A DNA stretch of 64,000 bases from Actinomycetota bacterium (lineage in GTDB: Bacteria > Actinomycetota > CADDZG01 > JAHWKV01). The notes below the pieces were generated by a model. It was not told where the DNA came from. It did not search any database and saw only the letters and a list, made by a program, of their open reading frames with translations. The stretch is taken from assembly GCA_030447305.1 (NCBI GenBank), contig JAUJPC010000002.1, positions 128,815 through 192,814 on the forward strand, given 5' to 3'. Within the stretch, counting starts at the first letter, position 1; the number at the start of each line of letters is the position of its first letter. Both the position numbers and the translations under genes were made by a program. Shown in pieces: positions 1 to 64,000 of this stretch.

Positions 1-379
1 CGATCACCAACCCGGCCCCGAAGAGCACGAAAACGACCAGAGCCGCGTCGGCGATGCCGAGCGAGAGCTTCCAAAGATCGGCGATCCGGTCGTGGGAGTG
101 GATGGAGGGGGTGGCGAGGACGGTTTGGCCGAGCAGGTCGAACACCGGTGCCAGGGCGGCCGCCACCAGTTCGGCAAACCACTCACTGATCGAGCGGCGC
201 ATCCGGCCTTCCAGGTCCCATGCCGCCGGCTGCTCGCCAGGGCCTGGTGACAGCTGCGGTGTTGGGCTCGATTCAGGGGTCGCTGGAGGCGCTGGCGGAA
301 CCGGCTGGGCAAGGGCGGGAGCAGATGCCGCAGTCACCGCCAAACCCAGGATCAGCGCGACCAGGGCTCGTCGGATCAT
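1..379 (-). CDS. TrbL-like conjugation membrane protein, N-terminal part (cut by window edge)
   Basis: The minus-strand frame opens with ATG at 379 and runs off the left edge without a stop, so only about 126 residues are visible. Residues 1-25 form a clear signal peptide or first membrane segment (MIRRALVALILGLAVT, then ALAQ as a possible cleavage site). A Pro/Ser-rich linker of about 30 residues follows, then an amphipathic stretch and a second hydrophobic segment near residue 115 (ADAALVVFVLFGAG). A signal peptide, Pro-rich linker and multi-span body directly after a VirB2-like pilin is the usual layout of TrbL/VirB6-like channel proteins in actinobacterial type IV secretion loci. It starts 3 bases after the pilin stop, so they share a transcript. 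The family call is an inference from context because the diagnostic body lies outside the window. Confidence 0.65.
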   Translation of the reverse strand, partial: MIRRALVALILGLAVTAASAPALAQPVPPAPPATPESSPTPQLSPGPGEQPAAWDLEGRMRRSISEWFAELVAAALAPVFDLLGQTVLATPSIHSHDRIADLWKLSLGIADAALVVFVLFGAGLVI

Positions 380-382
380 TCT

Positions 383-655
383 TTAGGCTCCGATGATCTG
401 CTTGACGATTGCCACCAGGACCGGGGCGAGCAGGGCGAGACCGAGACCGAGGGCTGCCGATCGCGCCGCCCCCTTGGCTCGCTCGACCCCGGAGGGGTCC
501 CCGGCCGCCATGACGTAGCGAACCCCGGCGTAGGTCATGGCGAGTATCGCCAGGGCGGTCAGTGTCAGCACGAGCGCATTGCGAATCCGGTCAAGGATCG
601 CCACGATCTGGCCCATCTCTGCTACTGCGAGAACAATCTGCGTTGGATACTTCAT
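383..655 (-). CDS. VirB2/TrbC-like pilin or channel subunit
   Basis: A 90-residue protein with an N-terminal amphipathic stretch and two hydrophobic segments, about residues 28-50 (ALVLTLTALAILAMTYAGV) and 68-86 (AALGLGLALLAPVLVAIV), separated by a short polar loop containing AAGDPSGVERAKGAAR. The loop pattern G-D-P-x-x-V-E-R-A-K followed by a second helix ending in a run like APVLVAIVKQI is characteristic of the small two-helix pilin family (VirB2/TrbC-like) of type IV secretion and conjugation systems. A strong Shine-Dalgarno (AAAGGAGGGG) lies a few bases before the ATG at 655. The next gene starts 3 bases downstream, so this is the head of a transfer operon running off the left edge. Confidence 0.75.
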   Translation of the reverse strand: MKYPTQIVLAVAEMGQIVAILDRIRNALVLTLTALAILAMTYAGVRYVMAAGDPSGVERAKGAARSAALGLGLALLAPVLVAIVKQIIGA

Positions 656-897
656 GTCCGTTCCCCTCCTTTGGCTTTGGGCGCCGAGGCGAGGCGGAGA
701 GGCGCCGGATTCACCTCCTTACTCGACAAACTGCATCGGCTGCCCCAGCCTCGCTTCGGCACTATCAAAAGCGGCGAAAACCCCGAATCTGAAACAGATT
801 CGGTCCGCGGTACGTCAGCGACGTTTCGGCGACAGCGGGATCTTTGCAACCTGCGACGCGAGAGCGACCTTTGGGAGGTGGGAGTTGACGCAGGGAT
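656..897 (-). promoter_or_regulatory. Leader of the transfer operon with hairpin and 30-bp repeat copy A
   Basis: This 240-bp gap upstream of the pilin gene holds three visible elements. A 9-bp perfect inverted repeat with an AAA loop lies at 783-803 (arms CCGAATCTG/CAGATTCGG). A 30-base sequence at 766-795 recurs with four mismatches at 19703-19732, upstream of the HTH/DnaN operon. A second strong ribosome-binding-like sequence (TAAGGAGGTGA on the minus strand, near 710-722) has no convincing gene behind it: the only frame is a 19-codon string that overlaps the pilin start by four bases. The inverted repeat could be an operator or a transcript hairpin; the sequence alone does not decide. Confidence 0.45.
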
Positions 898-1614
898 TTA
901 TGAAGTGGCGGTCAGCCAAGCGGCAAGGCGGCGCATGGCTCTGGTGCGCTGCATGGTGGCGGCTGCCCGGGTGAGCCCGAGGCTTCGGGCGACCGGGACG
1001 GTCGGCTCTTTATTTATCTGGGTAGCGGCGATGAGCTCACACTGGATCTGGTTGATCACGCCTTCCTGCAGGGCTTGGCTGAGAATGCCCGGCGGGTTAG
1101 CGCTGGCCGCAGGAGATAGGACATCTGCGCAATCCAGATCTACCGTCGAACAGGCCCGCTGCCGGGCCTGCGCCACGGCCTCCCAGGCACGAAGCCTCGC
1201 GCCGTGATAGAGGCGTGTCGATGCCGCCCGGCTGTTGGTCCTAACCCGTGCCGCCGCTTCCCAGAAGCCGCAAAGCATCTCCGCGTCGAGCTCGTCCAGG
1301 CTGAGCAGGCAGGGACCGATCTCCTTGGCAATGTTGCGAAATGCTCCCGAGAACAAGTAGATGAGCAGGACGCCGGCCTCGGCGTCGTCGGTCCGGGGAT
1401 ATGCGGCGGGAGTGGCCAAACGACACAGGGCTGCCAATGCATCGTTCTTTTCGGCGTACAAGGCGCGGTCTTGCGTCCGACAGTAGGCGATCAGCTCGTC
1501 GGCGGAAGCGAACTTTTCGAGGGTAGGTTCCAGCCGTTGCCACCGGACAAAGACAGCATCCAATCGCGGCCGGACCTGCTGGAAGAGAGGTTCGAGCTCG
1601 CCGACAAGTGACAT
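898..1614 (-). CDS. Sigma-like or conserved hypothetical protein of the element
   Basis: A 238-residue soluble protein starting at ATG 1614, with no clear ribosome-binding site. It is not recognised as a named family. The layout suggests a two-helical-domain protein: an acidic N-terminal half (residues 1-75), a middle rich in Leu/Ala helices with WEAAARVR, and a C-terminal segment (residues 185-235) that reads like a helix-turn-helix (SLGLTRAAATMQRTRAMRRLAAWL). That order recalls sigma-70-like proteins found beside conjugation genes in Actinomycetota, where an N-terminal region 2-like part precedes a region 4-like HTH. It could instead be a plasmid-type accessory protein. It lies downstream of the divergent helicase gene and upstream of the transfer genes on the same strand as the latter. 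Confidence 0.6.
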   Translation of the reverse strand: MSLVGELEPLFQQVRPRLDAVFVRWQRLEPTLEKFASADELIAYCRTQDRALYAEKNDALAALCRLATPAAYPRTDDAEAGVLLIYLFSGAFRNIAKEIGPCLLSLDELDAEMLCGFWEAAARVRTNSRAASTRLYHGARLRAWEAVAQARQRACSTVDLDCADVLSPAASANPPGILSQALQEGVINQIQCELIAATQINKEPTVPVARSLGLTRAAATMQRTRAMRRLAAWLTATS

Positions 1615-1785
1615 GTGTTGACGATGGCCGGTGACCGTCGCCCAGACGTCGCTTTCACAACGCTCAGCTATAGCAGTCGAGCGATCTCCGAGGGAAAGTA
1701 CTCCAGTGTCAATGTGGCGATCCAGACGATTGCCGCAAACCGATCGACATTGGGACGTTAGGACATCCTCTGGTCTGATCCATGC

Positions 1786-2103
1786 GTGTCGGCGTTCCGC
1801 CTAGGTGTTAGGGGTCCGGCCCGGCCGCGCTCATTGGGCAGGCCGCTGGTGCTGGCGACAACGATGGGCGGTCCTGCTAGGAGAGCTGCCGAACTGTTCA
1901 GCGAGGCCACCGGGGTGGCAGCGCTTCATCAGTTCGGGCATGGCGCTCTGACTCACGCGGCTGAGGATGGAGCGAACACGTCATTCGCTGCTGGCGTACT
2001 CAGGACGCACCAGCGTTGCCAGCTTGAGCCGGTATGCACGGATCTCGCCTGAAGCGCTTTCTAGAAGGCAGCAACAGAGGGATCTCGCGACACGTCGGAG
2101 ACA
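1786..2103 (+). pseudogene. Tyrosine recombinase (phage-type integrase), C-terminal relic
   Basis: Two adjoining frames together spell the C-terminal end of an actinobacterial tyrosine integrase. The first frame (to about 1980) carries RAAELFSEATG then LHQFGHGALTHAAEDGANT; the second (from about 1980) carries SLLAYSGRTSVASLSRYAR then ISPEAL. In intact members this region reads H-x-x-R-H followed by a His/Trp box and the nucleophilic Tyr about 30 residues on. Here the Tyr (SRYARI) survives but the box-II Arg is Gly (HQFGH), and a frame change is needed near 1980. No N-terminal or core domain is found. It is a dead fragment of an element that once integrated here. The second frame runs straight into the helicase gene, which inflates the apparent length of that ORF. 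Confidence 0.7.
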
Positions 2104-2119
2104 AACATCCGAGGCCGAA

Positions 2120-4129
2120 ATGACTCAAAGTCCCCTGGGACGCGTGATCGTCACGGTGAGTCACTATCCTAAGTACATGCCGGTCGAGAGCGTTGATCAC
2201 TTACTCGAGGGGATCGAGGGTGCAGCGACCAGAGAACTGGTCGCCTCTAGCGCCCCCTTCATCCGGGTTGTGGCAGGCCCGGGGGCGGGGAAGACCTATG
2301 CCCTGAAGCTCCGCGTGAAGCGTCGGGTGCGGGAAGGTATGGACCCGAAACGAATCTTCGTCGGAACATTCACCCGCGCCGTGGCGCGAGCCCTCACCAA
2401 GGACTTCTCGGCCGAAGAAAACGAAGAGCCTCCGGTCGTCGGAACTCTTCATAAACTCGCGCTCGGAATCCTTAAAGACCATCCTGCAGCTCTGAAGGGA
2501 AGAATCCCAATGTTCCTCCTGCGCCACGAAACCGAATGCATGCTCGCAGACATCGGTCCTGACGTGGGTGGCGACATGAACGATCGCAAGAACTGGATGA
2601 AGCAGCTCGAAGCTGACTGGAGCAGGAATGACCCCTTAGGAGAGGCCGCCTTCGAAGGCGCTGTAGATCGCTGGCTACGTTCCCATCGAGCAATGGTCAT
2701 TGGTGAGGTTGTCCCAATCGTGGGCCACGGTATCGAAACAGGCGACATTCCCGGAGGGTTGTTCGATGAAGTTGTTGTGGATGAGTTCCAAGACCTGACG
2801 AAGGCTGAGCAAGACCTGATTCGCCGAATCTGGTCGGGGCCCGAGGCGGGGTCGCTCGTGGTTCTAGGTGACGACGACCAGTCGATCTACGCCTTCAGGC
2901 ACGCGCATCCCGAGGGGATCAGGGGGTGGCACGAGAACTTTGGCACGGCTGAATTCCATGACATAGCCATCCCCGAGAACCGCCGGAGCTTGCCGGACAT
3001 AGTGGATCTAGCGAATTCCATGATGCAGACACTAGGAGCCACGAAGGGTCCGATGGTTCCGGTACGGGCTGGCGACGCTCATGTCGCGAAGATCTATTGG
3101 AACACGTTGGTGGAAGAAGTAAGCGGGATCGCTGATGCGATCCAGGCAATCTCCACGAGCGGACGGGCAATACATGTGCTGGTGACTCGCCGCTTCGTGG
3201 GTCACGATCTCCGGCGACTTCTCGAAAACAGGGAGGTCAGTGCGACAACCTCGTTCCACGAAGAACTTCTTGCCACCGCAGCGGTGAAGCGAGCCTTCAC
3301 GCTATTGAGCGTGGCAGCAAACCCTACGAGTCGATTCGCGCTCCGCGCCTGGCTGGCGTTTCATCCCACACAGGACCGCATCCCATCGGATCGAAACTAC
3401 GAGCCATACACAACTTTGATTGCCGAGGAGGACATCGGAATTGATCTACTCCAGAGGCTCGTCAGCGGTGATGTCGCTGTCGGAGGAACAGGGAGCACGC
3501 TGTTGAAGCACCAAGCCGAGTTGCTCTTGGAGCGGCTCGCTGCGCTCGATGGCGTTGATAGTGAGGCTGTTGTTCAAGACGTTCTTGGCGGAAACGCCCT
3601 CGCTCTGTGTGACGAAGGTACGAGAGTGGAGGCTGCGCGCGATCTCTCGGAGCTCCGTGAGGGAACGCTGTCAATTCTCGAGTCGAACGAGGGAAACCTC
3701 AGGGAAACCATGGAAGAGGTCCGCTACCGCATCGCGAATCGAATCCCGTTAATAGATCTAGAGGACGAGCCCACGGTGGAAATTATGACCCTTTACGGTG
3801 CCAAGGGTCTTGAGGCCGACATTATCTTCTTGGTCGGTATGGCCGACGAGATGTTTGAGCGGGACGAGGATGGGAAGTACGACCCCGAGGACGGACGCCT
3901 CGTTTATGTGGCGGTGACGCGAGCTCGCGATATTCTTGTCATTTCACGGCCTCAACAGATGGACTACAGCGTGGCTCGCCGCAACTATGTTCGTGAATCG
4001 TCCGGTCAGGTGCGTACGGTCGACGGGGCGAAGGTACTAAACCTGACCCATCCCAACTTTGTTCCTGCCGCCGGGACCCAGCGAGGAGATGAGTGGCGCG
4101 CGCAGTGGCTCGGTTCCCCTCCGGCATAG
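2120..4129 (+). CDS. UvrD/Rep-family (superfamily 1A) DNA helicase
   Basis: A 669-residue superfamily 1 helicase. Motif I GPGAGKT lies at about residues 53-59, motif II VVVDEFQDL at about 218-226, motif III GDDDQSIYAF near 249, motif IV/V NRRSL, motif V region MTLYGAKGLEAD near 555 and motif VI VAVTRARDI near 595. UvrD-like enzymes unwind DNA 3' to 5' and often act in repair, plasmid maintenance or defence. The frame is open further upstream to 1967, but that part encodes an integrase relic, so the true start is taken as ATG 2120; ATG 2177 is an equally possible start. It is the only intact plus-strand gene in the left 47 kb and stands alone between the integrase relic and the Tad locus, which hints at acquisition as a single cargo gene. 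Confidence 0.88.
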   Translation: MTQSPLGRVIVTVSHYPKYMPVESVDHLLEGIEGAATRELVASSAPFIRVVAGPGAGKTYALKLRVKRRVREGMDPKRIFVGTFTRAVARALTKDFSAEENEEPPVVGTLHKLALGILKDHPAALKGRIPMFLLRHETECMLADIGPDVGGDMNDRKNWMKQLEADWSRNDPLGEAAFEGAVDRWLRSHRAMVIGEVVPIVGHGIETGDIPGGLFDEVVVDEFQDLTKAEQDLIRRIWSGPEAGSLVVLGDDDQSIYAFRHAHPEGIRGWHENFGTAEFHDIAIPENRRSLPDIVDLANSMMQTLGATKGPMVPVRAGDAHVAKIYWNTLVEEVSGIADAIQAISTSGRAIHVLVTRRFVGHDLRRLLENREVSATTSFHEELLATAAVKRAFTLLSVAANPTSRFALRAWLAFHPTQDRIPSDRNYEPYTTLIAEEDIGIDLLQRLVSGDVAVGGTGSTLLKHQAELLLERLAALDGVDSEAVVQDVLGGNALALCDEGTRVEAARDLSELREGTLSILESNEGNLRETMEEVRYRIANRIPLIDLEDEPTVEIMTLYGAKGLEADIIFLVGMADEMFERDEDGKYDPEDGRLVYVAVTRARDILVISRPQQMDYSVARRNYVRESSGQVRTVDGAKVLNLTHPNFVPAAGTQRGDEWRAQWLGSPPA

Positions 4130-4631
4130 TTTGCACGCCTCCCGGTCGCGTTTAGCTAACACGCTAGCGCCGACCGTTCCGGCGTCAAGGTGCGCTCCGT
4201 TCCTCGCCGCACTCCGGTACTCACGTTACTGGGTAATGGCTTCGCCACCCTAGTTCCCTCCACTGATGCCAGCGGCTCATCCGGACGACGAAGGCCGTGC
4301 ATCATGAGCAGGACGTACGACATTCATGAGCTGCTGGGCGATGCTGACGTCCAGCAGCTGTTAAGCGATGGACAGGGCGGCCTGGATCGTTTCCGAGGTG
4401 CAGGCTATCTCGCTCAGCACTCGGCATTGTTGATGCCGAGTGCGACCGCCGGGTGGGGTCGCCGACTCGTTGGCGTTTGATTCAGCCACAACTGCATCGG
4501 GCAGGCTTCGGGAGGCGTACGAGTCAACAAGGCCAGATCTCTACTTGGATCCGATGCCCTTCCCAGCTGGGATGCCATTTGCACCCGGGTGACGGCTTGG
4601 CGGTCCCAGCTCTTAGTGAGTCGATGATCGC
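4130..4631. other. Gene-poor gap between convergent helicase and Tad operon
   Basis: No convincing gene is seen. A 58-codon plus-strand frame starting at ATG 4304 has no homology I recognise and no good ribosome-binding site, and the GC-rich sequence gives open frames by chance. The two flanking genes converge here, so transcription terminators would be expected, but no hairpin with a clear U-tract was identified by eye. Confidence 0.4.
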
Positions 4632-7565
4632 TCAAGTCGCGAAACCGGCGACGCCGGCGGCGCGGGCGGCGCTCCTAATTTGGTTCATCAGGTCCAGCGT
4701 TGTCGGCTCGGGTTCCAGATCCAGTTCCTGGTCGAGTAGTTTGCTGAGTTGCTGGAACAGCCTGGTTGCCGCGTTGGTCCGGCCTTGAGATGCCTCAAGC
4801 CGGATTAACCGGCGGTAGAGATCCTCACAAAATCGGTCGACCTGGATGCCTCGTTCGAGAACTTCGATTGCTTCGTCGGTCTCGCCCTCGGCCTCCAGTA
4901 TCTCGGCCAGCTTGGCGCAGGACCGCAGGTAGATTCTGCGGTAGCGCTCCCGGAGCGGCTCAGCCCAAGAGAAGTAGCAGTCATCGCAGAACTCCCCGCC
5001 GTAAAGAGATAGTGCGCGCCGAAGAGCGTCTTTGCTCTCCTCGTGTTCGAGCCGTCCGGCCGTAGAGGCGAGCGATTCGAACTCCCAGACATCGGCCCAC
5101 CAGCGATCATCTTCTCCCAGCACGAGGGTCTCACCCACCCGGCGGACATAGTCGTCCGACCACTTCGCATCCTCCCGGCCCAGGGTCTGCTTCCTTAGGT
5201 GATACAGAGCGTCCCTGAGGAGCCTTTCGCCCTCCTTGAGCTTCGCGTCCGGCCACATGACCTCCAAAATGCGGTCTTTGGGAACGCCGTCTCGGTTGAC
5301 TATCAGATAGGCGAGCAACTCCTTCGATCCTTTGATCCAGCCCTGGTGAAGGGTGGTGTCGCCGCGCGAAATCGACATTGCGCCCAGGCAGCGAACCTCT
5401 AGGCGATTTTGACCAACGACCTCATCGTTCGAACCAATAGACGCTGAGGTTGAATCATCGGCCGGAATCGGCGAAGGTTCTGGGTCGGGCTGGTCGGGGG
5501 AATGACCATTTAGATTCTGGAGGACGGCTGTGCGGCATTCCTCAGCTATCTGGAGAAGGGCGGCCGAAGGAGATGACGTTTCCGATGAACCAAGCTCCCC
5601 GCTGCCATTGTGACCGTCTGGGTCCACCGGCGGAACCCCTGCATTTAGGTGCTCCGGTTCCCCGTCAGTGAAGGGACCGACCTCGGCCGGCGGTTCCTCG
5701 ATCGGGATGGTCGGTTCGCGCGGGTCAGAGCTGGCGGCTTTCAATATGTCCACGACCTGTTGTGTCTCGGATTCGCTCAGCAGCAACGAGTCGAGCCGGT
5801 TGGGGAGTGCTAGATCAGTGTCAATCGTGATCTGAGAGTCAACCTCCAGCGCCACCCGGGCCGTATTCGGACGCCACCCGGCTGCAACGAAACCGATGCC
5901 TGAGACCGCCGGATTGGACGCCAACGCCTCGATCGAGTCCTGCAGTCGGCGAGGGGGAGGAGTCGTTGCCACAACCAGGGCGGGAAGGTGCTCGGGAGAG
6001 CCGGCGGACAGAAAGTCGCTGAGATCTGACGCACCGTGCTGGGCAAAAACCCGGGCCCTTCCGAGCGCCTCGGCCTGAAGCTCGGCCACGGCCTCAGGGG
6101 CATGCTCCCAAGGAATCTGGCGCAGGTGCGGAAGCGAGGCAACCGGACCCAGCTGAAGTTCGGTGCCTAGGACAATCAGTTCGACCTCGTGAAAGCTGCG
6201 CCCCGCGGCGCAGGCAAGCAAGAGGTTCGACATGAACTCGTCGGTCAACCGGCCCCGGACCGACAGGGGCGGGTTGCCCATCAGCCGGTAGCTGACCGAC
6301 TCGTTGGCGGAGCATCTGCCAATCGGAACAAACAACCCCTGCTCCAACGCGGACAGTGGTTCGTCAGAAAGCGAGTGGGTCCATTGCACCTTTGCCTGGA
6401 ACGTCTCGTCGTCTTCAAAGCTCACGGCAGGTGTCGATCTGGGTCTCGGCGATGCATCGATGTTGTTCAGCAGGAAGGTGGCGCCGTCTGGACCTTCGAT
6501 GCATGCGATGACCGGGGGCCAACCGTCCGAATCGGTCGGCCAGGCTGATCTCAGAGCGTCAAGAGCGTTATCCAACTTTGGCCCGTCGGCCAATCCTGCT
6601 CTTCGCCCTTCAATAACAACTCCTGGTTCTGGCCGGAGTTGCTCGATTGGGGAGTCGGGCCGGAAACCACGACGCCGGCGGAGTGTCGCAATCGTTTGCG
6701 AGGCGATGATTCCTGCAACGAAGGAGGCGGCAAGCGCGCCACCCGTCGGCAGTTGCATCACCGCCGGGACGGATTCGTCGGCATCCAAACCGCCGTCATC
6801 CGTGGTCCGCCCCGACTGCTGGCTGACGGCTGCGGGCGGCGTGGGCTCTGCGGATTGTTGAGCATCGGCACGGTCGACTGGCAAATCGCTGGGCTGGGTC
6901 AAAGCACTTCCAGCCTCCTCGGAGACAGGCTCCTCGGGATCCGGAAGCCAAAGCAGCCAATTCGGATGAATGAGCCGAGGTTTGGTTAGGGTCCGACCGT
7001 CGGGGAACTGCCGGCCTTTGTTCAACTCGAAGATCTCCCGCCACTGTTCTCCGGAGCCGAGTTCGCGCTCCGCTATCTTCCAAAGCGAATCGCCGGGCCT
7101 AACAAGGCAGGACCTCGACTGACCGATGACGGTCTGTTGTTCGGTGGAGGTATCTACCAAAGCGGCCTGTGACCCCAGCGCAGCGGTTGCCGAGACCGGG
7201 ATTACCAACGGAGTCAACAGCAGCGTTCCGCCCAGGGCGACGTCGATGATGCGAAGGACAAATGACGGGGTCAGTCGACCGGTCACGTTTGAGAGTGCGG
7301 GACCGGCTTTGGATCGCGGAGTAAGGAACTTCAACGCAATGATTCTCAAAAGCGCCAGGCAAGAAATGTAGGCCCAGAGGAGCCAAGCCAACCGGCCCAG
7401 CATGCGGAAGACGGAGTCTGCCGACAGTAGTTGTCCCGAGAGTGAATCAAGGAACTCACCTAGATTCAGGTGCGGCAGGGTGGGTGGTCCGAATAGAAGT
7501 GCCAGCATCATCGGCGTTCCAAGAAGCAAACCGATTAGCGCAAGAGTCGCGGCAAACCTTTTCAT
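4632..7565 (-). CDS. Membrane-anchored LysM-BTAD (SARP-like) regulator of the Tad cluster
   Basis: A 977-residue protein. Hydrophobic segments lie near residues 5-27 and 55-80, another near 108-130, and one more just after the LysM-containing part (ALAASFVAGIIASQTIATL). A LysM domain follows the third helix (about 148-205, from RPGDSLWKIAERELG to NWLLWLP). The C-terminal 255 residues form a winged-helix plus bacterial transcriptional activation domain (from about 721; GSKELLAYLIVNRDG then a TPR-like helical array with ALSLYGGEF). LysM binds peptidoglycan; BTAD is the regulator module of SARP activators. ATG 7565 overlaps the preceding stop by four bases (ATGA); the frame is open further upstream but inside the neighbouring gene. 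Such LysM-BTAD proteins recur at the end of actinobacterial Tad loci. Whether the BTAD part still binds DNA while membrane-tethered is unknown. Confidence 0.85.
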   Translation of the reverse strand: MKRFAATLALIGLLLGTPMMLALLFGPPTLPHLNLGEFLDSLSGQLLSADSVFRMLGRLAWLLWAYISCLALLRIIALKFLTPRSKAGPALSNVTGRLTPSFVLRIIDVALGGTLLLTPLVIPVSATAALGSQAALVDTSTEQQTVIGQSRSCLVRPGDSLWKIAERELGSGEQWREIFELNKGRQFPDGRTLTKPRLIHPNWLLWLPDPEEPVSEEAGSALTQPSDLPVDRADAQQSAEPTPPAAVSQQSGRTTDDGGLDADESVPAVMQLPTGGALAASFVAGIIASQTIATLRRRRGFRPDSPIEQLRPEPGVVIEGRRAGLADGPKLDNALDALRSAWPTDSDGWPPVIACIEGPDGATFLLNNIDASPRPRSTPAVSFEDDETFQAKVQWTHSLSDEPLSALEQGLFVPIGRCSANESVSYRLMGNPPLSVRGRLTDEFMSNLLLACAAGRSFHEVELIVLGTELQLGPVASLPHLRQIPWEHAPEAVAELQAEALGRARVFAQHGASDLSDFLSAGSPEHLPALVVATTPPPRRLQDSIEALASNPAVSGIGFVAAGWRPNTARVALEVDSQITIDTDLALPNRLDSLLLSESETQQVVDILKAASSDPREPTIPIEEPPAEVGPFTDGEPEHLNAGVPPVDPDGHNGSGELGSSETSSPSAALLQIAEECRTAVLQNLNGHSPDQPDPEPSPIPADDSTSASIGSNDEVVGQNRLEVRCLGAMSISRGDTTLHQGWIKGSKELLAYLIVNRDGVPKDRILEVMWPDAKLKEGERLLRDALYHLRKQTLGREDAKWSDDYVRRVGETLVLGEDDRWWADVWEFESLASTAGRLEHEESKDALRRALSLYGGEFCDDCYFSWAEPLRERYRRIYLRSCAKLAEILEAEGETDEAIEVLERGIQVDRFCEDLYRRLIRLEASQGRTNAATRLFQQLSKLLDQELDLEPEPTTLDLMNQIRSAARAAGVAGFAT

Positions 7566-8395
7566 CGAGTCAGCACCGCCTGGGACTCCCGAACCCGATA
7601 CCGGGCGGTGGCCACCCGCGTGATAGCGGGCAGCTCGATCCAGTCGCTTCCGTTGGCTTGGTAGCGGACTGCAAAATTGAAGCGGACCTCCACCGGATAT
7701 CCACCCGGTACTGGGGCGGAGGATCGCTCGAAGACGTGGCGGATCTCCGACTCTTTGGGGAAGGCGACGCCGGGCGAGGTGGTGATCAAGGTCGTCCCGT
7801 CCCCGAAGGTCCAAAGAAATTCCATTGGTCGAGCTTCGACGGTCACGGGGATCCCCAGGGCGTCGGTCGAGTGGGTCACCGGCTTCCCATCGTAGCCCTC
7901 TACCCAGAACCACGACTCGGCACCTACCAAACCCTGACTTGGATTTATTCGAATTGAACCAGTCGGGATGGGAATCTCCTCCCGCAGACGTTCGGCTATT
8001 TCGACGGGGGAGATAACCGGCCCGCGGGGGCCCGGATCGAGCTTGCGCCAGACGAGCCCGACAAACTCACCGTCGCAATATAGGTTGAACGATGTCTCGC
8101 CGGCTGCTGCATGCTCGGCGTAAAGCCGGGAGGTACCGCTACCTACGTTGGCAGTGTCTCGCTCGAGTCGGCAATTGCGCCCTCGACCTGCGTTGCGCGC
8201 TGAACTCGGCGAGGTCCTTCTCTCCCTGGAAGCATCGATTACAGCAGCCTCGCTGGTGGTGTAGACGACGGAAGTAGATCTCGTGTCGTACGTGGGCAAG
8301 CTCTCCTGGGCTCTGACGCTTTGACCCGAGGATCCCAAGATTCCTGCAACCAGTAATGCAATCATCGGTATTCGATGATTTCGGCTACTTTCCAT
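7562..8395 (-). CDS. Secreted PKD-like protein of the Tad operon
   Basis: A 277-residue protein with an N-terminal signal peptide (positively charged MESSRNHR, hydrophobic core IALLVAGILG, likely cleavage after VRAQ). After a low-complexity Ser/Thr/Arg stretch, a middle region holds a Cys pair, and a PKD-like segment lies at about residues 185-240 (EFLWTFGDGTTL, the W-x-F-G-D-G core of PKD folds). PKD-like domains are extracellular adhesion or scaffold modules. Two starts are possible: ATG 8395 gives the charged signal-peptide n-region but a 34-base overlap with the upstream gene, while ATG 8365 would give the four-base ATGA overlap seen elsewhere in this operon but lacks positive charges. 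I prefer 8395. It probably acts at the cell surface in pilus biogenesis or anchoring. Confidence 0.8.
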   Translation of the reverse strand: MESSRNHRIPMIALLVAGILGSSGQSVRAQESLPTYDTRSTSVVYTTSEAAVIDASRERRTSPSSARNAGRGRNCRLERDTANVGSGTSRLYAEHAAAGETSFNLYCDGEFVGLVWRKLDPGPRGPVISPVEIAERLREEIPIPTGSIRINPSQGLVGAESWFWVEGYDGKPVTHSTDALGIPVTVEARPMEFLWTFGDGTTLITTSPGVAFPKESEIRHVFERSSAPVPGGYPVEVRFNFAVRYQANGSDWIELPAITRVATARYRVRESQAVLTR

Positions 8396-8889
8396 ATACC
8401 GTCGACTTTCCTAAGGGTGTGGCTCTTCCGCACGCGTGTATCTCGAACCGACTCAATGGGTTCCATAGTTTCGGGGCTCAGCCGAACGCTCCGGTTGATG
8501 TAGGTGTCTTCCACCGAGGCAAAATCCGGTTTGGTGACCAAGGTTTCATAGTGATGCTCGACCTCGATCCTCACTGGCTGCTCCATGTCTCTTTGTGCAG
8601 TGACTTGATCGCGCAGGGCTGCGAGAGCTTCTCCGGTCGCAACATCATTTAGTAGGTCGGGTTTTAGCTCCAGATTGGCCTGAGTCCAGACCTGCCAGAA
8701 TTTCAGATAGGCCTGTTCGACCTCAGCTTCAAGACTTTCTGGCGAAGGGCTCAATGAAGGTTGAATAGATGGAGTAGCGTCCGAATTCTCCCGACCGGAG
8801 TTCAGGAGAACCAAGCCAAGGGCAACGACCACAAGAATGAAGGCGGCTATCGAGCCTCCAGCTATCAAGGTGCGGTTCTTAGTAGCCAT
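8362..8889 (-). CDS. Single-span membrane protein of the Tad operon
   Basis: A 175-residue protein with a short cytoplasmic N-terminus (MATKNRTLIAGG), one membrane helix (residues 12-32, AAFILVVVALGLVLLN), a Ser/Pro linker and an external domain of about 120 residues. The domain begins with a helix (EAYLKFWQVWTQANL-like) and ends in strands (HTLRKVDGIWKVAEIIEY) that resemble a SnoaL/NTF2-like or ARC6-IMS-like alpha+beta fold. The exact family is not certain. It starts five bases after the TadG-like gene and is followed by an overlapping gene, so it belongs to the operon. It probably supports pilus assembly at the outer face of the membrane. Confidence 0.8.
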   Translation of the reverse strand: MATKNRTLIAGGSIAAFILVVVALGLVLLNSGRENSDATPSIQPSLSPSPESLEAEVEQAYLKFWQVWTQANLELKPDLLNDVATGEALAALRDQVTAQRDMEQPVRIEVEHHYETLVTKPDFASVEDTYINRSVRLSPETMEPIESVRDTRVRKSHTLRKVDGIWKVAEIIEYR

Positions 8890-8894
8890 CGGGT

Positions 8895-9326
8895 TCAGCC
8901 GCCCTCTGTTGCCGTGCCCACGGCCGGCCGCGCTACCGAAGAGGCGCGCATCTCAAAGTCTTTAATGCCGACGATTCCGAGCAAAACGGTGTCGTGAACC
9001 TGGGCCAACCGAACTTCAATGACCGAGGGGTTGGCGCTCACGGCGGACCTGCCCCGGAATCCAACGGTGACCAAGTACGACGAAGCGGCTGTCTCTGCCC
9101 CGGCCGGATCGATCACTAATTGGTCCTGTCCCTCTCGCAGGGCCTGCTCATCCAAGCTCATTGCTCCGGCTCGGGCCGCGCCGTCGGACAACGATTGAAG
9201 GTTGCGCTTGGTGGCAAACAGAAGGCCTCCATCAATGACAAGAGCCGTAACCGCCAGGAGCCCCAGCATTGAGACCGCGACTATGACCACAATTTGCCCG
9301 GAATCACGGGTATCTACCGGACTCAT
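8895..9326 (-). CDS. TadG-like pilus assembly protein (Flp pilus membrane domain)
   Basis: A 143-residue protein with the typical putative Flp-pilus N-terminal segment: a short polar start ending DSGQ, then IVVIVAVSMLGLLAVTALVIDGGLL, followed by the conserved polar helix (ATKRNLQSLSDGAARAGA). The G-Q-x-x-V hydrophobic helix with downstream D-G-A-x-x-A-G is the signature of TadG/TadE-related Tad domains. At 143 residues it is a short member without the von Willebrand-like extension of full TadG. Its ATG overlaps the stop of the TadE-like gene by four bases. It is expected to be an inner-membrane, pseudopilin-like component of the Tad machine. Confidence 0.82.
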   Translation of the reverse strand: MSPVDTRDSGQIVVIVAVSMLGLLAVTALVIDGGLLFATKRNLQSLSDGAARAGAMSLDEQALREGQDQLVIDPAGAETAASSYLVTVGFRGRSAVSANPSVIEVRLAQVHDTVLLGIVGIKDFEMRASSVARPAVGTATEGG

Positions 9327-9736
9327 CGAGACCCGTACCTTTCGGTGATCTCCACCTGTTTCGCGGTTATCTCGAAGTTCCCGGGGAGCAGTCCTAAGGT
9401 CGGCAAATCGCTGATTCGTACGGCATAGGTAGCCGCGGCTGTCACCGGAGATCCACGTTCAAATTGCCCGGTCTGTACCTCCAGACGTAGCCGTCGGCTG
9501 TCGAGCCCAAGCTGCTCGGCGACCTCCTCCGCGCGAAGCCGTGCAGTCGTGTCTGCCAGATCGGAGCTGCTCGAGATTGACGCCACCCGTGCGGCTTCAC
9601 GAGTAACCGATTCAAGCGCAGATTTCGTCGAGACAATACGGCCGGCGGCCACAATCGTCGCTATAAGCAACAACAAAACGGGCGCCACCATCACCATCTC
9701 TACCGCGGCGTTTCCGGCTTCTTTCCGGCTACTCAC
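9323..9736 (-). CDS. TadE-like pseudopilin (second copy)
   Basis: A 137-residue protein with a type IV pilin-like N-terminus: short polar leader ending in EAG, then NAAVEMVMVAPVLLLLIATIV. A Gly just before the cut and Glu at position +5 are the hallmarks for prepilin peptidase processing in the Tad system. TadE/TadF are minor pseudopilins needed for Flp pilus assembly. It starts with GTG at 9736 within GTGA, overlapping the stop of the previous TadE-like gene, and overlaps the next gene the same way, so the three are translationally coupled. Confidence 0.85.
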   Translation of the reverse strand: MSSRKEAGNAAVEMVMVAPVLLLLIATIVAAGRIVSTKSALESVTREAARVASISSSSDLADTTARLRAEEVAEQLGLDSRRLRLEVQTGQFERGSPVTAAATYAVRISDLPTLGLLPGNFEITAKQVEITERYGSR

Positions 9737-10131
9737 GACGCAACCTCGGCCGGACGAAATCGCTCGGTCAAACTGCTGGAGGCGCTGCGTAGAACTATCG
9801 AGGACAGACCTGGTATAGGAAGGAGTCCGGGCATCTCGGCCTCGATCTCAACCAGCGTGAGCTCGCTGCCTTTGTCTACCCGGACCTCGGGATCTCGGAT
9901 CGCCGAACCGAGCCCGGCGGAGAGCACCTCGGTGGACCTGGAGATGCCGTCGGCCGCGGTGGCTTCATTCGCTGCCGCCTCTCTGGCACCCTCCATGGCT
10001 GCTGTCTCAACGACATTCTTGGCGTGATGCCACAGGCCGAACTGCAGGAGGCCGACGATCAGCACCATCAGAACCGGCGCAACAATGGCGAGCTCCAGGA
10101 TCGCATCGCCTCGATCTGAGCCGAGCGTCAC
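9733..10131 (-). CDS. TadE-like pseudopilin (first copy)
   Basis: A 132-residue TadE-family protein: leader VTLGSDRG, then DAILELAIVAPVLMVLIVGLL with the processing Gly and Glu+5. The C-terminal half is a soluble alpha/beta region typical of TadE. The open frame extends upstream to 10323, but that part only overlaps the Flp pilin gene in another frame. The start is set at GTG 10131 because it forms a GTGA overlap with the Flp stop, matching the coupling seen across the operon. It is a minor pilin or scaffold component of the Tad pilus. Confidence 0.85.
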   Translation of the reverse strand: MTLGSDRGDAILELAIVAPVLMVLIVGLLQFGLWHHAKNVVETAAMEGAREAAANEATAADGISRSTEVLSAGLGSAIRDPEVRVDKGSELTLVEIEAEMPGLLPIPGLSSIVLRSASSSLTERFRPAEVAS

Positions 10132-10313
10132 TCGTCGAGGCCTCGCACGGTTCCACCCATTCGGGTGAACAGATCCGAGATCCCACCGTAGAAGTACTGA
10201 ATGCTTCCCAGAATCACGAGCATCGCAAGGCCGGCGAGCACCACGTACTCGACGTATACCTCGCCCCGCTCGTTTCGGATGGAGAACCAGAGATACCAGA
10301 GCTTTCTTGTCAT
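10128..10313 (-). CDS. Flp/Fap-type pilin, major subunit
   Basis: A 61-residue prepilin. The leader ends NERG, followed by EVYVEYVVLAGLAMLVILGS: Gly at -1, Glu at +5 and Tyr at +6 give the G/xxxxEY motif that defines Flp pilins. Unprocessed it has a 16-17 residue cytoplasmic leader; cleavage would leave a pilin of about 44 residues, a normal size. An excellent ribosome-binding site (GGGAGGTGA, six bases before ATG 10313) suggests higher expression than its neighbours, as expected for a major subunit. Processing needs a TadV/CpaA-type prepilin peptidase, which is not in this window. It lies between TadC and the TadE genes. Confidence 0.9.
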   Translation of the reverse strand: MTRKLWYLWFSIRNERGEVYVEYVVLAGLAMLVILGSIQYFYGGISDLFTRMGGTVRGLDE

Positions 10314-10319
10314 GATTGT

Positions 10320-11255
10320 TCACCTCCCAGTAGCGGTGATTTGAAGTAACTGAACGGCGGCCGGATATAGCAGTAGAAGGAAGAAGGCAGGAAGGATGAG
10401 AAGTCCCACCGGCAGTGCCATGCGGACCTGGGCCCGCTCCGCTTCCTCAATCAACTGGAGGCGGCGACGCTCTCGGATCGAGCGGGCCTGTGAGTGCAAT
10501 GCCTGCGAGACGGCCAGTCCCTGCGTTATTGCCACGTCGAGTGCGGATGCCAGGGCTTCGGCCTCCCGGAGGCTGAGCTCCTCGCCGAGATGAGCTAGGG
10601 CGACCGATATCGGCTCACCGTTCAGCTGGCTGTTCCGAAGGGACTTACGCAGCTCTTCGGCGAACGGTCCCGACAAAGATCCGGCCGCTTCCTCGACAGC
10701 GCCCTCGAGCCCTAGGCCCGCTGAGACCGAAAGTGAGATCAGGTCGGCGAAGCGTGCCAGCCCTTCGCGCATTTGGCGATGGATCTGATCGGCCTTGGCT
10801 CGAAGCAGGGCATCCGGAAGCAGGAACCATGCGACGCCGAAACCCAGCCAGACCCATGCCGGCGTCGGTGGGAACAAGCCCAACGCAGCGGCCACGGGGA
10901 GGATCGCAAGCCCAACCAGCCCGCTGGAAATCTTCAGCCCCAGAAACAGCCCGAGGCCGCCCGCGTCACCGGTCAAACGCAACCTTCTAGCCGTTTCATT
11001 CAGGTCGAGCCCGGCGCGGCGAGACACGCTCAGGAGCCAGTTCCCCGAATGCTGGAGCGCCGGGCGCAGTAGCTCTTCAAAAATGTAGGTGCGAAATACC
11101 GGAACGATCGGCGGATCTACCTTCGCCGGCAGATCCGGTCTGAGGGCGTCCAGACGCGCTGCCAGCGGAGGCCGCCCGGCTCCGAAAGGTTGGCTCGTCA
11201 ACACCAACAGAGCCCCGCAGCCGAACAGCAGGCCGACCGTCAATGCCCCGATCAT
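10320..11255 (-). CDS. tadC: TadC, Tad pilus inner-membrane platform protein
   Basis: A 311-residue GspF/TadC-family protein with an N-terminal membrane helix, a hydrophobic pair near residues 110-150 (FLGLKISSGLVGLAILP and further), a cytoplasmic T2SSF domain (REGLARFADLISLSVSAG then SLREAEALASALDVA with Q-x-x-S-R-like ARSIRERRRLQ) and a C-terminal helix (LPVGLLILPAFFLLLLYP). Together with TadB it forms the membrane platform on which the TadA ATPase acts. ATG 11255 overlaps the TadB stop (ATGA). The E-R-A-Q-V-R-M-A-x-P segment before the last helix is highly typical of the family. Confidence 0.9.
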   Translation of the reverse strand: MIGALTVGLLFGCGALLVLTSQPFGAGRPPLAARLDALRPDLPAKVDPPIVPVFRTYIFEELLRPALQHSGNWLLSVSRRAGLDLNETARRLRLTGDAGGLGLFLGLKISSGLVGLAILPVAAALGLFPPTPAWVWLGFGVAWFLLPDALLRAKADQIHRQMREGLARFADLISLSVSAGLGLEGAVEEAAGSLSGPFAEELRKSLRNSQLNGEPISVALAHLGEELSLREAEALASALDVAITQGLAVSQALHSQARSIRERRRLQLIEEAERAQVRMALPVGLLILPAFFLLLLYPAAVQLLQITATGR

Positions 11256-12043
11256 TGGGCAGCCTGCCCCACGCGAGCGGTCCGCAACATGGCGGCGTAG
11301 CCAGCGGCAATGAGGGCCAGGGCAAACGCCAGAAGAAGCTGACCGCCGGCACTGTTGTAAGGCTCAAGGTATTGGGGATTTGAAAGCCGGATCACCAGCA
11401 GCAGCACCACAGGCGCAGCCGCCACCACCCGAGCTGAAGTCCGGGCTCTCGTTTGCCGAGCCCTTGCTTCACGCAGGGTTGCCGCTGTTGCCCCGGTGGA
11501 CTCGGCGAGGGAGTCGAGCACCTCAGATGTGTTGCGGGCGCCGAGTCGATCCCCCAGAGCCAAGGCCGCTGCCAGCGAGTCGGCGTTCGGTCCGAGCCGG
11601 TCTGCGAAGGATCTGGCAGCCGGACCCAGACCGCTCACCCTGGCTTCGGCGACCAGGTGGCGAAGCTCGGGGGAGATTGCGGGACTACAGTTCATGGCCG
11701 CCCGGGATAGAGCGTCTTGGATACCAATGCCCGCCCGAAGTGAGTCCCGAAGCCGAGCCGACAAATCAGCGACGGCTTCAATTTGCTCCACTCGCCTGCG
11801 CTCAAGGCGGGTGTTGCGCAGCATGGAAGGCAATCTCGCTCCCAGAACTGCGCCGGCTAAAGCAGCGACCGGCCACCGTGTGATGGCCAAAACCGTTCCG
11901 GAGCATACTGCAGCTGCCAACCCGCTGGGGCCGAGCCTGGCCGCCCACTTGGCAGGATCGGGCTTGGCTTCGGGCCGGGTGAGCGCATCGAAGATCAGCA
12001 GCACACCCAGACCGAAAGCTACTCCAACCAACAGGCCGTCCAC
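11252..12043 (-). CDS. tadB: TadB, Tad pilus inner-membrane platform protein
   Basis: A 263-residue T2SSF-family protein: two N-terminal hydrophobic segments (VGVAFGLGVLLIF and GLAAAVCSGTVLAI), a cytoplasmic domain with the TadB pattern QIEAVADLSARLRDSLRAG, and two C-terminal membrane helices ending ALIAAGYAAML. TadB pairs with TadC as the platform of the Flp pilus machine. It begins with GTG 12043, immediately adjacent to the TadA stop (TAG then GTG with no gap), so it is coupled to TadA. At 263 residues it is slightly shorter than many TadB proteins but complete. Confidence 0.88.
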   Translation of the reverse strand: MDGLLVGVAFGLGVLLIFDALTRPEAKPDPAKWAARLGPSGLAAAVCSGTVLAITRWPVAALAGAVLGARLPSMLRNTRLERRRVEQIEAVADLSARLRDSLRAGIGIQDALSRAAMNCSPAISPELRHLVAEARVSGLGPAARSFADRLGPNADSLAAALALGDRLGARNTSEVLDSLAESTGATAATLREARARQTRARTSARVVAAAPVVLLLVIRLSNPQYLEPYNSAGGQLLLAFALALIAAGYAAMLRTARVGQAAQ

Positions 12044-13309
12044 CTACCAGGTCCTTTCCATCGGGGAAGATCCGTTGCCGGAAGTGGGGCGGTGGTGCTG
12101 AAAATCGGATTGACCAAGCCGATCGAGGAATCGAGGCCGGATGTTGGTCCGCACAAGTTGGTCAGAGTCGATTCGGAAGAGGTCGTTGGTGAGGATCCTT
12201 CCCGATTCGATCCCCACGACTTCGGCGATCTGGACGACCTGGCGCTTGGCGCCGGATCGATGGAGTTGAAGATGAACCACCAGATCCACGGTTTCGCCGA
12301 TCATTTCTGTAGCCACCTCGGAAGAAATCCCTTCCTCTGCCATCAGCAGGTAGGTCCGCAATTTCGAGAGTGCCTGGCGGGCGGAGTTGGCGTGCAGCGT
12401 CCCCATGGAGCCTTCGTGCCCGGTATTCATCGCCGAGAGCATGTCCAGGGCTTCGGCTCCCCGCACCTCGCCGACCACAATCCGACTCGGCCGCATCCGC
12501 AGAGCGTGGCGTACCAGCTCGCGGATCGAGATCCGGCCAACCCCTTCAGAGTTGGCCGAGCGGGCTTCCAGCGAGACGCAGTCGGGGAGCAGGCTGGCCA
12601 GCCGCAACTCAATGGTTTCCTCGACCGTGACGATGCGCTCTTGGCTCGGGATTGCCCGGCCGAGAGCGTTTAGGGTGGTCGTCTTTCCGGAGGCAGTTCC
12701 CCCCGAGACCAGGATGTTCAGACCGCCTCGGACCGAGTCGGCAAGAAACGACGCCGCCTCCGAGGAGACGGTTCCGAGCTCGATGAGCTCGTCCAGCGAA
12801 TCGGCGACCAGCCGGTGCCGCCGCACCGTCAGGCAGACGTGCTGAGTTAGCGGAGGCAGGATCGCGTGCAAACGGGCACCGTCGGGCAGTCTGACGTCCA
12901 CGGCAGGGGAGGACTCGTCGATTCTGCGACCGGCCCGGGCGACGACTCTGGAAAGAATTCCCCTGACCTCCTCGTCGGATGAAAAGCCGGGATCAAACGG
13001 TCGCTTGGTGCCGCCGCCGAGCAGCAGGAATCCCGACCTCGGCCCATTCACGATCAGCTCCTCGACCAGCGGGTTGTCTAGGTGCTCTTGAAGGGGGCCG
13101 AACTGAAAGAACGTGTCGAACAACCGGCTATGCAGAGCGTCTTGCTGCGATGGCGTCAAGGCCGGTTGGCGGGAGTTGACCCTGTGGCGTTGGTGTTGCT
13201 CGATCACGTCTCTCAGGACCAGGCGGGCCTCCGCCTCCTCGGACTGGTCTGGCCGCAGCAGCGAGGACTGCGCCAGGTTCTGACTCAAAGCATTCCGGGC
13301 CTGCTCCAT
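12044..13309 (-). CDS. tadA: TadA/CpaF secretion ATPase
   Basis: A 421-residue VirB11/TadA-type ATPase that powers Flp pilin polymerisation. An N-terminal helical region is followed by the T2SSE core: PLVEELIVNGP near residue 75-85, the Walker A GGTASGKTT near 205, an Asp-box region, Walker B-like RIVVGEVRG near 275 and the MNTGHEGSMGTLHAN His-box that is diagnostic for TadA/CpaF. The frame stays open upstream through the TadZ gene, so the start is set at ATG 13309, 11 bases after the TadZ stop at 13321. No clear ribosome-binding site precedes it, so translation probably relies on coupling. Confidence 0.92.
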   Translation of the reverse strand: MEQARNALSQNLAQSSLLRPDQSEEAEARLVLRDVIEQHQRHRVNSRQPALTPSQQDALHSRLFDTFFQFGPLQEHLDNPLVEELIVNGPRSGFLLLGGGTKRPFDPGFSSDEEVRGILSRVVARAGRRIDESSPAVDVRLPDGARLHAILPPLTQHVCLTVRRHRLVADSLDELIELGTVSSEAASFLADSVRGGLNILVSGGTASGKTTTLNALGRAIPSQERIVTVEETIELRLASLLPDCVSLEARSANSEGVGRISIRELVRHALRMRPSRIVVGEVRGAEALDMLSAMNTGHEGSMGTLHANSARQALSKLRTYLLMAEEGISSEVATEMIGETVDLVVHLQLHRSGAKRQVVQIAEVVGIESGRILTNDLFRIDSDQLVRTNIRPRFLDRLGQSDFQHHRPTSGNGSSPMERTW

Positions 13310-13320
13310 CAGGGAGGCGG

Positions 13321-14061
13321 TTATCTGAGTATCCGTGAAGCCCTCCTTTGATCGGTCGGTTGAGAAGCCAGCACCCTGGCGACCTCCGACGCGAGCGCCC
13401 GGAAGGCCTTGAGAGCTGCCCCCTTGTCTACCGGTGTCTGAGCGGTCTCCGACCTTCGAGCGGCTTTGCGGTCCAAGGGGATGGCGCCGAGGGTCCGTAC
13501 CGGCAAAGCCGCCGCGCTCTCGGCCAGATCGGCCGGCCTTTGGCGCTCCCAGCCATTGACCACGGCATGGATCCTGCTCGAAGCAATTCCGGCATCTTGG
13601 AGGTCCTGAATTGCCCGCCGGGCTCCATGGACGGCAACGAGTCCCGGTCGGACAACTACCAGGACGAGGTCGGCCGAGCTGAAAAGCGGGGCGGTACCGG
13701 ATCCAACTCGGCCCAAATCTGTGATTACGTTTTGCCCTGCCCCACGGGCAGCGGCAAGCGTTGTTTCGATCAAGTCGGGGTTGCCATCCGCCGATCGGGG
13801 AAAGCCACCGACGCACAACACGTTTCGTCTCAATTCGCCTTCCCGGTTGAGCGCCTCGAGGAAGGGGGCTGTACTCCGGGCCAGCAGATTTATGCCTTTG
13901 CGCGGATCCAAGTTCAAGTAGGCGGCCAGGTCTCCGCCGTGCGGATCCAGATCAAGCAGCAGGACCTGCGGTCCGGTTTCGGCCAATGCCGTCGCGAGAT
14001 TGATTGAGACAAAACTGCACCCGGGGGAGCCCTTGCCGGCACCTACCGCAACCAGGCTCAC
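13321..14061 (-). CDS. TadZ/CpaE-like ParA/MinD-family protein with degenerate P-loop
   Basis: A 246-residue MinD-like protein (MSLVAVGAGKGSPGCSFVSI near the start, LLLDLDPHGGDLAAYL, DLGRVGSG, LVVVRPGLVAVH, VVNGWER). In the Tad system TadZ/CpaE acts as a localisation factor for the pilus apparatus. The deviant Walker A should read K-G-G-x-G-K-T/S; here it is K-G-S-P-G-C-S, so the signature Lys is kept but the phosphate-binding Lys is Cys. Loss of ATPase activity is known for some TadZ/CpaE proteins, so it may bind but not hydrolyse ATP. No receiver domain is present. It overlaps the SAF gene by four bases at its start. Confidence 0.85.
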   Translation of the reverse strand: MSLVAVGAGKGSPGCSFVSINLATALAETGPQVLLLDLDPHGGDLAAYLNLDPRKGINLLARSTAPFLEALNREGELRRNVLCVGGFPRSADGNPDLIETTLAAARGAGQNVITDLGRVGSGTAPLFSSADLVLVVVRPGLVAVHGARRAIQDLQDAGIASSRIHAVVNGWERQRPADLAESAAALPVRTLGAIPLDRKAARRSETAQTPVDKGAALKAFRALASEVARVLASQPTDQRRASRILR

Positions 14062-14699
14062 TCGCCTGCTCCCGACAGCAGGACCAGGTCCAGCGTCCCC
14101 TGGGCTCGGGCTTGCGCCAGGCTGCGCGCCTCTTCCAGCCGCAGTCGCAGGGTGACGATCAACCCACCCCCCTCGGCGGTCTCTGCCTCACGTACGGCGA
14201 GCACCGGAACTGAGGTGAACAAGATGGTAGTCGTCGAATCCGTGCGGTCGGGGGTGGGCGATGCGATCACCGCCACCCGATCCCCAGAGCGCAGCGCGCC
14301 ACCGGCGGCTCGCTCGGTTTTTAGGGCAAGGCTTATGGCGGCGTAGCCGGCAGGCAGGTCTGGCGAGTCGGCAACCGATGCCGAGCTGAGGAGCTTGCCC
14401 GGCCACAAGCGCTCCGATGCCACCTTGCCCACAACGGCGTCTCGCCGATCCTCGGTCAGGTGGGCCACGCCGCCCGATAGGGAAATGGATTCAATTCTTA
14501 GATCGGCCGACTTGATCACATCGCCCTGCTCGACGGCCCGGGCGGCGACGAGAACCGGCACCCGGTCACGGGCCCGGCTGACGATTGCCATGGCACCCAC
14601 CACCGCTAGAAGCATCAGCAGTATTCCGACTGCGACCCGCAGATCGATTCGACGTAGGCGGGCTGCCCCGCGGGGAATTGCTCCTTGAGCTGTCTGCAT
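14058..14699 (-). CDS. CpaB/RcpC-like SAF-domain pilus assembly protein
   Basis: A 213-residue protein with a cytoplasmic Arg-rich N-terminus, one membrane helix at about residues 22-41 (AVGILLMLLAVVGAMAIVS) and a SAF domain directly after it (VPVLVAARAVEQGDVIKSADL, then VVGKVASERLWPGKLL). The C-terminal region holds the RcpC/CpaB fold (LRSGDRVAVIA, LAVREAET). In Gram-negatives CpaB/RcpC stabilises the secretin; in Actinomycetota it is retained without a secretin and may bind cell-wall polysaccharide. The ATG overlaps the stop of the small upstream gene as TGATG, so translation is coupled. Confidence 0.85.
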   Translation of the reverse strand: MQTAQGAIPRGAARLRRIDLRVAVGILLMLLAVVGAMAIVSRARDRVPVLVAARAVEQGDVIKSADLRIESISLSGGVAHLTEDRRDAVVGKVASERLWPGKLLSSASVADSPDLPAGYAAISLALKTERAAGGALRSGDRVAVIASPTPDRTDSTTTILFTSVPVLAVREAETAEGGGLIVTLRLRLEEARSLAQARAQGTLDLVLLSGAGE

Positions 14700-14863
14700 C
14701 AGGTCGCCCCGCGGGTTGCGGCCGACCGGCGATCCGAAGCATAGTCGTCCGGTTTCCAGGCAAGAGGACGAATGCGCCTGGGCTCGATTAGAAAGACGGT
14801 CAAGGTGGCGACGACTAACGGCGCGGTTGAAAGGCAGGCTCTACCGGCTTCACCTCGGACCAT
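14699..14863 (-). CDS. Small single-span membrane protein heading the Tad operon
   Basis: A 54-residue ORF starting ATG 14863, below usual calling thresholds. A good ribosome-binding site (GAGGGA about seven bases upstream) and a TGATG overlap with the SAF gene support it as a translated leader gene. It has one hydrophobic segment (STAPLVVATLTVFLI) followed by a basic tail. No family is recognised. It may be a small pilus accessory protein, or simply a translational coupler for the next gene. Confidence 0.55.
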   Translation of the reverse strand: MVRGEAGRACLSTAPLVVATLTVFLIEPRRIRPLAWKPDDYASDRRSAATRGAT

Positions 14864-14920
14864 GTTTGTTCCCTCGCGCCTTGGGCATGCGAGATTCCGA
14901 AGCAAACTCGCAACGCGTGG

Positions 14921-14950
14921 TCTAACGTCACTGCAGGTGGTTGATGTCAA
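14921..14950 (-). promoter_or_regulatory. Candidate sigma-70-type promoter of the Tad operon
   Basis: On the minus strand, TTGACA at 14950-14945 matches the -35 consensus exactly and is followed after 18 bp by GTTAGA (14926-14921), a weak -10. It lies about 60 bp upstream of the small ORF that opens the operon, in a locally AT-richer stretch. The -10 is poor, so this is a candidate only. Confidence 0.35.
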
Positions 14951-15058
14951 TATTAGTTCCCTCATTCACGGATTACTAGGGTCAACTTCCCATGTCGCGC
15001 AAACGTCGCTGTCGTGTCGCCCTATCGACGCCGGAACCACGGAATCGGCCCTCGAGGC

Positions 15059-15102
15059 AAAAAAGAAGAGAGCCCGGCCTTCTAAGGGCCGGGCTCTCTT
15101 CT
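15059..15102 (-). terminator. Intrinsic terminator of the phosphatase operon
   Basis: A perfect 16-bp stem (arms 15064-15079 and 15087-15102, AGAAGAGAGCCCGGCC and its complement) with a 7-base loop is followed on the minus strand by a run of six U residues (15064-15059). It lies 5 bases past the stop of the phosphatase gene, so it ends that transcript and insulates the Tad operon downstream. Confidence 0.9.
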
Positions 15103-15106
15103 AGAT

Positions 15107-15718
15107 TCAGGCGAACGACTTGATCAGTTCCAGCTGGCTCTTCGACTCGATCGCCAGTTCGCAGTAGTCACGGCGGACTCGTCGAATGGCCTTTTTGCCC
15201 GGTACGCCCTGAAGTACCAGCAGGCAGGCCAGTGCGGTGCCGGTCCTGCCGTGGCCGCCGACGCAGCCGATCTCGACCATCTTCCCTTGTTGAATCTGGT
15301 CTAACAGCCACACGAGCACTTCCCGGAGCAGATCGGGGTCCTCGGGAACGCCCCAATCCCTCCAGGGAAAGATGATCAGGTCCGGCTCGGCAGCGTTGCC
15401 CGCCGGACAGTCGAGGCCTCTCGACACGATCAGCGCATCCGACGCCCAGATTGAGTCCAGGTATAGGCCGATGTCGGGTGGACTGGGTAGGCCAGTCCGA
15501 GGTGCCCCGGTTTTCTTGCCCGGCCGATCGGTCCAAGCCGATGCGTACAGGGACAGTTTGTTCTCTAGGTTGAACCGCTGTCTCCAGTGATCGCAGGTGC
15601 GCCAGATCGGGGGTCCCGACTTGCTTCCGGAATCCTTGCCGATTGTCCAGAACAGGGCAGAGTGCGAGGCGCGATCCGCCGGGTGGTCCTCCCAATACAG
15701 ATCATCAAGGTAGCTCAC
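15107..15718 (-). CDS. Cys-based protein tyrosine/dual-specificity phosphatase-like protein
   Basis: A 203-residue protein with the CX5R phosphatase signature CVGGHGRTG at about residues 150-158: Cys nucleophile, P-loop and Arg, followed by TALACLLVLQG. An upstream Asp-containing loop (FPWRDWGVPEDP) fits the general-acid loop of tyrosine phosphatases. The P-loop Gly-Gly-His variant differs from the classic HCxAGxGR, so the usual preceding His is replaced by Gly (IGCVGG). The start is set at GTG 15718 because it overlaps the preceding stop as GTGA; the frame is open 14 codons further. It is the last gene before a strong terminator. Its substrate is unknown. Confidence 0.8.
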   Translation of the reverse strand: MSYLDDLYWEDHPADRASHSALFWTIGKDSGSKSGPPIWRTCDHWRQRFNLENKLSLYASAWTDRPGKKTGAPRTGLPSPPDIGLYLDSIWASDALIVSRGLDCPAGNAAEPDLIIFPWRDWGVPEDPDLLREVLVWLLDQIQQGKMVEIGCVGGHGRTGTALACLLVLQGVPGKKAIRRVRRDYCELAIESKSQLELIKSFA

Positions 15719-16458
15719 AGCCACGTACCGGTCGGTGCAAGCTCCGGTTCCCAAGCGCAAATTCCGAGCCAGGCGGGATCGTGGTCAAGCCATATCGCTC
15801 GTCTTTTCTGTCTGCGGTGAGTCTCCCAGATGCTGCGAACCTCGGCCGAGGCGTTGCGGACCAAGATCGGGTAGTTGTCGTTGCCATGGGCTTCGAGCAC
15901 CTCGGCCAGGTCATGTACCGTGTACAGCTTGTTGAGGGCGCAGCCACTGTTGTGCTGCAAAGACCAGCAGCGATCTACGAAGATTCGGTCGTTGATCCGA
16001 CCCTCAAGGTAGCTTCGCAGTACCCGGGTTATCCCGGCCCAGGGATAACCGCCAAACGAGGAGCGCCATCCGGGCTGCTCGAAAGTCAACTCAGCGAGTT
16101 CCAATGCCCGGCTGCCCAGCTTGCGACGGATGACGCCCCAGATAAGCCAAGCGGTACCGCGGTCCCCACAGTAGGTCTGTACCTCCTTGAAGTAGGGGGC
16201 GAGCTCGTTGGGAACTGCGTCGCCAAGCATGGATTGGGCGTAGCGAAGCTCGCCGCCGATGGCGATGTCGAGGTAGTCGGAGAATTCCTTGGCCAGTTTG
16301 GATTCGAGGGCCGCCAGCTTGGGTTTTGCTTTGGCCACACCTTCGATGTTGGCGAGGGCCTCGAGGAGATAAAAGTCTGAGGCGGCTGAGGCGAGACGTG
16401 TCTCCTTGTAGGGAATTTTGCGGGCCCGGGCGACCCGGGCCTCCATCAGTGTGGGCAT
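15715..16458 (-). CDS. Hypothetical protein of the element's regulatory block
   Basis: A 247-residue soluble protein from ATG 16458 (MPTLMEARVARARK). The frame reaches TTG 16485, but that codon sits in the U-tract of an upstream terminator-like hairpin and is unlikely. No family is recognised. Visible features are an Ala/Lys-rich helical N-terminal half (ALANIEGVAKAKPKLAALE) and an aromatic-rich middle (AWLIWGVIRRKLG, WRSSFGGYPWAGITRVL), with scattered Cys but no metal-site spacing. It overlaps the phosphatase start by four bases (GTGA), so the two are co-translated and may act together. Function unknown. Confidence 0.65.
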   Translation of the reverse strand: MPTLMEARVARARKIPYKETRLASAASDFYLLEALANIEGVAKAKPKLAALESKLAKEFSDYLDIAIGGELRYAQSMLGDAVPNELAPYFKEVQTYCGDRGTAWLIWGVIRRKLGSRALELAELTFEQPGWRSSFGGYPWAGITRVLRSYLEGRINDRIFVDRCWSLQHNSGCALNKLYTVHDLAEVLEAHGNDNYPILVRNASAEVRSIWETHRRQKRRAIWLDHDPAWLGICAWEPELAPTGTWL

Positions 16459-16482
16459 TGGTTGAATACCTTTCGTCGATTG

Positions 16483-16532
16483 CAAAAGAAGAGGGGGGCC
16501 GAGCTCGGCTTAATTGCCGAACCCGACCCCCC
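16483..16532 (-). terminator. Probable terminator or attenuator before the hypothetical/phosphatase pair
   Basis: A 17-bp stem (arms 16493-16509 and 16516-16532) has all positions paired if three G-U wobbles are allowed in the minus-strand transcript, with a 6-base loop. The minus strand continues TCTTCTTTTG, a modest U-rich tract. It lies just after the ArdC-like stop (16553) and before the next start (16458), so it probably ends or attenuates transcription between them. Confidence 0.65.
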
Positions 16533-16552
16533 AAACCTGGGAGCGGCGTTGC

Positions 16553-16849
16553 CTACTTCATGGCTTCTACCTGGTGCCGGCAGAAGACCACCGCAGTCTT
16601 GCGGCGCCTACCGACCACTGACTCTTTTCCGTCGTCGTCTTTGGACTTGATCGGTACAAAGGTGATGATCTTGGTTCCCTTCTCGCCTTTGCGGACCACG
16701 AACCCTTGAGCCTTCCAGCGGGGGAAAGTGAAGATGTCCTCGTACGCCCTACAGGTGCCCTCGTGGCATGCCAGCTCTGCTTTGACCGCGTTATGGATTG
16801 AGAAGTGACCGAACTGCCTTGCGTTCAATGCCTCAAACGTCGTGCTCAT
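16553..16849 (-). CDS. ArdC N-terminal-like (ssDNA-binding, antirestriction-type) small protein
   Basis: A 98-residue protein. The segment FPRWKAQGFVVRKGEKGTKI, followed by ITFVPIKSKDDDG, matches the conserved core of the ArdC N-terminal domain, where W-x-x-x-G-x-x-V-R-K-G-E-K-G-x-x-I precedes a beta strand. ArdC proteins of conjugative elements bind single-stranded DNA and protect incoming DNA from restriction. Here only this domain is present; the C-terminal zinc-metalloprotease-like domain of full ArdC is absent, as in several phage and plasmid small proteins. ATG 16849 has a good ribosome-binding site (TAGGAGGC). It supports the view that this block belongs to a mobile element. Confidence 0.72.
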   Translation of the reverse strand: MSTTFEALNARQFGHFSIHNAVKAELACHEGTCRAYEDIFTFPRWKAQGFVVRKGEKGTKIITFVPIKSKDDDGKESVVGRRRKTAVVFCRHQVEAMK

Positions 16850-16885
16850 CGCTGCCTCCTATTTGAGTAAAGGATTTGGATTGGC

Positions 16886-17386
16886 TCAGTCCCACCAAGC
16901 TCGGCATGTGGTCCCGTCGTCGGAGAGCTCGTCGGCCAGCGCCCGTTTCATCGCCCCGAGGAAGGACTCAGCGATCTCGTGCCGGTGCTGGTTGGTTAGC
17001 GGCGTGCCCATACCGGTTTCGCACCAGCGAACCGCCTGGTGCGTCCAATAGGGGACTCGCGCGTAGATCACCGGGCTCCCTTCACGCCCAATCTCCACGC
17101 CCGACAGCCTGGGGAACAAAGATTCGAGCTCAGAAAGTACGGTGGTCGGGTTGAAGCGGTTGTAGCGGCCAACCAGGTGCAGGACTTCGGAAAGCACACC
17201 GAAGTCGGTGATCGGTTCAGACTTGAAGGTCAGCAGCCGGCACCCTCGCGGCGGCACCTGACAGTCTCCGTAGGCCAGGCAGATCAGGTCCGCCAGGTCG
17301 CACCGGGGACAGGTGGTTCGACTCTCAAGACTCAGTACGGTGGATCGATAGCGGTGCCCTCGCGGACAGGCCACGACTTGGTCCAT
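16886..17386 (-). CDS. Zinc-ribbon-like hypothetical protein
   Basis: A 166-residue protein that opens with a probable metal knuckle: C-P-R-G-H at residues 7-11, then C-P-R-C after about 18 residues, a spacing that fits a zinc ribbon of CxxxH/CxxC type. The rest is a mixed alpha/beta domain (ITDFGVLSEVLHLVGRYNRF, WTHQAVRWCETG) without a recognised family. The start ATG 17386 is preferred over GTG 17398 because a strong ribosome-binding site (GGAGGTGA) lies nine bases before it and would overlap the GTG. It sits between DnaN and the ArdC-like gene, so a role in the element's DNA metabolism is possible but not shown. Confidence 0.65.
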   Translation of the reverse strand: MDQVVACPRGHRYRSTVLSLESRTTCPRCDLADLICLAYGDCQVPPRGCRLLTFKSEPITDFGVLSEVLHLVGRYNRFNPTTVLSELESLFPRLSGVEIGREGSPVIYARVPYWTHQAVRWCETGMGTPLTNQHRHEIAESFLGAMKRALADELSDDGTTCRAWWD

Positions 17387-17411
17387 GAGTTTGTTCACCT
17401 CCGAAATGACG

Positions 17412-17459
17412 GAGGCCCCTCGAAGGACCGCCGGCGGGCGGGAACCTTGGAGAGGCCTC
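17412..17459 (-). other. Imperfect hairpin upstream of the zinc-ribbon gene
   Basis: Two 15-base arms (17412-17426 and 17445-17459) pair at 13 positions around an 18-base GC-rich loop, between the DnaN stop and the ribosome-binding site of the next gene. There is no U-tract on the minus strand, so it is not a standard terminator; it could be an mRNA-stabilising or attenuating structure. Confidence 0.35.
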
Positions 17460-17503
17460 GTTGATTGGGATGTTTGAAGAGGGGAGTCCCCTCGGCAGGT
17501 CGA

Positions 17504-18637
17504 CTAGTTCATGCGCACAGGCATCAGGACACATCGCTCGTCAACGCCCACAAACAGCGCCGGCTTGCATGGGTCGGTAACCTTGAGAATTGCCCGATCC
17601 TTATCCAGGAAGGCGATGGCGTCCTTCAGGAATGCCGGATTAAAGGCGATCTCCATCGGTCCGGTGCCGTTCGGCGAATAGGCGGCCTGGCTCAACGGCT
17701 GGCTCAGCTCGCCCACGTGTCCGTCGATCATTCGAATGCTGCAGCTTGGCCCGAGATTCAGCCGCACCGGGGTGCTGCGGTCGGTTCTGATCCCTGCTGC
17801 ATCGGAAACCGCGGCGTCCAGCTCTTTGGCGTCGAATTCCAAGCTGCCACCCTGGTTTTCGTCCGGAACGATTCGCCGCCAGTGAGGGAATTCACCCTCG
17901 ATTGGCCGCAACATCCAGGTCGTCGCCGCGAAGCGGAACTCGACTACCGGGCAGAGCTGCCCTTCGGGACGACCGGCGTAGATCGAGACCTCCGAAGCTC
18001 CCGGGATCTTTCCGGCCATTGCCTTGAGGGAGCTGGCCGCAAGGATGGGGCGTTCGCTGTAGTCGGGGTTGACCGACTGCAGAGGGACGACTGCGATCCC
18101 CAGCCGGTAGGAGTCGGTGGCGACCAGTTCGGCAGTGCGTGAGCCGGCGTCGAGGTTGACCTGAACCCCGGTGAGGACCGGTCGCCCTTGATCGCCCGAG
18201 GCACATCGCACGACCCGAGTGATCGCCCGGACGAGCTGGTCTCCGGCGACCGTAGCGACGCTGGCCAAATGTCCGGACGAGCGATGCCTTGGCCAGTCTT
18301 GCGACGGAAGCGTCGCCAGGGTCAGATTCACCCGTCCGTCGGTGATATGAACCCTGCCCTCATCCCCGCTTGCGATCGTTAGGTCCGGGTTCTTTATAGC
18401 TTTGGCCGCGGTGGTGAGCTGTTTGGCTGAGATTACGGCGACGCCGATCTCTTCGACCCGGGCATCGACCTGGGCATTGATCGTGAGATCGAGGTCCGTA
18501 GCCTGAAGGTGCAGCCTCGACCCGGACGCCTCAACTCTGATTCCGCCGAGGACTGGAAAGATGGGTTTCCTAGCGACCGCCGGCTGGACATTCTTGATCG
18601 CCTTGGCGAGGTCTTCGGTTGTAACTGTGAATTTCAT
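17504..18637 (-). CDS. dnaN: Accessory DNA polymerase III sliding clamp (beta subunit)
   Basis: A 377-residue beta clamp, normal length for DnaN, with all three clamp domains. N-terminal domain: MKFTVTTEDLAKAIKNV and PIFPVLGGIRVEA. Middle: QLVRAITRVVRCASGDQGRPVLTGV and ATDSYRLGI, the most conserved DnaN motif. C-terminal: FPHWRRIVP and the terminal LMPVRMN, matching the L-M-P-V-R-L end that forms part of the partner-binding pocket. The clamp tethers DNA polymerase and repair factors to DNA. It is not beside dnaA/recF as a chromosomal dnaN would be, but next to an ArdC-like gene and a small HTH gene. An extra clamp carried by a mobile element is the best reading. ATG 18637 (after AAAGGA) is chosen over ATG 18640. 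Confidence 0.92.
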   Translation of the reverse strand: MKFTVTTEDLAKAIKNVQPAVARKPIFPVLGGIRVEASGSRLHLQATDLDLTINAQVDARVEEIGVAVISAKQLTTAAKAIKNPDLTIASGDEGRVHITDGRVNLTLATLPSQDWPRHRSSGHLASVATVAGDQLVRAITRVVRCASGDQGRPVLTGVQVNLDAGSRTAELVATDSYRLGIAVVPLQSVNPDYSERPILAASSLKAMAGKIPGASEVSIYAGRPEGQLCPVVEFRFAATTWMLRPIEGEFPHWRRIVPDENQGGSLEFDAKELDAAVSDAAGIRTDRSTPVRLNLGPSCSIRMIDGHVGELSQPLSQAAYSPNGTGPMEIAFNPAFLKDAIAFLDKDRAILKVTDPCKPALFVGVDERCVLMPVRMN

Positions 18638-18664
18638 CATGAGTTCCTTTCGTCTTTAGAACGC

Positions 18665-18692
18665 AAAAAACGCGTGCACAAGGCAACGCGTT
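18665..18692 (-). terminator. Short terminator-like hairpin between the small ORF and dnaN
   Basis: A 6-bp stem AACGCG/CGCGTT (18687-18692 and 18669-18674) with a 12-base loop is followed on the minus strand by a T run (18668-18665 plus the end of the arm). It could partly end transcription of the HTH and small genes, lowering read-through into dnaN. The stem is short, so efficiency is uncertain. Confidence 0.4.
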
Positions 18693-18714
18693 CGGATTGA
18701 TGTGGCGTGAGAAG

Positions 18715-18912
18715 TTACGAGGGCGGCAGCTCCTCAGCGCTTTCGATGAGGATCTGCTTGGCGGCTATGAGGTCGGTGAGATTTATGCGCTCACCGGCCC
18801 GAGCCGCGGCGAGGGTTTGTCTAACATGCAGGTTGTGGCGCTCGACCGCCTCGTCTCGCCTGCCTTCTTGGATCAAAGATTCGATCGCCTCAGTGTGCTG
18901 AAACTGCTTCAT
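18715..18912 (-). CDS. Small helical hypothetical protein
   Basis: A 65-residue, all-helical, charged protein (MKQFQHTEAIESLIQEGRRD, then IAAKQILIESAEELPPS). ATG 18912 has a strong ribosome-binding site (AGGAGG with correct spacing). The upstream HTH gene stops at 18890, so the genes overlap by 23 bases in different frames. No family is recognised. Small helical proteins paired with an HTH regulator are often partners or antitoxin-like, but nothing here shows that. Confidence 0.6.
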   Translation of the reverse strand: MKQFQHTEAIESLIQEGRRDEAVERHNLHVRQTLAAARAGERINLTDLIAAKQILIESAEELPPS

Positions 18913-19165
18913 TTGCCGACACCTCCTCTTTCGTTCCTCGGTTCCACTCGAGCGGCCAGATGAGGACCGGATGCAGACCCAATCGGATTGCCATGCGATC
19001 TGCGACGCATTCACTGACCGTCGTTGCCGACATGACTCTCATTAGGGTCCTAGAGCTCACTCCAACCCGTTGTGCCAACTCGTCCCAGGTGGCTCCCCGT
19101 GATCCTTTGCACTTGAGCAGCCTGTCCTTCAACGGATCAGCCGGAAGACGGTTGCAGGCGTCCAC
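18890..19165 (-). CDS. Small HTH (Xre-like) DNA-binding protein
   Basis: A 91-residue protein with a helix-turn-helix at about residues 25-55 (TWDELAQRVGVSSRTLMRVM), followed by a helix-rich segment (ADRMAIRLGLHPVLIWP) seen in many phage and plasmid Xre-like regulators where a second helix pair completes the fold. GTG 19165 is chosen because a 13-base perfect anti-16S match ends six bases before it; the frame runs four codons further to GTG 19177, which lies inside that ribosome-binding site. It is the first gene of the block ending at the phosphatase and is the likely regulator of the dnaN operon. Confidence 0.75.
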   Translation of the reverse strand: MDACNRLPADPLKDRLLKCKGSRGATWDELAQRVGVSSRTLMRVMSATTVSECVADRMAIRLGLHPVLIWPLEWNRGTKEEVSANEAVSAH

Positions 19166-19171
19166 CTGTTC

Positions 19172-19184
19172 GATCACCTCCTTA
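19172..19184 (-). promoter_or_regulatory. Full-length consensus ribosome-binding site of the HTH gene
   Basis: The minus strand reads TAAGGAGGTGATC, complementary over all 13 bases to the 3' end of bacterial 16S rRNA, with a six-base spacer to GTG 19165. It decides the start of the HTH gene. A second AAAAAGGAGGTGATAAC at 19277-19261 is nearly as good but has no gene behind it. Confidence 0.75.
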
Positions 19185-20066
19185 GGTAAATTGCGGACGC
19201 GATTGGTCGGTAGGCGCGCTGGCTCAGCCCGTCGCTGACTTATTCAGGGAACGCTTCGGGGTTATCACCTCCTTTTTGGGCATCACCAATGGCCCTCCGA
19301 CCGGGAGGCAATCCCGCCAGGAGAGGTGTGCAAAGGAGCGGATTCAGTTCCGAGGAGTCCAGTGTTGGAGCTACTTGGGAAAGGCAGGTCCAGTTGGATT
19401 CGTGTTTTGAACTCGGGTCGTATTCGGATGTTGGACATCACAGCCCGACGCTCGGCGAATGGCGGTGCTAACGACCAACGCTCTCAACAGATACGAACTC
19501 GCCTACGTCAATGAGGTGCCCGTGTGTTGAAGCCGGGTGCTGCACCGTTAAAGCCGGCGATTGGGCTGAAGTGGTCCGCTTGCCCCATTCGACTCAGCTC
19601 AACCAAGTTCCAAATGGAAGCCAACCCCTCGCTGAAACACCGGCCGTTTCGGCCAGGACCGATCAATTACCGTCGTCAGCAGTAGGGACAACCTTCCGTA
19701 TACAAAAGCGGCTAAAAGGCCAAATCTGAAACGCTGCGACACAAGAAATCGGCCGCGGTACTAGTGCGACGTCGTAGCGACGCGGGTCCCGCGCGCCGCT
19801 GTCGCCCAGGGAGCGCACGAGGAGTCGCGCGAAGGTGATGCCAAATTAGCAGGGCAATCCCACCTCCAAAAAAACGACCTGGTCTCGGCTGACTGAGGTT
19901 CAGAACCGCATCCTTACTCAACACAATCGGGGAATCGCTATTGCCGAAGATGGTAGGAACTTGTAGCGTTAACCCACTTCCTCAGGCCGATATTGACTGC
20001 CCCCCAAGTCGATCGGCCACCTCAAGGGTGGATTCCATGAGGTGCCAAAACCCCTGATTTCTAACG
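19185..20066. other. Gene-free stretch with repeat copy B
   Basis: No supported gene is seen in these 880 bp. The region holds an orphan ribosome-binding-like site (19261-19277), whose only following frame is a 14-codon string, and repeat copy B (19703-19732), which matches 26 of 30 bases of 766-795. Promoters of the HTH/dnaN operon should lie here, but none is clear enough to mark. Confidence 0.4.
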
Positions 20067-20615
20067 TCAGGCAGCAGGATCGTACTCATGGATCAGCCCT
20101 CCGAGGACGTTGTGACGTTCCGTACGAACGACATCACGGCACTCGGGCGGGTCAGTCGCCACAGTGAACTCGGGCACCTTCAGATCGGGCGCGCGACGAG
20201 GCCGAGCACGACAATCTCAAGGTAGTAGCGCAGCACCCGTTTTTCGCTTCGAACAGTCAGAAACCAATGTTTCGCGACGGCGTTCTCGCTCTTGGGGCCC
20301 GATAAGGCGTGCGGATGATCTTCGTGCCCTCGGACTCGATCGCCTCATTACTTGGACCGCTGAGCTTCGAGTCTCGAATCGTGGACGAGAAACCGCGGGG
20401 AAGAGGACTCGTCATGCCGACGGATGCACGAATTCCTCGCCTGCTGGGTCACCCACACTGAAACGGGGTGGGCGGCGACTCCGGCCACATGCACCTCGCG
20501 GGTGGAAAGCTCGATGAGAAAAAGACGTACCGGGACTCCAACCAATAGGTTCGACGGTGAAGAAATCGCAAGCGATCATCCCGTGCGCCTGAGCTTGCAG
20601 GAATCGCGTGCTTAA
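20067..20615 (-). pseudogene. DDE (integrase-core) transposase relic
   Basis: Pieces of one transposase appear in order but in shifting frames: FLQAQAHGMIACDFFTVE near 20610-20560 (first catalytic Asp), then VGVPVRLFLIELSTREVHVA and HPVSVWVTQQARN near 20545-20425, the region normally holding the second Asp near 20380, RTPYRAPRA and ENAVAKHW near 20290-20250 (near the catalytic Glu), and the C-terminal GLIHEYDPAA ending at 20067. In intact members of this rve-domain transposase family these read through one chain. At least four frame changes are needed and the N-terminal HTH part is missing, so it is dead. It lies just downstream of the defence operon and marks an old insertion at that boundary. 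Confidence 0.75.
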
Positions 20616-20698
20616 TCCCCTCCAGTGGACCGACCTGTCCGCCCGTTAACTATTCAGGAGAACGAACCACGGAAATCGGGAGTACGCTCCGGTGCATT

Positions 20699-22527
20699 TT
20701 AGGACGATGGGCTCCGGTTCCACCCGGGGTCAGTTGCGCCTGGCCAGATCTCGAGGACTACATCGGCAAGTTCGCTACTGCGCTCGGCAATCCTTCGCTC
20801 GTCCCACGAGACGTGCGGGACGATCGACTGGCTCAGCTTCAGGAGGGAATGCTCGCGGAGCAGCTCGCGCTTCTCGTCCCACGGTCGGTTTGACTCGGTC
20901 TGGTTGAGCTTGGCGGTGACAAGGGTGAGGTTGCCAAGGCGGTGTTTCGCCGCGTCACGCTCTATCTCGGCGGCCAAGGGATCCGCATCGTCGGGGAGCC
21001 GCCAGTGCTGGTGCCAGGTCTGCGGGAGGACATGCTCGACATGCAGCCCACTGGTTCTGGTGAGCTGCTCGGACAACTCTCGCCGCAGGTGCTCCTCCAC
21101 CGCGGCGAGCAGCATGACCAGACGGGCCCGTTTGATGGTGTTGTACAGCGGAGCAGTGACCAGCTCCTCGCGAACGCGGTCGTCGTCAGGCCACTCCCGG
21201 GTGTCCCCTCGCGCCTCCTGCAGCCAGGTGACGACCGCATCGCCTGCGTTCGCAGGGGCGCTTTGCATACGGGCGATGAGCGTGGGGGCGACCTTGTTGT
21301 AGTCCTTCGTCGTTCCGCGGATGATCGCTCGACGCACGAGCCAGGACTCCATCGCTCGTAGTGCCCGCCGGCGCTCCTCGGCAGGCAGCACCGAGTCATC
21401 GAGGCCGTAGAGCAACAAGAAGACCGGCATGAACGTCGTGACGTCGAGGGTGGCGATCCGGGCGAAGAAAGCTCCGTCGGCCGAGTCCTTGGGGAAACGG
21501 TCGAACGAGTCGTACACCTGGGCGTGGCGCGACAAGTCGGCAATGAGCGGTTCGATCGGGCCGTCGCCATGCCCGTGCAACAGGCCACGGAACGTCGGGA
21601 ACAGCTGCTGGGAGTGAACGTCGCGGGCGGTCTGCATGACGAGCCAGTGCTGGAGGAACTGGTCTGCGCGCCCCCGCCGCAGCCGGCCAACGGTGATGTG
21701 CTGGCGCCAGGCCTCACTATCGAACTTCTGCCAGTACGTCTCATACAGTCTGACGACGTTCTCCTTACGGCCTTCGGCCACCCGGAACGTGAGGTTCTTG
21801 ATGAGGTCCACAGCCAGCAGCTCGGTCCCGCGGGCGTTGAGGACCTCGAAGATCGCTTGGGCGTTGTCGTTCGGCTCGAGGTCGATGACCACGATCTTCA
21901 ACAGGCTGCGGATCACGAGCTGCAGCGCGTCGAAGTGGCTTACGAGATTCTCCTCGCCGGCCGAGTCGGCTTCCTTGGCCCATTCCTCCGCAGCGCTCAG
22001 GAAGTAGCGATACGCGTCCGAGGGACGACCCTCGGTCGGATTGTTGGCCATCGCGCTGACGAAGGTGTCCCGGTCCCATTTGGTCGGCCACACCTTGAAG
22101 GTCTGGTCGCCCTCGTTGGCGTCGATGAGATCCGGGTCGTTAGTCAGCAGCTTGCCGAAGACCCGAGCGTGTTTTTCGAGGCGTTCGTCGCTCTCGGCGA
22201 CCGTGCGGATCGCCGCGATGAGGAGCTGCAGAGTGGTGAGCCGCTGCTGACCGTCGATGACGTGCCGCGCGTCGACCTTACCGGTACCGACGGCGAGCGG
22301 GTCGAGGACGACCGCCCCGAGGAAGTGCGGCGGCACCGACTGCTCCGCGTCCCTCGGGTCATCATGTCGCTCGTAGCTGTCAAGCAGGACGTCGACGACG
22401 TCGACGACGTCCTGCCACAAGGGCTCCCACTGCTTCTCGCGCTCCCAGACGTATGGACGCTGGAACATCGGCACGACGTAGCGAACATCGGCTCCGAACA
22501 GCTTGCTAAAGTCGAGCGTGTCGGCTT

Positions 22528-22531
<4 letters not shown>
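20699..22531 (-). CDS. DUF262-DUF1524 (GmrSD-like) nuclease of the defence operon
   Basis: A 610-residue protein. The N-terminal DUF262 (ParB-like) domain has VPMFQRPYVWEREKQ near residue 20 and DGQQRLTTLQLL near 92, the nucleotide-binding signature of GmrS-type proteins, plus FEVLNARGTELLAVDLIKN near 230. The C-terminal DUF1524 domain has the HNH-like nuclease motif HVEHVLPQ near 495 and HRLGNLTLV near 530. GmrSD, SspE and BrxU share these two domains and cleave phage DNA, often modified DNA, in an NTP-dependent way. The ATG overlaps the methyltransferase stop by four bases, so it is the last gene of a six-gene operon and the clearest candidate nuclease. Confidence 0.9.
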
Positions 22532-26505
<3,974 letters not shown>

Positions 26506-29337
26506 CTAGGCTTCCCCTGCGGGCAGTAGCACGTACACGCCGAGGAGGTCGGCCGGTAGATGCGGCCGGACCTGGAAGCGAACGCCCTTGCGGCGGGCCG
26601 CGTCACGGACGCGCCGGTGAGCGTCGAGCAGCCGCTCGGCCAGCGCGTGCGCTTCGGAGTCCAGGTGGCCGCCGAGGTGATCCTGCCCGTCGGTCACCGT
26701 GCGGGCGAAGCCGCGGGCCTGCTCGGGGGCGACGTTTGCGTCGGGGCGGGCGGCCAGCAGGCGCTCGACGTCCGCGTCGTCCAGCCACTCGGCGGCTTGG
26801 GGGCTGCTCGTGAACCCGAGCACCTTGGCGTCCTCGGCGAGGAGCTGGCGGTCCTGGCCCTGTTCGGTGACGAGCAGATGGAAGCGGAAGCGGCACACCA
26901 GCAGGGTGGTGCGGCGCGCGACCGCCGTCGTGCGCATAGCGCCGCAGCGAGCGGCCACCCCAGTGGCGTGCTCGTCCAGCGCGGTGTCGAGGACGTAGCT
27001 GGCGAGCCCTTCAACAAGGGGGTGCGTACGGGCCAGGTGCGCCTCGTCATCCTCGACCGGGAGGGTGAACCGGCCGTGAAGGACCGGGGTATCGTGCGCT
27101 CCGACGGCGTCCCTTGCGGCCGCCGGCACCTCGGCGAGGTCTAGCCGGACCCGGCCGTTTTCACCGGCCACGACCAGCCCGCCGAGCGCGGTGACCGCGT
27201 GGTTGACGAACTCCTCGACGTCGGTCTCGCTGCCCACCGCCGCGCGCATGGCCAGCACCTCGGGCCAGACCTCCTCAGGACGGATGGTTTGCTGGGCGAA
27301 CATGGTGCGGGAGCGCCGTTCGCGGTCGGCGGCATCCTCCCACTCGCTGTGGAGCACGTCGCGCTCCGCGGCGGCGCCGAGGTCGAGCTCCATCTGGCTG
27401 GGGTCGGCGCCGCGCAGCAGCAGCCCCTCAAGGATGGCCTCGACGACGCTGTTGGAGTTGGTCGGAACCGGGACGGAGACACCGAGCGATTTTCGGATCG
27501 CGTCGTGCTTGCGCAGAAGCACGTCCAGCACGATGCCGTCGATGCGGTTGTCCTTGCCGTAGTACGTGATGGCTCGCACGACGTCGCGGGGCTGGCCGAA
27601 GCGGTCGACGCGGCCCTCGCGCTGCTCGTGGCGGGTGGGGTTCCACGACAGGTCGTAATGGACGACCGCGTCGAACGGACGCTGCAGGTTGATGCCCTCC
27701 GACAGGCAGTCGGTCGCGACCAGCACCCGGGGGGACGGGGCGCCCCCCAGCTCGGCGATGCGGGTTTCGCGCTCGTCCGGGGGGAGCGTCCCGGTGATGG
27801 CCTCGACGGTGACGTTGTTGCCGAGCGCGGCGCGCAGGTGCTCGGCGACGTACTCGGCCGTGGGGATGAACCGGCAGAACACGATCGGGTTGTGCCCGTC
27901 CTTGATGAGCTCCTTGATGAGCTTTGTGGCGCCGGCGAGCTTGCTGTCGCCCCGTGGGCCTGCCAGGGCCTCGGCTTCGCGGGCTAGATCCCGCAGGCGG
28001 CGGCGGACGCGCTCGGTGTCGTCCTCTTGGTCGGCGTAGTCGGAGCCCGGGGGGACGTCCACCGCCTCTGCGGTTTCCTCGCCTGGCTGGTCGAGTACGG
28101 CACGTCGTCCTGCCTCGTCGGCGTCCTCGGGGGTTTCGGTGCCGAGGGCGTCAGCGCGGTTGCGCAACGTGGCGGCGGCTGCTGCGGGGCTGGAGGCGAG
28201 GGAGCGCAGGAGCGCCAGTGCGGACCACCAGCGGACCCGCTGGCGCTGCGCTCCACCCTCGGGATCGATGATGGTCTCGCGCGCGAAGGCAATCACCCTG
28301 TCGAGCAGCCGGCGGTAGCCGTCGGACAGCGTGTAGGTGGCTTCGGCAGTCTCCCGGGCTGGGAACGGGGTCTCCTCGTCGAGGTAGGCGCGGATGTCGG
28401 CGCGGCGCCGCTGCACGAAGTGCTGCGCGAGGTCCCGGCGATCGGCTTCGTGGCCCTGCCCCGACAGGTCGTCGGGCAGTGCGGCGAAGCGCTCGTCGAG
28501 CAGTGCGAGCAGGGCGCGGAAGGCTTCGTCCTTGCCGGAGTGCGGGGTGGCGGTGAGCAGCAGCAGGTTGCGGGTCGCGTCGCCAGAGAGGCCTTTGAGC
28601 AGCTCGTGCCGCTGATGGCGTCCGCGGGTCCCCGGTCCGCCGGCGTCGACGCAGGTGTGCGCCTCGTCGACGATGACCAGGTCGGGTGCAGCGCGGAGGA
28701 ACTCGTGACGGCGGCGCTCGGACTTGATGTAGTCGGTGGACACGACGGTGATGGGGTGCCGCTCGAAAAGTGACTCGCCGATGTCCAGCCGGCGCTCGAG
28801 CCGGGTGACGGTGGACGGCAGGACGAGCTGGGCGTCGAGGTGGAACTTCTCGGCCATCTCGCGCTGCCACTGCTCGGCGAGCTGGGGGCTGCACAGCACG
28901 GCAATCCGGCTGATGTCACCGTGGTCGTGCAGCTCGCGGGCGATGAGCAGCGCTTCGATGGTCTTGCCGACGCCGACGTCGTCGGCGATGAGCAGGCGCA
29001 CAGGGTCGAGCTTGAGGGCCATGAGCAGCGGCACGAGCTGGTAGGGCCGAGGCGTTACCGCGATCCGTCCGATGCTGCGGAAGGGGCCGGCGGAGGCGCG
29101 GAAGCCGAGCCGCAGGGCTTCGCGGAGGAGCCGACCGGAACGATAGTCGCCGACCTGGTTCGGGTCGGGTGGCTGGAAGACGGCGGGCTCGACGACCTCG
29201 AGGTTGGTGAGGATGCCGGTGGACTCGTCGTCGGTGCCGCCGAGGGGACGGACCAGGAGCAGGTCGTCGGCACTATCGGGCAGGACGACCCACTCTCGCC
29301 CGCGGGCGCGGACGAGGGAACCTACAGCGTGCGTCAT
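26506..29337 (-). CDS. SNF2-family helicase, DrmD-like
   Basis: A 943-residue SNF2/RapA-type translocase. Motif I DDVGVGKTIEALLIAREL lies near residue 117, motif II VDEAHTC near 226, motif III LLTATPHSGKDEAFRAL near 260, and the C-terminal helicase lobe has FCRFIPTAEYVAEHL, VLVATDCLSEGINLQ and HYDLSWNPTRHEQREGR then DRFGQ (motifs V-VI). Such translocases move on double-stranded DNA; in class 1 DISARM the equivalent is DrmD, encoded next to DrmMI as here. ATG 29337 is used, since the frame's earlier starts lie inside the small upstream gene, whose stop overlaps this ATG (ATGA). Confidence 0.9.
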   Translation of the reverse strand: MTHAVGSLVRARGREWVVLPDSADDLLLVRPLGGTDDESTGILTNLEVVEPAVFQPPDPNQVGDYRSGRLLREALRLGFRASAGPFRSIGRIAVTPRPYQLVPLLMALKLDPVRLLIADDVGVGKTIEALLIARELHDHGDISRIAVLCSPQLAEQWQREMAEKFHLDAQLVLPSTVTRLERRLDIGESLFERHPITVVSTDYIKSERRRHEFLRAAPDLVIVDEAHTCVDAGGPGTRGRHQRHELLKGLSGDATRNLLLLTATPHSGKDEAFRALLALLDERFAALPDDLSGQGHEADRRDLAQHFVQRRRADIRAYLDEETPFPARETAEATYTLSDGYRRLLDRVIAFARETIIDPEGGAQRQRVRWWSALALLRSLASSPAAAAATLRNRADALGTETPEDADEAGRRAVLDQPGEETAEAVDVPPGSDYADQEDDTERVRRRLRDLAREAEALAGPRGDSKLAGATKLIKELIKDGHNPIVFCRFIPTAEYVAEHLRAALGNNVTVEAITGTLPPDERETRIAELGGAPSPRVLVATDCLSEGINLQRPFDAVVHYDLSWNPTRHEQREGRVDRFGQPRDVVRAITYYGKDNRIDGIVLDVLLRKHDAIRKSLGVSVPVPTNSNSVVEAILEGLLLRGADPSQMELDLGAAAERDVLHSEWEDAADRERRSRTMFAQQTIRPEEVWPEVLAMRAAVGSETDVEEFVNHAVTALGGLVVAGENGRVRLDLAEVPAAARDAVGAHDTPVLHGRFTLPVEDDEAHLARTHPLVEGLASYVLDTALDEHATGVAARCGAMRTTAVARRTTLLVCRFRFHLLVTEQGQDRQLLAEDAKVLGFTSSPQAAEWLDDADVERLLAARPDANVAPEQARGFARTVTDGQDHLGGHLDSEAHALAERLLDAHRRVRDAARRKGVRFQVRPHLPADLLGVYVLLPAGEA

Positions 29338-29546
29338 GACACGCCCTCTGAAGTTAGTGGCTCCCAGGGATCGCCGAGCATCCAATATGTGACCATGCCG
29401 AGGAATTCATCCATGCGGACGATCTCGTAATACTTGCCCGTCCACTCGGCCTCGACTGCTATCTGCTTTCTCCGTTCACGGCCCCAGTCGACATGGATCA
29501 CCAATTGCGGACGGCGCCAGTGTCCATCCCTAGCCACCGCGACCAC
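29334..29546 (-). CDS. Small hypothetical protein coupled to the SNF2 helicase
   Basis: A 70-residue protein starting GTG 29546 or 29537. It reads HWRRPQLVIHVDWGRERRK, then AEWTGKYYEIVRMDEFLGM and MLGDPWEPL, an alternating strand pattern suggesting a small beta-rich fold. No family is recognised. Its TGA overlaps the SNF2 ATG by four bases and it starts 25 bases after the UvrD fusion gene, so it belongs to the operon. No good ribosome-binding site is seen. It could be an adaptor or an inhibitor of the helicase. Confidence 0.55.
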   Translation of the reverse strand: MVAVARDGHWRRPQLVIHVDWGRERRKQIAVEAEWTGKYYEIVRMDEFLGMVTYWMLGDPWEPLTSEGVS

Positions 29547-29570
29547 CCGGCCGACGTGAAGCAGGGCTCA

Positions 29571-31754
29571 TCATGCGTGTCCCTCAGTTCGAGCCCCCAC
29601 GGGCAGACCAAGCAATGATGATGGGGCGCCCACCCAGCCGCCCCAGAGCTGGTCCCGGGCACGCGTCATGGCGACGAAGAGCTGCCGGCGAAGCAGGTCG
29701 ACTCGTTCGGTGTAGGCGTCGTCGTCCTCGTTGAAGCGTTGCTGCTCTCCGAGGGTCTCGGGTTCGAGACGCGGCAGGAACACCCACTTGAACTCCAGGC
29801 CCTTCGCGCGTTGGAAGGTGCCGACCTTCACCTGGTCGGTTGGCTTGCCGTCGTACTGCTGGAGCTTCACGGTGTCGTAGCCGAGATCGCGGATCACCTT
29901 CTCGTAGTAACCGACGAGACGGTTCGTTGGGACGAGGACGGCGAGGTCGCCCGGGCCGACTCCAGGGGCCGTGGCGGCGTCGTCGATCGCGGAGACCAGC
30001 GAGGTGTCGTGGCCGGAGACATCGGCGAAGCCCTCGAGCCGAGGGGGAGGGCCCTCGCGGGTGACGGTAACGTCGCGGCGGGCGTGGGTAAGCTGGTCGT
30101 CGAGATCGTCGAACGGCCGGTCGCCGCTCACCCGCCAAGCGGCCTCGAGGATCTGGCGGGTGTTGCGGTAGTTCACCCGCAGAACAGTGGAGCGGCCCTT
30201 CACGTCGATGCCGACCTGCGCGAGGCTGTAGCCACCGGGGTACACCGACTGCTGGCCGTCGCCGACGAGGAAGAGCCCGTCGCGCTTGTCCCCGCCCGCA
30301 AGCAAGTGGGCGAGGCGCAAGCCGACCTCAGTGAGGTCTTGCGCCTCATCGATGACGACGGCGGCGTAGAAGCCGTCGCCGTCGGCATTTCGCGCGAGCC
30401 GCAGGGCGGCGAGCAGAACGTCGTTGAAGTCCTGGGCTCCGACGCGCTTCAGGTTGTCCTCGTACGCCTGCAACAGCTGCCAGACCTGGCGGCGGTGCGC
30501 CTCGGGCAGCCCGGTGCCTCGGCCGGTGCGCGACAACGCGAGGTATTCCTGCACATCGTCGAGGCCACGCCCCTTGATGACCCAGTCGATCTCCTCCCGG
30601 TAGTAGAACGGGCCGTAGCCCCGCTCATCGATGACAGTTCCGGGGGTGACGACCTGGCGCCATGCGTCCCGGTGAGCGCGGTCGATGGCGCCGGTGTCGA
30701 TGTTCGGCCGATGTCCTTGCTGGGCGCAGAAGCGCCAGGCCCACTTGTGGAGGTTGATGAACTCGACGCCGTCGGGTTTGTCCGGGCTGAGGCGGCGGTA
30801 TAGCTCCTCGTAGACAGGCGGTAGGTTGGTCACGTACGTCGTGAACAGCACCTTGGCCTGGTAGGTGTCGGCGAGGTGGCGGGCGCGGTGCAGCGCGACT
30901 ACAGTCTTGCCGGTGCCCGCCGCGCCCCGTACGCGGGCAGGGCCGGCAAGGGGGCGCTCGGTCAGGCGCACCTGGTCGGGGTGCAGGAAGATCATCCAGT
31001 CTTCGATCGGCTTGGACAGCACCGTGCCCAACGCCTCAGCGGCGACGGGGGCGAACTCCGAACGTGACGCGGGCTTGGTGATCGTCCGCTCGAGCGCCTC
31101 GTCGGCAGCAGCCTCCTCCTCGGTTTGGAGGACGAACTCGGTCGCTTCCTCCGCGGGCTCATCGACGGTTGCCGAGGCAGCGGCCTCGCCGTCCGGGTGG
31201 CCATGGGCGAGCAAGTTGTATGCCAGCGTGAACGCCTCGGCGCGCATGCGCGGCTCTAGGTCGAGGAGCTTGGCTTCGTCGTCGAGCCGGCGCAGCACCT
31301 CGACCTCCTGGTCGCGGAAGCCGAAGTTGCCCAGCTCCTCGTCGTTCCAGGCCATGAACAGCACGCCTTCGCGCTGACGCCGCTGGTCGTACTGGACCGG
31401 CTGGGAGGTCACAGGGTCGGCATCGAGGATGCGCACGAGGTCCTGTTGGAGGTCGATCTCCAGGCGCAGTCGCTCGGCCCGGTGCTCGACGGCGTCGTGT
31501 TCGCCAAACAGAAGCAGAACGATCACGCGGTTCGCCATGCGCCAGATGAGCCGGTGGCCTCGGTTGCCGACGTAGGAGATGAACGTCTTGCCCTCCACCC
31601 GCCTCATCCGGTGGCTCTGCAGGCGTGGGTTGCTGAACGGCTCGGTGGCGAGTTCGCCGAGCGCCTCATGCAGGTCGAGCAGAGCGCGCTCGTCGCGGGT
31701 TCTGAAGGACTCGACGGTGTCGATGAACGGCTTGGTGTAGTAGAACTGGTACAT
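29571..31754 (-). CDS. RelE-like domain fused to UvrD-family helicase
   Basis: A 727-residue fusion. Residues 1-100 match the RelE/ParE-type toxin fold: a helical hairpin (FIDTVESFRTRDERALLDLH), SHRMRRVEGKTFISYVGN, RLIWRMANRVIVLLLFGEHD and a closing helix with AVEHRAERLRL. After a charged acidic linker (about 150-240), a superfamily 1 helicase begins: motif I GAAGTGKTVVALHRARHL near 275, motif II VIDEAQDLTE near 468, motif III GDGQQSVY, NYRNTRQILEAAW, VGTFQRAKGLEFKWVF and motif VI LFVAMTRARDQLW near the end. RelE proteins cleave mRNA on the ribosome; whether this copy is active is unknown and no antitoxin is seen. ATG 31754 lies two bases after the preceding stop. Confidence 0.85.
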   Translation of the reverse strand: MYQFYYTKPFIDTVESFRTRDERALLDLHEALGELATEPFSNPRLQSHRMRRVEGKTFISYVGNRGHRLIWRMANRVIVLLLFGEHDAVEHRAERLRLEIDLQQDLVRILDADPVTSQPVQYDQRRQREGVLFMAWNDEELGNFGFRDQEVEVLRRLDDEAKLLDLEPRMRAEAFTLAYNLLAHGHPDGEAAASATVDEPAEEATEFVLQTEEEAAADEALERTITKPASRSEFAPVAAEALGTVLSKPIEDWMIFLHPDQVRLTERPLAGPARVRGAAGTGKTVVALHRARHLADTYQAKVLFTTYVTNLPPVYEELYRRLSPDKPDGVEFINLHKWAWRFCAQQGHRPNIDTGAIDRAHRDAWRQVVTPGTVIDERGYGPFYYREEIDWVIKGRGLDDVQEYLALSRTGRGTGLPEAHRRQVWQLLQAYEDNLKRVGAQDFNDVLLAALRLARNADGDGFYAAVVIDEAQDLTEVGLRLAHLLAGGDKRDGLFLVGDGQQSVYPGGYSLAQVGIDVKGRSTVLRVNYRNTRQILEAAWRVSGDRPFDDLDDQLTHARRDVTVTREGPPPRLEGFADVSGHDTSLVSAIDDAATAPGVGPGDLAVLVPTNRLVGYYEKVIRDLGYDTVKLQQYDGKPTDQVKVGTFQRAKGLEFKWVFLPRLEPETLGEQQRFNEDDDAYTERVDLLRRQLFVAMTRARDQLWGGWVGAPSSLLGLPVGARTEGHA

Positions 31755-31756
31755 CG

Positions 31757-34700
31757 CTACCGCACCTGGCCGAAGCTGCTCGGGTGGGCGCGGAGAATGC
31801 CGATCCACGCGTCCTGCTCGTGGTGGCGGAACCGCAGCGACGTGTAGCCGAGGTCGGCCAGGCAGGCGTCGATCTCGGCGTCGCGACCCCGCTGCTGGTC
31901 GGTATCGTGGTCGGGGCCGTCGACCCAGATGACGGTGTAGGAGGGGCCGTAGAGGAAGTCGGCGCGCGCCGCGCACGACTCGATGAGCTTCTGTGCGTGG
32001 GTGGGCAGAGCGGCTTCGCGCTCAGCCACAAAGTCGAGCCACTCGCGTTCGAGGTCGGAGTCGCAAGCGGCCTTCAGCCGCTCCAGCTCGGCGGAGCGGG
32101 GACGCCCCCCTGGGCTCGTGGCGACCGCGGCGTCCCGCAAGGCGAGGAGGGTCGACAGAATCGCCTGGCGGTCGAGCAACCGGTGATCCCGCTGGTTGCG
32201 GTAGCTCATGAGGCAGTCGTAGCAGGCTGCCTCGCAGTCCTGCCTGGCGCCGGGGGCCCGTCGGAGGTCCTCGCCGGTGTCCGGATCGAAGTGGCACACC
32301 TCGAGCGCTTCGCGGGCCACCTTGGCGAGCGCGTTCCGCTCGAGGGCGAGGCGCCGCAGTACCCCTGCGCCTCCCTCGGCGGCCTCGTACAGCAGGATCG
32401 AGCGCCGGTCGTCCTCGGCCGGCAGAGGATCGGCGGCGAGCTCATCGTCCTCGAGCTGGAACGCCGCCTGGACGCCGGCCTTCAACGCCGCGGTGAGGCT
32501 TGCGTTCAATGCGTCGCCGAGCGGGGCGGCCGGCTCGATGATGAGACAGTTCCGCCGGTCCTCGACGTAGGGGATGACCCGCTGCGCCCGTTGCGCGCGG
32601 TCGGCGTCCGGCAGGGGGTCGTCGCCCTGGTCCAGGGCGCTCTCCGACAGCCAGCGGCCCGACTCCAGGTCAAGGACGTAGCCGTAGCGGGCGGGGTCCT
32701 TGCGCCGACGCCAGCCCAGGTTTATCCGCCACACCGTCGCTGCGTCCCCGTAGGTGAACGCGGCAAGATCCTCTCCGCCGGGCGCCGTCACCTGGGCTGT
32801 CTGGTACCCGGGACGGGCCCCTGCAGTCGCGAACCGCACGCCCGTGCGCATCTGGAAGCCCGTGCGCTGGCGCTCTTCCTCGTCAGAGTTGATCCGCTCT
32901 CTGCGCCGGGTCACGGCGTTGTGCATGCGGAACAGGCCGGTGATCGGCGCGCCGAGTTCGGCACCGCAGCGTTCGCAGACGTCCGCGCCGAGCGTGTCGT
33001 CGCAGGGGTGCAGGTACCCGCAGCCAGAGCACTGCTTCACAGCGCCGAGCGGCAGGGTCCCCTCGTCGTCGTAGTCGCCCGCAGGGATGACCACCCGCTC
33101 CACCTGGTAGCGGGAGCCCTCGTGGTAAATGAGCGCGCCGGGCCCGAACTCGCTGATAGCGAGGAATCGCGGGCGGGACAGATACTCATCGCGCCCCTTG
33201 CGGCCGGGGACGAACGCGCTCAAAGGGAGCCTGGGGAAGCTGTAGCCCGGAAGGAACCCCTCGCTGGCGAGGTAGCGGTAGGGGTAGAAGTCGCTCTGGT
33301 AGCGATCGGTCGCGTCGGAGGTAAGCAGATCCATCTGCGCCTCGGCTTCGCGGCGCAGTGCTCGTGCGCGATTCTTCTGCTTCGGCCCGGCGGAGGGGTC
33401 CTGGGCGATGCGGGTCTGCTCGTGTGCCTGGCCCGCTGCGGCGTGAAACAGCTCGCGCCAACGCCCGCAGGCGTCGTCGAGGCGGTTGCCGACACCGGCG
33501 AGCGTCTCGTCGAGCCAGCCGTTGGAGTACCAATGGGCGTCGATGAGGTCCTCGCTGATGGAGACGAGCAGCGCCCTCGCGCTCGCGTGGGCTCGCTGCA
33601 TCGCTCGTTCGTCGTCCATGGCGCGCTGCAGGTCCTCTTGCAGAGGGTAGCCGTCGGCGTCGAGGTTCAGGACATCGCGCATCGAGCTGCCGAGCTTGAC
33701 GCCAGTCTCGGCCAGCCAGATGGCCTGCACGTGCGCCCGGACGAGGTCCTCGTTGGCGAGGTCAAGCCGCGGAGGGGCGACGGCCCCAGCGACCATCCGG
33801 TCCGCGCGGCGGAAGAAGTACTGGTCGTGTGGGCTACCGCCGGCGCAGTATGTGGTGACGATGGCGGGCTGGCCGGAGCGGCCGGCCCGGCCGGAGCGTT
33901 GCGCGTAGTTGGCTGGCGTGGGTGGCACGTTGCGCAGGTGCACCGCGTTGAGCTGAGCGATGTCGACGCCGAGCTCCATCGTAGGCGAGCAGTACAGGAT
34001 CGGCAGCCGGGCGTCGCGAAAGTCATCCTCCCGCTGCTGGCGCACCTCGGAGAAGACCTGCGCGGTGTGTTCCCGCGCCTCGAGACCGCCGAGCGCTGTT
34101 GACTCGTCGCGGTAGAAGCGCATGAAGAACGGGTTGGTGCGGCCGCCATCGTCAGGGCGATCGGGGCTGCGGATGGGGTCGGGGTGCGCCGTCGAGCCGT
34201 CGCCTGCACGCCAGATCATGGCGCCGGCCACCACCTGGTAGCCGGCTGTGTCGTCGGCCTCGCGAGGCTCGTCGGTGACCTGGACCAGCCCCGCGATGCG
34301 TAGGCGCTCGAGCAGTTCGAGGATCACCTCCTGTGCCTCGTCGGTAGTAAGACGGGCACCGTCCCAATCCGGGAAGGTCGTGCGCTTGCGCAGCCAGCGC
34401 GCGAACCCGCCACGGCCCGACAGGAAGTGGTTCGTGCGCTGGTCGTTCGCCCGGCGCGAACGTGGATAGGCAACGGCAGCCTGCTCCAGCCGCTCACCCG
34501 GGTCGATGGCCCATCGTGCGTTGAGCCGCTGGTAGGATTGGTCCCGAATCGAGGTCTGCTCGTCGGGGTCCAGCCAGGTCACGTGGGTAGCCAGGTTGCG
34601 GCGGAGGTCGTCGAGCAGGACCCGGCAGATCCGCTCGCGGGTCACAGGTGTGGTATCCACGAGCACCGCATGGCAGCCGCTCCACTCGGTGTCGGCCAGG

Positions 34701-36940
34701 GCGAGCTCGTCGACGGATTCGTAGTCGATCTGGAGCAGACCGGTCTGCTCGAGGTTCGGCATGGTGACCCGCCAGCCCCGCTTGAGATCCTGGTACAGCC
34801 GGTAACCGAGGACAGCCTGGAACGCCCGCTCGGTGGCCTTGCGGGCGGCGAACTTCACTTCGGGGTCGGCAGCATATTCCTCGAAGGGCAGGTCCAGTGT
34901 GTCGAATACGGCCTGGACGAGCCGGTCGCTGCGCAGGCCATCCTCGCCCGTGGCACGGGCGGCGCGGTGGAGCGCACCCCGCAGGAGCCCCACCTCGACG
35001 AAGTCGTTGAAGTGTCCTGCTTGCAGGGAGGCGTCCTGCCTGTTGTCGGTGAACGACAGGAGCTTGCGGCCCTGCGGCTCGAGGGTCTTGTCCTCACGTA
35101 GGGTGCGGATCAGGGACAGGCTGATGAGGCTGGTCGCCGAGCTGCGGCCTTCAGCGGAGAGCAGCGACAGCTTCGTGAGGTCCGAGCGCATGGTGGGGTC
35201 ATAGGAGATCCCGCAGGCGAGGCAGAAGCGGAATGGTGCGGGCAGCCAGGTCATCGGCACACCGCCGCCGGGGCTGACGCGCCCGGCGGGATCGACCTGC
35301 ACGTTCTGGGGGATGTCCGAGCGACGGTTGGGGTCGATGCGGACGACGCCGGCCTCCTCGAGCAGCCACGACTCGGGCACCCGCTCGCGGATCCGGTCGA
35401 GGTCGTCGGGCCATGGCCGATCGGAGTCGATATGTACGAACCCCGCCTGCGCGTTGTCGTCGCTGGAACGCTCGCCAATGTCGCGGGGCAGCAGCGTGCC
35501 GTCGGGCAGGCGGATGACGGTGTAGTACTCCTCGCCGCACTCCCGGCAGAAGGCCAGCGGGAGGAGCACCTTGTCCCGCTCGCCGGGCTTGTAGGTCTGC
35601 GCCTCGACGGTGGCGTATCGCGTGCCCTCGGGCTCCGCCGTGGCGTAGACGGTGTCGCCCTTCGTGAGGAACTGGTGGAGCCGGAAGGCGAAAACCGGTC
35701 GTTTGTCCTCAGGGTGGATCGTGCGGAAGCCGGCGAGGAGGGTGTCACGGATGGCGGCCGCGCAGATAGCGGCATCGGCGCCCGTGGCTGTCGCCAGATG
35801 CGCGGCGGCGCTCTCGCCGCCGCTGATTGTGCGCGGCTGCCCGCGACGCAGTTTGCCGGTGGCGGGGTCGAGGGCGAGGCCGAACTCCCCTTCGATCCAG
35901 CGGACGAGGGAGTCGGCGATGAAGTCCTCGTACTGCGTCGGGGGCGGTGCTCCGGAGACTCTGGCGGCGAGGGACTGCTTGGCGTCCGCATCGGTGAGTT
36001 CGATGGGCGGGGTGAGCCGGCGGAGGGTCTCGCCGATGACGTGCTCGGGGCGGACCTCGGCGCCGAACATCTGGGTGGCGACGTGGGCCACGGCCTGCCG
36101 CTGCTCGACCTCGGTTCCGCCGCTGGCCATCGTCGCCGACGTCCCGACGACCTGAAGGTCGGGCGCCTGGCACGCGTCGCGGACTCGCCGGACGAGCATG
36201 GCGACGTCGGCGCCCTGGCGGCCGCGGTAGGTGTGGAGCTCATCGAGAACAAGGAATCGCAGATGCCCGCGGGCCGCGCGGATGAGCTGCTGGCGCTCTC
36301 TGGGGCGGGTGAGGACGAGCTCGAGCATCACGTAGTTCGTGAGGAGGATGTCGGGCGGGTCGGTGGTGATGCGCTCCCGTTCCTCGTCGGACTCCTGACC
36401 GGTGTAGCGGGCGAAGGTGACCGGCTCCTTGCCGGGGGGATAGCCGAACCGCAGGAACTTCTCCAGCTCGCCGTACTGGCTGTTCGCCAGAGCGTTCATT
36501 GGATACACGACGATGGCCCGGATTCCGCGACCGGCACCCTCCCGTAGGACCCGATCAACGATCGGGACGATGTAGGTGAGCGACTTACCCGAACCGGTGC
36601 CGGTGGTCAGGACGTAGTTCGCACCGGCTCGGGCCGCTTGGATAGCCTCGACCTGGTGCTGGTGGAGAGTGATCTGTCGGCCAAAGTCGGTGGCATCGGC
36701 CTTGGCGCGAAAGATCTTGCTGCACTCGTCGTGAAGCAGCCCCTCGGCCACGAGGTCGTCGGGGGTGGCGGCGGGCTCGAAGTTCGGGTTGAGCTGTACC
36801 CAGGGATCGGGCCAGAGCAGGCCAGCGTCCACCGCCTCCTCGACGGTGGCAGCGATCCGCTTGTCCGCGATTTCGACGAAGCTGCGAGTGAACCGGGCGT
36901 AATCGTCGATCAGGCGCTCATGAACGCGGAAGACGTCCAA
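31757..36940 (-). CDS. Giant DEAD/DEAH helicase with DUF1998, DrmA/DrmB-like
   Basis: A 1727-residue superfamily 2 helicase, first gene of the operon. N-terminal lobe: [11 protein letters not shown] then [12 protein letters not shown] (motif I, near residue 109), [19 protein letters not shown] (motif II, near 233) and [10 protein letters not shown] long middle follows with C-x-x-C-like sites ([20 protein letters not shown]). The C-terminal lobe has [20 protein letters not shown] and [18 protein letters not shown]. Near 1280-1330 is a zinc cluster ([15 protein letters not shown]). DUF1998 follows with [16 protein letters not shown] and four Cys ending [13 protein letters not shown] (about 1480-1580). 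The last 90 residues ([10 protein letters not shown] ... [16 protein letters not shown]) look like a Vsr/DUF559 nuclease-like fold. The length equals DrmA plus DrmB. The start is TTG 36940 behind GAGGGGAGGG. Confidence 0.88.
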
Positions 36941-37163
36941 AGGTGCCCTCCCCTCGACTACCGCTATCCGGCGTCTGCCGACAACTGTAACAGCAGTATA
37001 GGTAGGCTCTTCCAGTACGGTGTATCAGGAAGAGTAAATGGCGCGCCGGATCAGAACGGGCGATTGTAGGCTCTCACCTCTAGCTGGTATTGAATTAACT
37101 CTCGTAAGGCATTGCATTTCAAACAGGGGATTCTACGTAGGTTCCCTTAACCAGAACCCAGAT
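36941..37163 (-). promoter_or_regulatory. Intergenic region driving the defence operon
   Basis: This 223-bp gap is clearly AT-richer than the flanking genes and separates the defence operon from recD. A TATACT hexamer on the minus strand (37000-36995) is a good -10 and sits about 55 bp before the TTG start, but no convincing -35 is seen at 16-18 bp. There is no hairpin terminator visible for the recD side. Confidence 0.35.
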
Positions 37164-39089
37164 TTATTGGCCCCATAGCCAGGAGCGGAGCCCGGAAGGG
37201 CGGGTGATTGGGCGGTTGATGGCGGCCCGGATGGCGGTCTCGGTACCGGTGAGGATCAGACGTTCTCGTGCTCGCGTTACCGCGGTGTAGAGCAGTTCTC
37301 TTGTGAGGATCGGCGAGGCGGGATCGGGAAGGACCACGGCAACCGTGCCGAACTGGGATCCCTGGCTCTTGTGGACCGTCATTGCATAAACCGTATCGAC
37401 GTTCGCGAGCTTGGTTGGGCTGAACTTCAGGAACTCTCCGCGCCTTTCAAACGTTGCGACCACTCCACCTCCCGGAGCGGCAATCGCCACGCCGGTGTCG
37501 CCGTTGAACAGGCCAAGGCCGTAGTCGTTCTCGGTCACTAGCAGGGGCCGGCCTACGTACCAGGTCCCCCCGGCCGCGAAACCGTCGATCCCGGCGGCCA
37601 GCCAGTTCTCTACGTTCGTCATCCACGTGGCCACCCCGTAAGGGCCTCGCCTGTGGGCGCAGAGTAGGCGGAAGGACCCGAGAGCGTCGAGTGCTGATTT
37701 GGCCTGCCCGGCCCGGGCCGCCTCGGTGACGCGCCGTCCGGCGTCGATAACTGCCGCCCGCATCGGCGCCAGCGTCGTTGCTGAGCCCGGATCGGCTACA
37801 TCTACCGGGATCCATCGCACGTCGTCTCGCCCCAGGGCCAGCACCGCAATAGCCGCATCGGCATCGCCTTTCTGGACTGCCTCCGCCAATGCTGCGATGC
37901 CGCCGCCGAAGCGGTGAACACGGCGCAGGATGACGATTCCGTCCCCGACGCTCGTGCCGGCCGGGGGTGCCGTTGCAGAAACCTCCTGGTGAGTCACCTC
38001 CGACAGTTGTTTGGCTGCCGGCGTCCGCATCAAAATCCCGGTAGCAGCCGGTCCAACGATGTCTCCCAGGACCGCACCCGCCTCTACGGAGGCGAGTTGC
38101 TCGGGATCTCCAACCAGAACCAGCCGGGCGCCTGGCCGCACGGCTTCTACCAGTCTGGCCATTAGCGACAGCGACACCATCGAGGTCTCGTCTACCACGA
38201 CTACATCGTGAGGGAGTCGGTTGCTTTGGTTATGGCGAAAACGGACGCTGCTGTCGGGACGCCAGCCGAGCAGCCGGTGAAGCGTCGAGGCGTGGGTATC
38301 CAGCAGCCGCTTCCGGGTGCCGTCGCCCACATCCAGCGAAGCTGCGGCGGTGTGCACGGCCTGTTCGAGACGGGCGGCGGCTTTGCCTGTGGGCGCTGCT
38401 AGGGCGACCATCAAGGGTGGAGAACCAGCGGTGCGAGCTTGCTCGTCGAGCAGGGCCAGGATGGCAGCCACGGTTGTGGTCTTGCCGGTCCCCGGACCCC
38501 CCGCAACCACCGAGAACCTCCGCAGCACGGCAGATGCTGCTGCGAGCCGTTGGTCGGGTTCCGGACCCCCGAACAACCGGGTCAGCCCCTCGGTGAGCAC
38601 CTCCGCGTCCACTCCCGCTGCTGCCGGCTCGCTGCGCGCGTTCAGGTCCGCGGCCACCCGACGTTCGTCTCGCCAATACCGGTCCAGATAGAGCTTTGTG
38701 CCCACCAGTCGCAGTGGGCGATCGGCCGGCCCCTCCAGACCGTGGGCCACGATCGGGCTGGAAGATAGCCGCTTAACCCAGTCGCTGATTTCGGGCCAAG
38801 GCAACGCCTGCAGGTCGATAGGCTGATCTACGTCGATAAGGACGCTATCGCGGATTGTGGCCAGGTCGGTGCACACGTGGCCCAGGCGAGGTGCGCGAAC
38901 CGCGAACGCAGCGGCAAGTAGCACGGCCTCGTGCCTCTCAACGCCGAGTTTTCCGAGGCGCAACGCCACATGAACCTCGGCCGCCCCGAGCACCCCGGCG
39001 TCATTGAATGGCCGCAATAGGCCCGGTGCGTGCCGCACGCGATGCACGTCGAATCGATCCGATTCAAGAACTACGGGGTGGGTACTCAT
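37164..39089 (-). CDS. recD: RecD, exodeoxyribonuclease V alpha subunit
   Basis: A 641-residue superfamily 1B helicase. Motif I AGGPGTGKTTTVAAILALL lies near residue 195, motif II VVVDETSMVSLSLMARLVEA near 300, motif III GDPEQLASVEAGAVLGDI and motifs V-VI MTVHKSQGSQFGTVAVVLP and LYTAVTRARERLILTG near the C-terminus, all standard for RecD. RecD is the 5'-3' motor of RecBCD, which resects double-strand breaks and degrades linear foreign DNA until Chi sites. ATG 39089 overlaps the RecB stop by four bases. Length is close to the family norm (about 600-650). Confidence 0.93.
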   Translation of the reverse strand: MSTHPVVLESDRFDVHRVRHAPGLLRPFNDAGVLGAAEVHVALRLGKLGVERHEAVLLAAAFAVRAPRLGHVCTDLATIRDSVLIDVDQPIDLQALPWPEISDWVKRLSSSPIVAHGLEGPADRPLRLVGTKLYLDRYWRDERRVAADLNARSEPAAAGVDAEVLTEGLTRLFGGPEPDQRLAAASAVLRRFSVVAGGPGTGKTTTVAAILALLDEQARTAGSPPLMVALAAPTGKAAARLEQAVHTAAASLDVGDGTRKRLLDTHASTLHRLLGWRPDSSVRFRHNQSNRLPHDVVVVDETSMVSLSLMARLVEAVRPGARLVLVGDPEQLASVEAGAVLGDIVGPAATGILMRTPAAKQLSEVTHQEVSATAPPAGTSVGDGIVILRRVHRFGGGIAALAEAVQKGDADAAIAVLALGRDDVRWIPVDVADPGSATTLAPMRAAVIDAGRRVTEAARAGQAKSALDALGSFRLLCAHRRGPYGVATWMTNVENWLAAGIDGFAAGGTWYVGRPLLVTENDYGLGLFNGDTGVAIAAPGGGVVATFERRGEFLKFSPTKLANVDTVYAMTVHKSQGSQFGTVAVVLPDPASPILTRELLYTAVTRARERLILTGTETAIRAAINRPITRPSGLRSWLWGQ

Positions 39090-42000
39090 GTCCTGGCCGT
39101 TCCGCGGTACAGCAGATCGCTGAGCCCTTCAACCAGCGCGGTAGGCGGTTTCCAGGCAAACACTCCGCAGGGCTGGCCCCCGACGCGGGGTGCCCCGGCC
39201 CCGGTCATCCCCCGCACGAAAAGATAGAGGACACCTGCCAGGTTGCACTCCGGGTCATAGTCACGCAGGCGCCAACGCAGGTAGCGGTGCAGTGCGGTGG
39301 TGTACAGCAGCGCCTGCAGAGGGTAGTGAGCCCCCTGCATCTCCTGGACAAGAACCGCCGGGCGATAGTGCCATGCACTCAGGGGCCGGCCGGCCGCGCC
39401 GAGCCAATTCGTCTTGTAGTCCACGACTGCAAAGCGCTGGGTGCCTTTATGGTTCCGGGTGCGTAACACGAGGTCGAGGCTCCCGGTTAGGTAGCCACGC
39501 AGGTCTCCCCGGAGCGCCGGGTCTTCAAGCCGCTCCGAGTAGCCGGCGAGAACATGGTCCGCAGGCAGGTGCTCGCGCAAAAGCGAGGCGATCGCAGGCA
39601 CTGTTAGATGCGCATTAGGGGTGTCGCCGCCCACCAATGGCAGCTCGAAGGTCATCTCGTCCACCCGGTCTGTAAGGCCGATGTCGCGAAGCCTCGCCTC
39701 GCCCATCAGGGGGCCGAGGGGAGTCTCGATGGCAGCTTGAAGACCCGCAACGACGGCAGCTTGGTCCCCGATATCGAGGCGGTGTCGGGCCTGCTCCGCA
39801 CCGACGCGTCTGGTGAGCTCGGCCTTAAGGTCTGCGATAGCGAAGTCAGTTGTCTCCAGGACGCTGTGGACGAAGGTGCCCACGTCCATTCCGGCCGGCA
39901 TATTTGCCAGCGAGGCGGAAATCGAACGTAGCCGAACCTCATCCGCCTCGAGCGGATCGAGAGCAGGACCGGGAGGAGCCCCCGTTTCCGTCTCGTCGGA
40001 GACCACCACCTGCTCCGGCTCGCTGGTGACCCAGGCTTCGTGTGCGGCCCAGGTGATGCCGCTATAGGAGTTGCGCCGCCAGGTGGAGTCGAGTCTTCTG
40101 TCGAACCGGCCGGCTTCCAGCGCGACAAGTGGGCGGGGAGTTGCCGGCCGGACTTCACCGGAGCCGCCCGTCGAGCGCTCCACGCTGATGCAGCCGGGTG
40201 CTTCCACGGCAAGAGCTCTGAAGTGAGAGCTCACCTGGGCGTCCCCCGGCACTCCCCGGCCCTGCGTCCCAACGTTGCCTACGTCGTCCCTCGAGAACAG
40301 TAGCCGGCTGAGTGCCGAGTTTTGACTATCATATGAACCCGCCCACCACACGACGGCCTGATGCTTCGCCCGGGTAAGGGCGACATAGGCGAGGCGTAGC
40401 TCCTCACCGCGCTGCTCGCCGACAAAGTGCTTCCAGTGGCGGTCGTAGTCCGGCCCCTTCGCTCCGCCCACATCGATCGTGCGCCGATTCTCGGCTTCAG
40501 GGTCGTGAAAAATTGGTGGATCCTTGAGGTCAATCCACCCTGCCTCCCACAGGTAGGGGTAGTACACAATCGGGAACTCGAGGCCTTTGCTCCGGTGAAT
40601 AGTCAGGACCTGCACTGCTTCAGCGTCGGACTCCAGTCGTCTGTTGCGTTCCTCGGTTTCTGTGTCCCGAGCTGAATCGGCGATGCGCTGACGGAGCCAG
40701 GCTGTCAGCGCCGTGGTGCCCAACTGCTGCGACGTGTTGACGACATGCAAGAGCTGGCCGATGTGACGGAGGTCGGTGAGTTGTCGTTCCCCCTCCAGCC
40801 GGGCAAGCATGCGTGCGAACAGGCCCTCGCTTCTGGTGATTGCTTCGAGCAGCGAGGCGACGCCCCGCTGGCGCAGCAGACCGGCCCATCGGTGAAGGCG
40901 GGTATGGAGGTTTTCCAACGCGACCTCGTCGGCGGACGCCACCTGTTCGGCGTTCCAGCCCAGGAAACACGTCAGCGAGGCGGACGTCGCATGCGTGGGC
41001 GAGGTGGGCCGCTCCAGAGCCTCCAGAAGGCGGAGCCATTCTCGCGCCGTTGGCGTAGCGAAGACACTGCCCGCCCCGTTTATGACGGCGGGGACCCCGG
41101 CGGCGTTCAGCGCGTCACGGACAAGGACAGCATTTTTGTTCGTACGCACCAACACCGCTATGTGGCCGGGGCGTACGCGCTCGGCGGAAGCTGGAGACCC
41201 GTCGGGCCGGCGGGTGATGATCTTAGCGCTCGAGGAGAGCAACCTCACCACGTCGGCGGAGAGATCGGCAGCCACATGGAGTCGGCCGGGCTCGGCCTGC
41301 ACATAACCTTGGGGTGTAAGGCCTACGAGCCCGCTGTCTCGGTAAACGACGCGTAGTCGCAAGGCTGTCGATACCGGCGCTCCCACCAGCCTTGCCCCGT
41401 AGTGCGCTTTGGCCGCCTGTACATGGCGGTAGGGAATGTCCTCATGTCCCAGGTTCGCCCCGCGGAATATGGCGTCGAAGGCATCAAGGAGGCCTTTGTC
41501 GCTGCGCCAGTTGGTGTCGAGCGTTGCCTTGGTAGTGGCGTGGCGTCCGGCATCCAGATAGGCATAGACGTCGGCGCCCCGGAAGGCATATATGGCCTGC
41601 TTGGGATCGCCGATCAGCACGAGCGTGGCGCCACCTTCGCCAAAGGCCCGCCGCATGATCTCCCACTGGATGGGATCGGTGTCCTGGAACTCATCGACCA
41701 GGGCGACGCGGTACCGGGCCCGCAGACGAGCGCAAGCTGCGGCGCCCCCTACCTCGTCGGCCAGGGTGTTGCGCAGCTGGGCGAGGTGGTCGTCGAAGGT
41801 CATGATTCCGCCGCGTCGCTTGCGAAGCTCCAACTCCGCTCGAACGGCTCCGGCAAACATGCGGCGGATTCCCGGTTCAGCCTCATCGCCAGCCGTGCGC
41901 GGCTCGAGTGGGGCGAAGGGATTCTCGACGGCCTTCTTGGCAATACGCAGGGCCTCGGCTCGGCTGAAAGGTGGGCTGGAAAGCGGGTGGAACCTGGCGA

Positions 42001-42511
42001 TGTAAAGGTCGTCGACGACCTCTTCCAAAAGATCGCTGAGGTCCTCGACAAAGATGATGCCGCGTTCGACATCGCCCGCCACGCCGAGCCCGCTCAGGAC
42101 CTGTTCGCAGAATCCATGAGTCGTGGCGATGGTTGCGGCGTCGAAATCCGTAAGTGCCCGACCCAGGCGCCGATGTCTCAAAGCAAGCTCGTCGGGACGT
42201 CCGCGGGCAAGGAGTTGGAGAATCTCATCGTCATCGTCATCGGCGGGCGCTACGCCGCCCATTGCCTGACGCAGGCCCTCCTCTGCGCTGACGAGCCGCT
42301 CCCGGACCCGTTCACGCAGCTCGCCGGTCGCCATCCGAGTGAACGTAACCACCAGCAGGTGCTCGAGCGGCGTGCCGTCCGCCACATAGCGGGCAGCAAG
42401 GGCGGCAATCGCGAACGTCTTACCGGTGCCAGCACTGGCCTCGAGTACCGTGACCCCAGTGGGGAGGGGACCACAGACGTCGAACGGAGCGGGGTCTTGA
42501 CCTCCGTTCAC
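39086..42511 (-). CDS. recB: RecB, exodeoxyribonuclease V beta subunit
   Basis: A 1141-residue RecB with both activities. Helicase motifs: VLEASAGTGKTFAIAALAAR near residue 20, VALVDEFQDTDPIQWEIM, LVLIGDPKQAIYAFRGADV, VLTIHRSKGLEFPIVY and LRLAYVALTRAKHQAV. The C-terminal nuclease domain shows FVHSVLETTDF, LDLVLRTR and VVDYKTNWLG (about 1000-1030) with QALLYTTALHRYL, i.e. the His, Asp, Asp-Lys and Tyr residues of the RecB nuclease. The start is set at GTG 42511, which overlaps the RecC stop as GTGA; the frame is open 13 codons further into recC. Confidence 0.93.
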   Translation of the reverse strand: MNGGQDPAPFDVCGPLPTGVTVLEASAGTGKTFAIAALAARYVADGTPLEHLLVVTFTRMATGELRERVRERLVSAEEGLRQAMGGVAPADDDDDEILQLLARGRPDELALRHRRLGRALTDFDAATIATTHGFCEQVLSGLGVAGDVERGIIFVEDLSDLLEEVVDDLYIARFHPLSSPPFSRAEALRIAKKAVENPFAPLEPRTAGDEAEPGIRRMFAGAVRAELELRKRRGGIMTFDDHLAQLRNTLADEVGGAAACARLRARYRVALVDEFQDTDPIQWEIMRRAFGEGGATLVLIGDPKQAIYAFRGADVYAYLDAGRHATTKATLDTNWRSDKGLLDAFDAIFRGANLGHEDIPYRHVQAAKAHYGARLVGAPVSTALRLRVVYRDSGLVGLTPQGYVQAEPGRLHVAADLSADVVRLLSSSAKIITRRPDGSPASAERVRPGHIAVLVRTNKNAVLVRDALNAAGVPAVINGAGSVFATPTAREWLRLLEALERPTSPTHATSASLTCFLGWNAEQVASADEVALENLHTRLHRWAGLLRQRGVASLLEAITRSEGLFARMLARLEGERQLTDLRHIGQLLHVVNTSQQLGTTALTAWLRQRIADSARDTETEERNRRLESDAEAVQVLTIHRSKGLEFPIVYYPYLWEAGWIDLKDPPIFHDPEAENRRTIDVGGAKGPDYDRHWKHFVGEQRGEELRLAYVALTRAKHQAVVWWAGSYDSQNSALSRLLFSRDDVGNVGTQGRGVPGDAQVSSHFRALAVEAPGCISVERSTGGSGEVRPATPRPLVALEAGRFDRRLDSTWRRNSYSGITWAAHEAWVTSEPEQVVVSDETETGAPPGPALDPLEADEVRLRSISASLANMPAGMDVGTFVHSVLETTDFAIADLKAELTRRVGAEQARHRLDIGDQAAVVAGLQAAIETPLGPLMGEARLRDIGLTDRVDEMTFELPLVGGDTPNAHLTVPAIASLLREHLPADHVLAGYSERLEDPALRGDLRGYLTGSLDLVLRTRNHKGTQRFAVVDYKTNWLGAAGRPLSAWHYRPAVLVQEMQGAHYPLQALLYTTALHRYLRWRLRDYDPECNLAGVLYLFVRGMTGAGAPRVGGQPCGVFAWKPPTALVEGLSDLLYRGTART

Positions 42512-45500
42512 AGGTCGATCAGCTTTTCCGACGACAGCAGGCCGTCCCACAGCCGCCGAGCGTAGCGGCCGAAGCGGCTCTGCTCATCCGTCGCCCAACC
42601 GTGGCCCGTTTCGTTCTCGCACGGAGGGGCCATAAGCACCTCGTCAAATGAGCGGATGCCGCTCAAGACGAGGAGATGCTCGATGTCTTTGTCCTCATGG
42701 TTGTAGTTCCACTCAGACTCCCAGGCCTTGCGGCCGGCAATCAGGCCTCTCTTTGGGGAGGAGGCGCCCCTATACGCGGCGGAGGTCTCGCAGTAGAGCG
42801 GCAGAGGTTCCCGCATACCCCGGTCGTAGAGGTCCACGAGTATAGCCAGGTGAGCGAGGGCGAGCTCGCTGCGCTTGGCGGAAGCCCCAGGAAGGGCGAG
42901 CCGCGCAATGGTCACCTGTCTCTTCGGTGCGGCATTGCGGTTGCGGCCGACAGTCGCCGCTTCGAGCGGATGATCGGGATGGGCAGCAGTGACGGCCAGG
43001 AACCTGACCCAGGCCGCCAGCCGATGCTTGGGCGCCACCCGCGAATACGTCGCCGACAGCATCAGGTCGCCACGGATGTTGGGGACCGTGCCCACCAAGG
43101 TGCGACCCTGCGGGAGGAGGAGATTAACCTCCATAGAGCTGGGCTCATCAGTCTTTACGGTCAGGGCGGAGACTTCAAGGAAGATGCGCTCCACAACTGG
43201 CATGATGCTGGATAGAACTGCGGAGGCAAAGGCACCGGGCGGAAGGATTCCCCGGGCAATCTCAGCTTCGACGCACGCTTCTGCCTTACCTCCGGCGAGG
43301 CGGGCCTCGAGGAGGCGCTGGCCGACGCCCCAATTCTCCAGAGCGTCGAGCTCCACCGGCAGGTCGTTGCGGAGATCCTTGGAGTAGTCGCTGAGGCTGA
43401 GATCGAGGCGCTGCCGAAGGAAGGCTTTGACCGGGTGGTGGACGAAGGCTACAAGCCGGTCCAGTTCAACCACCTCTTTGCCGGCTTCCGGCAAGGGGCC
43501 CGTAAGGAATGGCGGCGACGCAAGGCGGTCGCCGGAAAGGGCCCGGGCACCGTCGAGAGACACCGAGTCGAAGCTCCACGCCTGCCGGGGAACGAGGGCG
43601 CCGATTGTGAAGTTGCGCACGTCGAACGGCTGTAGGGGATGGTGGACCATGACGTGCCGCCTAGCCGGCACGGGTTCCGCCTCATCGGCCGTTTCCCCAG
43701 TCCGCACGGTGCGATCCACCACGTCAAGCAGCTCACCGACCACCACCGCAGGTGGGCGTTTTGCGTTGGTGCGTTCGTCACGGCCGGTGTAGGTAATGAT
43801 CAGGGCGTCGATGGCCGCCAACAGGGCGTCAAGCAGGAGTTGCCGGTCTTCGGTGCGGGCGTCCCGGTCGCCGACATGGGGGTCGCCGAGGATGATGTCG
43901 TCGCCGTCGCGGGCGGTCGTGCGGGGGAAGACCCCGTCGTCCAGACCCATCAGGCAGACGACGCGGTGCGGGACCGACCGCATCGGTACGAGGGTGCAGA
44001 CCGTAAGGTGGCCGGTGCGGAAGTTGGCCCGGGTAGGGCGGCCCCGCAGGCGATCAGCGAGCAGGAAGCGGATCTCAGGCAGGGCGAGCGGGGAAGCGTT
44101 GACCGAGCCATCAACGGTGGCCTCGATGATGATGTCGTCGAGGAGGCGCTGCAGCTGCGCCCGCTGCCAGGCGTCGTGTCCGAAGGTGGCCGTCAATGAG
44201 TCCGCGGCTTCCGCTATTGACTCAGCCCAAGCTCCCACAGCTTTGGGTTCGGCCAGCTTGGCCAACGTTGCCTGCATGCGGTCGACTAGCTCGGCGAAGC
44301 GTCCGACGAGGCCGACGTCGCCGCCGGCCACGTCATCGAGCGGCAGCACCCCGCCGAACAGACGTTGTCCTTCCTCGGCCGCCGCCACTCCAAGCAGCAT
44401 CCGGTCCAGGCCGGCATGCCAGGTGTTGGCATCGAGCCAGCCGAGCTGGAACGGTTCCCGATGAGCTGCATCGAATCCCCAGCGGACGCCGGTTTCCCCC
44501 ACCCATTCCTCCAGGCGGGACAGGTCGTCATCGTCAAGCCGGAAGCGCCTCCGGACTGGTTCGCGGCTGGCCAGGTCGAGCAATTGAGTGGCAGTAAGGC
44601 GCGCCGAGGCCAGATCCAGAAGTTCCGCGACAACGCCGAGAATGGGGTTTGTCTGGCGCAGGGAGCGGTCTGCAAGCCTGACCCGCAGGTCGGGCGGCCG
44701 TTCGCCTCGACCAAGCTCATTTTCGTCCTCGTCCTCGTCGTCGTTGATGTCGCGGGCACCGAAGGTGGCATGGATGAGCGGCGCAAAGGTCTCGATATCT
44801 GGGCACATCACGATGACATCGCGGGCCTCCAGAGTGGGGTCCTCCGCAAGCAGGTGCAGGATTGCGTCGCGGACAACCTCAACCTGCCTGCCCGGGCCGT
44901 GGCAGGCGTGTATCTGGAGGCTCTTATCATCTGATTTGAGATCCGGGAGGGTGTCCTTTTGGCCGGGTAACGGCACCCCGGGAGGGGAGCGGTCGGCTCG
45001 CACGTCGGCCTGGATGCGGGCAAGCAGCGTCGTCGCCGGCTCATTGACAGGTCGGTGGTCATCGTCGGAGGTTGCGCGATCGCCGGCGAGGACGAGTTGC
45101 ATCTCGCGGGCATCCTGGCCCCAGGACGCCAGCAGGGGGTTACGAGGGAGGGCGCTAGTGATGTCTTGTGCTCGCCGAGCCATCATTGGCTGTTCCCTGG
45201 TGGCAATCGCGATCCGTTCCCACAGGACCGGCGAGGGATGCAGTAGGAACAGGTGTACCTCCCGCTGGGTGCCCAACGCTGCAAGTACCTGCAGATAGCT
45301 GGCCGGCAAACGGGTCAGGCCAAACAACGACAGCCGTGGAGGCAAGTCAACGAGTGCCGCATCGCTGCGCAGTCGTTCGCAGGCGCCGGCAAGTCGCTCG
45401 GCCGGGCTGGGTTGGTTCATCTGCGCCCGCAGGCGCCGCCACAGCTCCGCCTGCCAAACGCTGTCTTGGGGGAGGGGGCAGGCTGCACCGTCGGTGTCGT

Positions 45501-45996
45501 CGCCGACCGCCCAGGCACCGAGCATCTCGGGTCGGTGGACGCCGTAGCGGTCGAACAGATCGGCGATGTGGCGAACCGTGCTGAATCGGCGGCCGCGCCG
45601 TTCGAAATCGGGTCCGGAACCCTTCGCCCCTAGGTGGGTCGCCAGGGAGGTGAGCCATTTTTCGTGGATGCACTGATCGACTACGTCGAGCAGCGGCCAC
45701 ACCAGGCGCTGCGGCAGCCAAGGATCGGTATCGCGATCGATACCTGTAGCCGTGGCGACTGCTCCTCCGACCAACCGTCCGGGGAACGGAAACTCGATGT
45801 TGGCGCAAACGCCGTCCGAGCGCCCCGCTCTCGCTCCCAGCTGCGCAGACAACCTCTGCGCCAACCACCGCTCAACCCCGCGGGTAGGCACGGCAACTAC
45901 TTCGGGGGTCACGGGGTCGTCGAGCGGTTCGCTGACCAGCTCGCCAAGCGCCACAACGAGGCCGTCTGCTCGCTCTGCTCGGTGGACCCTCAGCAC
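42508..45996 (-). CDS. recC: RecC, exodeoxyribonuclease V gamma subunit
   Basis: A 1162-residue RecC. Typical stretches are VAVPTRGVERWLAQRLS near residue 37, GVCANIEFPFPGRLV near 62, RLSLFGLTRLPASYLQVL, LQIHACHGPGRQVEVVRDAI near 355, VIVMCPDIETFAPLI, ITYTGRDERTNAKRPPAVVV and PLQPFDVRNF. RecC holds the split helicase fold that recognises Chi and couples the RecB and RecD motors. GTG 45996 lies nine bases after the stop of the glycosylase gene. Gene order is glycosylase, recC, recB, recD, all coupled. The length is close to E. coli RecC (about 1120). Confidence 0.92.
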   Translation of the reverse strand: MLRVHRAERADGLVVALGELVSEPLDDPVTPEVVAVPTRGVERWLAQRLSAQLGARAGRSDGVCANIEFPFPGRLVGGAVATATGIDRDTDPWLPQRLVWPLLDVVDQCIHEKWLTSLATHLGAKGSGPDFERRGRRFSTVRHIADLFDRYGVHRPEMLGAWAVGDDTDGAACPLPQDSVWQAELWRRLRAQMNQPSPAERLAGACERLRSDAALVDLPPRLSLFGLTRLPASYLQVLAALGTQREVHLFLLHPSPVLWERIAIATREQPMMARRAQDITSALPRNPLLASWGQDAREMQLVLAGDRATSDDDHRPVNEPATTLLARIQADVRADRSPPGVPLPGQKDTLPDLKSDDKSLQIHACHGPGRQVEVVRDAILHLLAEDPTLEARDVIVMCPDIETFAPLIHATFGARDINDDEDEDENELGRGERPPDLRVRLADRSLRQTNPILGVVAELLDLASARLTATQLLDLASREPVRRRFRLDDDDLSRLEEWVGETGVRWGFDAAHREPFQLGWLDANTWHAGLDRMLLGVAAAEEGQRLFGGVLPLDDVAGGDVGLVGRFAELVDRMQATLAKLAEPKAVGAWAESIAEAADSLTATFGHDAWQRAQLQRLLDDIIIEATVDGSVNASPLALPEIRFLLADRLRGRPTRANFRTGHLTVCTLVPMRSVPHRVVCLMGLDDGVFPRTTARDGDDIILGDPHVGDRDARTEDRQLLLDALLAAIDALIITYTGRDERTNAKRPPAVVVGELLDVVDRTVRTGETADEAEPVPARRHVMVHHPLQPFDVRNFTIGALVPRQAWSFDSVSLDGARALSGDRLASPPFLTGPLPEAGKEVVELDRLVAFVHHPVKAFLRQRLDLSLSDYSKDLRNDLPVELDALENWGVGQRLLEARLAGGKAEACVEAEIARGILPPGAFASAVLSSIMPVVERIFLEVSALTVKTDEPSSMEVNLLLPQGRTLVGTVPNIRGDLMLSATYSRVAPKHRLAAWVRFLAVTAAHPDHPLEAATVGRNRNAAPKRQVTIARLALPGASAKRSELALAHLAILVDLYDRGMREPLPLYCETSAAYRGASSPKRGLIAGRKAWESEWNYNHEDKDIEHLLVLSGIRSFDEVLMAPPCENETGHGWATDEQSRFGRYARRLWDGLLSSEKLIDL

Positions 45997-46005
45997 GCTG
46001 GGAGC

Positions 46006-46743
46006 TCAGTTCCTAAACAGTTGGCTCAACTCAACGAGCTTGTTAGCGACCTCTTCTCGCTTCGCGTAAGGACCGGGCATCACAAAAGTGATCGTCCCCT
46101 CACTTCCTACTCCCTTGATGATCCCGTTCCCTTCTATGGAACCAAACAGCGCTTGTGCGGCCTTCTTGAACGAGAAGATCAGAATTCTCGGCACGTTGCT
46201 GGAGATCTTGTTGAGCAGCAGGCGCTTGCCGTGATCGAATTCCTTCTCTGTGATCTCGTCGGCGCGGGCTGTCGGCCTCTTGACGATGTCGGTGAAGCCG
46301 ATCCCTTGCTCGTACGCTGTGTCGTCCTGCCAGGTCGGCGCTGTGAAGGAGACAGCTCCAGCCATTTGCAACCTGTCGAAGAATTGCTTACCCAGCGGCC
46401 CTTGGTAATAGTGACCGATCGCAACACTCGCCGGGGCCGGGTTTATGCCAATGCAGAGCGCCCTCAGGCCGGGTCGGATGAGATCTTCCAGCGTCTCCGT
46501 CTCAATCCCCATCCAGTCGATGGATCGGCGGTGACCATCTGATGTTTGCTCTGAGGTCCGAGTAGTCGGCGCAGCAGTTCTCGGAACCGAGGCTTGCCTA
46601 TCCGATAGCTTTTCGGCCGGTGCCGTGCGGGCAGGGTCAGGCGCGTCCGTGATCTTGACGGTTCCGGTGGCGATAAATCGGTCGACAACGGATGCTGTGA
46701 ATCCAGCCTGGTCTGTAGCGTACTCAGTGATGTAAAAAACCAT
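46006..46743 (-). CDS. Mug/TDG-like uracil (mismatch) DNA glycosylase family protein
   Basis: A 245-residue protein. The C-terminal 165 residues are a UDG-fold of the Mug branch: LCIGINPAPASVAIGHYYQG matches the G-I-N-P motif followed by the G-H-x-x motif, GIGFTDIVKRPTARADEIT matches T-D-(L/I)-V-x-R-P-T, and VMPGPYAKRE aligns with the third motif, where Ser is usual (P-S-P). Mug excises U or T mismatched with G. The N-terminal 75 residues (MVFYITEYATDQAG) are a low-complexity extension of unknown role; a shorter start at the M near residue 77 is possible. It heads the recCBD operon, an unusual partner. The third-motif change could alter specificity. Confidence 0.78.
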   Translation of the reverse strand: MVFYITEYATDQAGFTASVVDRFIATGTVKITDAPDPARTAPAEKLSDRQASVPRTAAPTTRTSEQTSDGHRRSIDWMGIETETLEDLIRPGLRALCIGINPAPASVAIGHYYQGPLGKQFFDRLQMAGAVSFTAPTWQDDTAYEQGIGFTDIVKRPTARADEITEKEFDHGKRLLLNKISSNVPRILIFSFKKAAQALFGSIEGNGIIKGVGSEGTITFVMPGPYAKREEVANKLVELSQLFRN

Positions 46744-47110
46744 TCGACGAAGCTGGCCTCGCAGTGACTTTTGTCGGTCCGGATCGGAGCCGGGTATCTC
46801 CTGGAGAACCTGTTTGATTCTCGTGACTTCCGCTCGGCTGAAACTGAATTCGGTGCGAATCGCTCATCATATTTTACCTCCGGGGAACCCCAGACTGTCG
46901 TAGATGATTCTTCAGCGTCGCCCCAGGGTCTCGAGATTGCCCTCGAAGCACCACCTTACGGCTTGGGGGAGGAGATCTCATTTTCCTGCCTCGTCTACCT
47001 CGACCGTTATGTTCCCAGAGCGCCAGCGGACATCACCTTCCTCCCATTCTGCGGAGGTCTACTCAGAATCGAGCGGTTCTGAATCGAAGCGCATCCTCGA
47101 GCTCTAATGC
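46744..47110. other. Divergent intergenic region, no secure gene
   Basis: The plus-strand frame at 46771-47082 (103 codons) has plausible composition (RFGLGEE-like beta strands) but no recognised family and no clear ribosome-binding site. It starts 28 bp from the glycosylase start on the other strand. I treat it as unsupported. Promoters for the recCBD operon should lie here. Confidence 0.3.
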
Positions 47111-47260
47111 CTACGGGGTTCCCCACCGGGAACGTAGGGCGATGCCAATTGCCTGTGAGGCTCCCTTTTCGTCGCCGGTCGCCATTGATTGGCTAACTGC
47201 AGCGAGCACGAGGGCTTGTTGTTCTCCATCGGGGAGAGGTGAGTGTCGTTTCCCGACCAC
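47111..47260 (-). CDS. Possible small ORF or gene remnant
   Basis: A 49-codon minus-strand frame from GTG 47260 reads as a well-formed short protein (LPDGEQQALVLAAVSQSMAT, then ASQAIGIALRSRWGTP), which looks coding rather than random. It has no ribosome-binding site and no recognised family, so it may be the C-terminal remnant of a lost gene. Confidence 0.3.
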   Translation of the reverse strand: MVGKRHSPLPDGEQQALVLAAVSQSMATGDEKGASQAIGIALRSRWGTP

Positions 47261-47413
47261 TTAGATCATGCACAGCAAGTCCATGCAGCGTTCTTCATAA
47301 GACCGGCAGCTCCGACAAGGGCACTGCGTAGGCGCAGGAGCGCGGTTGCCCAGCACTGCTGCTCCCGACCAGCCGTCACCGACGCTGTACTGTTGACGAC
47401 GGGAGGTGCCGCA

Positions 47414-47662
47414 ATGGGCGGGACAGCACGAGAGCAGATCCTGGCGGCGATCGAACGCATTTGTTCGGGACCAAACGACACGTTCACGGTGTCTGATGTT
47501 TTGGATACGCTGAGGGCGCAGGGCACCGATCTGGCGGAGAGCACGGTCCGGACTCACGTCACCTCGCGGATGTGCGGGGACTCGCCGGATCATCACGGCA
47601 CTACCTACGACGATCTCGAGCGGGTAGACCGAGGCGTGTATCGCCTGCGACCAGGTAGGTAG
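47414..47662 (+). CDS. Winged-helix (DUF7669-like) small DNA-binding protein
   Basis: An 82-residue protein from ATG 47414, with an excellent ribosome-binding site (GGGAGGTG, correct spacing). It reads GTAREQILAAIERICSG, FTVSDVLDTLRAQGTDLAES, TVRTHVTSRMCGDSPDHHGT and TYDDLERVDRGVYRLR. The pattern of three helices, a T-V-R-x-H recognition helix and a C-terminal wing fits a small winged-helix domain that I associate with DUF7669. It stops four bases before the ATP-binding gene downstream and was probably its operon partner in a defence module. Confidence 0.72.
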   Translation: MGGTAREQILAAIERICSGPNDTFTVSDVLDTLRAQGTDLAESTVRTHVTSRMCGDSPDHHGTTYDDLERVDRGVYRLRPGR

Positions 47663-47666
47663 CGGT

Positions 47667-48064
47667 ATGGCGAGTGGCATCGTCGACCGGATCGTCGAGC
47701 AGAACGTCGGCGTCTACCGGGCGGCCCCTTCTCGCTTGCAGGAGGACGTGAGCCAGGAGGCGCAGGTCGCGAGCGACTACCGGGGCGCCTGGTGTACGAG
47801 TTGCTCCAGAACGCCGACGACGCCATGGAGGGGCATGCCACGCAGCGCGACTCCGTCGCCTTTCTCATCACCGATGACGCGCTGTGGATGGCGAACTCCG
47901 GGCGTGCGCTGAACGATGCTGACGTGCAGGGCCTGTGTGGACTTGGCGCCAGCTCGAAGGTCGATGCCGCCGGATCCAAGCGGGCCTCGATCGGACACAA
48001 GGGGCTCGGTTTCAAGAGTGTGCTGGAGATCACAGACGCGCCAGCGGTCTTCTCGGACTCATAA
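47667..48064 (+). pseudogene. Sacsin-like HSP90-type ATPase, frameshifted N-terminal fragment
   Basis: From ATG 47667 the first frame reads IVDRIVEQNVGVYRAAPSRL and SQEAQVASDYRG. One missing base near 47788 moves the rest to the next frame: LVYELLQNADDAMEGH, LWMANSGRALNDADVQGLCGLGASSK and IGHKGLGFKSVLEITDAPAVFSDS, then a stop. These are the N, D-x-G-like and G-x-x-G-x-G/F motifs of the GHKL ATPase domain in sacsin-like ATP-binding proteins, which normally exceed 1000 residues. Only the first 130 or so remain. It is broken twice: an internal frameshift and loss of everything after 48064, shortly before the tRNA-derived repeat. Confidence 0.72.
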
Positions 48065-48255
48065 TCCTTAGTCTCAGCGTCCATTCCGTTGACGAACACG
48101 CGGTCCGAAAGGGAGCAAATAGGGAGCAAGAAAGCAGTAAGCGGTGCCTATCACCGACTAACGGCGCTTACTCTTATCCCCCAAATCGGCTGTTTCCAGG
48201 CACAAATCATGAGTTCCGCGTACCGCCGCGCGTCACCAAAACGGGCCAAGCAGCA
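48065..48255 (+). other. Junction DNA left of the tRNA-derived repeat
   Basis: No gene is supported in these 190 bp. The sequence connects the truncated sacsin-like gene to the 43-bp tRNA 3'-half repeat and is the probable end of an integrated island. A weak hint of an integrase tail is not strong enough to call. Confidence 0.35.
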
Positions 48256-48298
48256 CTTACAAGGCAGGGGTCACTGGTTCGATCCCAGTAGCGCCCAC
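48256..48298 (+). repeat. tRNA-Val(UAC) 3'-half copy 1 (att-site scar)
   Basis: The sequence fits tRNA positions 32-73 exactly: anticodon loop CTTACAA (anticodon TAC), 3' anticodon stem GGCAG, variable GGGTC, T arm ACTGG-TTCGATC-CCAGT, acceptor strand AGCGCCC and discriminator A. The 5' half (which should begin GGGCGCT) is absent and the sequence to the left does not pair, so it is not a functional gene. It repeats at 53954-53996 with one mismatch. Integrases commonly use such tRNA 3' ends as attachment sites. Confidence 0.8.
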
Positions 48299-48379
48299 GA
48301 CAACACCCCTCGATGCAATCACGGCGACGAAACCGATCACCTGGACCCCGACGGCGTACTGAGCTGGTGTAAGTTGGCG

Positions 48380-48905
48380 GCAAGCCAATTGGCAAATATT
48401 GCAGCCGTGGATTAAGGGACCGGGACAACGCTACGTCGTAACGCGCGCAGTATTTCTCCAGGTTTTCCGTTATCACTTGGAACATGTTCGCCGCCAGGTC
48501 GGCTCCCGGGACCATGGAGGCCCGCAGGGCTGCCACAGGGACGTGGTTGAAACAGACCTTCTCCCAACTGCGTTCGATAACCCGGCTGCAAGCTTGGCTC
48601 CCGACAGCTGCTCTGCGGCCAGCCCCACCGTCTCGCCGGCGAATCTCTGGCCTTCCTTGAAGATTCGATAGGCGCATCCGCCGATGTCCTCGGCTGCAAT
48701 GCCGGGCAGCCTCATGTTAGCCCAGCGGCGCCATGATCGCCAGTACGCCGTCCGGCCCTCGCTGCGGCCGCTGGGGCGCCCCGGGCCTAAGGAAGTTGTC
48801 CCAGAACGTCGGAAGGTGGACAAACGTGGTGGGGACACCAGAATCGGTGAAGAAACGGTTGGATTCAGCTTTGGCGTCCCAGTGCGGCACCTTGTACCTT
48901 CCCTG
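48380..48905 (-). pseudogene. NmrA-like NAD(P)-binding protein relic
   Basis: Three frames in order spell the C-terminal two-thirds of an NmrA/HSCARG-type protein: VPHWDAKAESNRFFTDSG and VPTTFVHLPTFWDNFL with GPDGVLAIMAPLG (48905-48717), then LPGIAAEDIGGCAYRIFKEG and AGETVGLAAEQLSGAKLA (48715-48570), then ADLAANMFQVITENLEKYC and VALSRSLNPRLQYL (48530-48400). The N-terminal Rossmann G-x-x-G-x-x-G motif is missing. NmrA-like proteins sense NAD(P) redox state. At least two frameshifts and a missing start make it dead. Confidence 0.75.
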
Positions 48906-49430
48906 CAGGGTGGGCAGACGGTTGTCCTCGAGGGGGGGGTGGGACCCATCAGGACCACGAGAGCGAGAACCGGCGCCGGCCAACGCCTGCGCCAGACCAG
49001 GGGGAGAGTCCAAACTGCAGTGAGCCCCAGTTGCGCAGGTTCGGCGCGTCGGGAGCCAGGAAGAGAGCTTCGACCACTCCCATGGCGAACAAGCTTGCCG
49101 CGACCGCCAGCTCCGATCGGCCCGACAATCTGTCGAGAGCCCTGCGCATGGGGGGGACTCTAGCAAGGACTCGAAGGAACCACCTCGGCCTTCAGAAGGA
49201 TCTTTAGGCTGTGAGATCGCCCTTTGGGACGATGCGGAAACCGGTCGCTACACCGATGCGCCCTGGTTAGGCGGCACCCATGATGTCCACGCGGTCTGGA
49301 AGCTCCGGACCCGGTAACCAGGAGGGATGACCATGAGATCAAGGACGATCCGCTTTGCTATCGCTTGGAGTTATGGGTGGCTTCATGCGGGGATCATGCC
49401 AGAAGGCGTGAACGACCAGATCGAGTCTGG
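48906..49430. other. No supported gene; degenerate sequence
   Basis: Open frames here are short, Arg/Pro/Ser-rich and in conflict between strands. The part next to 48906 may include the eroded N-terminal side of the NmrA-like relic. The plus strand near 49333 has a short frame (MRSRTIRFAIAWSYGW) that could be the displaced N-terminus of the following membrane protein. Confidence 0.35.
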
Positions 49431-49922
49431 ATGAGCGGAGTGTTCCAGCTCGGCCTGGTGGCGCTGCTGGCCGTGATGCGGGCTACGGATGCCACGGGCA
49501 CAGCTCGGGTGTCCCGGATTGTGCTCAACGCCGAGATTGTGGCGCTGGCGCTCGCTATCGGCTGGACCATACCGTTTCTATTCGACGCCAACCGACCCCA
49601 CACGGCGGTCCTGATAGTACTTGATGCCTTCTGGCCGCTGAGCATGGTGGGTCTGATCGTCGTCGGCGTGTTCGTGGTCCGGGCTCGGCGGTGGCCCTCA
49701 CCGTCTCGATACCTCCCATTGGTCTCCAGTCTGCTGATTCCAGTCGACATCGTGCTCAGTGTGGCCGGCCTCAGTCCGGAAGGCCAAAACTTCGTTCGCA
49801 GCGCATACCTGGCACTCGCTTATTCGCTGCTTGGGCTTTCCGTGATCCGGCAGGTCGCCCCGTTGGGTGAGGATCGAACGGAGACAGCGGTCGAGCCACC
49901 ACTGACACAGCGCGCTCGATGA
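49431..49922 (+). CDS. Four-helix membrane protein
   Basis: A 163-residue protein from ATG 49431 with four hydrophobic segments: FQLGLVALLAVMRATD, VLNAEIVALALAIGWTIPFLF, ALDAFWPLSMVGLIVVGVFVV and YLPLVSSLLIPVDIVLSVAGL, then a short helix and a polar tail. The frame is open upstream to 49365, but those residues look non-coding. A frame one base off (from ATG 49333) reads more like a natural N-terminal helix, so the gene may carry a frameshift near 49430. No family is recognised; it resembles small actinobacterial integral membrane proteins. Confidence 0.6.
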   Translation: MSGVFQLGLVALLAVMRATDATGTARVSRIVLNAEIVALALAIGWTIPFLFDANRPHTAVLIVLDAFWPLSMVGLIVVGVFVVRARRWPSPSRYLPLVSSLLIPVDIVLSVAGLSPEGQNFVRSAYLALAYSLLGLSVIRQVAPLGEDRTETAVEPPLTQRAR

Positions 49923-49965
49923 GGAAGGGGCGGTATTAAATAGTCTCCCGTTAGGAGCGCTGGTC

Positions 49966-50589
49966 CTACTCAGTTCCCGCTCTGCTCAGTCGTTCGCCAG
50001 CCTGCACCTCGACGCCTATCCGATTGCTGGCGGGTGCGAGCGGACACACCCAGCGAGGGTCGTAGGAGCAGGAGGGCTGGTAGGAGAAGTTGAAGTCGAG
50101 AACCAGTTTGCCGTCCTCCATCCCCAAGTCGGCGCCCTTGACGGTGTCGAGGAGGTAGCGGCACCCGCCGTATGTGCTCTTGCCGCTGGTCGCGTCCTGG
50201 AACGATAGGAAGAGCCCTCCGCCATAGGTGTTGAACCAGAACAGGTCCAGCTGGCTCGGCCGCCCGTAGAGCTCGAAGTGCGCGGTCGCCAAGCGGATCA
50301 GCTCCATCACTCCTTCACTTGCCTCGATGGTGACGGTCTCCCTCTCGCTCGGCGCGACGGTCGCCAGGACGCGCCCAGCCGGGTCGTAGTCAAAGTAATG
50401 CGGCCCCACGTACGTGACCCGCTCGCCTGCTGGAACTGGGCTCTGCGGATGGGTCCGAAACAGGTCTGCCCTGACTCTTCGCCACATGTCCCAGGCTTTC
50501 GGGGGATCGTCTGCCTCCCGGACCCGCCGGTAAAGCTCCGACACCCGGCGCTTCCAATCGACCAGGTCGAAGATGCCAACTGGGTCCAT
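49966..50589 (-). CDS. DUF1684 family protein
   Basis: A 207-residue protein with the DUF1684 landmarks: VDWKRRVSELYRRVRE near the start, HPQSPVPAGERVTYVGPHYFDYDP in the middle, then LDLFWFNTYGGGLFLSFQDA, STYGGCRYLLDTVKGAD and the conserved LVLDFNFSYQPSCSYDPRWV. This last block with CPLAPASNRI is diagnostic. Members are soluble proteins of unknown biochemical role, widespread in Actinomycetota. The start ATG 50589 has only a weak ribosome-binding site. It is intact, in contrast with most neighbours. Confidence 0.88.
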   Translation of the reverse strand: MDPVGIFDLVDWKRRVSELYRRVREADDPPKAWDMWRRVRADLFRTHPQSPVPAGERVTYVGPHYFDYDPAGRVLATVAPSERETVTIEASEGVMELIRLATAHFELYGRPSQLDLFWFNTYGGGLFLSFQDATSGKSTYGGCRYLLDTVKGADLGMEDGKLVLDFNFSYQPSCSYDPRWVCPLAPASNRIGVEVQAGERLSRAGTE

Positions 50590-51161
50590 CTCTTCAGGTT
50601 AGTGCAGCGGGGCGCTGTACATTCAGTACTTGGCGATCACCTCTGCATCGGGGTGGCCTGCCGAAGGCGGTTAGGAGAGGAACTGTCTGATCAGCGCTGG
50701 CGCTTCTGCCGGCTGACCGGCTGCGGCTCGGTGCCGGTTCGGGACAGATCCGGCGCATGCGTGACGCGAGGAGCGCTCGACCCAGCCGACCAGCCTGCCC
50801 CACGACGGCTCGGGACCCCGCGGGGCGGCCAGCCTATCGGCAGCATCGGAAAACTGGGCCGCATGAACCGGGTGGGCGACCGCCGCCAGAGCTTGCAAAA
50901 CCGCGAGAGCAGGGGCATTAGCCGCCCTCAATGCCTCCCGGATGACAGCGGCCAAGAGCTCCCGGTCCAGCAGCTGCACCTCGAACGGCACGGGCACCTT
51001 GTAGACGATCCCCAGTATCTAGCTGGGCCCACATCTCGGCATGCAGTTACATTCGTGGCGCACGGTACCGTTGATCATCGAAGTGTTCGTCTGTCTGCTT
51101 CTAAACGTCGCCGCTGGGAGTTTCTGGTGAATCCTGAATCGTCTGACCGCTTATTCGTCTC
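50590..51161. other. No secure gene; one possible remnant
   Basis: The minus-strand frame 50671-50997 contains a protein-like helical run (LLDRELLAAVIREALRAA, then VLQALAAVAHPVHAAQF) but ends in low-complexity sequence, has no ribosome-binding site and no recognised family. It may be another decayed gene. Nothing else is supported here. Confidence 0.3.
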
Positions 51162-51892
51162 GTGACCGGCTCTGGATCCGAGCTTTCGGAAATTGGGGAC
51201 CAGAAACAGCAGATTCGCCGGCGGGTATGGAAACAGATGCAGGAGCAGGGCGCAGCCCGTTTCTCCGGGGCCCAGGGACGGATTCCCAACTTCCCCGGAG
51301 CCGAGGCGGCGGCCCGGCGGCTCGCCGCCCTGCCGGAGTGGGACCGCGCCGAGACGCTCAAGTGCAATCCCGACTCACCCCAGCTCCCGGAAGGACCCTG
51401 GCGCTGCAGCAAGGAAAGCGCATCTACATGGCCGTGCCCCGGCTGCGAGAGCAGCGGCCTTTCCTGTTGCTCGATCCGGGCCTTCTCAACCGAGCATCCC
51501 CGCAAGGCGGCTTCGATCAAGGGGTCCGCCTCGGCCGGCCGCCCCGTTGGGCTCGACCAGATGCCGCACATCGATTTGATCGTCTGCGGCACGGTGGCGG
51601 TCAACCGTGATGGCGCCCGTATCGGCAAGGGGGGCGGGTACTCGGATTTGGAATTCGCCCTCACCCGCAGACGGGCATCGTCGACGACGCCACGGTAATT
51701 GCCACCACGGTGCACCTCTCCAGGTGCTGGAGGAAGCGCTGCCAGAGACCGAACACGATTTCCGGGTGGATATGGTGGTAACGCCGGAGGAGGTGATCCG
51801 GTGCCCTCGATCGAGCCGCCGGGGGGGTCTTCTGGGATCATCTCGACGAAGCCACGATTGAGGCCATCCCGGTGCTCAGGGCCCTGCGCTGA
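51162..51892 (+). pseudogene. 5-formyltetrahydrofolate cyclo-ligase-like gene, frameshifted
   Basis: Pieces in three frames run in the order of a 5-FCL/MTHFS-family protein: KQQIRRRVWKQMQEQGAARF and FPGAEAAARRLAALPEWDRA (51200-51350), then QGKRIYMAVPRLREQRPFLL and DPGLL (51410-51490), then MPHIDLIVCGTVAVNRDGAR and IGKGGGYSDLEFA (51555-51665), then ALPETEHDFRVDMVVTPEEV and GVFWDHLDEATIEAIPVLRA to the TGA at 51890-51892. The G-K-G-G-G-Y-S-D motif is the family's nucleotide-binding signature. At least three frame changes are needed, so it is a pseudogene unless the assembly has indel errors. Confidence 0.78.
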
Positions 51893-51895
51893 CGC

Positions 51896-52100
51896 ACCCT
51901 TGCCGGTCAGCCTTCAGATCGTGGCGTCTTCGGCGGCCTGCCCGGTGCAGGCGTTCCGCGTCGGCAGCAACGTCTACGTCACCCAGTTCACCCCGAGCTG
52001 GACCCCGCCGGAGTCGAGGTTCACCACCCGGGGATACTTCACCGCCTACCAAAACCCGACGACCACCTCGTCCTACTGGATAGCGTTCGCTCTGCTCTCT
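51896..52100 (+). pseudogene. Class I glutamine amidotransferase fragment
   Basis: The plus strand reads VASSAACPVQAFRVGSNVYV followed by TQFTPSW, matching the C-terminal part of GMP-synthase-like amidotransferases where V-Q-A-F-x-V-G-x-x-V-Y-x-x-Q-F-H-P-E contains the catalytic His and Glu. Here the His is Thr (QFTPSW) and a frame change follows (ELDPAGVEVHH in the next frame). The N-terminal Cys region is missing. It is a small decayed fragment. Confidence 0.5.
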
Positions 52101-52522
52101 ATGTGTACGCCGCCGCGGTCTACGCCATACAGGACGGTCCCACCCTGGTCTCCATCGGCGCTGGCTATCCCTGCTATGCCACCGCCATGACCGAGTGGGG
52201 AAGCCCTGAGACAACGGAACAGTTGCGCTTCGAGTTGCGGGCAATCTGGACCCATCTAGTCGCATCGTCTACTGGTACGCGCCTATACCTAGACGACCCG
52301 AACTCCAGGATTCGAGTCCAAGCGGTGATCCTGCCGTGATCCACGGCAAATCTACGGCAAATCTTTGGACAAATCGCTCTAAGGATGTTTGTCAGATGGA
52401 GCCCACTTTCCCCACTGTAGATTTAAAAATGAAGATATGAGGGTCGGGCCTCGATCCTCTGCTCAGGGAGCCGTAGGCTCCACGACTGCCAAGCAGTACG
52501 AGCTCAAGGAAGGAGGCCCAGA
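52101..52522 (+). ncRNA. Non-coding leader of the IS110 element (candidate bridge RNA region)
   Basis: The 420 bp before the transposase hold no secure gene; the frame at 52103-52339 is unconvincing. The AT-richer part from about 52380 to the start codon is the position where IS110-family elements encode the structured bridge RNA that guides target and donor recognition. A short direct repeat (CGGCAAATCTA CGGCAAATCT) lies at 52343-52363. Folding was not computed, so the RNA is a candidate from family knowledge, not from a seen structure. Confidence 0.3.
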
Positions 52523-53518
52523 ATGGTTTACGCCGGAATTGATGTTCACCGCAAGCGGAGTCAGGTCGCGGTCATGGACAAATCGGGCGTTGAGGTCCTC
52601 AATCGCAACGTCGAGAACGGTTCTGAGGCGCTCATCGACATCCTCGAAGACCTGGAGCAGGGTACCCCGGTAGCCTTTGAAGCAACCTACGGGTGGGGTT
52701 GGCTGGTGGACCTGCTCGAGGAGCACGGGCTGGAGGGCCATCTGGTTAACCCCGCAGCTTGCAAGGCGATCGCCTCAGCCCGCCTTAAAAACGACAAGGT
52801 CGATGCCCGGATGCTGGCCCACCTGCTGCGCACCAACCTGCTGCCGGAGGCCTGGATCGCTCCTAAGGAGGTTCGCGATCTCAGGGCTCTGCTGCGTCAT
52901 CGGGCGTCGTTGGTCCGGATGCGCACCGCTTTGAAGAACCGGATTCATGCGGTCCTGGCGGACGAGGGGTGCAAGGCTGAGGGGGAAGCGCTGTGGAGCC
53001 AAGCCGGCCGGAGATGGCTTGCCGACGTACAGCTTCGTGCGATGCACCGGGAGGTGGTGGATGACTGCTGCGAGATGCTTCAGGCTCTGGCCATCCCCCT
53101 TGACCGCTTGGAGCTACAGATCCGGCGCCTCGCCAAGCAAGACCCAAGGGTCGACGCCCTGTGCGTGCTTCCCGGGATCGGGGTCCTAACCGCGCTGACC
53201 CTGGTGGCTGAGATTGGGGACGTCTCCCGCTTTCCCACTGCCCGCAAGTTGTGCGCCTGGGCAGGCCTTACCCCCACCGTCCGCAACTCCGACAGCAAGG
53301 TTCGCCATGGCTACATCACCAAGGCCGGCCCAGCCGCCGTGCGGTGGGTCCTGACCGAGGCCAGTTACCGCGCCCGCAACATCCCCCCGTTCGCGGCCAG
53401 CTTCGAGGCGATCAGCAAACGCCGAGGCCGCCACATTGCCGGAGTGGCCATCTCTCGCAAGCTTTTGGCCCAAGCGTTTCACATCCTCAAAGCTCTGCAG
53501 TTGGCTGGCAACACATGA
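52523..53518 (+). CDS. IS110-family transposase (recombinase)
   Basis: A 331-residue transposase with the IS110 two-domain layout. The N-terminal DEDD RuvC-like domain has VYAGIDVHRKRSQVAVMD (first Asp), VAFEATYGWGWLVDLL (Glu) and KNDKVDARMLAHLLRT (paired Asp). The C-terminal Tnp_20 domain has LCVLPGIGVLTALTLVAEIG then FPTARKLCAWAGLTPTVRNS followed by DSKVRHGYITKAG, where the Ser region matches the catalytic-serine site. IS110 recombinases use a bridge RNA and cut and join DNA through a transient serine link. ATG 52523 has a strong ribosome-binding site (AAGGAGG). The gene is intact, so the element may be active. Its ends have no visible inverted repeats, as usual for IS110. Confidence 0.92.
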   Translation: MVYAGIDVHRKRSQVAVMDKSGVEVLNRNVENGSEALIDILEDLEQGTPVAFEATYGWGWLVDLLEEHGLEGHLVNPAACKAIASARLKNDKVDARMLAHLLRTNLLPEAWIAPKEVRDLRALLRHRASLVRMRTALKNRIHAVLADEGCKAEGEALWSQAGRRWLADVQLRAMHREVVDDCCEMLQALAIPLDRLELQIRRLAKQDPRVDALCVLPGIGVLTALTLVAEIGDVSRFPTARKLCAWAGLTPTVRNSDSKVRHGYITKAGPAAVRWVLTEASYRARNIPPFAASFEAISKRRGRHIAGVAISRKLLAQAFHILKALQLAGNT

Positions 53519-53953
53519 AGATCACAACCAGTTGTGTGAGAAGGCCTCCGACTGGGTGCGCTCGATTAGGCACATGGCCCTCTGAGACTCCACGGCCGTC
53601 AAAATGAATGAGCAGCCCAGCCCGGATTCATCGTCATGCGTGCCCTCCGGCGTTTACTCGGAGGCCCGAATGGGTGTTTGCGAGACCGTCTCCGCTGATC
53701 CTGCGCCTTCTCCTTGAAAACAGGCTGCGCCGATCCTCGCCGGCGTGCAAGGTCGTTCGTCCTCGCTTCTCTGCGGGCGCTCCACCTTGACTCCGGCTCC
53801 GGTCAGTCGCGGGAGAACTTCAGGGAGAGGGCGCAAAAGAAAGATCTGGAGCACTCTATTTGACAAGCCCGACCATCATGGGTGTGCCTATTTCGGTGAT
53901 TCCCGTGCAAGTACGATAACGATCCTTAGAGCGTTTGTGGCATGACCTCCGTC
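53519..53953. other. Right flank of the IS110 element, no gene
   Basis: No supported gene in these 435 bp. The right end of the IS110 element must lie here, but IS110 elements lack terminal inverted repeats and the exact end cannot be placed by eye. Confidence 0.35.
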
Positions 53954-53996
53954 CTTACAAGACAGGGGTCACTGGTTCGATCCCAGTAGCGCCCAC
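53954..53996 (+). repeat. tRNA-Val(UAC) 3'-half copy 2 (att-site scar)
   Basis: This 43-bp direct repeat matches 48256-48298 at 42 positions (G to A in the anticodon stem). The five bases before it (CCGTC) pair with GACAG at four of five positions, so a little more of the anticodon stem survives here than in copy 1. The D arm and 5' acceptor strand (GGGCGCT) are missing. The 5.7 kb between the copies may be a separate integrated unit. Confidence 0.8.
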
Positions 53997-54011
53997 TGCG
54001 GAAATATGCCT

Positions 54012-54117
54012 GAGAAAGCCTGTTACGAGGAACGTTCAAGCCCACTTCCCTTGAGGTAGGGTCAGAGAAAGCCTGTTACGAGGAACGTTCAAGCCCACTT
54101 CCCTTGAGGTAGGGTCA
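54012..54117 (+). repeat. Perfect 53-bp tandem duplication
   Basis: The unit at 54012-54064 (starting GAGAAAGCCTGTTACGAGG) is repeated without change at 54065-54117. It begins 15 bases after the tRNA-derived repeat. The lack of any divergence means the duplication is recent or maintained; no gene overlaps it. Confidence 0.9.
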
Positions 54118-54391
54118 TGCTTTTGACAAGAAGTCCAATAAGCCCAATTACGCACACGTTTTTTGGTCAATCGGCGGCAAGCGATTTGCTGATCGGAAAT
54201 CTACGGAATTTGCGATTCCGCCCACCGTGTTTCTACTTGCTTGCCCAGAAAGGGAGTTCAACCCGTGGCAGATAAAGGCAATACCCCGCTCGGCAGGCTC
54301 GTCCTGGCTGTTGCGGGTTGTAGCAAGATATAGCGTCCTTCAGGATCTGCTATAGCTCGATAGTTCACTCTACCTCCCGTCCCCCCAAGAT
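54118..54391. other. AT-richer gene-free stretch
   Basis: No supported gene or RNA is seen. The AT content is higher than in the flanks. A short inverted motif (CGGAATTTGCGATTCCG near 54205) is visible, but its role is unknown. Confidence 0.35.
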
Positions 54392-54673
54392 CAGAGCCAG
54401 ATCGCTCGGTTAAGCTTCTTTACTCGTTAAGACGCTCCGATTTGACGGGGCGGTGGCGACTCTATGTAGGAGCAGGTCGCGCTCGCGCAGGTTCTCGGCG
54501 ATAGACGCGGCACGCTCAAACTCCGCGTGGGCCACATCGAACCGGCTTAGCTTGGCCAGAAGGTCACCCCGCACGTTCCGCAGAAGGGGATAGCTCCTGA
54601 GCAACGGGTCCTCAGTGAGGACATCGACCAGCTTCAGCCCGGCCGCCGGACCGAAAGCCATCCCTACTGCTAC
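54392..54673 (-). pseudogene. Truncated copy of the ECF sigma factor C-terminal region
   Basis: This stretch is a diverged duplicate (by eye roughly 85-90% identical DNA) of 57032-57315, the 3' end of the ECF sigma gene. It encodes VAVGMAFGPAAGLKLVDVLT and LLAKLSRFDVAHAEFERAAS, matching the C-terminal TPR-like extension of the intact protein. Homology begins abruptly at VAVGMAF, and the last codons are out of frame relative to the intact gene. It has no start codon of its own and is not functional. Confidence 0.85.
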
Positions 54674-54684
54674 GGCGGGGGCTA

Positions 54685-54993
54685 TCAGCACCCCAACTCT
54701 TCCATCCGCTCCGATGTGAACTCCATAAAGGACGTGGAGGTCTCAGCAGCCCTCTGGTTGCCCTGGGACTCTGCAAATCGCCGATTGCCCGCTGCGGTGT
54801 CGAATTCCTTTTGGAGCACCGCGCAATCGGTCATTCCTTCGATCCGCCGGTAGACCTCGGGATTTCCTGGCCTCTCCTCAGTCGTCTGAGTCTCCTGAGC
54901 CTTGGGCTCAGCCGTCTCCGGGCTGCTCTCCCCACCGCCACATCCAGCCAGCGCCACCACGAGCGCCAGTCCTGCCAGTGAAATGCCTTTCAT
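54685..54993 (-). CDS. Small lipoprotein
   Basis: A 102-residue lipoprotein: MKGISLAGLALVVALAGCGG is a signal peptide with a lipobox (L-A-G-C), lipidated Cys at residue 18. An acidic Thr/Glu/Gln-rich linker follows, then a helical domain with two Cys (DCAVLQKEFDTAA and MEELGC at the end) that could form a disulphide. The start ATG 54993 with a GGGAG ribosome-binding site is preferred; longer frames upstream belong to an integrase relic. The domain resembles small actinobacterial lipoproteins of unknown function. Confidence 0.75.
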   Translation of the reverse strand: MKGISLAGLALVVALAGCGGGESSPETAEPKAQETQTTEERPGNPEVYRRIEGMTDCAVLQKEFDTAAGNRRFAESQGNQRAAETSTSFMEFTSERMEELGC

Positions 54994-55009
54994 CCTCGCT
55001 CCCTTTTCT

Positions 55010-55822
55010 TTCGGCGGATTTCCTAATTTCCTGGTCCATCTGGACTTGAGGCAATGGGCGAGAAGTTCCTTGCGCAGGCTCTGAGAAATGTCCGCCTTGG
55101 CCGTGCTCCTCTGGGTCTTGGTGGCCGTCAGGTAGGGCAGCGCTAAGGTGCGTTCGAACACCGTCCGCCTCACCTAGACGGCATCCTCCAGGAGTCCTTG
55201 CGCTTGACTTCGGCTGTCTCACCGATCCGCAGATCAGCGAAGCCATGACCAGCACCATCGTCCGGTAGCGCTAGGAGATCGCGTCAGCCAAGGCGATGAT
55301 CTGCTCCGAGGTGGGGACTCCTTCACATTCCTCGGGCTCCGCCTCGGCGTAGCGCATCCCGTTGCCTCTGACGGGGTTCCTGGCCAGCACGTCCTGCTCG
55401 ATGGCCATCTTAGGTTGATGATGCCCTTCCTTCTGGTCTTCGTCGCCGGGGAGTTGGTGGAGGAGACCATCAGCTTCTAGACATTTGCCCTGGTAATCGA
55501 GGATAAAGGCCGCTTGCCCCAGCCTTACCAGCCGGTCGATGACCCATCGCTCGCCCTCCAGGGAGGAGTTCTTAACGCCCTTGGCATCCCGGTCCTGCCA
55601 GTAACAGTAGGTGTCCTCGATGAACGCTCGAAGCGCTCACCGGAGAGTAGGATCACCAAGACTCTCGCTGCATCTGCTTCCGAGCCTGAGCGTCAGCGTC
55701 TCGGCCTCCTTCTTGGGGGGCCAAGCTCGCCCATCTTCTGGCCCTCGATGTTCAGCCGGACCCTCCAGGTGCCGCTCTTGTTCTGCTCGATGCACATCAG
55801 ATCTGGCTCTGGATCTCGGCAT
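55010..55822 (-). pseudogene. Tyrosine recombinase (integrase) relic
   Basis: Read right to left, the pieces follow the order of a phage-type integrase: N-terminal DNA-binding segment (CIEQNKSGTWRVRLNIEGQK then PPKKEAETL, 55810-55690), SAM-like core start (IEDTYCYWQDRDAKGVK, near 55600), NPVRGNGMRYAEAEPEECEG and TSEQIIALADAI (55380-55270), the box-I arginine in LRIGETAEVKRKD (55235-55195) and RTVFERTLALPYLTATKTQR (55170-55110). The box-II and Tyr parts are not found. Several stops and frame changes interrupt it. It lies beside the tRNA-derived repeats, consistent with an old integrative element. Confidence 0.65.
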
Positions 55823-56153
55823 TGCGGACCATGGCCCAGGCCCTCAGCGCAGCGTCGTCGCCGGTCTTTGCCGACTCGTCAGTCTTGACCCGGACCTCTT
55901 CCTGGACCGCCTCGGGGTTCACCCAGCCGGTCACGTCACAACCGCCCTCAGCGGCTGACTGGTAGTTGTGCTGTGCGTTACCCAGCGCCATGCCAGCGAG
56001 GAAGGATTCGTCCTCAAGCACTCGACCCTGGACTCGTGAATGCTGCAATGCAGTCGGCAGCTTCCGCCTCCAAGCAGCGGCCAGCATCCTTTGGGCACCT
56101 TCCCGGCAGATCCCATCCCGCGCTGCCCGCCCCTTCGTGCTGGCCGGCGCCAT
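55797..56153 (-). CDS. Doubtful hypothetical ORF
   Basis: A 118-codon frame whose C-terminal part is protein-like (LEDESFLAGMALGNAQHNYQ, then WVNPEAVQEEVRVKTDESAK) but whose N-terminal third is Arg/Ala-rich and unconvincing. A start further in, near the Met of MALGNAQ, would leave about 65 residues. No family is recognised. It ends where the integrase relic begins and could be a remnant of the same element. Confidence 0.35.
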   Translation of the reverse strand: MAPASTKGRAARDGICREGAQRMLAAAWRRKLPTALQHSRVQGRVLEDESFLAGMALGNAQHNYQSAAEGGCDVTGWVNPEAVQEEVRVKTDESAKTGDDAALRAWAMVRNAEIQSQI

Positions 56154-56299
56154 CAGTCATTACGCTCAACATTGGCGTTTCCTTCCTCACCGGCGCGTCA
56201 ACGTCGGGTAGTCTCGAATTTGTTCTTGCGGAAGGTTACGCCGCGCTCGTTTCGGGAGTGATTCACAATTTTAGGTTAGAGCTCAATAAATCGGTACGG

Positions 56300-56536
56300 A
56301 TGGACGAGGATCCCACCAGAACCCTTCTCTACCTACCCCATGCCAAGGAGCGCATGGCGGAGCGGGGAATCACTCCACAGGAGGTTGAAGAAGCGTTGAA
56401 TGACACGTACATGTCCACCCCTGGACGTCCGCCAGGGAGAATCAATCGTTTTGGAACTACGGCGGCCGGTCGTCGCCTACGGATAACCCTTTTTGAGAAT
56501 GCCGATGTGATCGTGACTGTTGCTGCAGTAGACTGA
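56300..56536 (+). CDS. DUF4258 protein (toxin-like half of a pair)
   Basis: A 78-residue protein from ATG 56300. LPHAKERMAERGITPQEVEE is the DUF4258 signature (H-A-x-x-R-M-x-x-R-G-I), followed by a strand-rich part with RRLRITLFENADVIVTVAAV. DUF4258 proteins have a small RelE/BrnT-like fold and often sit next to a DUF2283 or HTH gene in toxin-antitoxin-like pairs. The stop is six bases before the DUF2283 gene, so they form an operon. Both genes are intact in an otherwise decayed region, as expected if the pair is selfishly maintained. Confidence 0.8.
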   Translation: MDEDPTRTLLYLPHAKERMAERGITPQEVEEALNDTYMSTPGRPPGRINRFGTTAAGRRLRITLFENADVIVTVAAVD

Positions 56537-56541
56537 AGGTA

Positions 56542-56805
56542 ATGAAGGTTTTGTACGATCGCGAAGCTGATGCTCTTTATGTCCCCCTTCAAAAACGTGG
56601 GACGGCCGTACACCGATCGGTTTTTGTCGATGATGCTACAACGGTAGACCTGGACATCCGGGGCGAGCCTGTGGGCATCGAGGTTCTAGGGGCCTCCCAC
56701 GGCGTTCGTCTCTTGAATTTGGTTGAGCGGTTTGATCTCAAGGGTTATGAGGACGTGTTCAGAGGAATCGAAAACCATCGATTTCACGCTGTCGAATACG
56801 CATAG
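56542..56805 (+). CDS. DUF2283 protein (partner of the DUF4258 gene)
   Basis: An 87-residue protein: MKVLYDREADALYVPLQKRG and TVDLDIRGEPVGIEVLGASH match DUF2283 (Y-D-x-E-A-D-x-L-Y, then D-x-x-G-x-x-V-G-I-E-x-L). The C-terminal helix region (RFDLKGYEDVFRGIENH) extends beyond the usual core. In many genomes DUF2283 genes directly follow DUF4258 genes and are presumed antitoxins. No separate ribosome-binding site stands out, so coupling to the upstream stop is likely. Confidence 0.82.
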   Translation: MKVLYDREADALYVPLQKRGTAVHRSVFVDDATTVDLDIRGEPVGIEVLGASHGVRLLNLVERFDLKGYEDVFRGIENHRFHAVEYA

Positions 56806-57060
56806 TCCAGCCGCTTAGGCGCTAACCATAGCTTTAAATATTGGTATAGAGCGATCTAACTGACTGAGCCCGTTTACCCGCACTCGCTCATCAGGGATGG
56901 AAGCATGGCCTACTTCCGGTTCGCCGCTTTCGGGAAGATGGAGGGGCAACTGGCGAGAGACATACCAAGTGGTTCGATGGCAATGGCCGGAAGAAGCAGG
57001 CGGTCCGGGGGTTGGCGGATAGACCGGTGAATCGGAGCCAGATCGCTCGGTTAAGCTTCT
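56806..57060. other. Short intergenic stretch between DUF2283 and sigma gene
   Basis: No supported gene. The stretch 57032-57060 begins the duplicated block shared with 54392 onward. A plus-strand phrase near 56960 that resembles an integrase N-terminus was judged too weak to call. Confidence 0.35.
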
Positions 57061-58350
57061 TTACTCGTTAAGAGGCTCCGGTTTGACCCGGCAGGTGGCG
57101 GCTCGATGCAGGAGCAGATCACGCTCGCGCAGGTTTTTGGTGATAGAAGCGGCTCGTTCAAACTCCGCGCGGGCCTCATCGAACCGGCTTAGCTTGGCGA
57201 GAAGATCGCCCCGTACGCTCGGCAGAAGGTGATAGCCCTTGAGCGAGGGCTCCTCAGTCAGGACATCGACCAGCTCCAGGCCGGCGGCCGGACCGAAAGC
57301 CATCCCTACTGCTACTGCGCGATTCAGCTCGACGACCGGTGAAGGCATCAGCCGGGCAAGCGCATCGTAGAGCGCCGCAATGCGCTCCCAATCCGTCTCC
57401 TCCCCAGAACGGGCTCGCGCATGGCAGGCAGCAATTGCCGCCTGCAGGGCGTACGGACCAAGGGTGCCGCCGAGCCTCTCCGCACGTTCGAGAGCCGCAA
57501 CCCCCCGGCGGATGAGGAGCTGGTCCCAGCGTCCCCGGTTTTGATCCAGCAGAAGAATCGGCTCTCCCGAGGGGTCGATGCGTGCCTTGGAGCGGGAGGC
57601 CTGGATTTCCATCAACGCCACGAGGCCGTGGACCTCCGGCTCATCCGGTACGAACTCGGCCAGGATACGGCCGAGACGGAGAGCATCCTCGCAGAGCGCG
57701 GGGCGCATCCAGTCGTCGCCCGCGGTCGCCGAGTAACCTTCGTTGAAGATGAGGTAGATGACCCCCAGCACCGACGCCAGACGGTTGCCAAGCTCAGCTC
57801 GGCCGGGTACCTCGAAGGGGACCTGCGCCTCGGCGAGGGTGCGCTTGGCTCGAACGATCCGCTGGGCGACCGTCGACTCCGGAACCAGAAATGCTCGCGC
57901 GATCTCCTCGGTCGTCAGGCCTCCCAGGAGCCGCAGCGTCAGAGCAACCTGCGCCTCAGTCGAAAGGACCGGGTGGCAGGCGGTGAAGACCAGACGCAGG
58001 AGGTCGTCGCCGATGCCGTACTCAACAGCCGCGTCCACAGCAGGGTCGGTTCCCGACTCCTCGGCCTCGAGCTGCCGGCCGATCTCCTCCTGCTTGCGCT
58101 CGAGTACCTTGCTGCGGCGAATCATGTCCACTGCGCGCCGTTTTGCGGTCGCCATGAGCCATGCGCCCGGATTGTCCGGTATTCCCGACTCCGGCCACTG
58201 CTGCAACGCAGCCACGAGCGCGTCCTGGGCGAGCTCCTCGGCCAGGCCGACATCACGCACCACCCTGGCCACCCCGGCGATCAGTCTGGCGGACTCAATC
58301 CTCCAGACTGCCTCTATCGTGCGATGGGTGTCGGTAGCCGCCACGATCAC
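57061..58350 (-). CDS. ECF sigma factor of the ECF42 type (C-terminal TPR-like extension)
   Basis: A 429-residue sigma factor. Region 2 at about residues 15-85 (RLIAGVARVVRDVGLAEELA, then NPGAWLMATAKRRAVDMIRR), region 4 at about 125-180 (LSTEAQVALTLRLLGGLTTE and VAQRIVRAKRTLAEA), and a long C-terminal helical extension (YNEGYSA-like NEGYSATAGDD, then TPR-like repeats to NLRERDLLLHR). This extension and the DGPF-protein partner immediately upstream are hallmarks of ECF42, in which the extension rather than an anti-sigma factor controls activity. GTG 58350 is used; GTG 58344 is possible. It is co-transcribed with the DGPF gene (58-bp gap). Confidence 0.93.
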   Translation of the reverse strand: MIVAATDTHRTIEAVWRIESARLIAGVARVVRDVGLAEELAQDALVAALQQWPESGIPDNPGAWLMATAKRRAVDMIRRSKVLERKQEEIGRQLEAEESGTDPAVDAAVEYGIGDDLLRLVFTACHPVLSTEAQVALTLRLLGGLTTEEIARAFLVPESTVAQRIVRAKRTLAEAQVPFEVPGRAELGNRLASVLGVIYLIFNEGYSATAGDDWMRPALCEDALRLGRILAEFVPDEPEVHGLVALMEIQASRSKARIDPSGEPILLLDQNRGRWDQLLIRRGVAALERAERLGGTLGPYALQAAIAACHARARSGEETDWERIAALYDALARLMPSPVVELNRAVAVGMAFGPAAGLELVDVLTEEPSLKGYHLLPSVRGDLLAKLSRFDEARAEFERAASITKNLRERDLLLHRAATCRVKPEPLNE

Positions 58351-58408
58351 ACCATCGTCACCTCATCAGTGCAACTGCGCACGGGCCGTCCGGGGCCTGC
58401 TTCTGGCC

Positions 58409-58834
58409 CTACTCCTTCCCGGCGACATGCTCACGGATGCGCTCCTCCTGCTCCCGAAGCTCCGGAGTGAACTCGGCGCCGAAGTCCTCGGCTTCGAACA
58501 CCTGCCTGATCTCAATCTCGGAGTCTTCTTCCATCGGGTTGGGGCAGCGCTTGACCCACTCAATCGCCTCTTCCTTGGACTTCACGTCGATCAGCCAGAA
58601 GCCGGCGATCAGCTCCTTGGTCTCGGTGAAGGGCCCGTCGACCACGGACCGCCTGCTCCCCGAGAATCTGACCCTAGCGCCTTTCGAGCTGGGATGAAGC
58701 CCTTCGCCCGCAAGCAGCACGCCGGCCTTCGCAAGTTCCTCGTTGTACTTTCCCATCTCAGTAAGCAGCTTCTCACTGGGAGGAACACCCGCCTCGCTCT
58801 GCGGGCTTGCTTTGACGATCAGCATGAACCTCAT
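58409..58834 (-). CDS. DGPF/YCII-related protein, ECF42 partner
   Basis: A 141-residue protein with the YCII-related DGPF motif: MRFMLIVKASPQSEAG at the start, LAKAGVLLAGEGLHPSSKGA in the middle and VVDGPFTETKELIAGFWLID, the D-G-P-F signature. A C-terminal acidic helix extends it beyond the domain. DGPF proteins are encoded next to ECF42 sigma factors and are their usual targets or cofactors. ATG 58834 has a strong ribosome-binding site (GAAGGAGG). The frame is open further upstream, but the sequence there is not protein-like. Confidence 0.92.
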   Translation of the reverse strand: MRFMLIVKASPQSEAGVPPSEKLLTEMGKYNEELAKAGVLLAGEGLHPSSKGARVRFSGSRRSVVDGPFTETKELIAGFWLIDVKSKEEAIEWVKRCPNPMEEDSEIEIRQVFEAEDFGAEFTPELREQEERIREHVAGKE

Positions 58835-59001
58835 CTGTTGCCTCCTTCTCGTTGGGAGCGGGGCCCCCGGACGGTTCGCCCGAGCTGAGAAGCTCGTCTC
58901 TACCATGGCGTCGAGTAGGGGGCTACCGAATCGACATTTCGATCAAGATTTTTGTGAAACGGCAGCCCGGCTGTTCAGGTGGGGTTGGAGCAGCCGGCCC
59001 G

Positions 59002-60852
59002 TTAGGACCGCTTGGCCACCACGTCTCGAAAAAAACTGACGAGCCGGTCGACATGAGCGTCGAAAGTGAACTCGCCCCGCTGCCGCCATACGCTGTTGCG
59101 CAGTACCGCCATCCGGTCAGAATCGCGTAGCTGTTCCACCAAGTGGTCGGCGTCGCGCCAGAACAGCCCAAGATCTCGTTCCCGGGCGAGCGTTTCGGTT
59201 GCCACCCTCGAGTCGCGGTTGTCACGCTGAATCATCGGTACGCCGGCGGCGGCCAGCGTCCCCATCCGGGCCGGGTAGTTGAGGTCGTCCCACGTCGCCG
59301 CGTAAGGGTCACCCCGGTTGCTCGAACCAAAGCTGTGAAGCCAGCCCGCGTCGTACTGCGAGAACTCCGCGACCCAGTCCGCCTGGTCGACCTGTGGGTG
59401 CAGGTGGAAGTGGGCGGGTGCCAAGCTCTTCACCTCGGTCACCCACGTACGCATCTGCCCGGCGGCCTTCTCGCTGTAGAGGTGGACGTGGACGTTGGCC
59501 TTGGCAAGCGCGCCTACGACCTGAGGTTCCGGACCCATGGGACGTCCGGGAATAACCGTGTGCAGCGCGCCGTCCGTCAGGGAGAGCTGGGGTGACCGCT
59601 CCCCGACGAGCCACTCGGCCTTCGGTAGGTCGCCGTCGACCACCAGCGTGGGACAATGCACGGTGTCCGGCACCGTAGCCGCGAACCACTCCCTCAACTC
59701 CGGGGTGGAGTAGATCACCCCATCGGACCGGGTATGGAGATCGACCAGCGCTGGCCACAGGCCGCGCTCCTGGGCGAAGAAGGGGCCCTCCTTGAAGTGC
59801 CATATGAACGGAATCCCAAGGTCGGCCATCAGTACCTCATGCGCGAACCGGATCGTCTGCCAGTTCAGCAACGCATAAATGACATCCGGTCGCAGACGGA
59901 TTACGGCCTCGCGCCAGCCTTCACGTTGGACCTCGGCGACGTGGCCGAAGGGCAGTGGCCCCACGGTGTTGAACCACTCCGGGGTGTCGGTCCACAGGCC
60001 GTGTAGCTCGTGCCCCCGCTCCTCAAGCGCCAGTATTCGTTCAGGATTGTGCGCGAGCTCGCCCACCAACAGCACGCGCAGGCCGTCACTCGCTAGGGGG
60101 GTTGATGGCCGGTCGCGAAACCGGCGGTAGTGGTTCGCCTCGTCGTGGAGGTGACCGACCGTGCTCTGTAGGCGGAGTGGTTCTTGCACTCGGTACCGGG
60201 AGCGGTAGGTGTTGAGTCCGCCCCACGGTTCGCGTAGCGCCTTATGGCGCTGGAGGGGATGCCAACCCCACTCGCACGTGACCCGGCGGGTCTCAACCGC
60301 GGGTCGGTGCTGGAGGAGCCGCGCCCACAGCATGCGGCCGAGGTCGTCGGTGGTGAGCTCGGGCCGTTCGGTCCAGCGCTCCTCGGTGCGACGGTGGGCG
60401 ACCTGCACAAGCTGCAACGGTTCACCCTCGATCTGACCTGGGGATGTTCGGAGGTGGTGGTGGCGAACGCCTGCGACGGCGAGGACCGCCTCAGGCGAGC
60501 TGTCGAGGGCTCCGCAGAGCGATGCCAGGTGGTCACGGTAGTAAACGTCATCGGACGGCAGGTACGCGATGTAGTGGCCTCTCGCGCGGTCCAGCCCGCG
60601 ATTCAGTGCGGCACCAAGGCCCAGGTTGCGGTCCAAGATCTCCAGGCAGACTCGCGGGTCATCGAGGAAACTCCCCAATGCCCTCCGGGTGTCGCCGGGC
60701 GAACAGTCGTCGACCACGATCAGTTCCCAGCTTGGCTCGCTCTGCGCGATCAGGGATGCAACTGCCGCCGGCAGGAAGCTGTCCTGGTCGTACGTCGGCA
60801 TCACGACGCTCACGCGGACGGTCGGGTTCGCCTCCCCGTTTTCGTCGGTCAT
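59002..60852 (-). CDS. Two-domain glycosyltransferase (GT2 plus GT-B-like)
   Basis: A 616-residue protein. Residues 10-130 form a GT2 family GT-A domain (VSVVMPTYDQDSFLPAAVAS, WELIVVDDCSPGDTRR, NLGLGAALNRGLDRARGHY then YLPSDD, the D-x-D-like metal site). After a linker (about 200-270), a second domain resembles a GT-B glycosyltransferase (LRVLLVGELAHNPERILALE, LRPDVIYALLNWQTIRFAHE, VIYSTPELREWFAATVPDTV). Such chimeras act in surface polysaccharide or glycoprotein synthesis. ATG 60852 is preferred (GGTGGAAAAG upstream); the frame is open for 20 more codons. It stands alone, so the polysaccharide pathway is unknown. Confidence 0.85.
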   Translation of the reverse strand: MTDENGEANPTVRVSVVMPTYDQDSFLPAAVASLIAQSEPSWELIVVDDCSPGDTRRALGSFLDDPRVCLEILDRNLGLGAALNRGLDRARGHYIAYLPSDDVYYRDHLASLCGALDSSPEAVLAVAGVRHHHLRTSPGQIEGEPLQLVQVAHRRTEERWTERPELTTDDLGRMLWARLLQHRPAVETRRVTCEWGWHPLQRHKALREPWGGLNTYRSRYRVQEPLRLQSTVGHLHDEANHYRRFRDRPSTPLASDGLRVLLVGELAHNPERILALEERGHELHGLWTDTPEWFNTVGPLPFGHVAEVQREGWREAVIRLRPDVIYALLNWQTIRFAHEVLMADLGIPFIWHFKEGPFFAQERGLWPALVDLHTRSDGVIYSTPELREWFAATVPDTVHCPTLVVDGDLPKAEWLVGERSPQLSLTDGALHTVIPGRPMGPEPQVVGALAKANVHVHLYSEKAAGQMRTWVTEVKSLAPAHFHLHPQVDQADWVAEFSQYDAGWLHSFGSSNRGDPYAATWDDLNYPARMGTLAAAGVPMIQRDNRDSRVATETLARERDLGLFWRDADHLVEQLRDSDRMAVLRNSVWRQRGEFTFDAHVDRLVSFFRDVVAKRS

Positions 60853-61368
60853 CGTAACTTTTCCACCGTCCATGGTTCTCAACAGCCTGAGCCGAAGGGC
60901 GCCGCGAGGCACATAATTTCCTCGAATATTTCATCCGATCTATGCTGCGCCGGCCCTCGGAGGTGCTTGTCAGCCGTGTAGGCCACGGGAGCGAACAGCA
61001 GGAGCACTGTGCGCAAGTGCGATAGGCAGCTTGCCGACAAGCCCTTCAACCAGTACTTCCACTGCCGCTGTTGTCGTCGCTGATCGCGCCACCTCCACCT
61101 CGCTAACAAAGTCGATTGAACGGTCCTACCCACTCGGACTCCGATGGACTCGTGAGTGGCTTTGGACTTACTGCCGAAGAGGATTGGGCAGCAACTTCTT
61201 GTACCCATAACGCTTAGTTCGTGACATGATTGTGGGGTCAAGCAGTCGGCTTCCTATTTCCTTTGGGGCTGACTCGTAAGATCGATCCCCCCAAATGGAG
61301 CCGAAGTTCTTCACCAGGGGTAGAGCGATCAACACACAGAAATTCTTCTTGGTTCCCGACTTAACTCA
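60853..61368. other. Divergent intergenic region, no gene
   Basis: About 515 bp between divergent genes with no supported ORF. It should contain promoters for both the glycosyltransferase and the STAS-GAF gene, but none is clear enough to mark. Confidence 0.4.
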
Positions 61369-62211
61369 GTGACCATCCATGAAGGGCAGACAGCCCAACC
61401 GCCGCTTCGAATCGAAAAACTGCAGGGAGAACGGGCGTTCCGGCTGGTCGGTGAGATGGATCTTTCAAACTCCTCCTGGGTCAAAGCGGTTTTCGACGCC
61501 GAGGTCAGGAAACGGGGTGACCTGATGCTGGACCTCGGTCAGCTGAACTTCATTGACTGCACTGGCAGACGTGTGCTCGCCAAGCTTGCTTCAGCCCTCG
61601 GGCCAAGAGGCCGGCTCATCGTTCGAAATCCGACGGCCGTCGTTGAGAGGCTGCTTGATCTGACCGACATCGACTCGGTTGAGAACCTGATAATCGAGCG
61701 GACCTCTCACATTGAGGAAAGGCTAACCGAGAGCACAAGCTCGATGGAGGGAGCCGATGCCGCCGAAGCGAAACTGTGGGGTCTGCTCGCGCTGATTCAG
61801 TCGATGATGCCTTCTGCCGACGACGCAAGCTTCACTTTCACGCAGGCAGGCGAGCTTGTTACTCCTGTGGCCACCAGCCTTGATGTTGAGGAATGCGACC
61901 AGGTGCAGTACAGGATCGGAGAGGGCCCATGCGTTCAAGCCGCCAAGAACGGCCGGACCGTAAATCTGTCCTTTGCGCAGGACCAGCGCCTATTGCACCC
62001 CTTTGTATTGACGGCTCGAGCGCGGGGCTTCGTTGGCGTGCTGTCCACTCCAATCATGGGGGCGGACCGCCAGCCGCTAGGAGGACTTAATCTGTACTCA
62101 CGCTCCGGCGACGGTTTCCCCCGGCTCGATGAATCGCAAGCGGAGATCCTGGCCACGCGGGCGGCATGGATCTTACAGACGACTGGGTCGAGCACTCCAG
62201 AATTCGCGTGA
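61369..62211 (+). CDS. STAS-GAF signalling protein
   Basis: A 280-residue protein from GTG 61369. The N-terminal STAS domain (about 12-110) resembles anti-sigma factor antagonists: FRLVGEMDLSNSSWVKAVF, LMLDLGQLNFIDCTGRRVLA. The usual phosphorylated Ser in D-S/T-x-G is Cys here (F-I-D-C-T-G), so regulation by Ser phosphorylation may be altered or moved to the Thr. A GAF domain follows (about 130-270: WGLLALIQSMMPSADDASFT, YRIGEGPCVQAAKNGRTVN and PLGGLNLYSRSGDGF). The ANTAR output domain often paired with such GAFs is absent. It is probably a partner-switch sensor. Confidence 0.85.
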   Translation: MTIHEGQTAQPPLRIEKLQGERAFRLVGEMDLSNSSWVKAVFDAEVRKRGDLMLDLGQLNFIDCTGRRVLAKLASALGPRGRLIVRNPTAVVERLLDLTDIDSVENLIIERTSHIEERLTESTSSMEGADAAEAKLWGLLALIQSMMPSADDASFTFTQAGELVTPVATSLDVEECDQVQYRIGEGPCVQAAKNGRTVNLSFAQDQRLLHPFVLTARARGFVGVLSTPIMGADRQPLGGLNLYSRSGDGFPRLDESQAEILATRAAWILQTTGSSTPEFA

Positions 62212-62310
62212 CAGCGCTAGAATCTCGGTGCAAGCGCACTGTTCCGGGGACGGTAGCCGTCTCGCTAAGCGGCGACACCGAGGCTTAGAGCAATCGCTAT
62301 AAGTTGCTGC

Positions 62311-63028
62311 ATGGAACTACTTGTTCGGCATGAGATGCCCTTGACCAGCGAATCCGATCAAATCTGGCTGAGACCTTCGCGGAGATCGCCCGATCCCTTC
62401 AGGCAGAGGGATCGGTCCAGCAGACGCTAGAAAAGATCGTCCATTTTGCGGTGGAGACCATCGACGCCTGCCATCATGCCGGAGTGACGCTGATTGAGGC
62501 AGGCAAGTTCAAGACTCCGGCATCGAGCGATGAGGTGCCTCCCAAGGTGGATTTCATCCAGTACGAAACTGGGGAGGGGCCGTGCCTGGAAGCCATCCGA
62601 GAGCGAGAGATATTCGAGACCTCCGATTTGACGAAGGAGCACCGTTGGCCCAACTTCGCGGCCCGCGCCAATGAGGAGACGGGCGTAGTCAGCATGCTGT
62701 CGTTTCGGCTCTTCGTGGAGGGGGACACCATGGGAGCTTTGCACATGTACTCCAAGCAGCAGGCGGCATTTGCCGACAGCGATCGCGCGGTCGGAGCTGT
62801 ATTCGCCGCCCATGCGGGTGTCGCTTTGTCCACCGCTATTGAGAGACACCAGCTCACTGAAGCGCTTAAGTCGCGGGATGTGATCGGACAAGCGAAGGGA
62901 ATCCTCATGGAACGAGAGAACGTAACGGCGGACGAGGCGTATGAAATCCTTCGACGAAGTTCACAGAACGTGAATACAAGTTGCGAGAGCTCGCGTCGAA
63001 GGTGGTCGAAGCGCAGGCGGACGCTTAG
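62311..63028 (+). pseudogene. GAF-ANTAR response protein with two frameshifts
   Basis: The gene reads well only across three frames: start MELLVRHEMPLTSESDQI (ATG 62311), then from about 62365 the GAF part (LAETFAEIARSLQAEGSVQQ, ETIDACHHAGVTLIEAG, QYETGEGPCLEAIREREIF, MLSFRLFVEGDTMGALHMYS) and the ANTAR helix (DVIGQAKGILMERENVTADE then AYEILRRSSQNVNT), and from about 62979 LRELASKVVEAQADA to a TAG at 63026. Each junction is explained by one missing base. ANTAR domains bind mRNA terminator hairpins and act as antiterminators. The read-through frame would end 62451-63056 with an aberrant tail. It is a pseudogene, or two indel errors. Confidence 0.75.
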
Positions 63029-63166
63029 CGGCCACAGTCCTCGCTACGCCTTGTGACTAGGGCTCCACAGCTCTTCTGCTGCTTAACCGAACTTGGCGGC
63101 CCGGCCGCTCCGAAAGCCACGCAACTACTCGAACTCTTAAGGCTGGAAGCCTAGGATCAAGGCCTG

Positions 63167-64000
63167 ATGTCGCCACACATGAGCCGTGAACGAAAGCTCA
63201 TCACGGTCCTATTCGCCGATGTCGTGGATTCCACCGCGATAGCCGAGGAGATGGACCCCGAGGACTGGTCCGCCACGATGAACCGCACCTTCGACCTAAT
63301 GGCCGAGGCGGTCCAAAAATACGAAGGTACGGTCGCTCAGTTTCTCGGCGACGGAATACTTGCCTTCTTCGGCGCTCCGGTGGCACATGAGGACGACGCC
63401 CAGAGAGCGGTCTGGGCGGCTCTGGCGATCCAGGACTCGGTCGCCACGCTTGCCTCCGACGTCAAGACAAGGGAGAAGGTCGACCTCAGGGTCAGAGTCG
63501 GCATCAACACCGGCCCGGTGATCGTCGGACAGGTCGGAAGCATGGAGTCCGGAACCTACTCGGCCATCGGCGACACCCTGAACACTGCGGCTCGGGTTCA
63601 GTCCGCGGCCGAGCCGTCGTCGGTGGCGGTGACAGAGAGCACCTATCGGCTGGTCTCCAAGGTCTTCGATGCTGCCGATCTGGGACAGATCGAGGTCAAA
63701 GGCAAAGCCGCGCCGGTCCACTGCTATCGAATAAGCGGGGTCCGTCCGCCGGGTCCGTTGGCCGAGTCGGCCGCCGCGCTGCACAGTCCGCTCGTCGGAC
63801 GGCAAGAACAACTGGCCGAGCTTCTGCAGCTGGTCTCGGCCGTCCAAAAGGGCCGGGGAGGCGTAGCCTTCCTGATCGGTGAGCCCGGAATTGGGAAGAG
63901 CCGGCTGATTGGAGAGCTCAGGTCGTCGAGCCGGCAGAATGCGCCCGAGCTGCTGTGGCTTGAGGGGCGGGCCCCGTCTTATGGAGGCGGTCTTCCCTAT
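63167..64000 (+). CDS. Class III adenylate/guanylate cyclase-AAA regulator, N-terminal part
   Basis: The frame opens at ATG 63167 and runs off the right edge after 278 codons. The N-terminal cyclase domain has KLITVLFADVVDSTAIAEEM (metal Asp), GTVAQFLGDGILAFFGAPVA, VRVGINTGPVIVGQVG and YSAIGDTLNTAARVQSAAE, i.e. both metal-binding Asp regions and the transition-state-stabilising N/R block. From about residue 215 a STAND/AAA-type ATPase begins (LVGRQEQLAELLQL), with a P-loop GEPGIGKSRLIGEL near 238. In full-length family members this is followed by TPR repeats. Such proteins sense signals through the ATPase part and make cyclic nucleotides. The C-terminus is outside the window. Confidence 0.88.
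   Translation, partial: MSPHMSRERKLITVLFADVVDSTAIAEEMDPEDWSATMNRTFDLMAEAVQKYEGTVAQFLGDGILAFFGAPVAHEDDAQRAVWAALAIQDSVATLASDVKTREKVDLRVRVGINTGPVIVGQVGSMESGTYSAIGDTLNTAARVQSAAEPSSVAVTESTYRLVSKVFDAADLGQIEVKGKAAPVHCYRISGVRPPGPLAESAAALHSPLVGRQEQLAELLQLVSAVQKGRGGVAFLIGEPGIGKSRLIGELRSSSRQNAPELLWLEGRAPSYGGGLPY

Follow-up and report, generated by a model that had tools for sequence, protein, structure and literature searches.

What does a RelE-like domain do at the N-terminus of a UvrD-type helicase, when the gene encoding both lies in an operon that resembles an anti-phage defence system? This question is raised by a gene in the actinobacterial DNA analysed here, a stretch of 64,000 nucleotides that is referred to below as the window. 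A RelE-like/UvrD fusion has already been described as ArmD of the ARMADA Type II system (Bell et al. 2025, PMC12458937). ARMADA II of E. coli NCTC 12900 was reported to provide direct, non-abortive anti-phage defence, during which cells stay intact and metabolism is not shut down, and this defence required all four genes as well as the Walker A lysine of ArmD (PMC12458937). In the same work RNase activity was predicted for the RelE-like domain, without a reported test, and the mutants of ArmD described in its main text are Walker mutants, with none in the RelE-like domain. Type I ARMADA was defined there as a three-gene system without ArmD, consisting of YprA, BrxHII-like and PglX-like proteins. 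No report of nuclease activity was found for any ArmD in the literature, and later publications that mention ARMADA yielded nothing further on this protein.

This analysis describes three aspects that go beyond the published work (PMC12458937), namely the Type I operon setting of an ArmD-type gene, the altered catalytic set in the group to which the window protein belongs, and the probable replacement of the RelE-like domain by a NERD domain.

The armD-like gene and its operon

The coordinates originally predicted for the fusion gene proved correct, and the gene sits on the minus strand, which is open across 31754..29571, while frame 1 of the plus strand is interrupted by several stops (Table 1). 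The helicase motifs are intact, as had been claimed (GAAGTGKT, VVIDEAQD, VNYRN, AKGLEFKWVFLP and FVAMTRARD), and Pfam recognised UvrD-helicase (4e-16) and UvrD_C (8e-10) in the protein and no family in its first 250 residues. The best PADLOC profile was GajB (1.8e-23), with a match confined to the helicase part (residues 257-543). The UvrD-type helicase is common to the window protein and GajB of the Gabija system; however, no gajA, encoding the ATPase-endonuclease, was found adjoining the window armD, which has armC and armA as its neighbours. A search of phage genomes gave weak matches to the helicase core only.

Table 1. Features of the armD-like gene and its operon in the window.
Feature	Position	Strand	Remarks
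armC	31757..36940	(-)	ARMADA Type I-like YprA-family DEAD/DEAH helicase carrying an MZB domain; shares 40-56% identity with Type I-order relatives
armD-like gene	29571..31754	(-)	727 aa; RelE-like domain, linker, UvrD/GajB-like helicase
N-terminal domain, residues 1-111	31422..31754	(-)	RelE/YoeB/YafQ fold; AlphaFold2/Foldseek and conservation
H48	31611-31613	(-)	catalytic position of the N-terminal domain
V62	31569-31571	(-)	in place of the family Arg; equivalent of YoeB R59
R68	31551-31553	(-)	catalytic position of the N-terminal domain
H86	31497-31499	(-)	catalytic position of the N-terminal domain
Helicase core, residues 251-716	29607..31004	(-)	SF1, UvrD/GajB-like; intact motifs
Possible small ORF	29340..29549	(-)	60-70 aa, between armD and armA; includes VIHVDWGRERRKQIAVEAEWTGKYYEIVRMDEFLGMVTYWML
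armA	26506..29385	(-)	SNF2/RapA-type helicase (BrxHII/DrmD/DpdE-like)
armB	22528..26505	(-)	PglX/DrmMI-like N6-adenine DNA methyltransferase; NPPW present
gmrSD	20699..22531	(-)	GmrSD-type (DUF262/DUF1524) restriction protein; 4 bp overlap with the end of armB

The genes are arranged in the order of transcription armC-armD-armA-armB-gmrSD. The predicted location of the fusion gene in a defence operon was borne out as well. The ATG of armD lies 2 bp past the stop codon of armC, and armD is separated from armA by 185 bp, in which a possible small ORF is found. This ORF matched no Pfam family and had no counterpart among the loci fetched, and an antitoxin role for it was rejected on that ground. 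Moreover, no known antitoxin family or antitoxin-like neighbour was detected in the window operon.

The armC, armA and armB genes of the window share approximately 40-60% identity with their counterparts in Type I-order loci and follow the same order, differing in the insertion of armD between armC and armA and in the GmrSD gene that follows armB. For armC, identity to Type I-order homologues amounts to 40-56% over most of the length (>1000 bits where the homologue is near-complete), as compared to 23-40% over local stretches, mostly at 100-145 bits, for the YprA proteins of most Type II-order loci. Both the window operon and ARMADA Type II hold a BrxHII-like ArmA, a PglX-like ArmB and a YprA-like ArmC, and the ArmD of Type II is likewise a GajB-like UvrD helicase with an N-terminal RelE-like domain. 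However, the window protein is approximately 28-30% identical to Type II ArmD, its helicase belongs to a separate, fully supported clade, the gene order is C-D-A-B rather than A-B-C-D, and the window protein lacks Y90, W92 and one of the YoeB-type catalytic positions. Judged by identity and gene order, the core of the operon is ARMADA Type I, and the fusion protein encoded within it is of the ArmD type and has a predicted active site that is partly altered.

Fold and catalytic positions of the RelE-like domain

The structure of the N-terminal domain was predicted with AlphaFold2 from an alignment of 68 homologues (pLDDT 83.1, pTM 0.76); as the model was built on the family alignment, homology and model are not independent. 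In a Foldseek comparison with the PDB, the best 42 matches were all toxins of the RelE/ParE superfamily, with YafQ, an H. pylori toxin and YoeB at the top, and the model superposed on most of the best matches with a TM-score by target of 0.72-0.83 and a probability of 1.00. The N-terminal domain of the canonical, E. coli-type ArmD (pLDDT 92.8) was assigned to the same superfamily by Foldseek. An HMM of ArmD N-terminal domains, from which the window sequence had been excluded, scored the window domain at 18.8 bits; the highest score among 20,000 residue shuffles was 10.1 bits. The conserved block pointed out in the original prediction (RLIWRMANRVIVLLLFGEHD) corresponds to the two strands that bear R68 and H86. 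In sequence comparisons, Pfam and NCBIfam (permissive settings included) and phmmer against PDB sequences gave no match to the window domain, RelE-type PDB chains were reached only by the family profile, and weakly so (best E 0.017), and Pfam ParE_like was weakly matched by 25 of 73 family members (best 1e-5). On basis of the HMM score above that of the shuffles, the AlphaFold2 model and the RelE/ParE matches in Foldseek, the fusion of a RelE-like domain to a UvrD helicase is real.

To locate the catalytic positions, YoeB sequences from PDB entries were aligned with the family, which placed YoeB E46, R59, R65 and H83 at window positions 48, 62, 68 and 86, respectively; the roles of these residues in YoeB have been described, and R59 was reported as required (PMC3814384). 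The full YoeB set ([E/H]48, R62, R68, H86) was present in 72 of the 75 canonical ArmD N-terminal domains, a collection that includes some near-identical pairs, with R68 and H86 being invariant, and D87, Y90, W92 and an NPxTG motif are mostly kept across the ArmD family. The conservation table thereby singles out positions 48, 62, 68 and 86. The corresponding residues in the window are H48, V62, R68, H86, D87, E90 and R92, which means that three of the four YoeB catalytic positions are present, and that the R59 equivalent, Y90, W92 and the NPxTG motif are absent. H48 occupies the position of His50 in YafQ, the probable base of that toxin. The proposed RNase activity is therefore plausible at the level of the family, in which nearly all canonical domains keep the four positions; the window copy retains H48, R68 and H86 and is one position short. 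The domain resembles YoeB and YafQ in its fold and in the placement of these three residues, and differs from both in being fused to a helicase, in a helix and hairpin that extend beyond the catalytic His, in its lack of the R59 equivalent, and in that no antitoxin gene was found alongside.

The closest relatives of the window protein, L110 (56% identity) and L111 (48%), carry H48, R68, H86 and D87 as in the window. R62, W92 and the NPxTG motif are absent from all three proteins, and Y90 from the window and L111, while L012 and L020, which belong to the same helicase clade, have lost further catalytic positions. The view that the window domain is simply degenerate, as the loss of Y90, W92 and R62 might indicate, was dropped because H48, R68 and H86 are conserved in L110 and L111.

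Probable domain exchange and possible role

The helicase clade of the window includes actinobacterial proteins that have a NERD nuclease at the N-terminal place of the RelE-like domain, and Pfam PF08378 was found above cut-off in 4 of the 4 NERD-type proteins of this clade that were scanned. These NERD-UvrD helicases (PADLOC C3a187, RTasNERD-Hel) have, apart from L110 and L111, the helicase core closest to that of the window protein (42-46% identity), and they differ from it by a PD-(D/E)xK NERD domain where the window has its RelE-like domain; the N-terminal domain of L114, from the sister clade, had no Pfam match. The window, L110 and L111 form one group in the helicase tree (98/96), adjacent to the NERD group, and L012 and L020 fall outside. 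A single group of all five RelE-like forms was rejected (AU p = 0.013), a value to be read with caution, as this group was defined once the first tree was known and L020 and L012 are long branches. Since every other branch carries RelE-like domains, the simplest reading of these sequences would be that NERD replaced the RelE-like domain within the window's helicase clade.

In 15 readable Type I loci from the same phylum, armC, armA and armB are contiguous, with no RelE-UvrD gene among the three; in two of these loci (L104, L105) a NERD-UvrD gene is located upstream of armC. A Type I core together with a RelE-like-UvrD gene was encountered in the window and L073 (both C-D-A-B), in L012 (D-C-A-B) and in L020 (C-A-B-D-GmrSD). 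L073 is a deltaproteobacterial MAG, the ArmD of which is unrelated to that of the window and occupies the same slot. A 100/100 branch separates the two proteins in the helicase tree, so the slot between armC and armA appears to have been filled by ArmD at least twice.

With a probability of roughly one half, the RelE-fold module is a helicase-tethered nuclease that acts in cis and was recruited into the Type I ARMADA operon, a reading that is favoured over that of a free mRNA-interferase toxin triggering abortive infection. ArmA, ArmB and ArmC (in ARMADA a SNF2 motor, an adenine methyltransferase, and a YprA helicase with nuclease tail) would recognise and process invading DNA, after which ArmD would be loaded onto the resulting strands and unwind them. 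The RelE-fold module would then cut in cis the RNA or single strand engaged by the helicase, and host mRNA would not be its target. Candidate substrates may include RNA in hybrids, nascent phage transcripts and single-stranded DNA; a report on a YoeB toxin describes cleavage of DNA as well as RNA (PMC7878887). The nuclease activity, its substrate and the restriction to cis are what we infer here, as is activity of the window copy with its one missing catalytic position. A nuclease is indicated by the residues that the family conserves at the catalytic positions and by the exchange for a DNase domain, and a free toxin is made less likely by the non-abortive phenotype reported for ARMADA II and by the failure to find an antitoxin. 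Further points in favour are the RelE fold itself, the residues shared by the window, L110 and L111, the 2 bp spacing of armC and armD, and the recurrence of the C-D-A-B order in L073. Evidence against consists of V62 and the missing Y90, W92 and NPxTG in the window, the losses in L012 and L020, and the weak profile matches to the PDB. Because the R59 equivalent is missing, there is a real chance that the window copy may only bind.

This last consideration leads to the somewhat unlikely alternative that the RelE-like domain of the window is a relic or a binding module, which kept the fold, lost the ability to cut, and docks ArmD on DNA, RNA or other Arm proteins. It would account for the residues lost in the window, L110 and L111, for the further catalytic losses in L012 and L020, and for a sister clade with NERD replacement or no Pfam match (L114). 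However, H48, R68, H86 and D87 were kept in the window, L110 and L111 despite a mere 48-56% identity to the window protein, a His/Arg/His set that should not persist in a plain relic, and substitution by another nuclease suggests a nuclease role. The abortive-infection option of the original prediction, which also named repurposing for binding, would involve a ribosome-dependent mRNA interferase that is restrained by the helicase and released on infection. Such a role would agree with the YoeB/YafQ-type fold and catalytic positions, toxins of this type being known to cut mRNA on the ribosome (PMC3814384), but it is improbable, as the only tested system of this kind, the E. coli ARMADA II, was reported to be non-abortive without metabolic shutdown (PMC12458937), the operon yielded no known antitoxin family, and NERD replacement is hard to reconcile with a ribosome-directed toxin. 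It is very improbable indeed that the domain makes a ParE-like contact with a protein or with DNA gyrase and is no nuclease: the weak ParE_like matches in Pfam could be taken to suggest this, but ParE toxins are without RNase residues (PMC11980606), which the great majority of canonical ArmD domains possess, and the top fold matches of the window domain are YafQ and YoeB.

The RelE-like/NERD swap and the two separate insertions of ArmD at one and the same site of Type I operons suggest that the module is no addiction toxin but a nuclease partnered with the ARMADA machinery; if true, a classic ribosome-toxin fold would gain a second use in direct restriction. More tentatively, and with some doubt, RelE-like-UvrD and NERD-UvrD proteins may be interchangeable nuclease-helicase accessories that were independently recruited to ARMADA I/II, DISARM-like, Type III R-M-like and GmrSD loci, in which the RelE fold would act on invader nucleic acid as a nuclease guided by the helicase, a toxin fold in a non-toxin role.

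Gene neighbourhoods and surroundings of the operon

A GmrSD (DUF262) gene directly follows the RelE-UvrD gene in L020, L037, L043, L044, L056 and L062. Loci with this pair belong to several actinobacteria and a Chloroflexi MAG, and the pair looks like a recurrent two-gene unit. In L009, L051 and L065 the RelE-UvrD gene adjoins one for a Type III-like methyltransferase (PADLOC PDLC03632); in L007, which lies on a Thermus plasmid, its neighbours are brxL and a gene for a RecQ-like helicase. Of the two closest relatives of the window protein, one has drmA/drmB-like genes and the gene for a McrB-like AAA protein nearby (L110/L120), and the other is divergent to a SNF2 helicase and an Eco57I-type methyltransferase (L111/L121).

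In the window, G+C content is 68-71% at 24-36 kb and 58-66% in the remainder, a contrast that is consistent with an acquired island. The recC, recB and recD genes (37164-45996, minus strand) immediately precede the operon in the same orientation, and 223 bp separate them from armC. As no RecB or RecD match was found beside the other Type I loci read, recCBD was rejected as part of the system and taken as a chromosomal neighbour. A promoter scan returned no promoter-like site, a terminator scan returned three weak terminator-like sites, where shuffles gave more, and Rfam and tRNA scans gave nothing at the island edges. Finally, a fragment just downstream of the GmrSD gene (20348-20545, minus strand), which had no Pfam match, resembles by eye a DDE integrase/transposase core, and is possibly the scar of a mobile element that brought the island.
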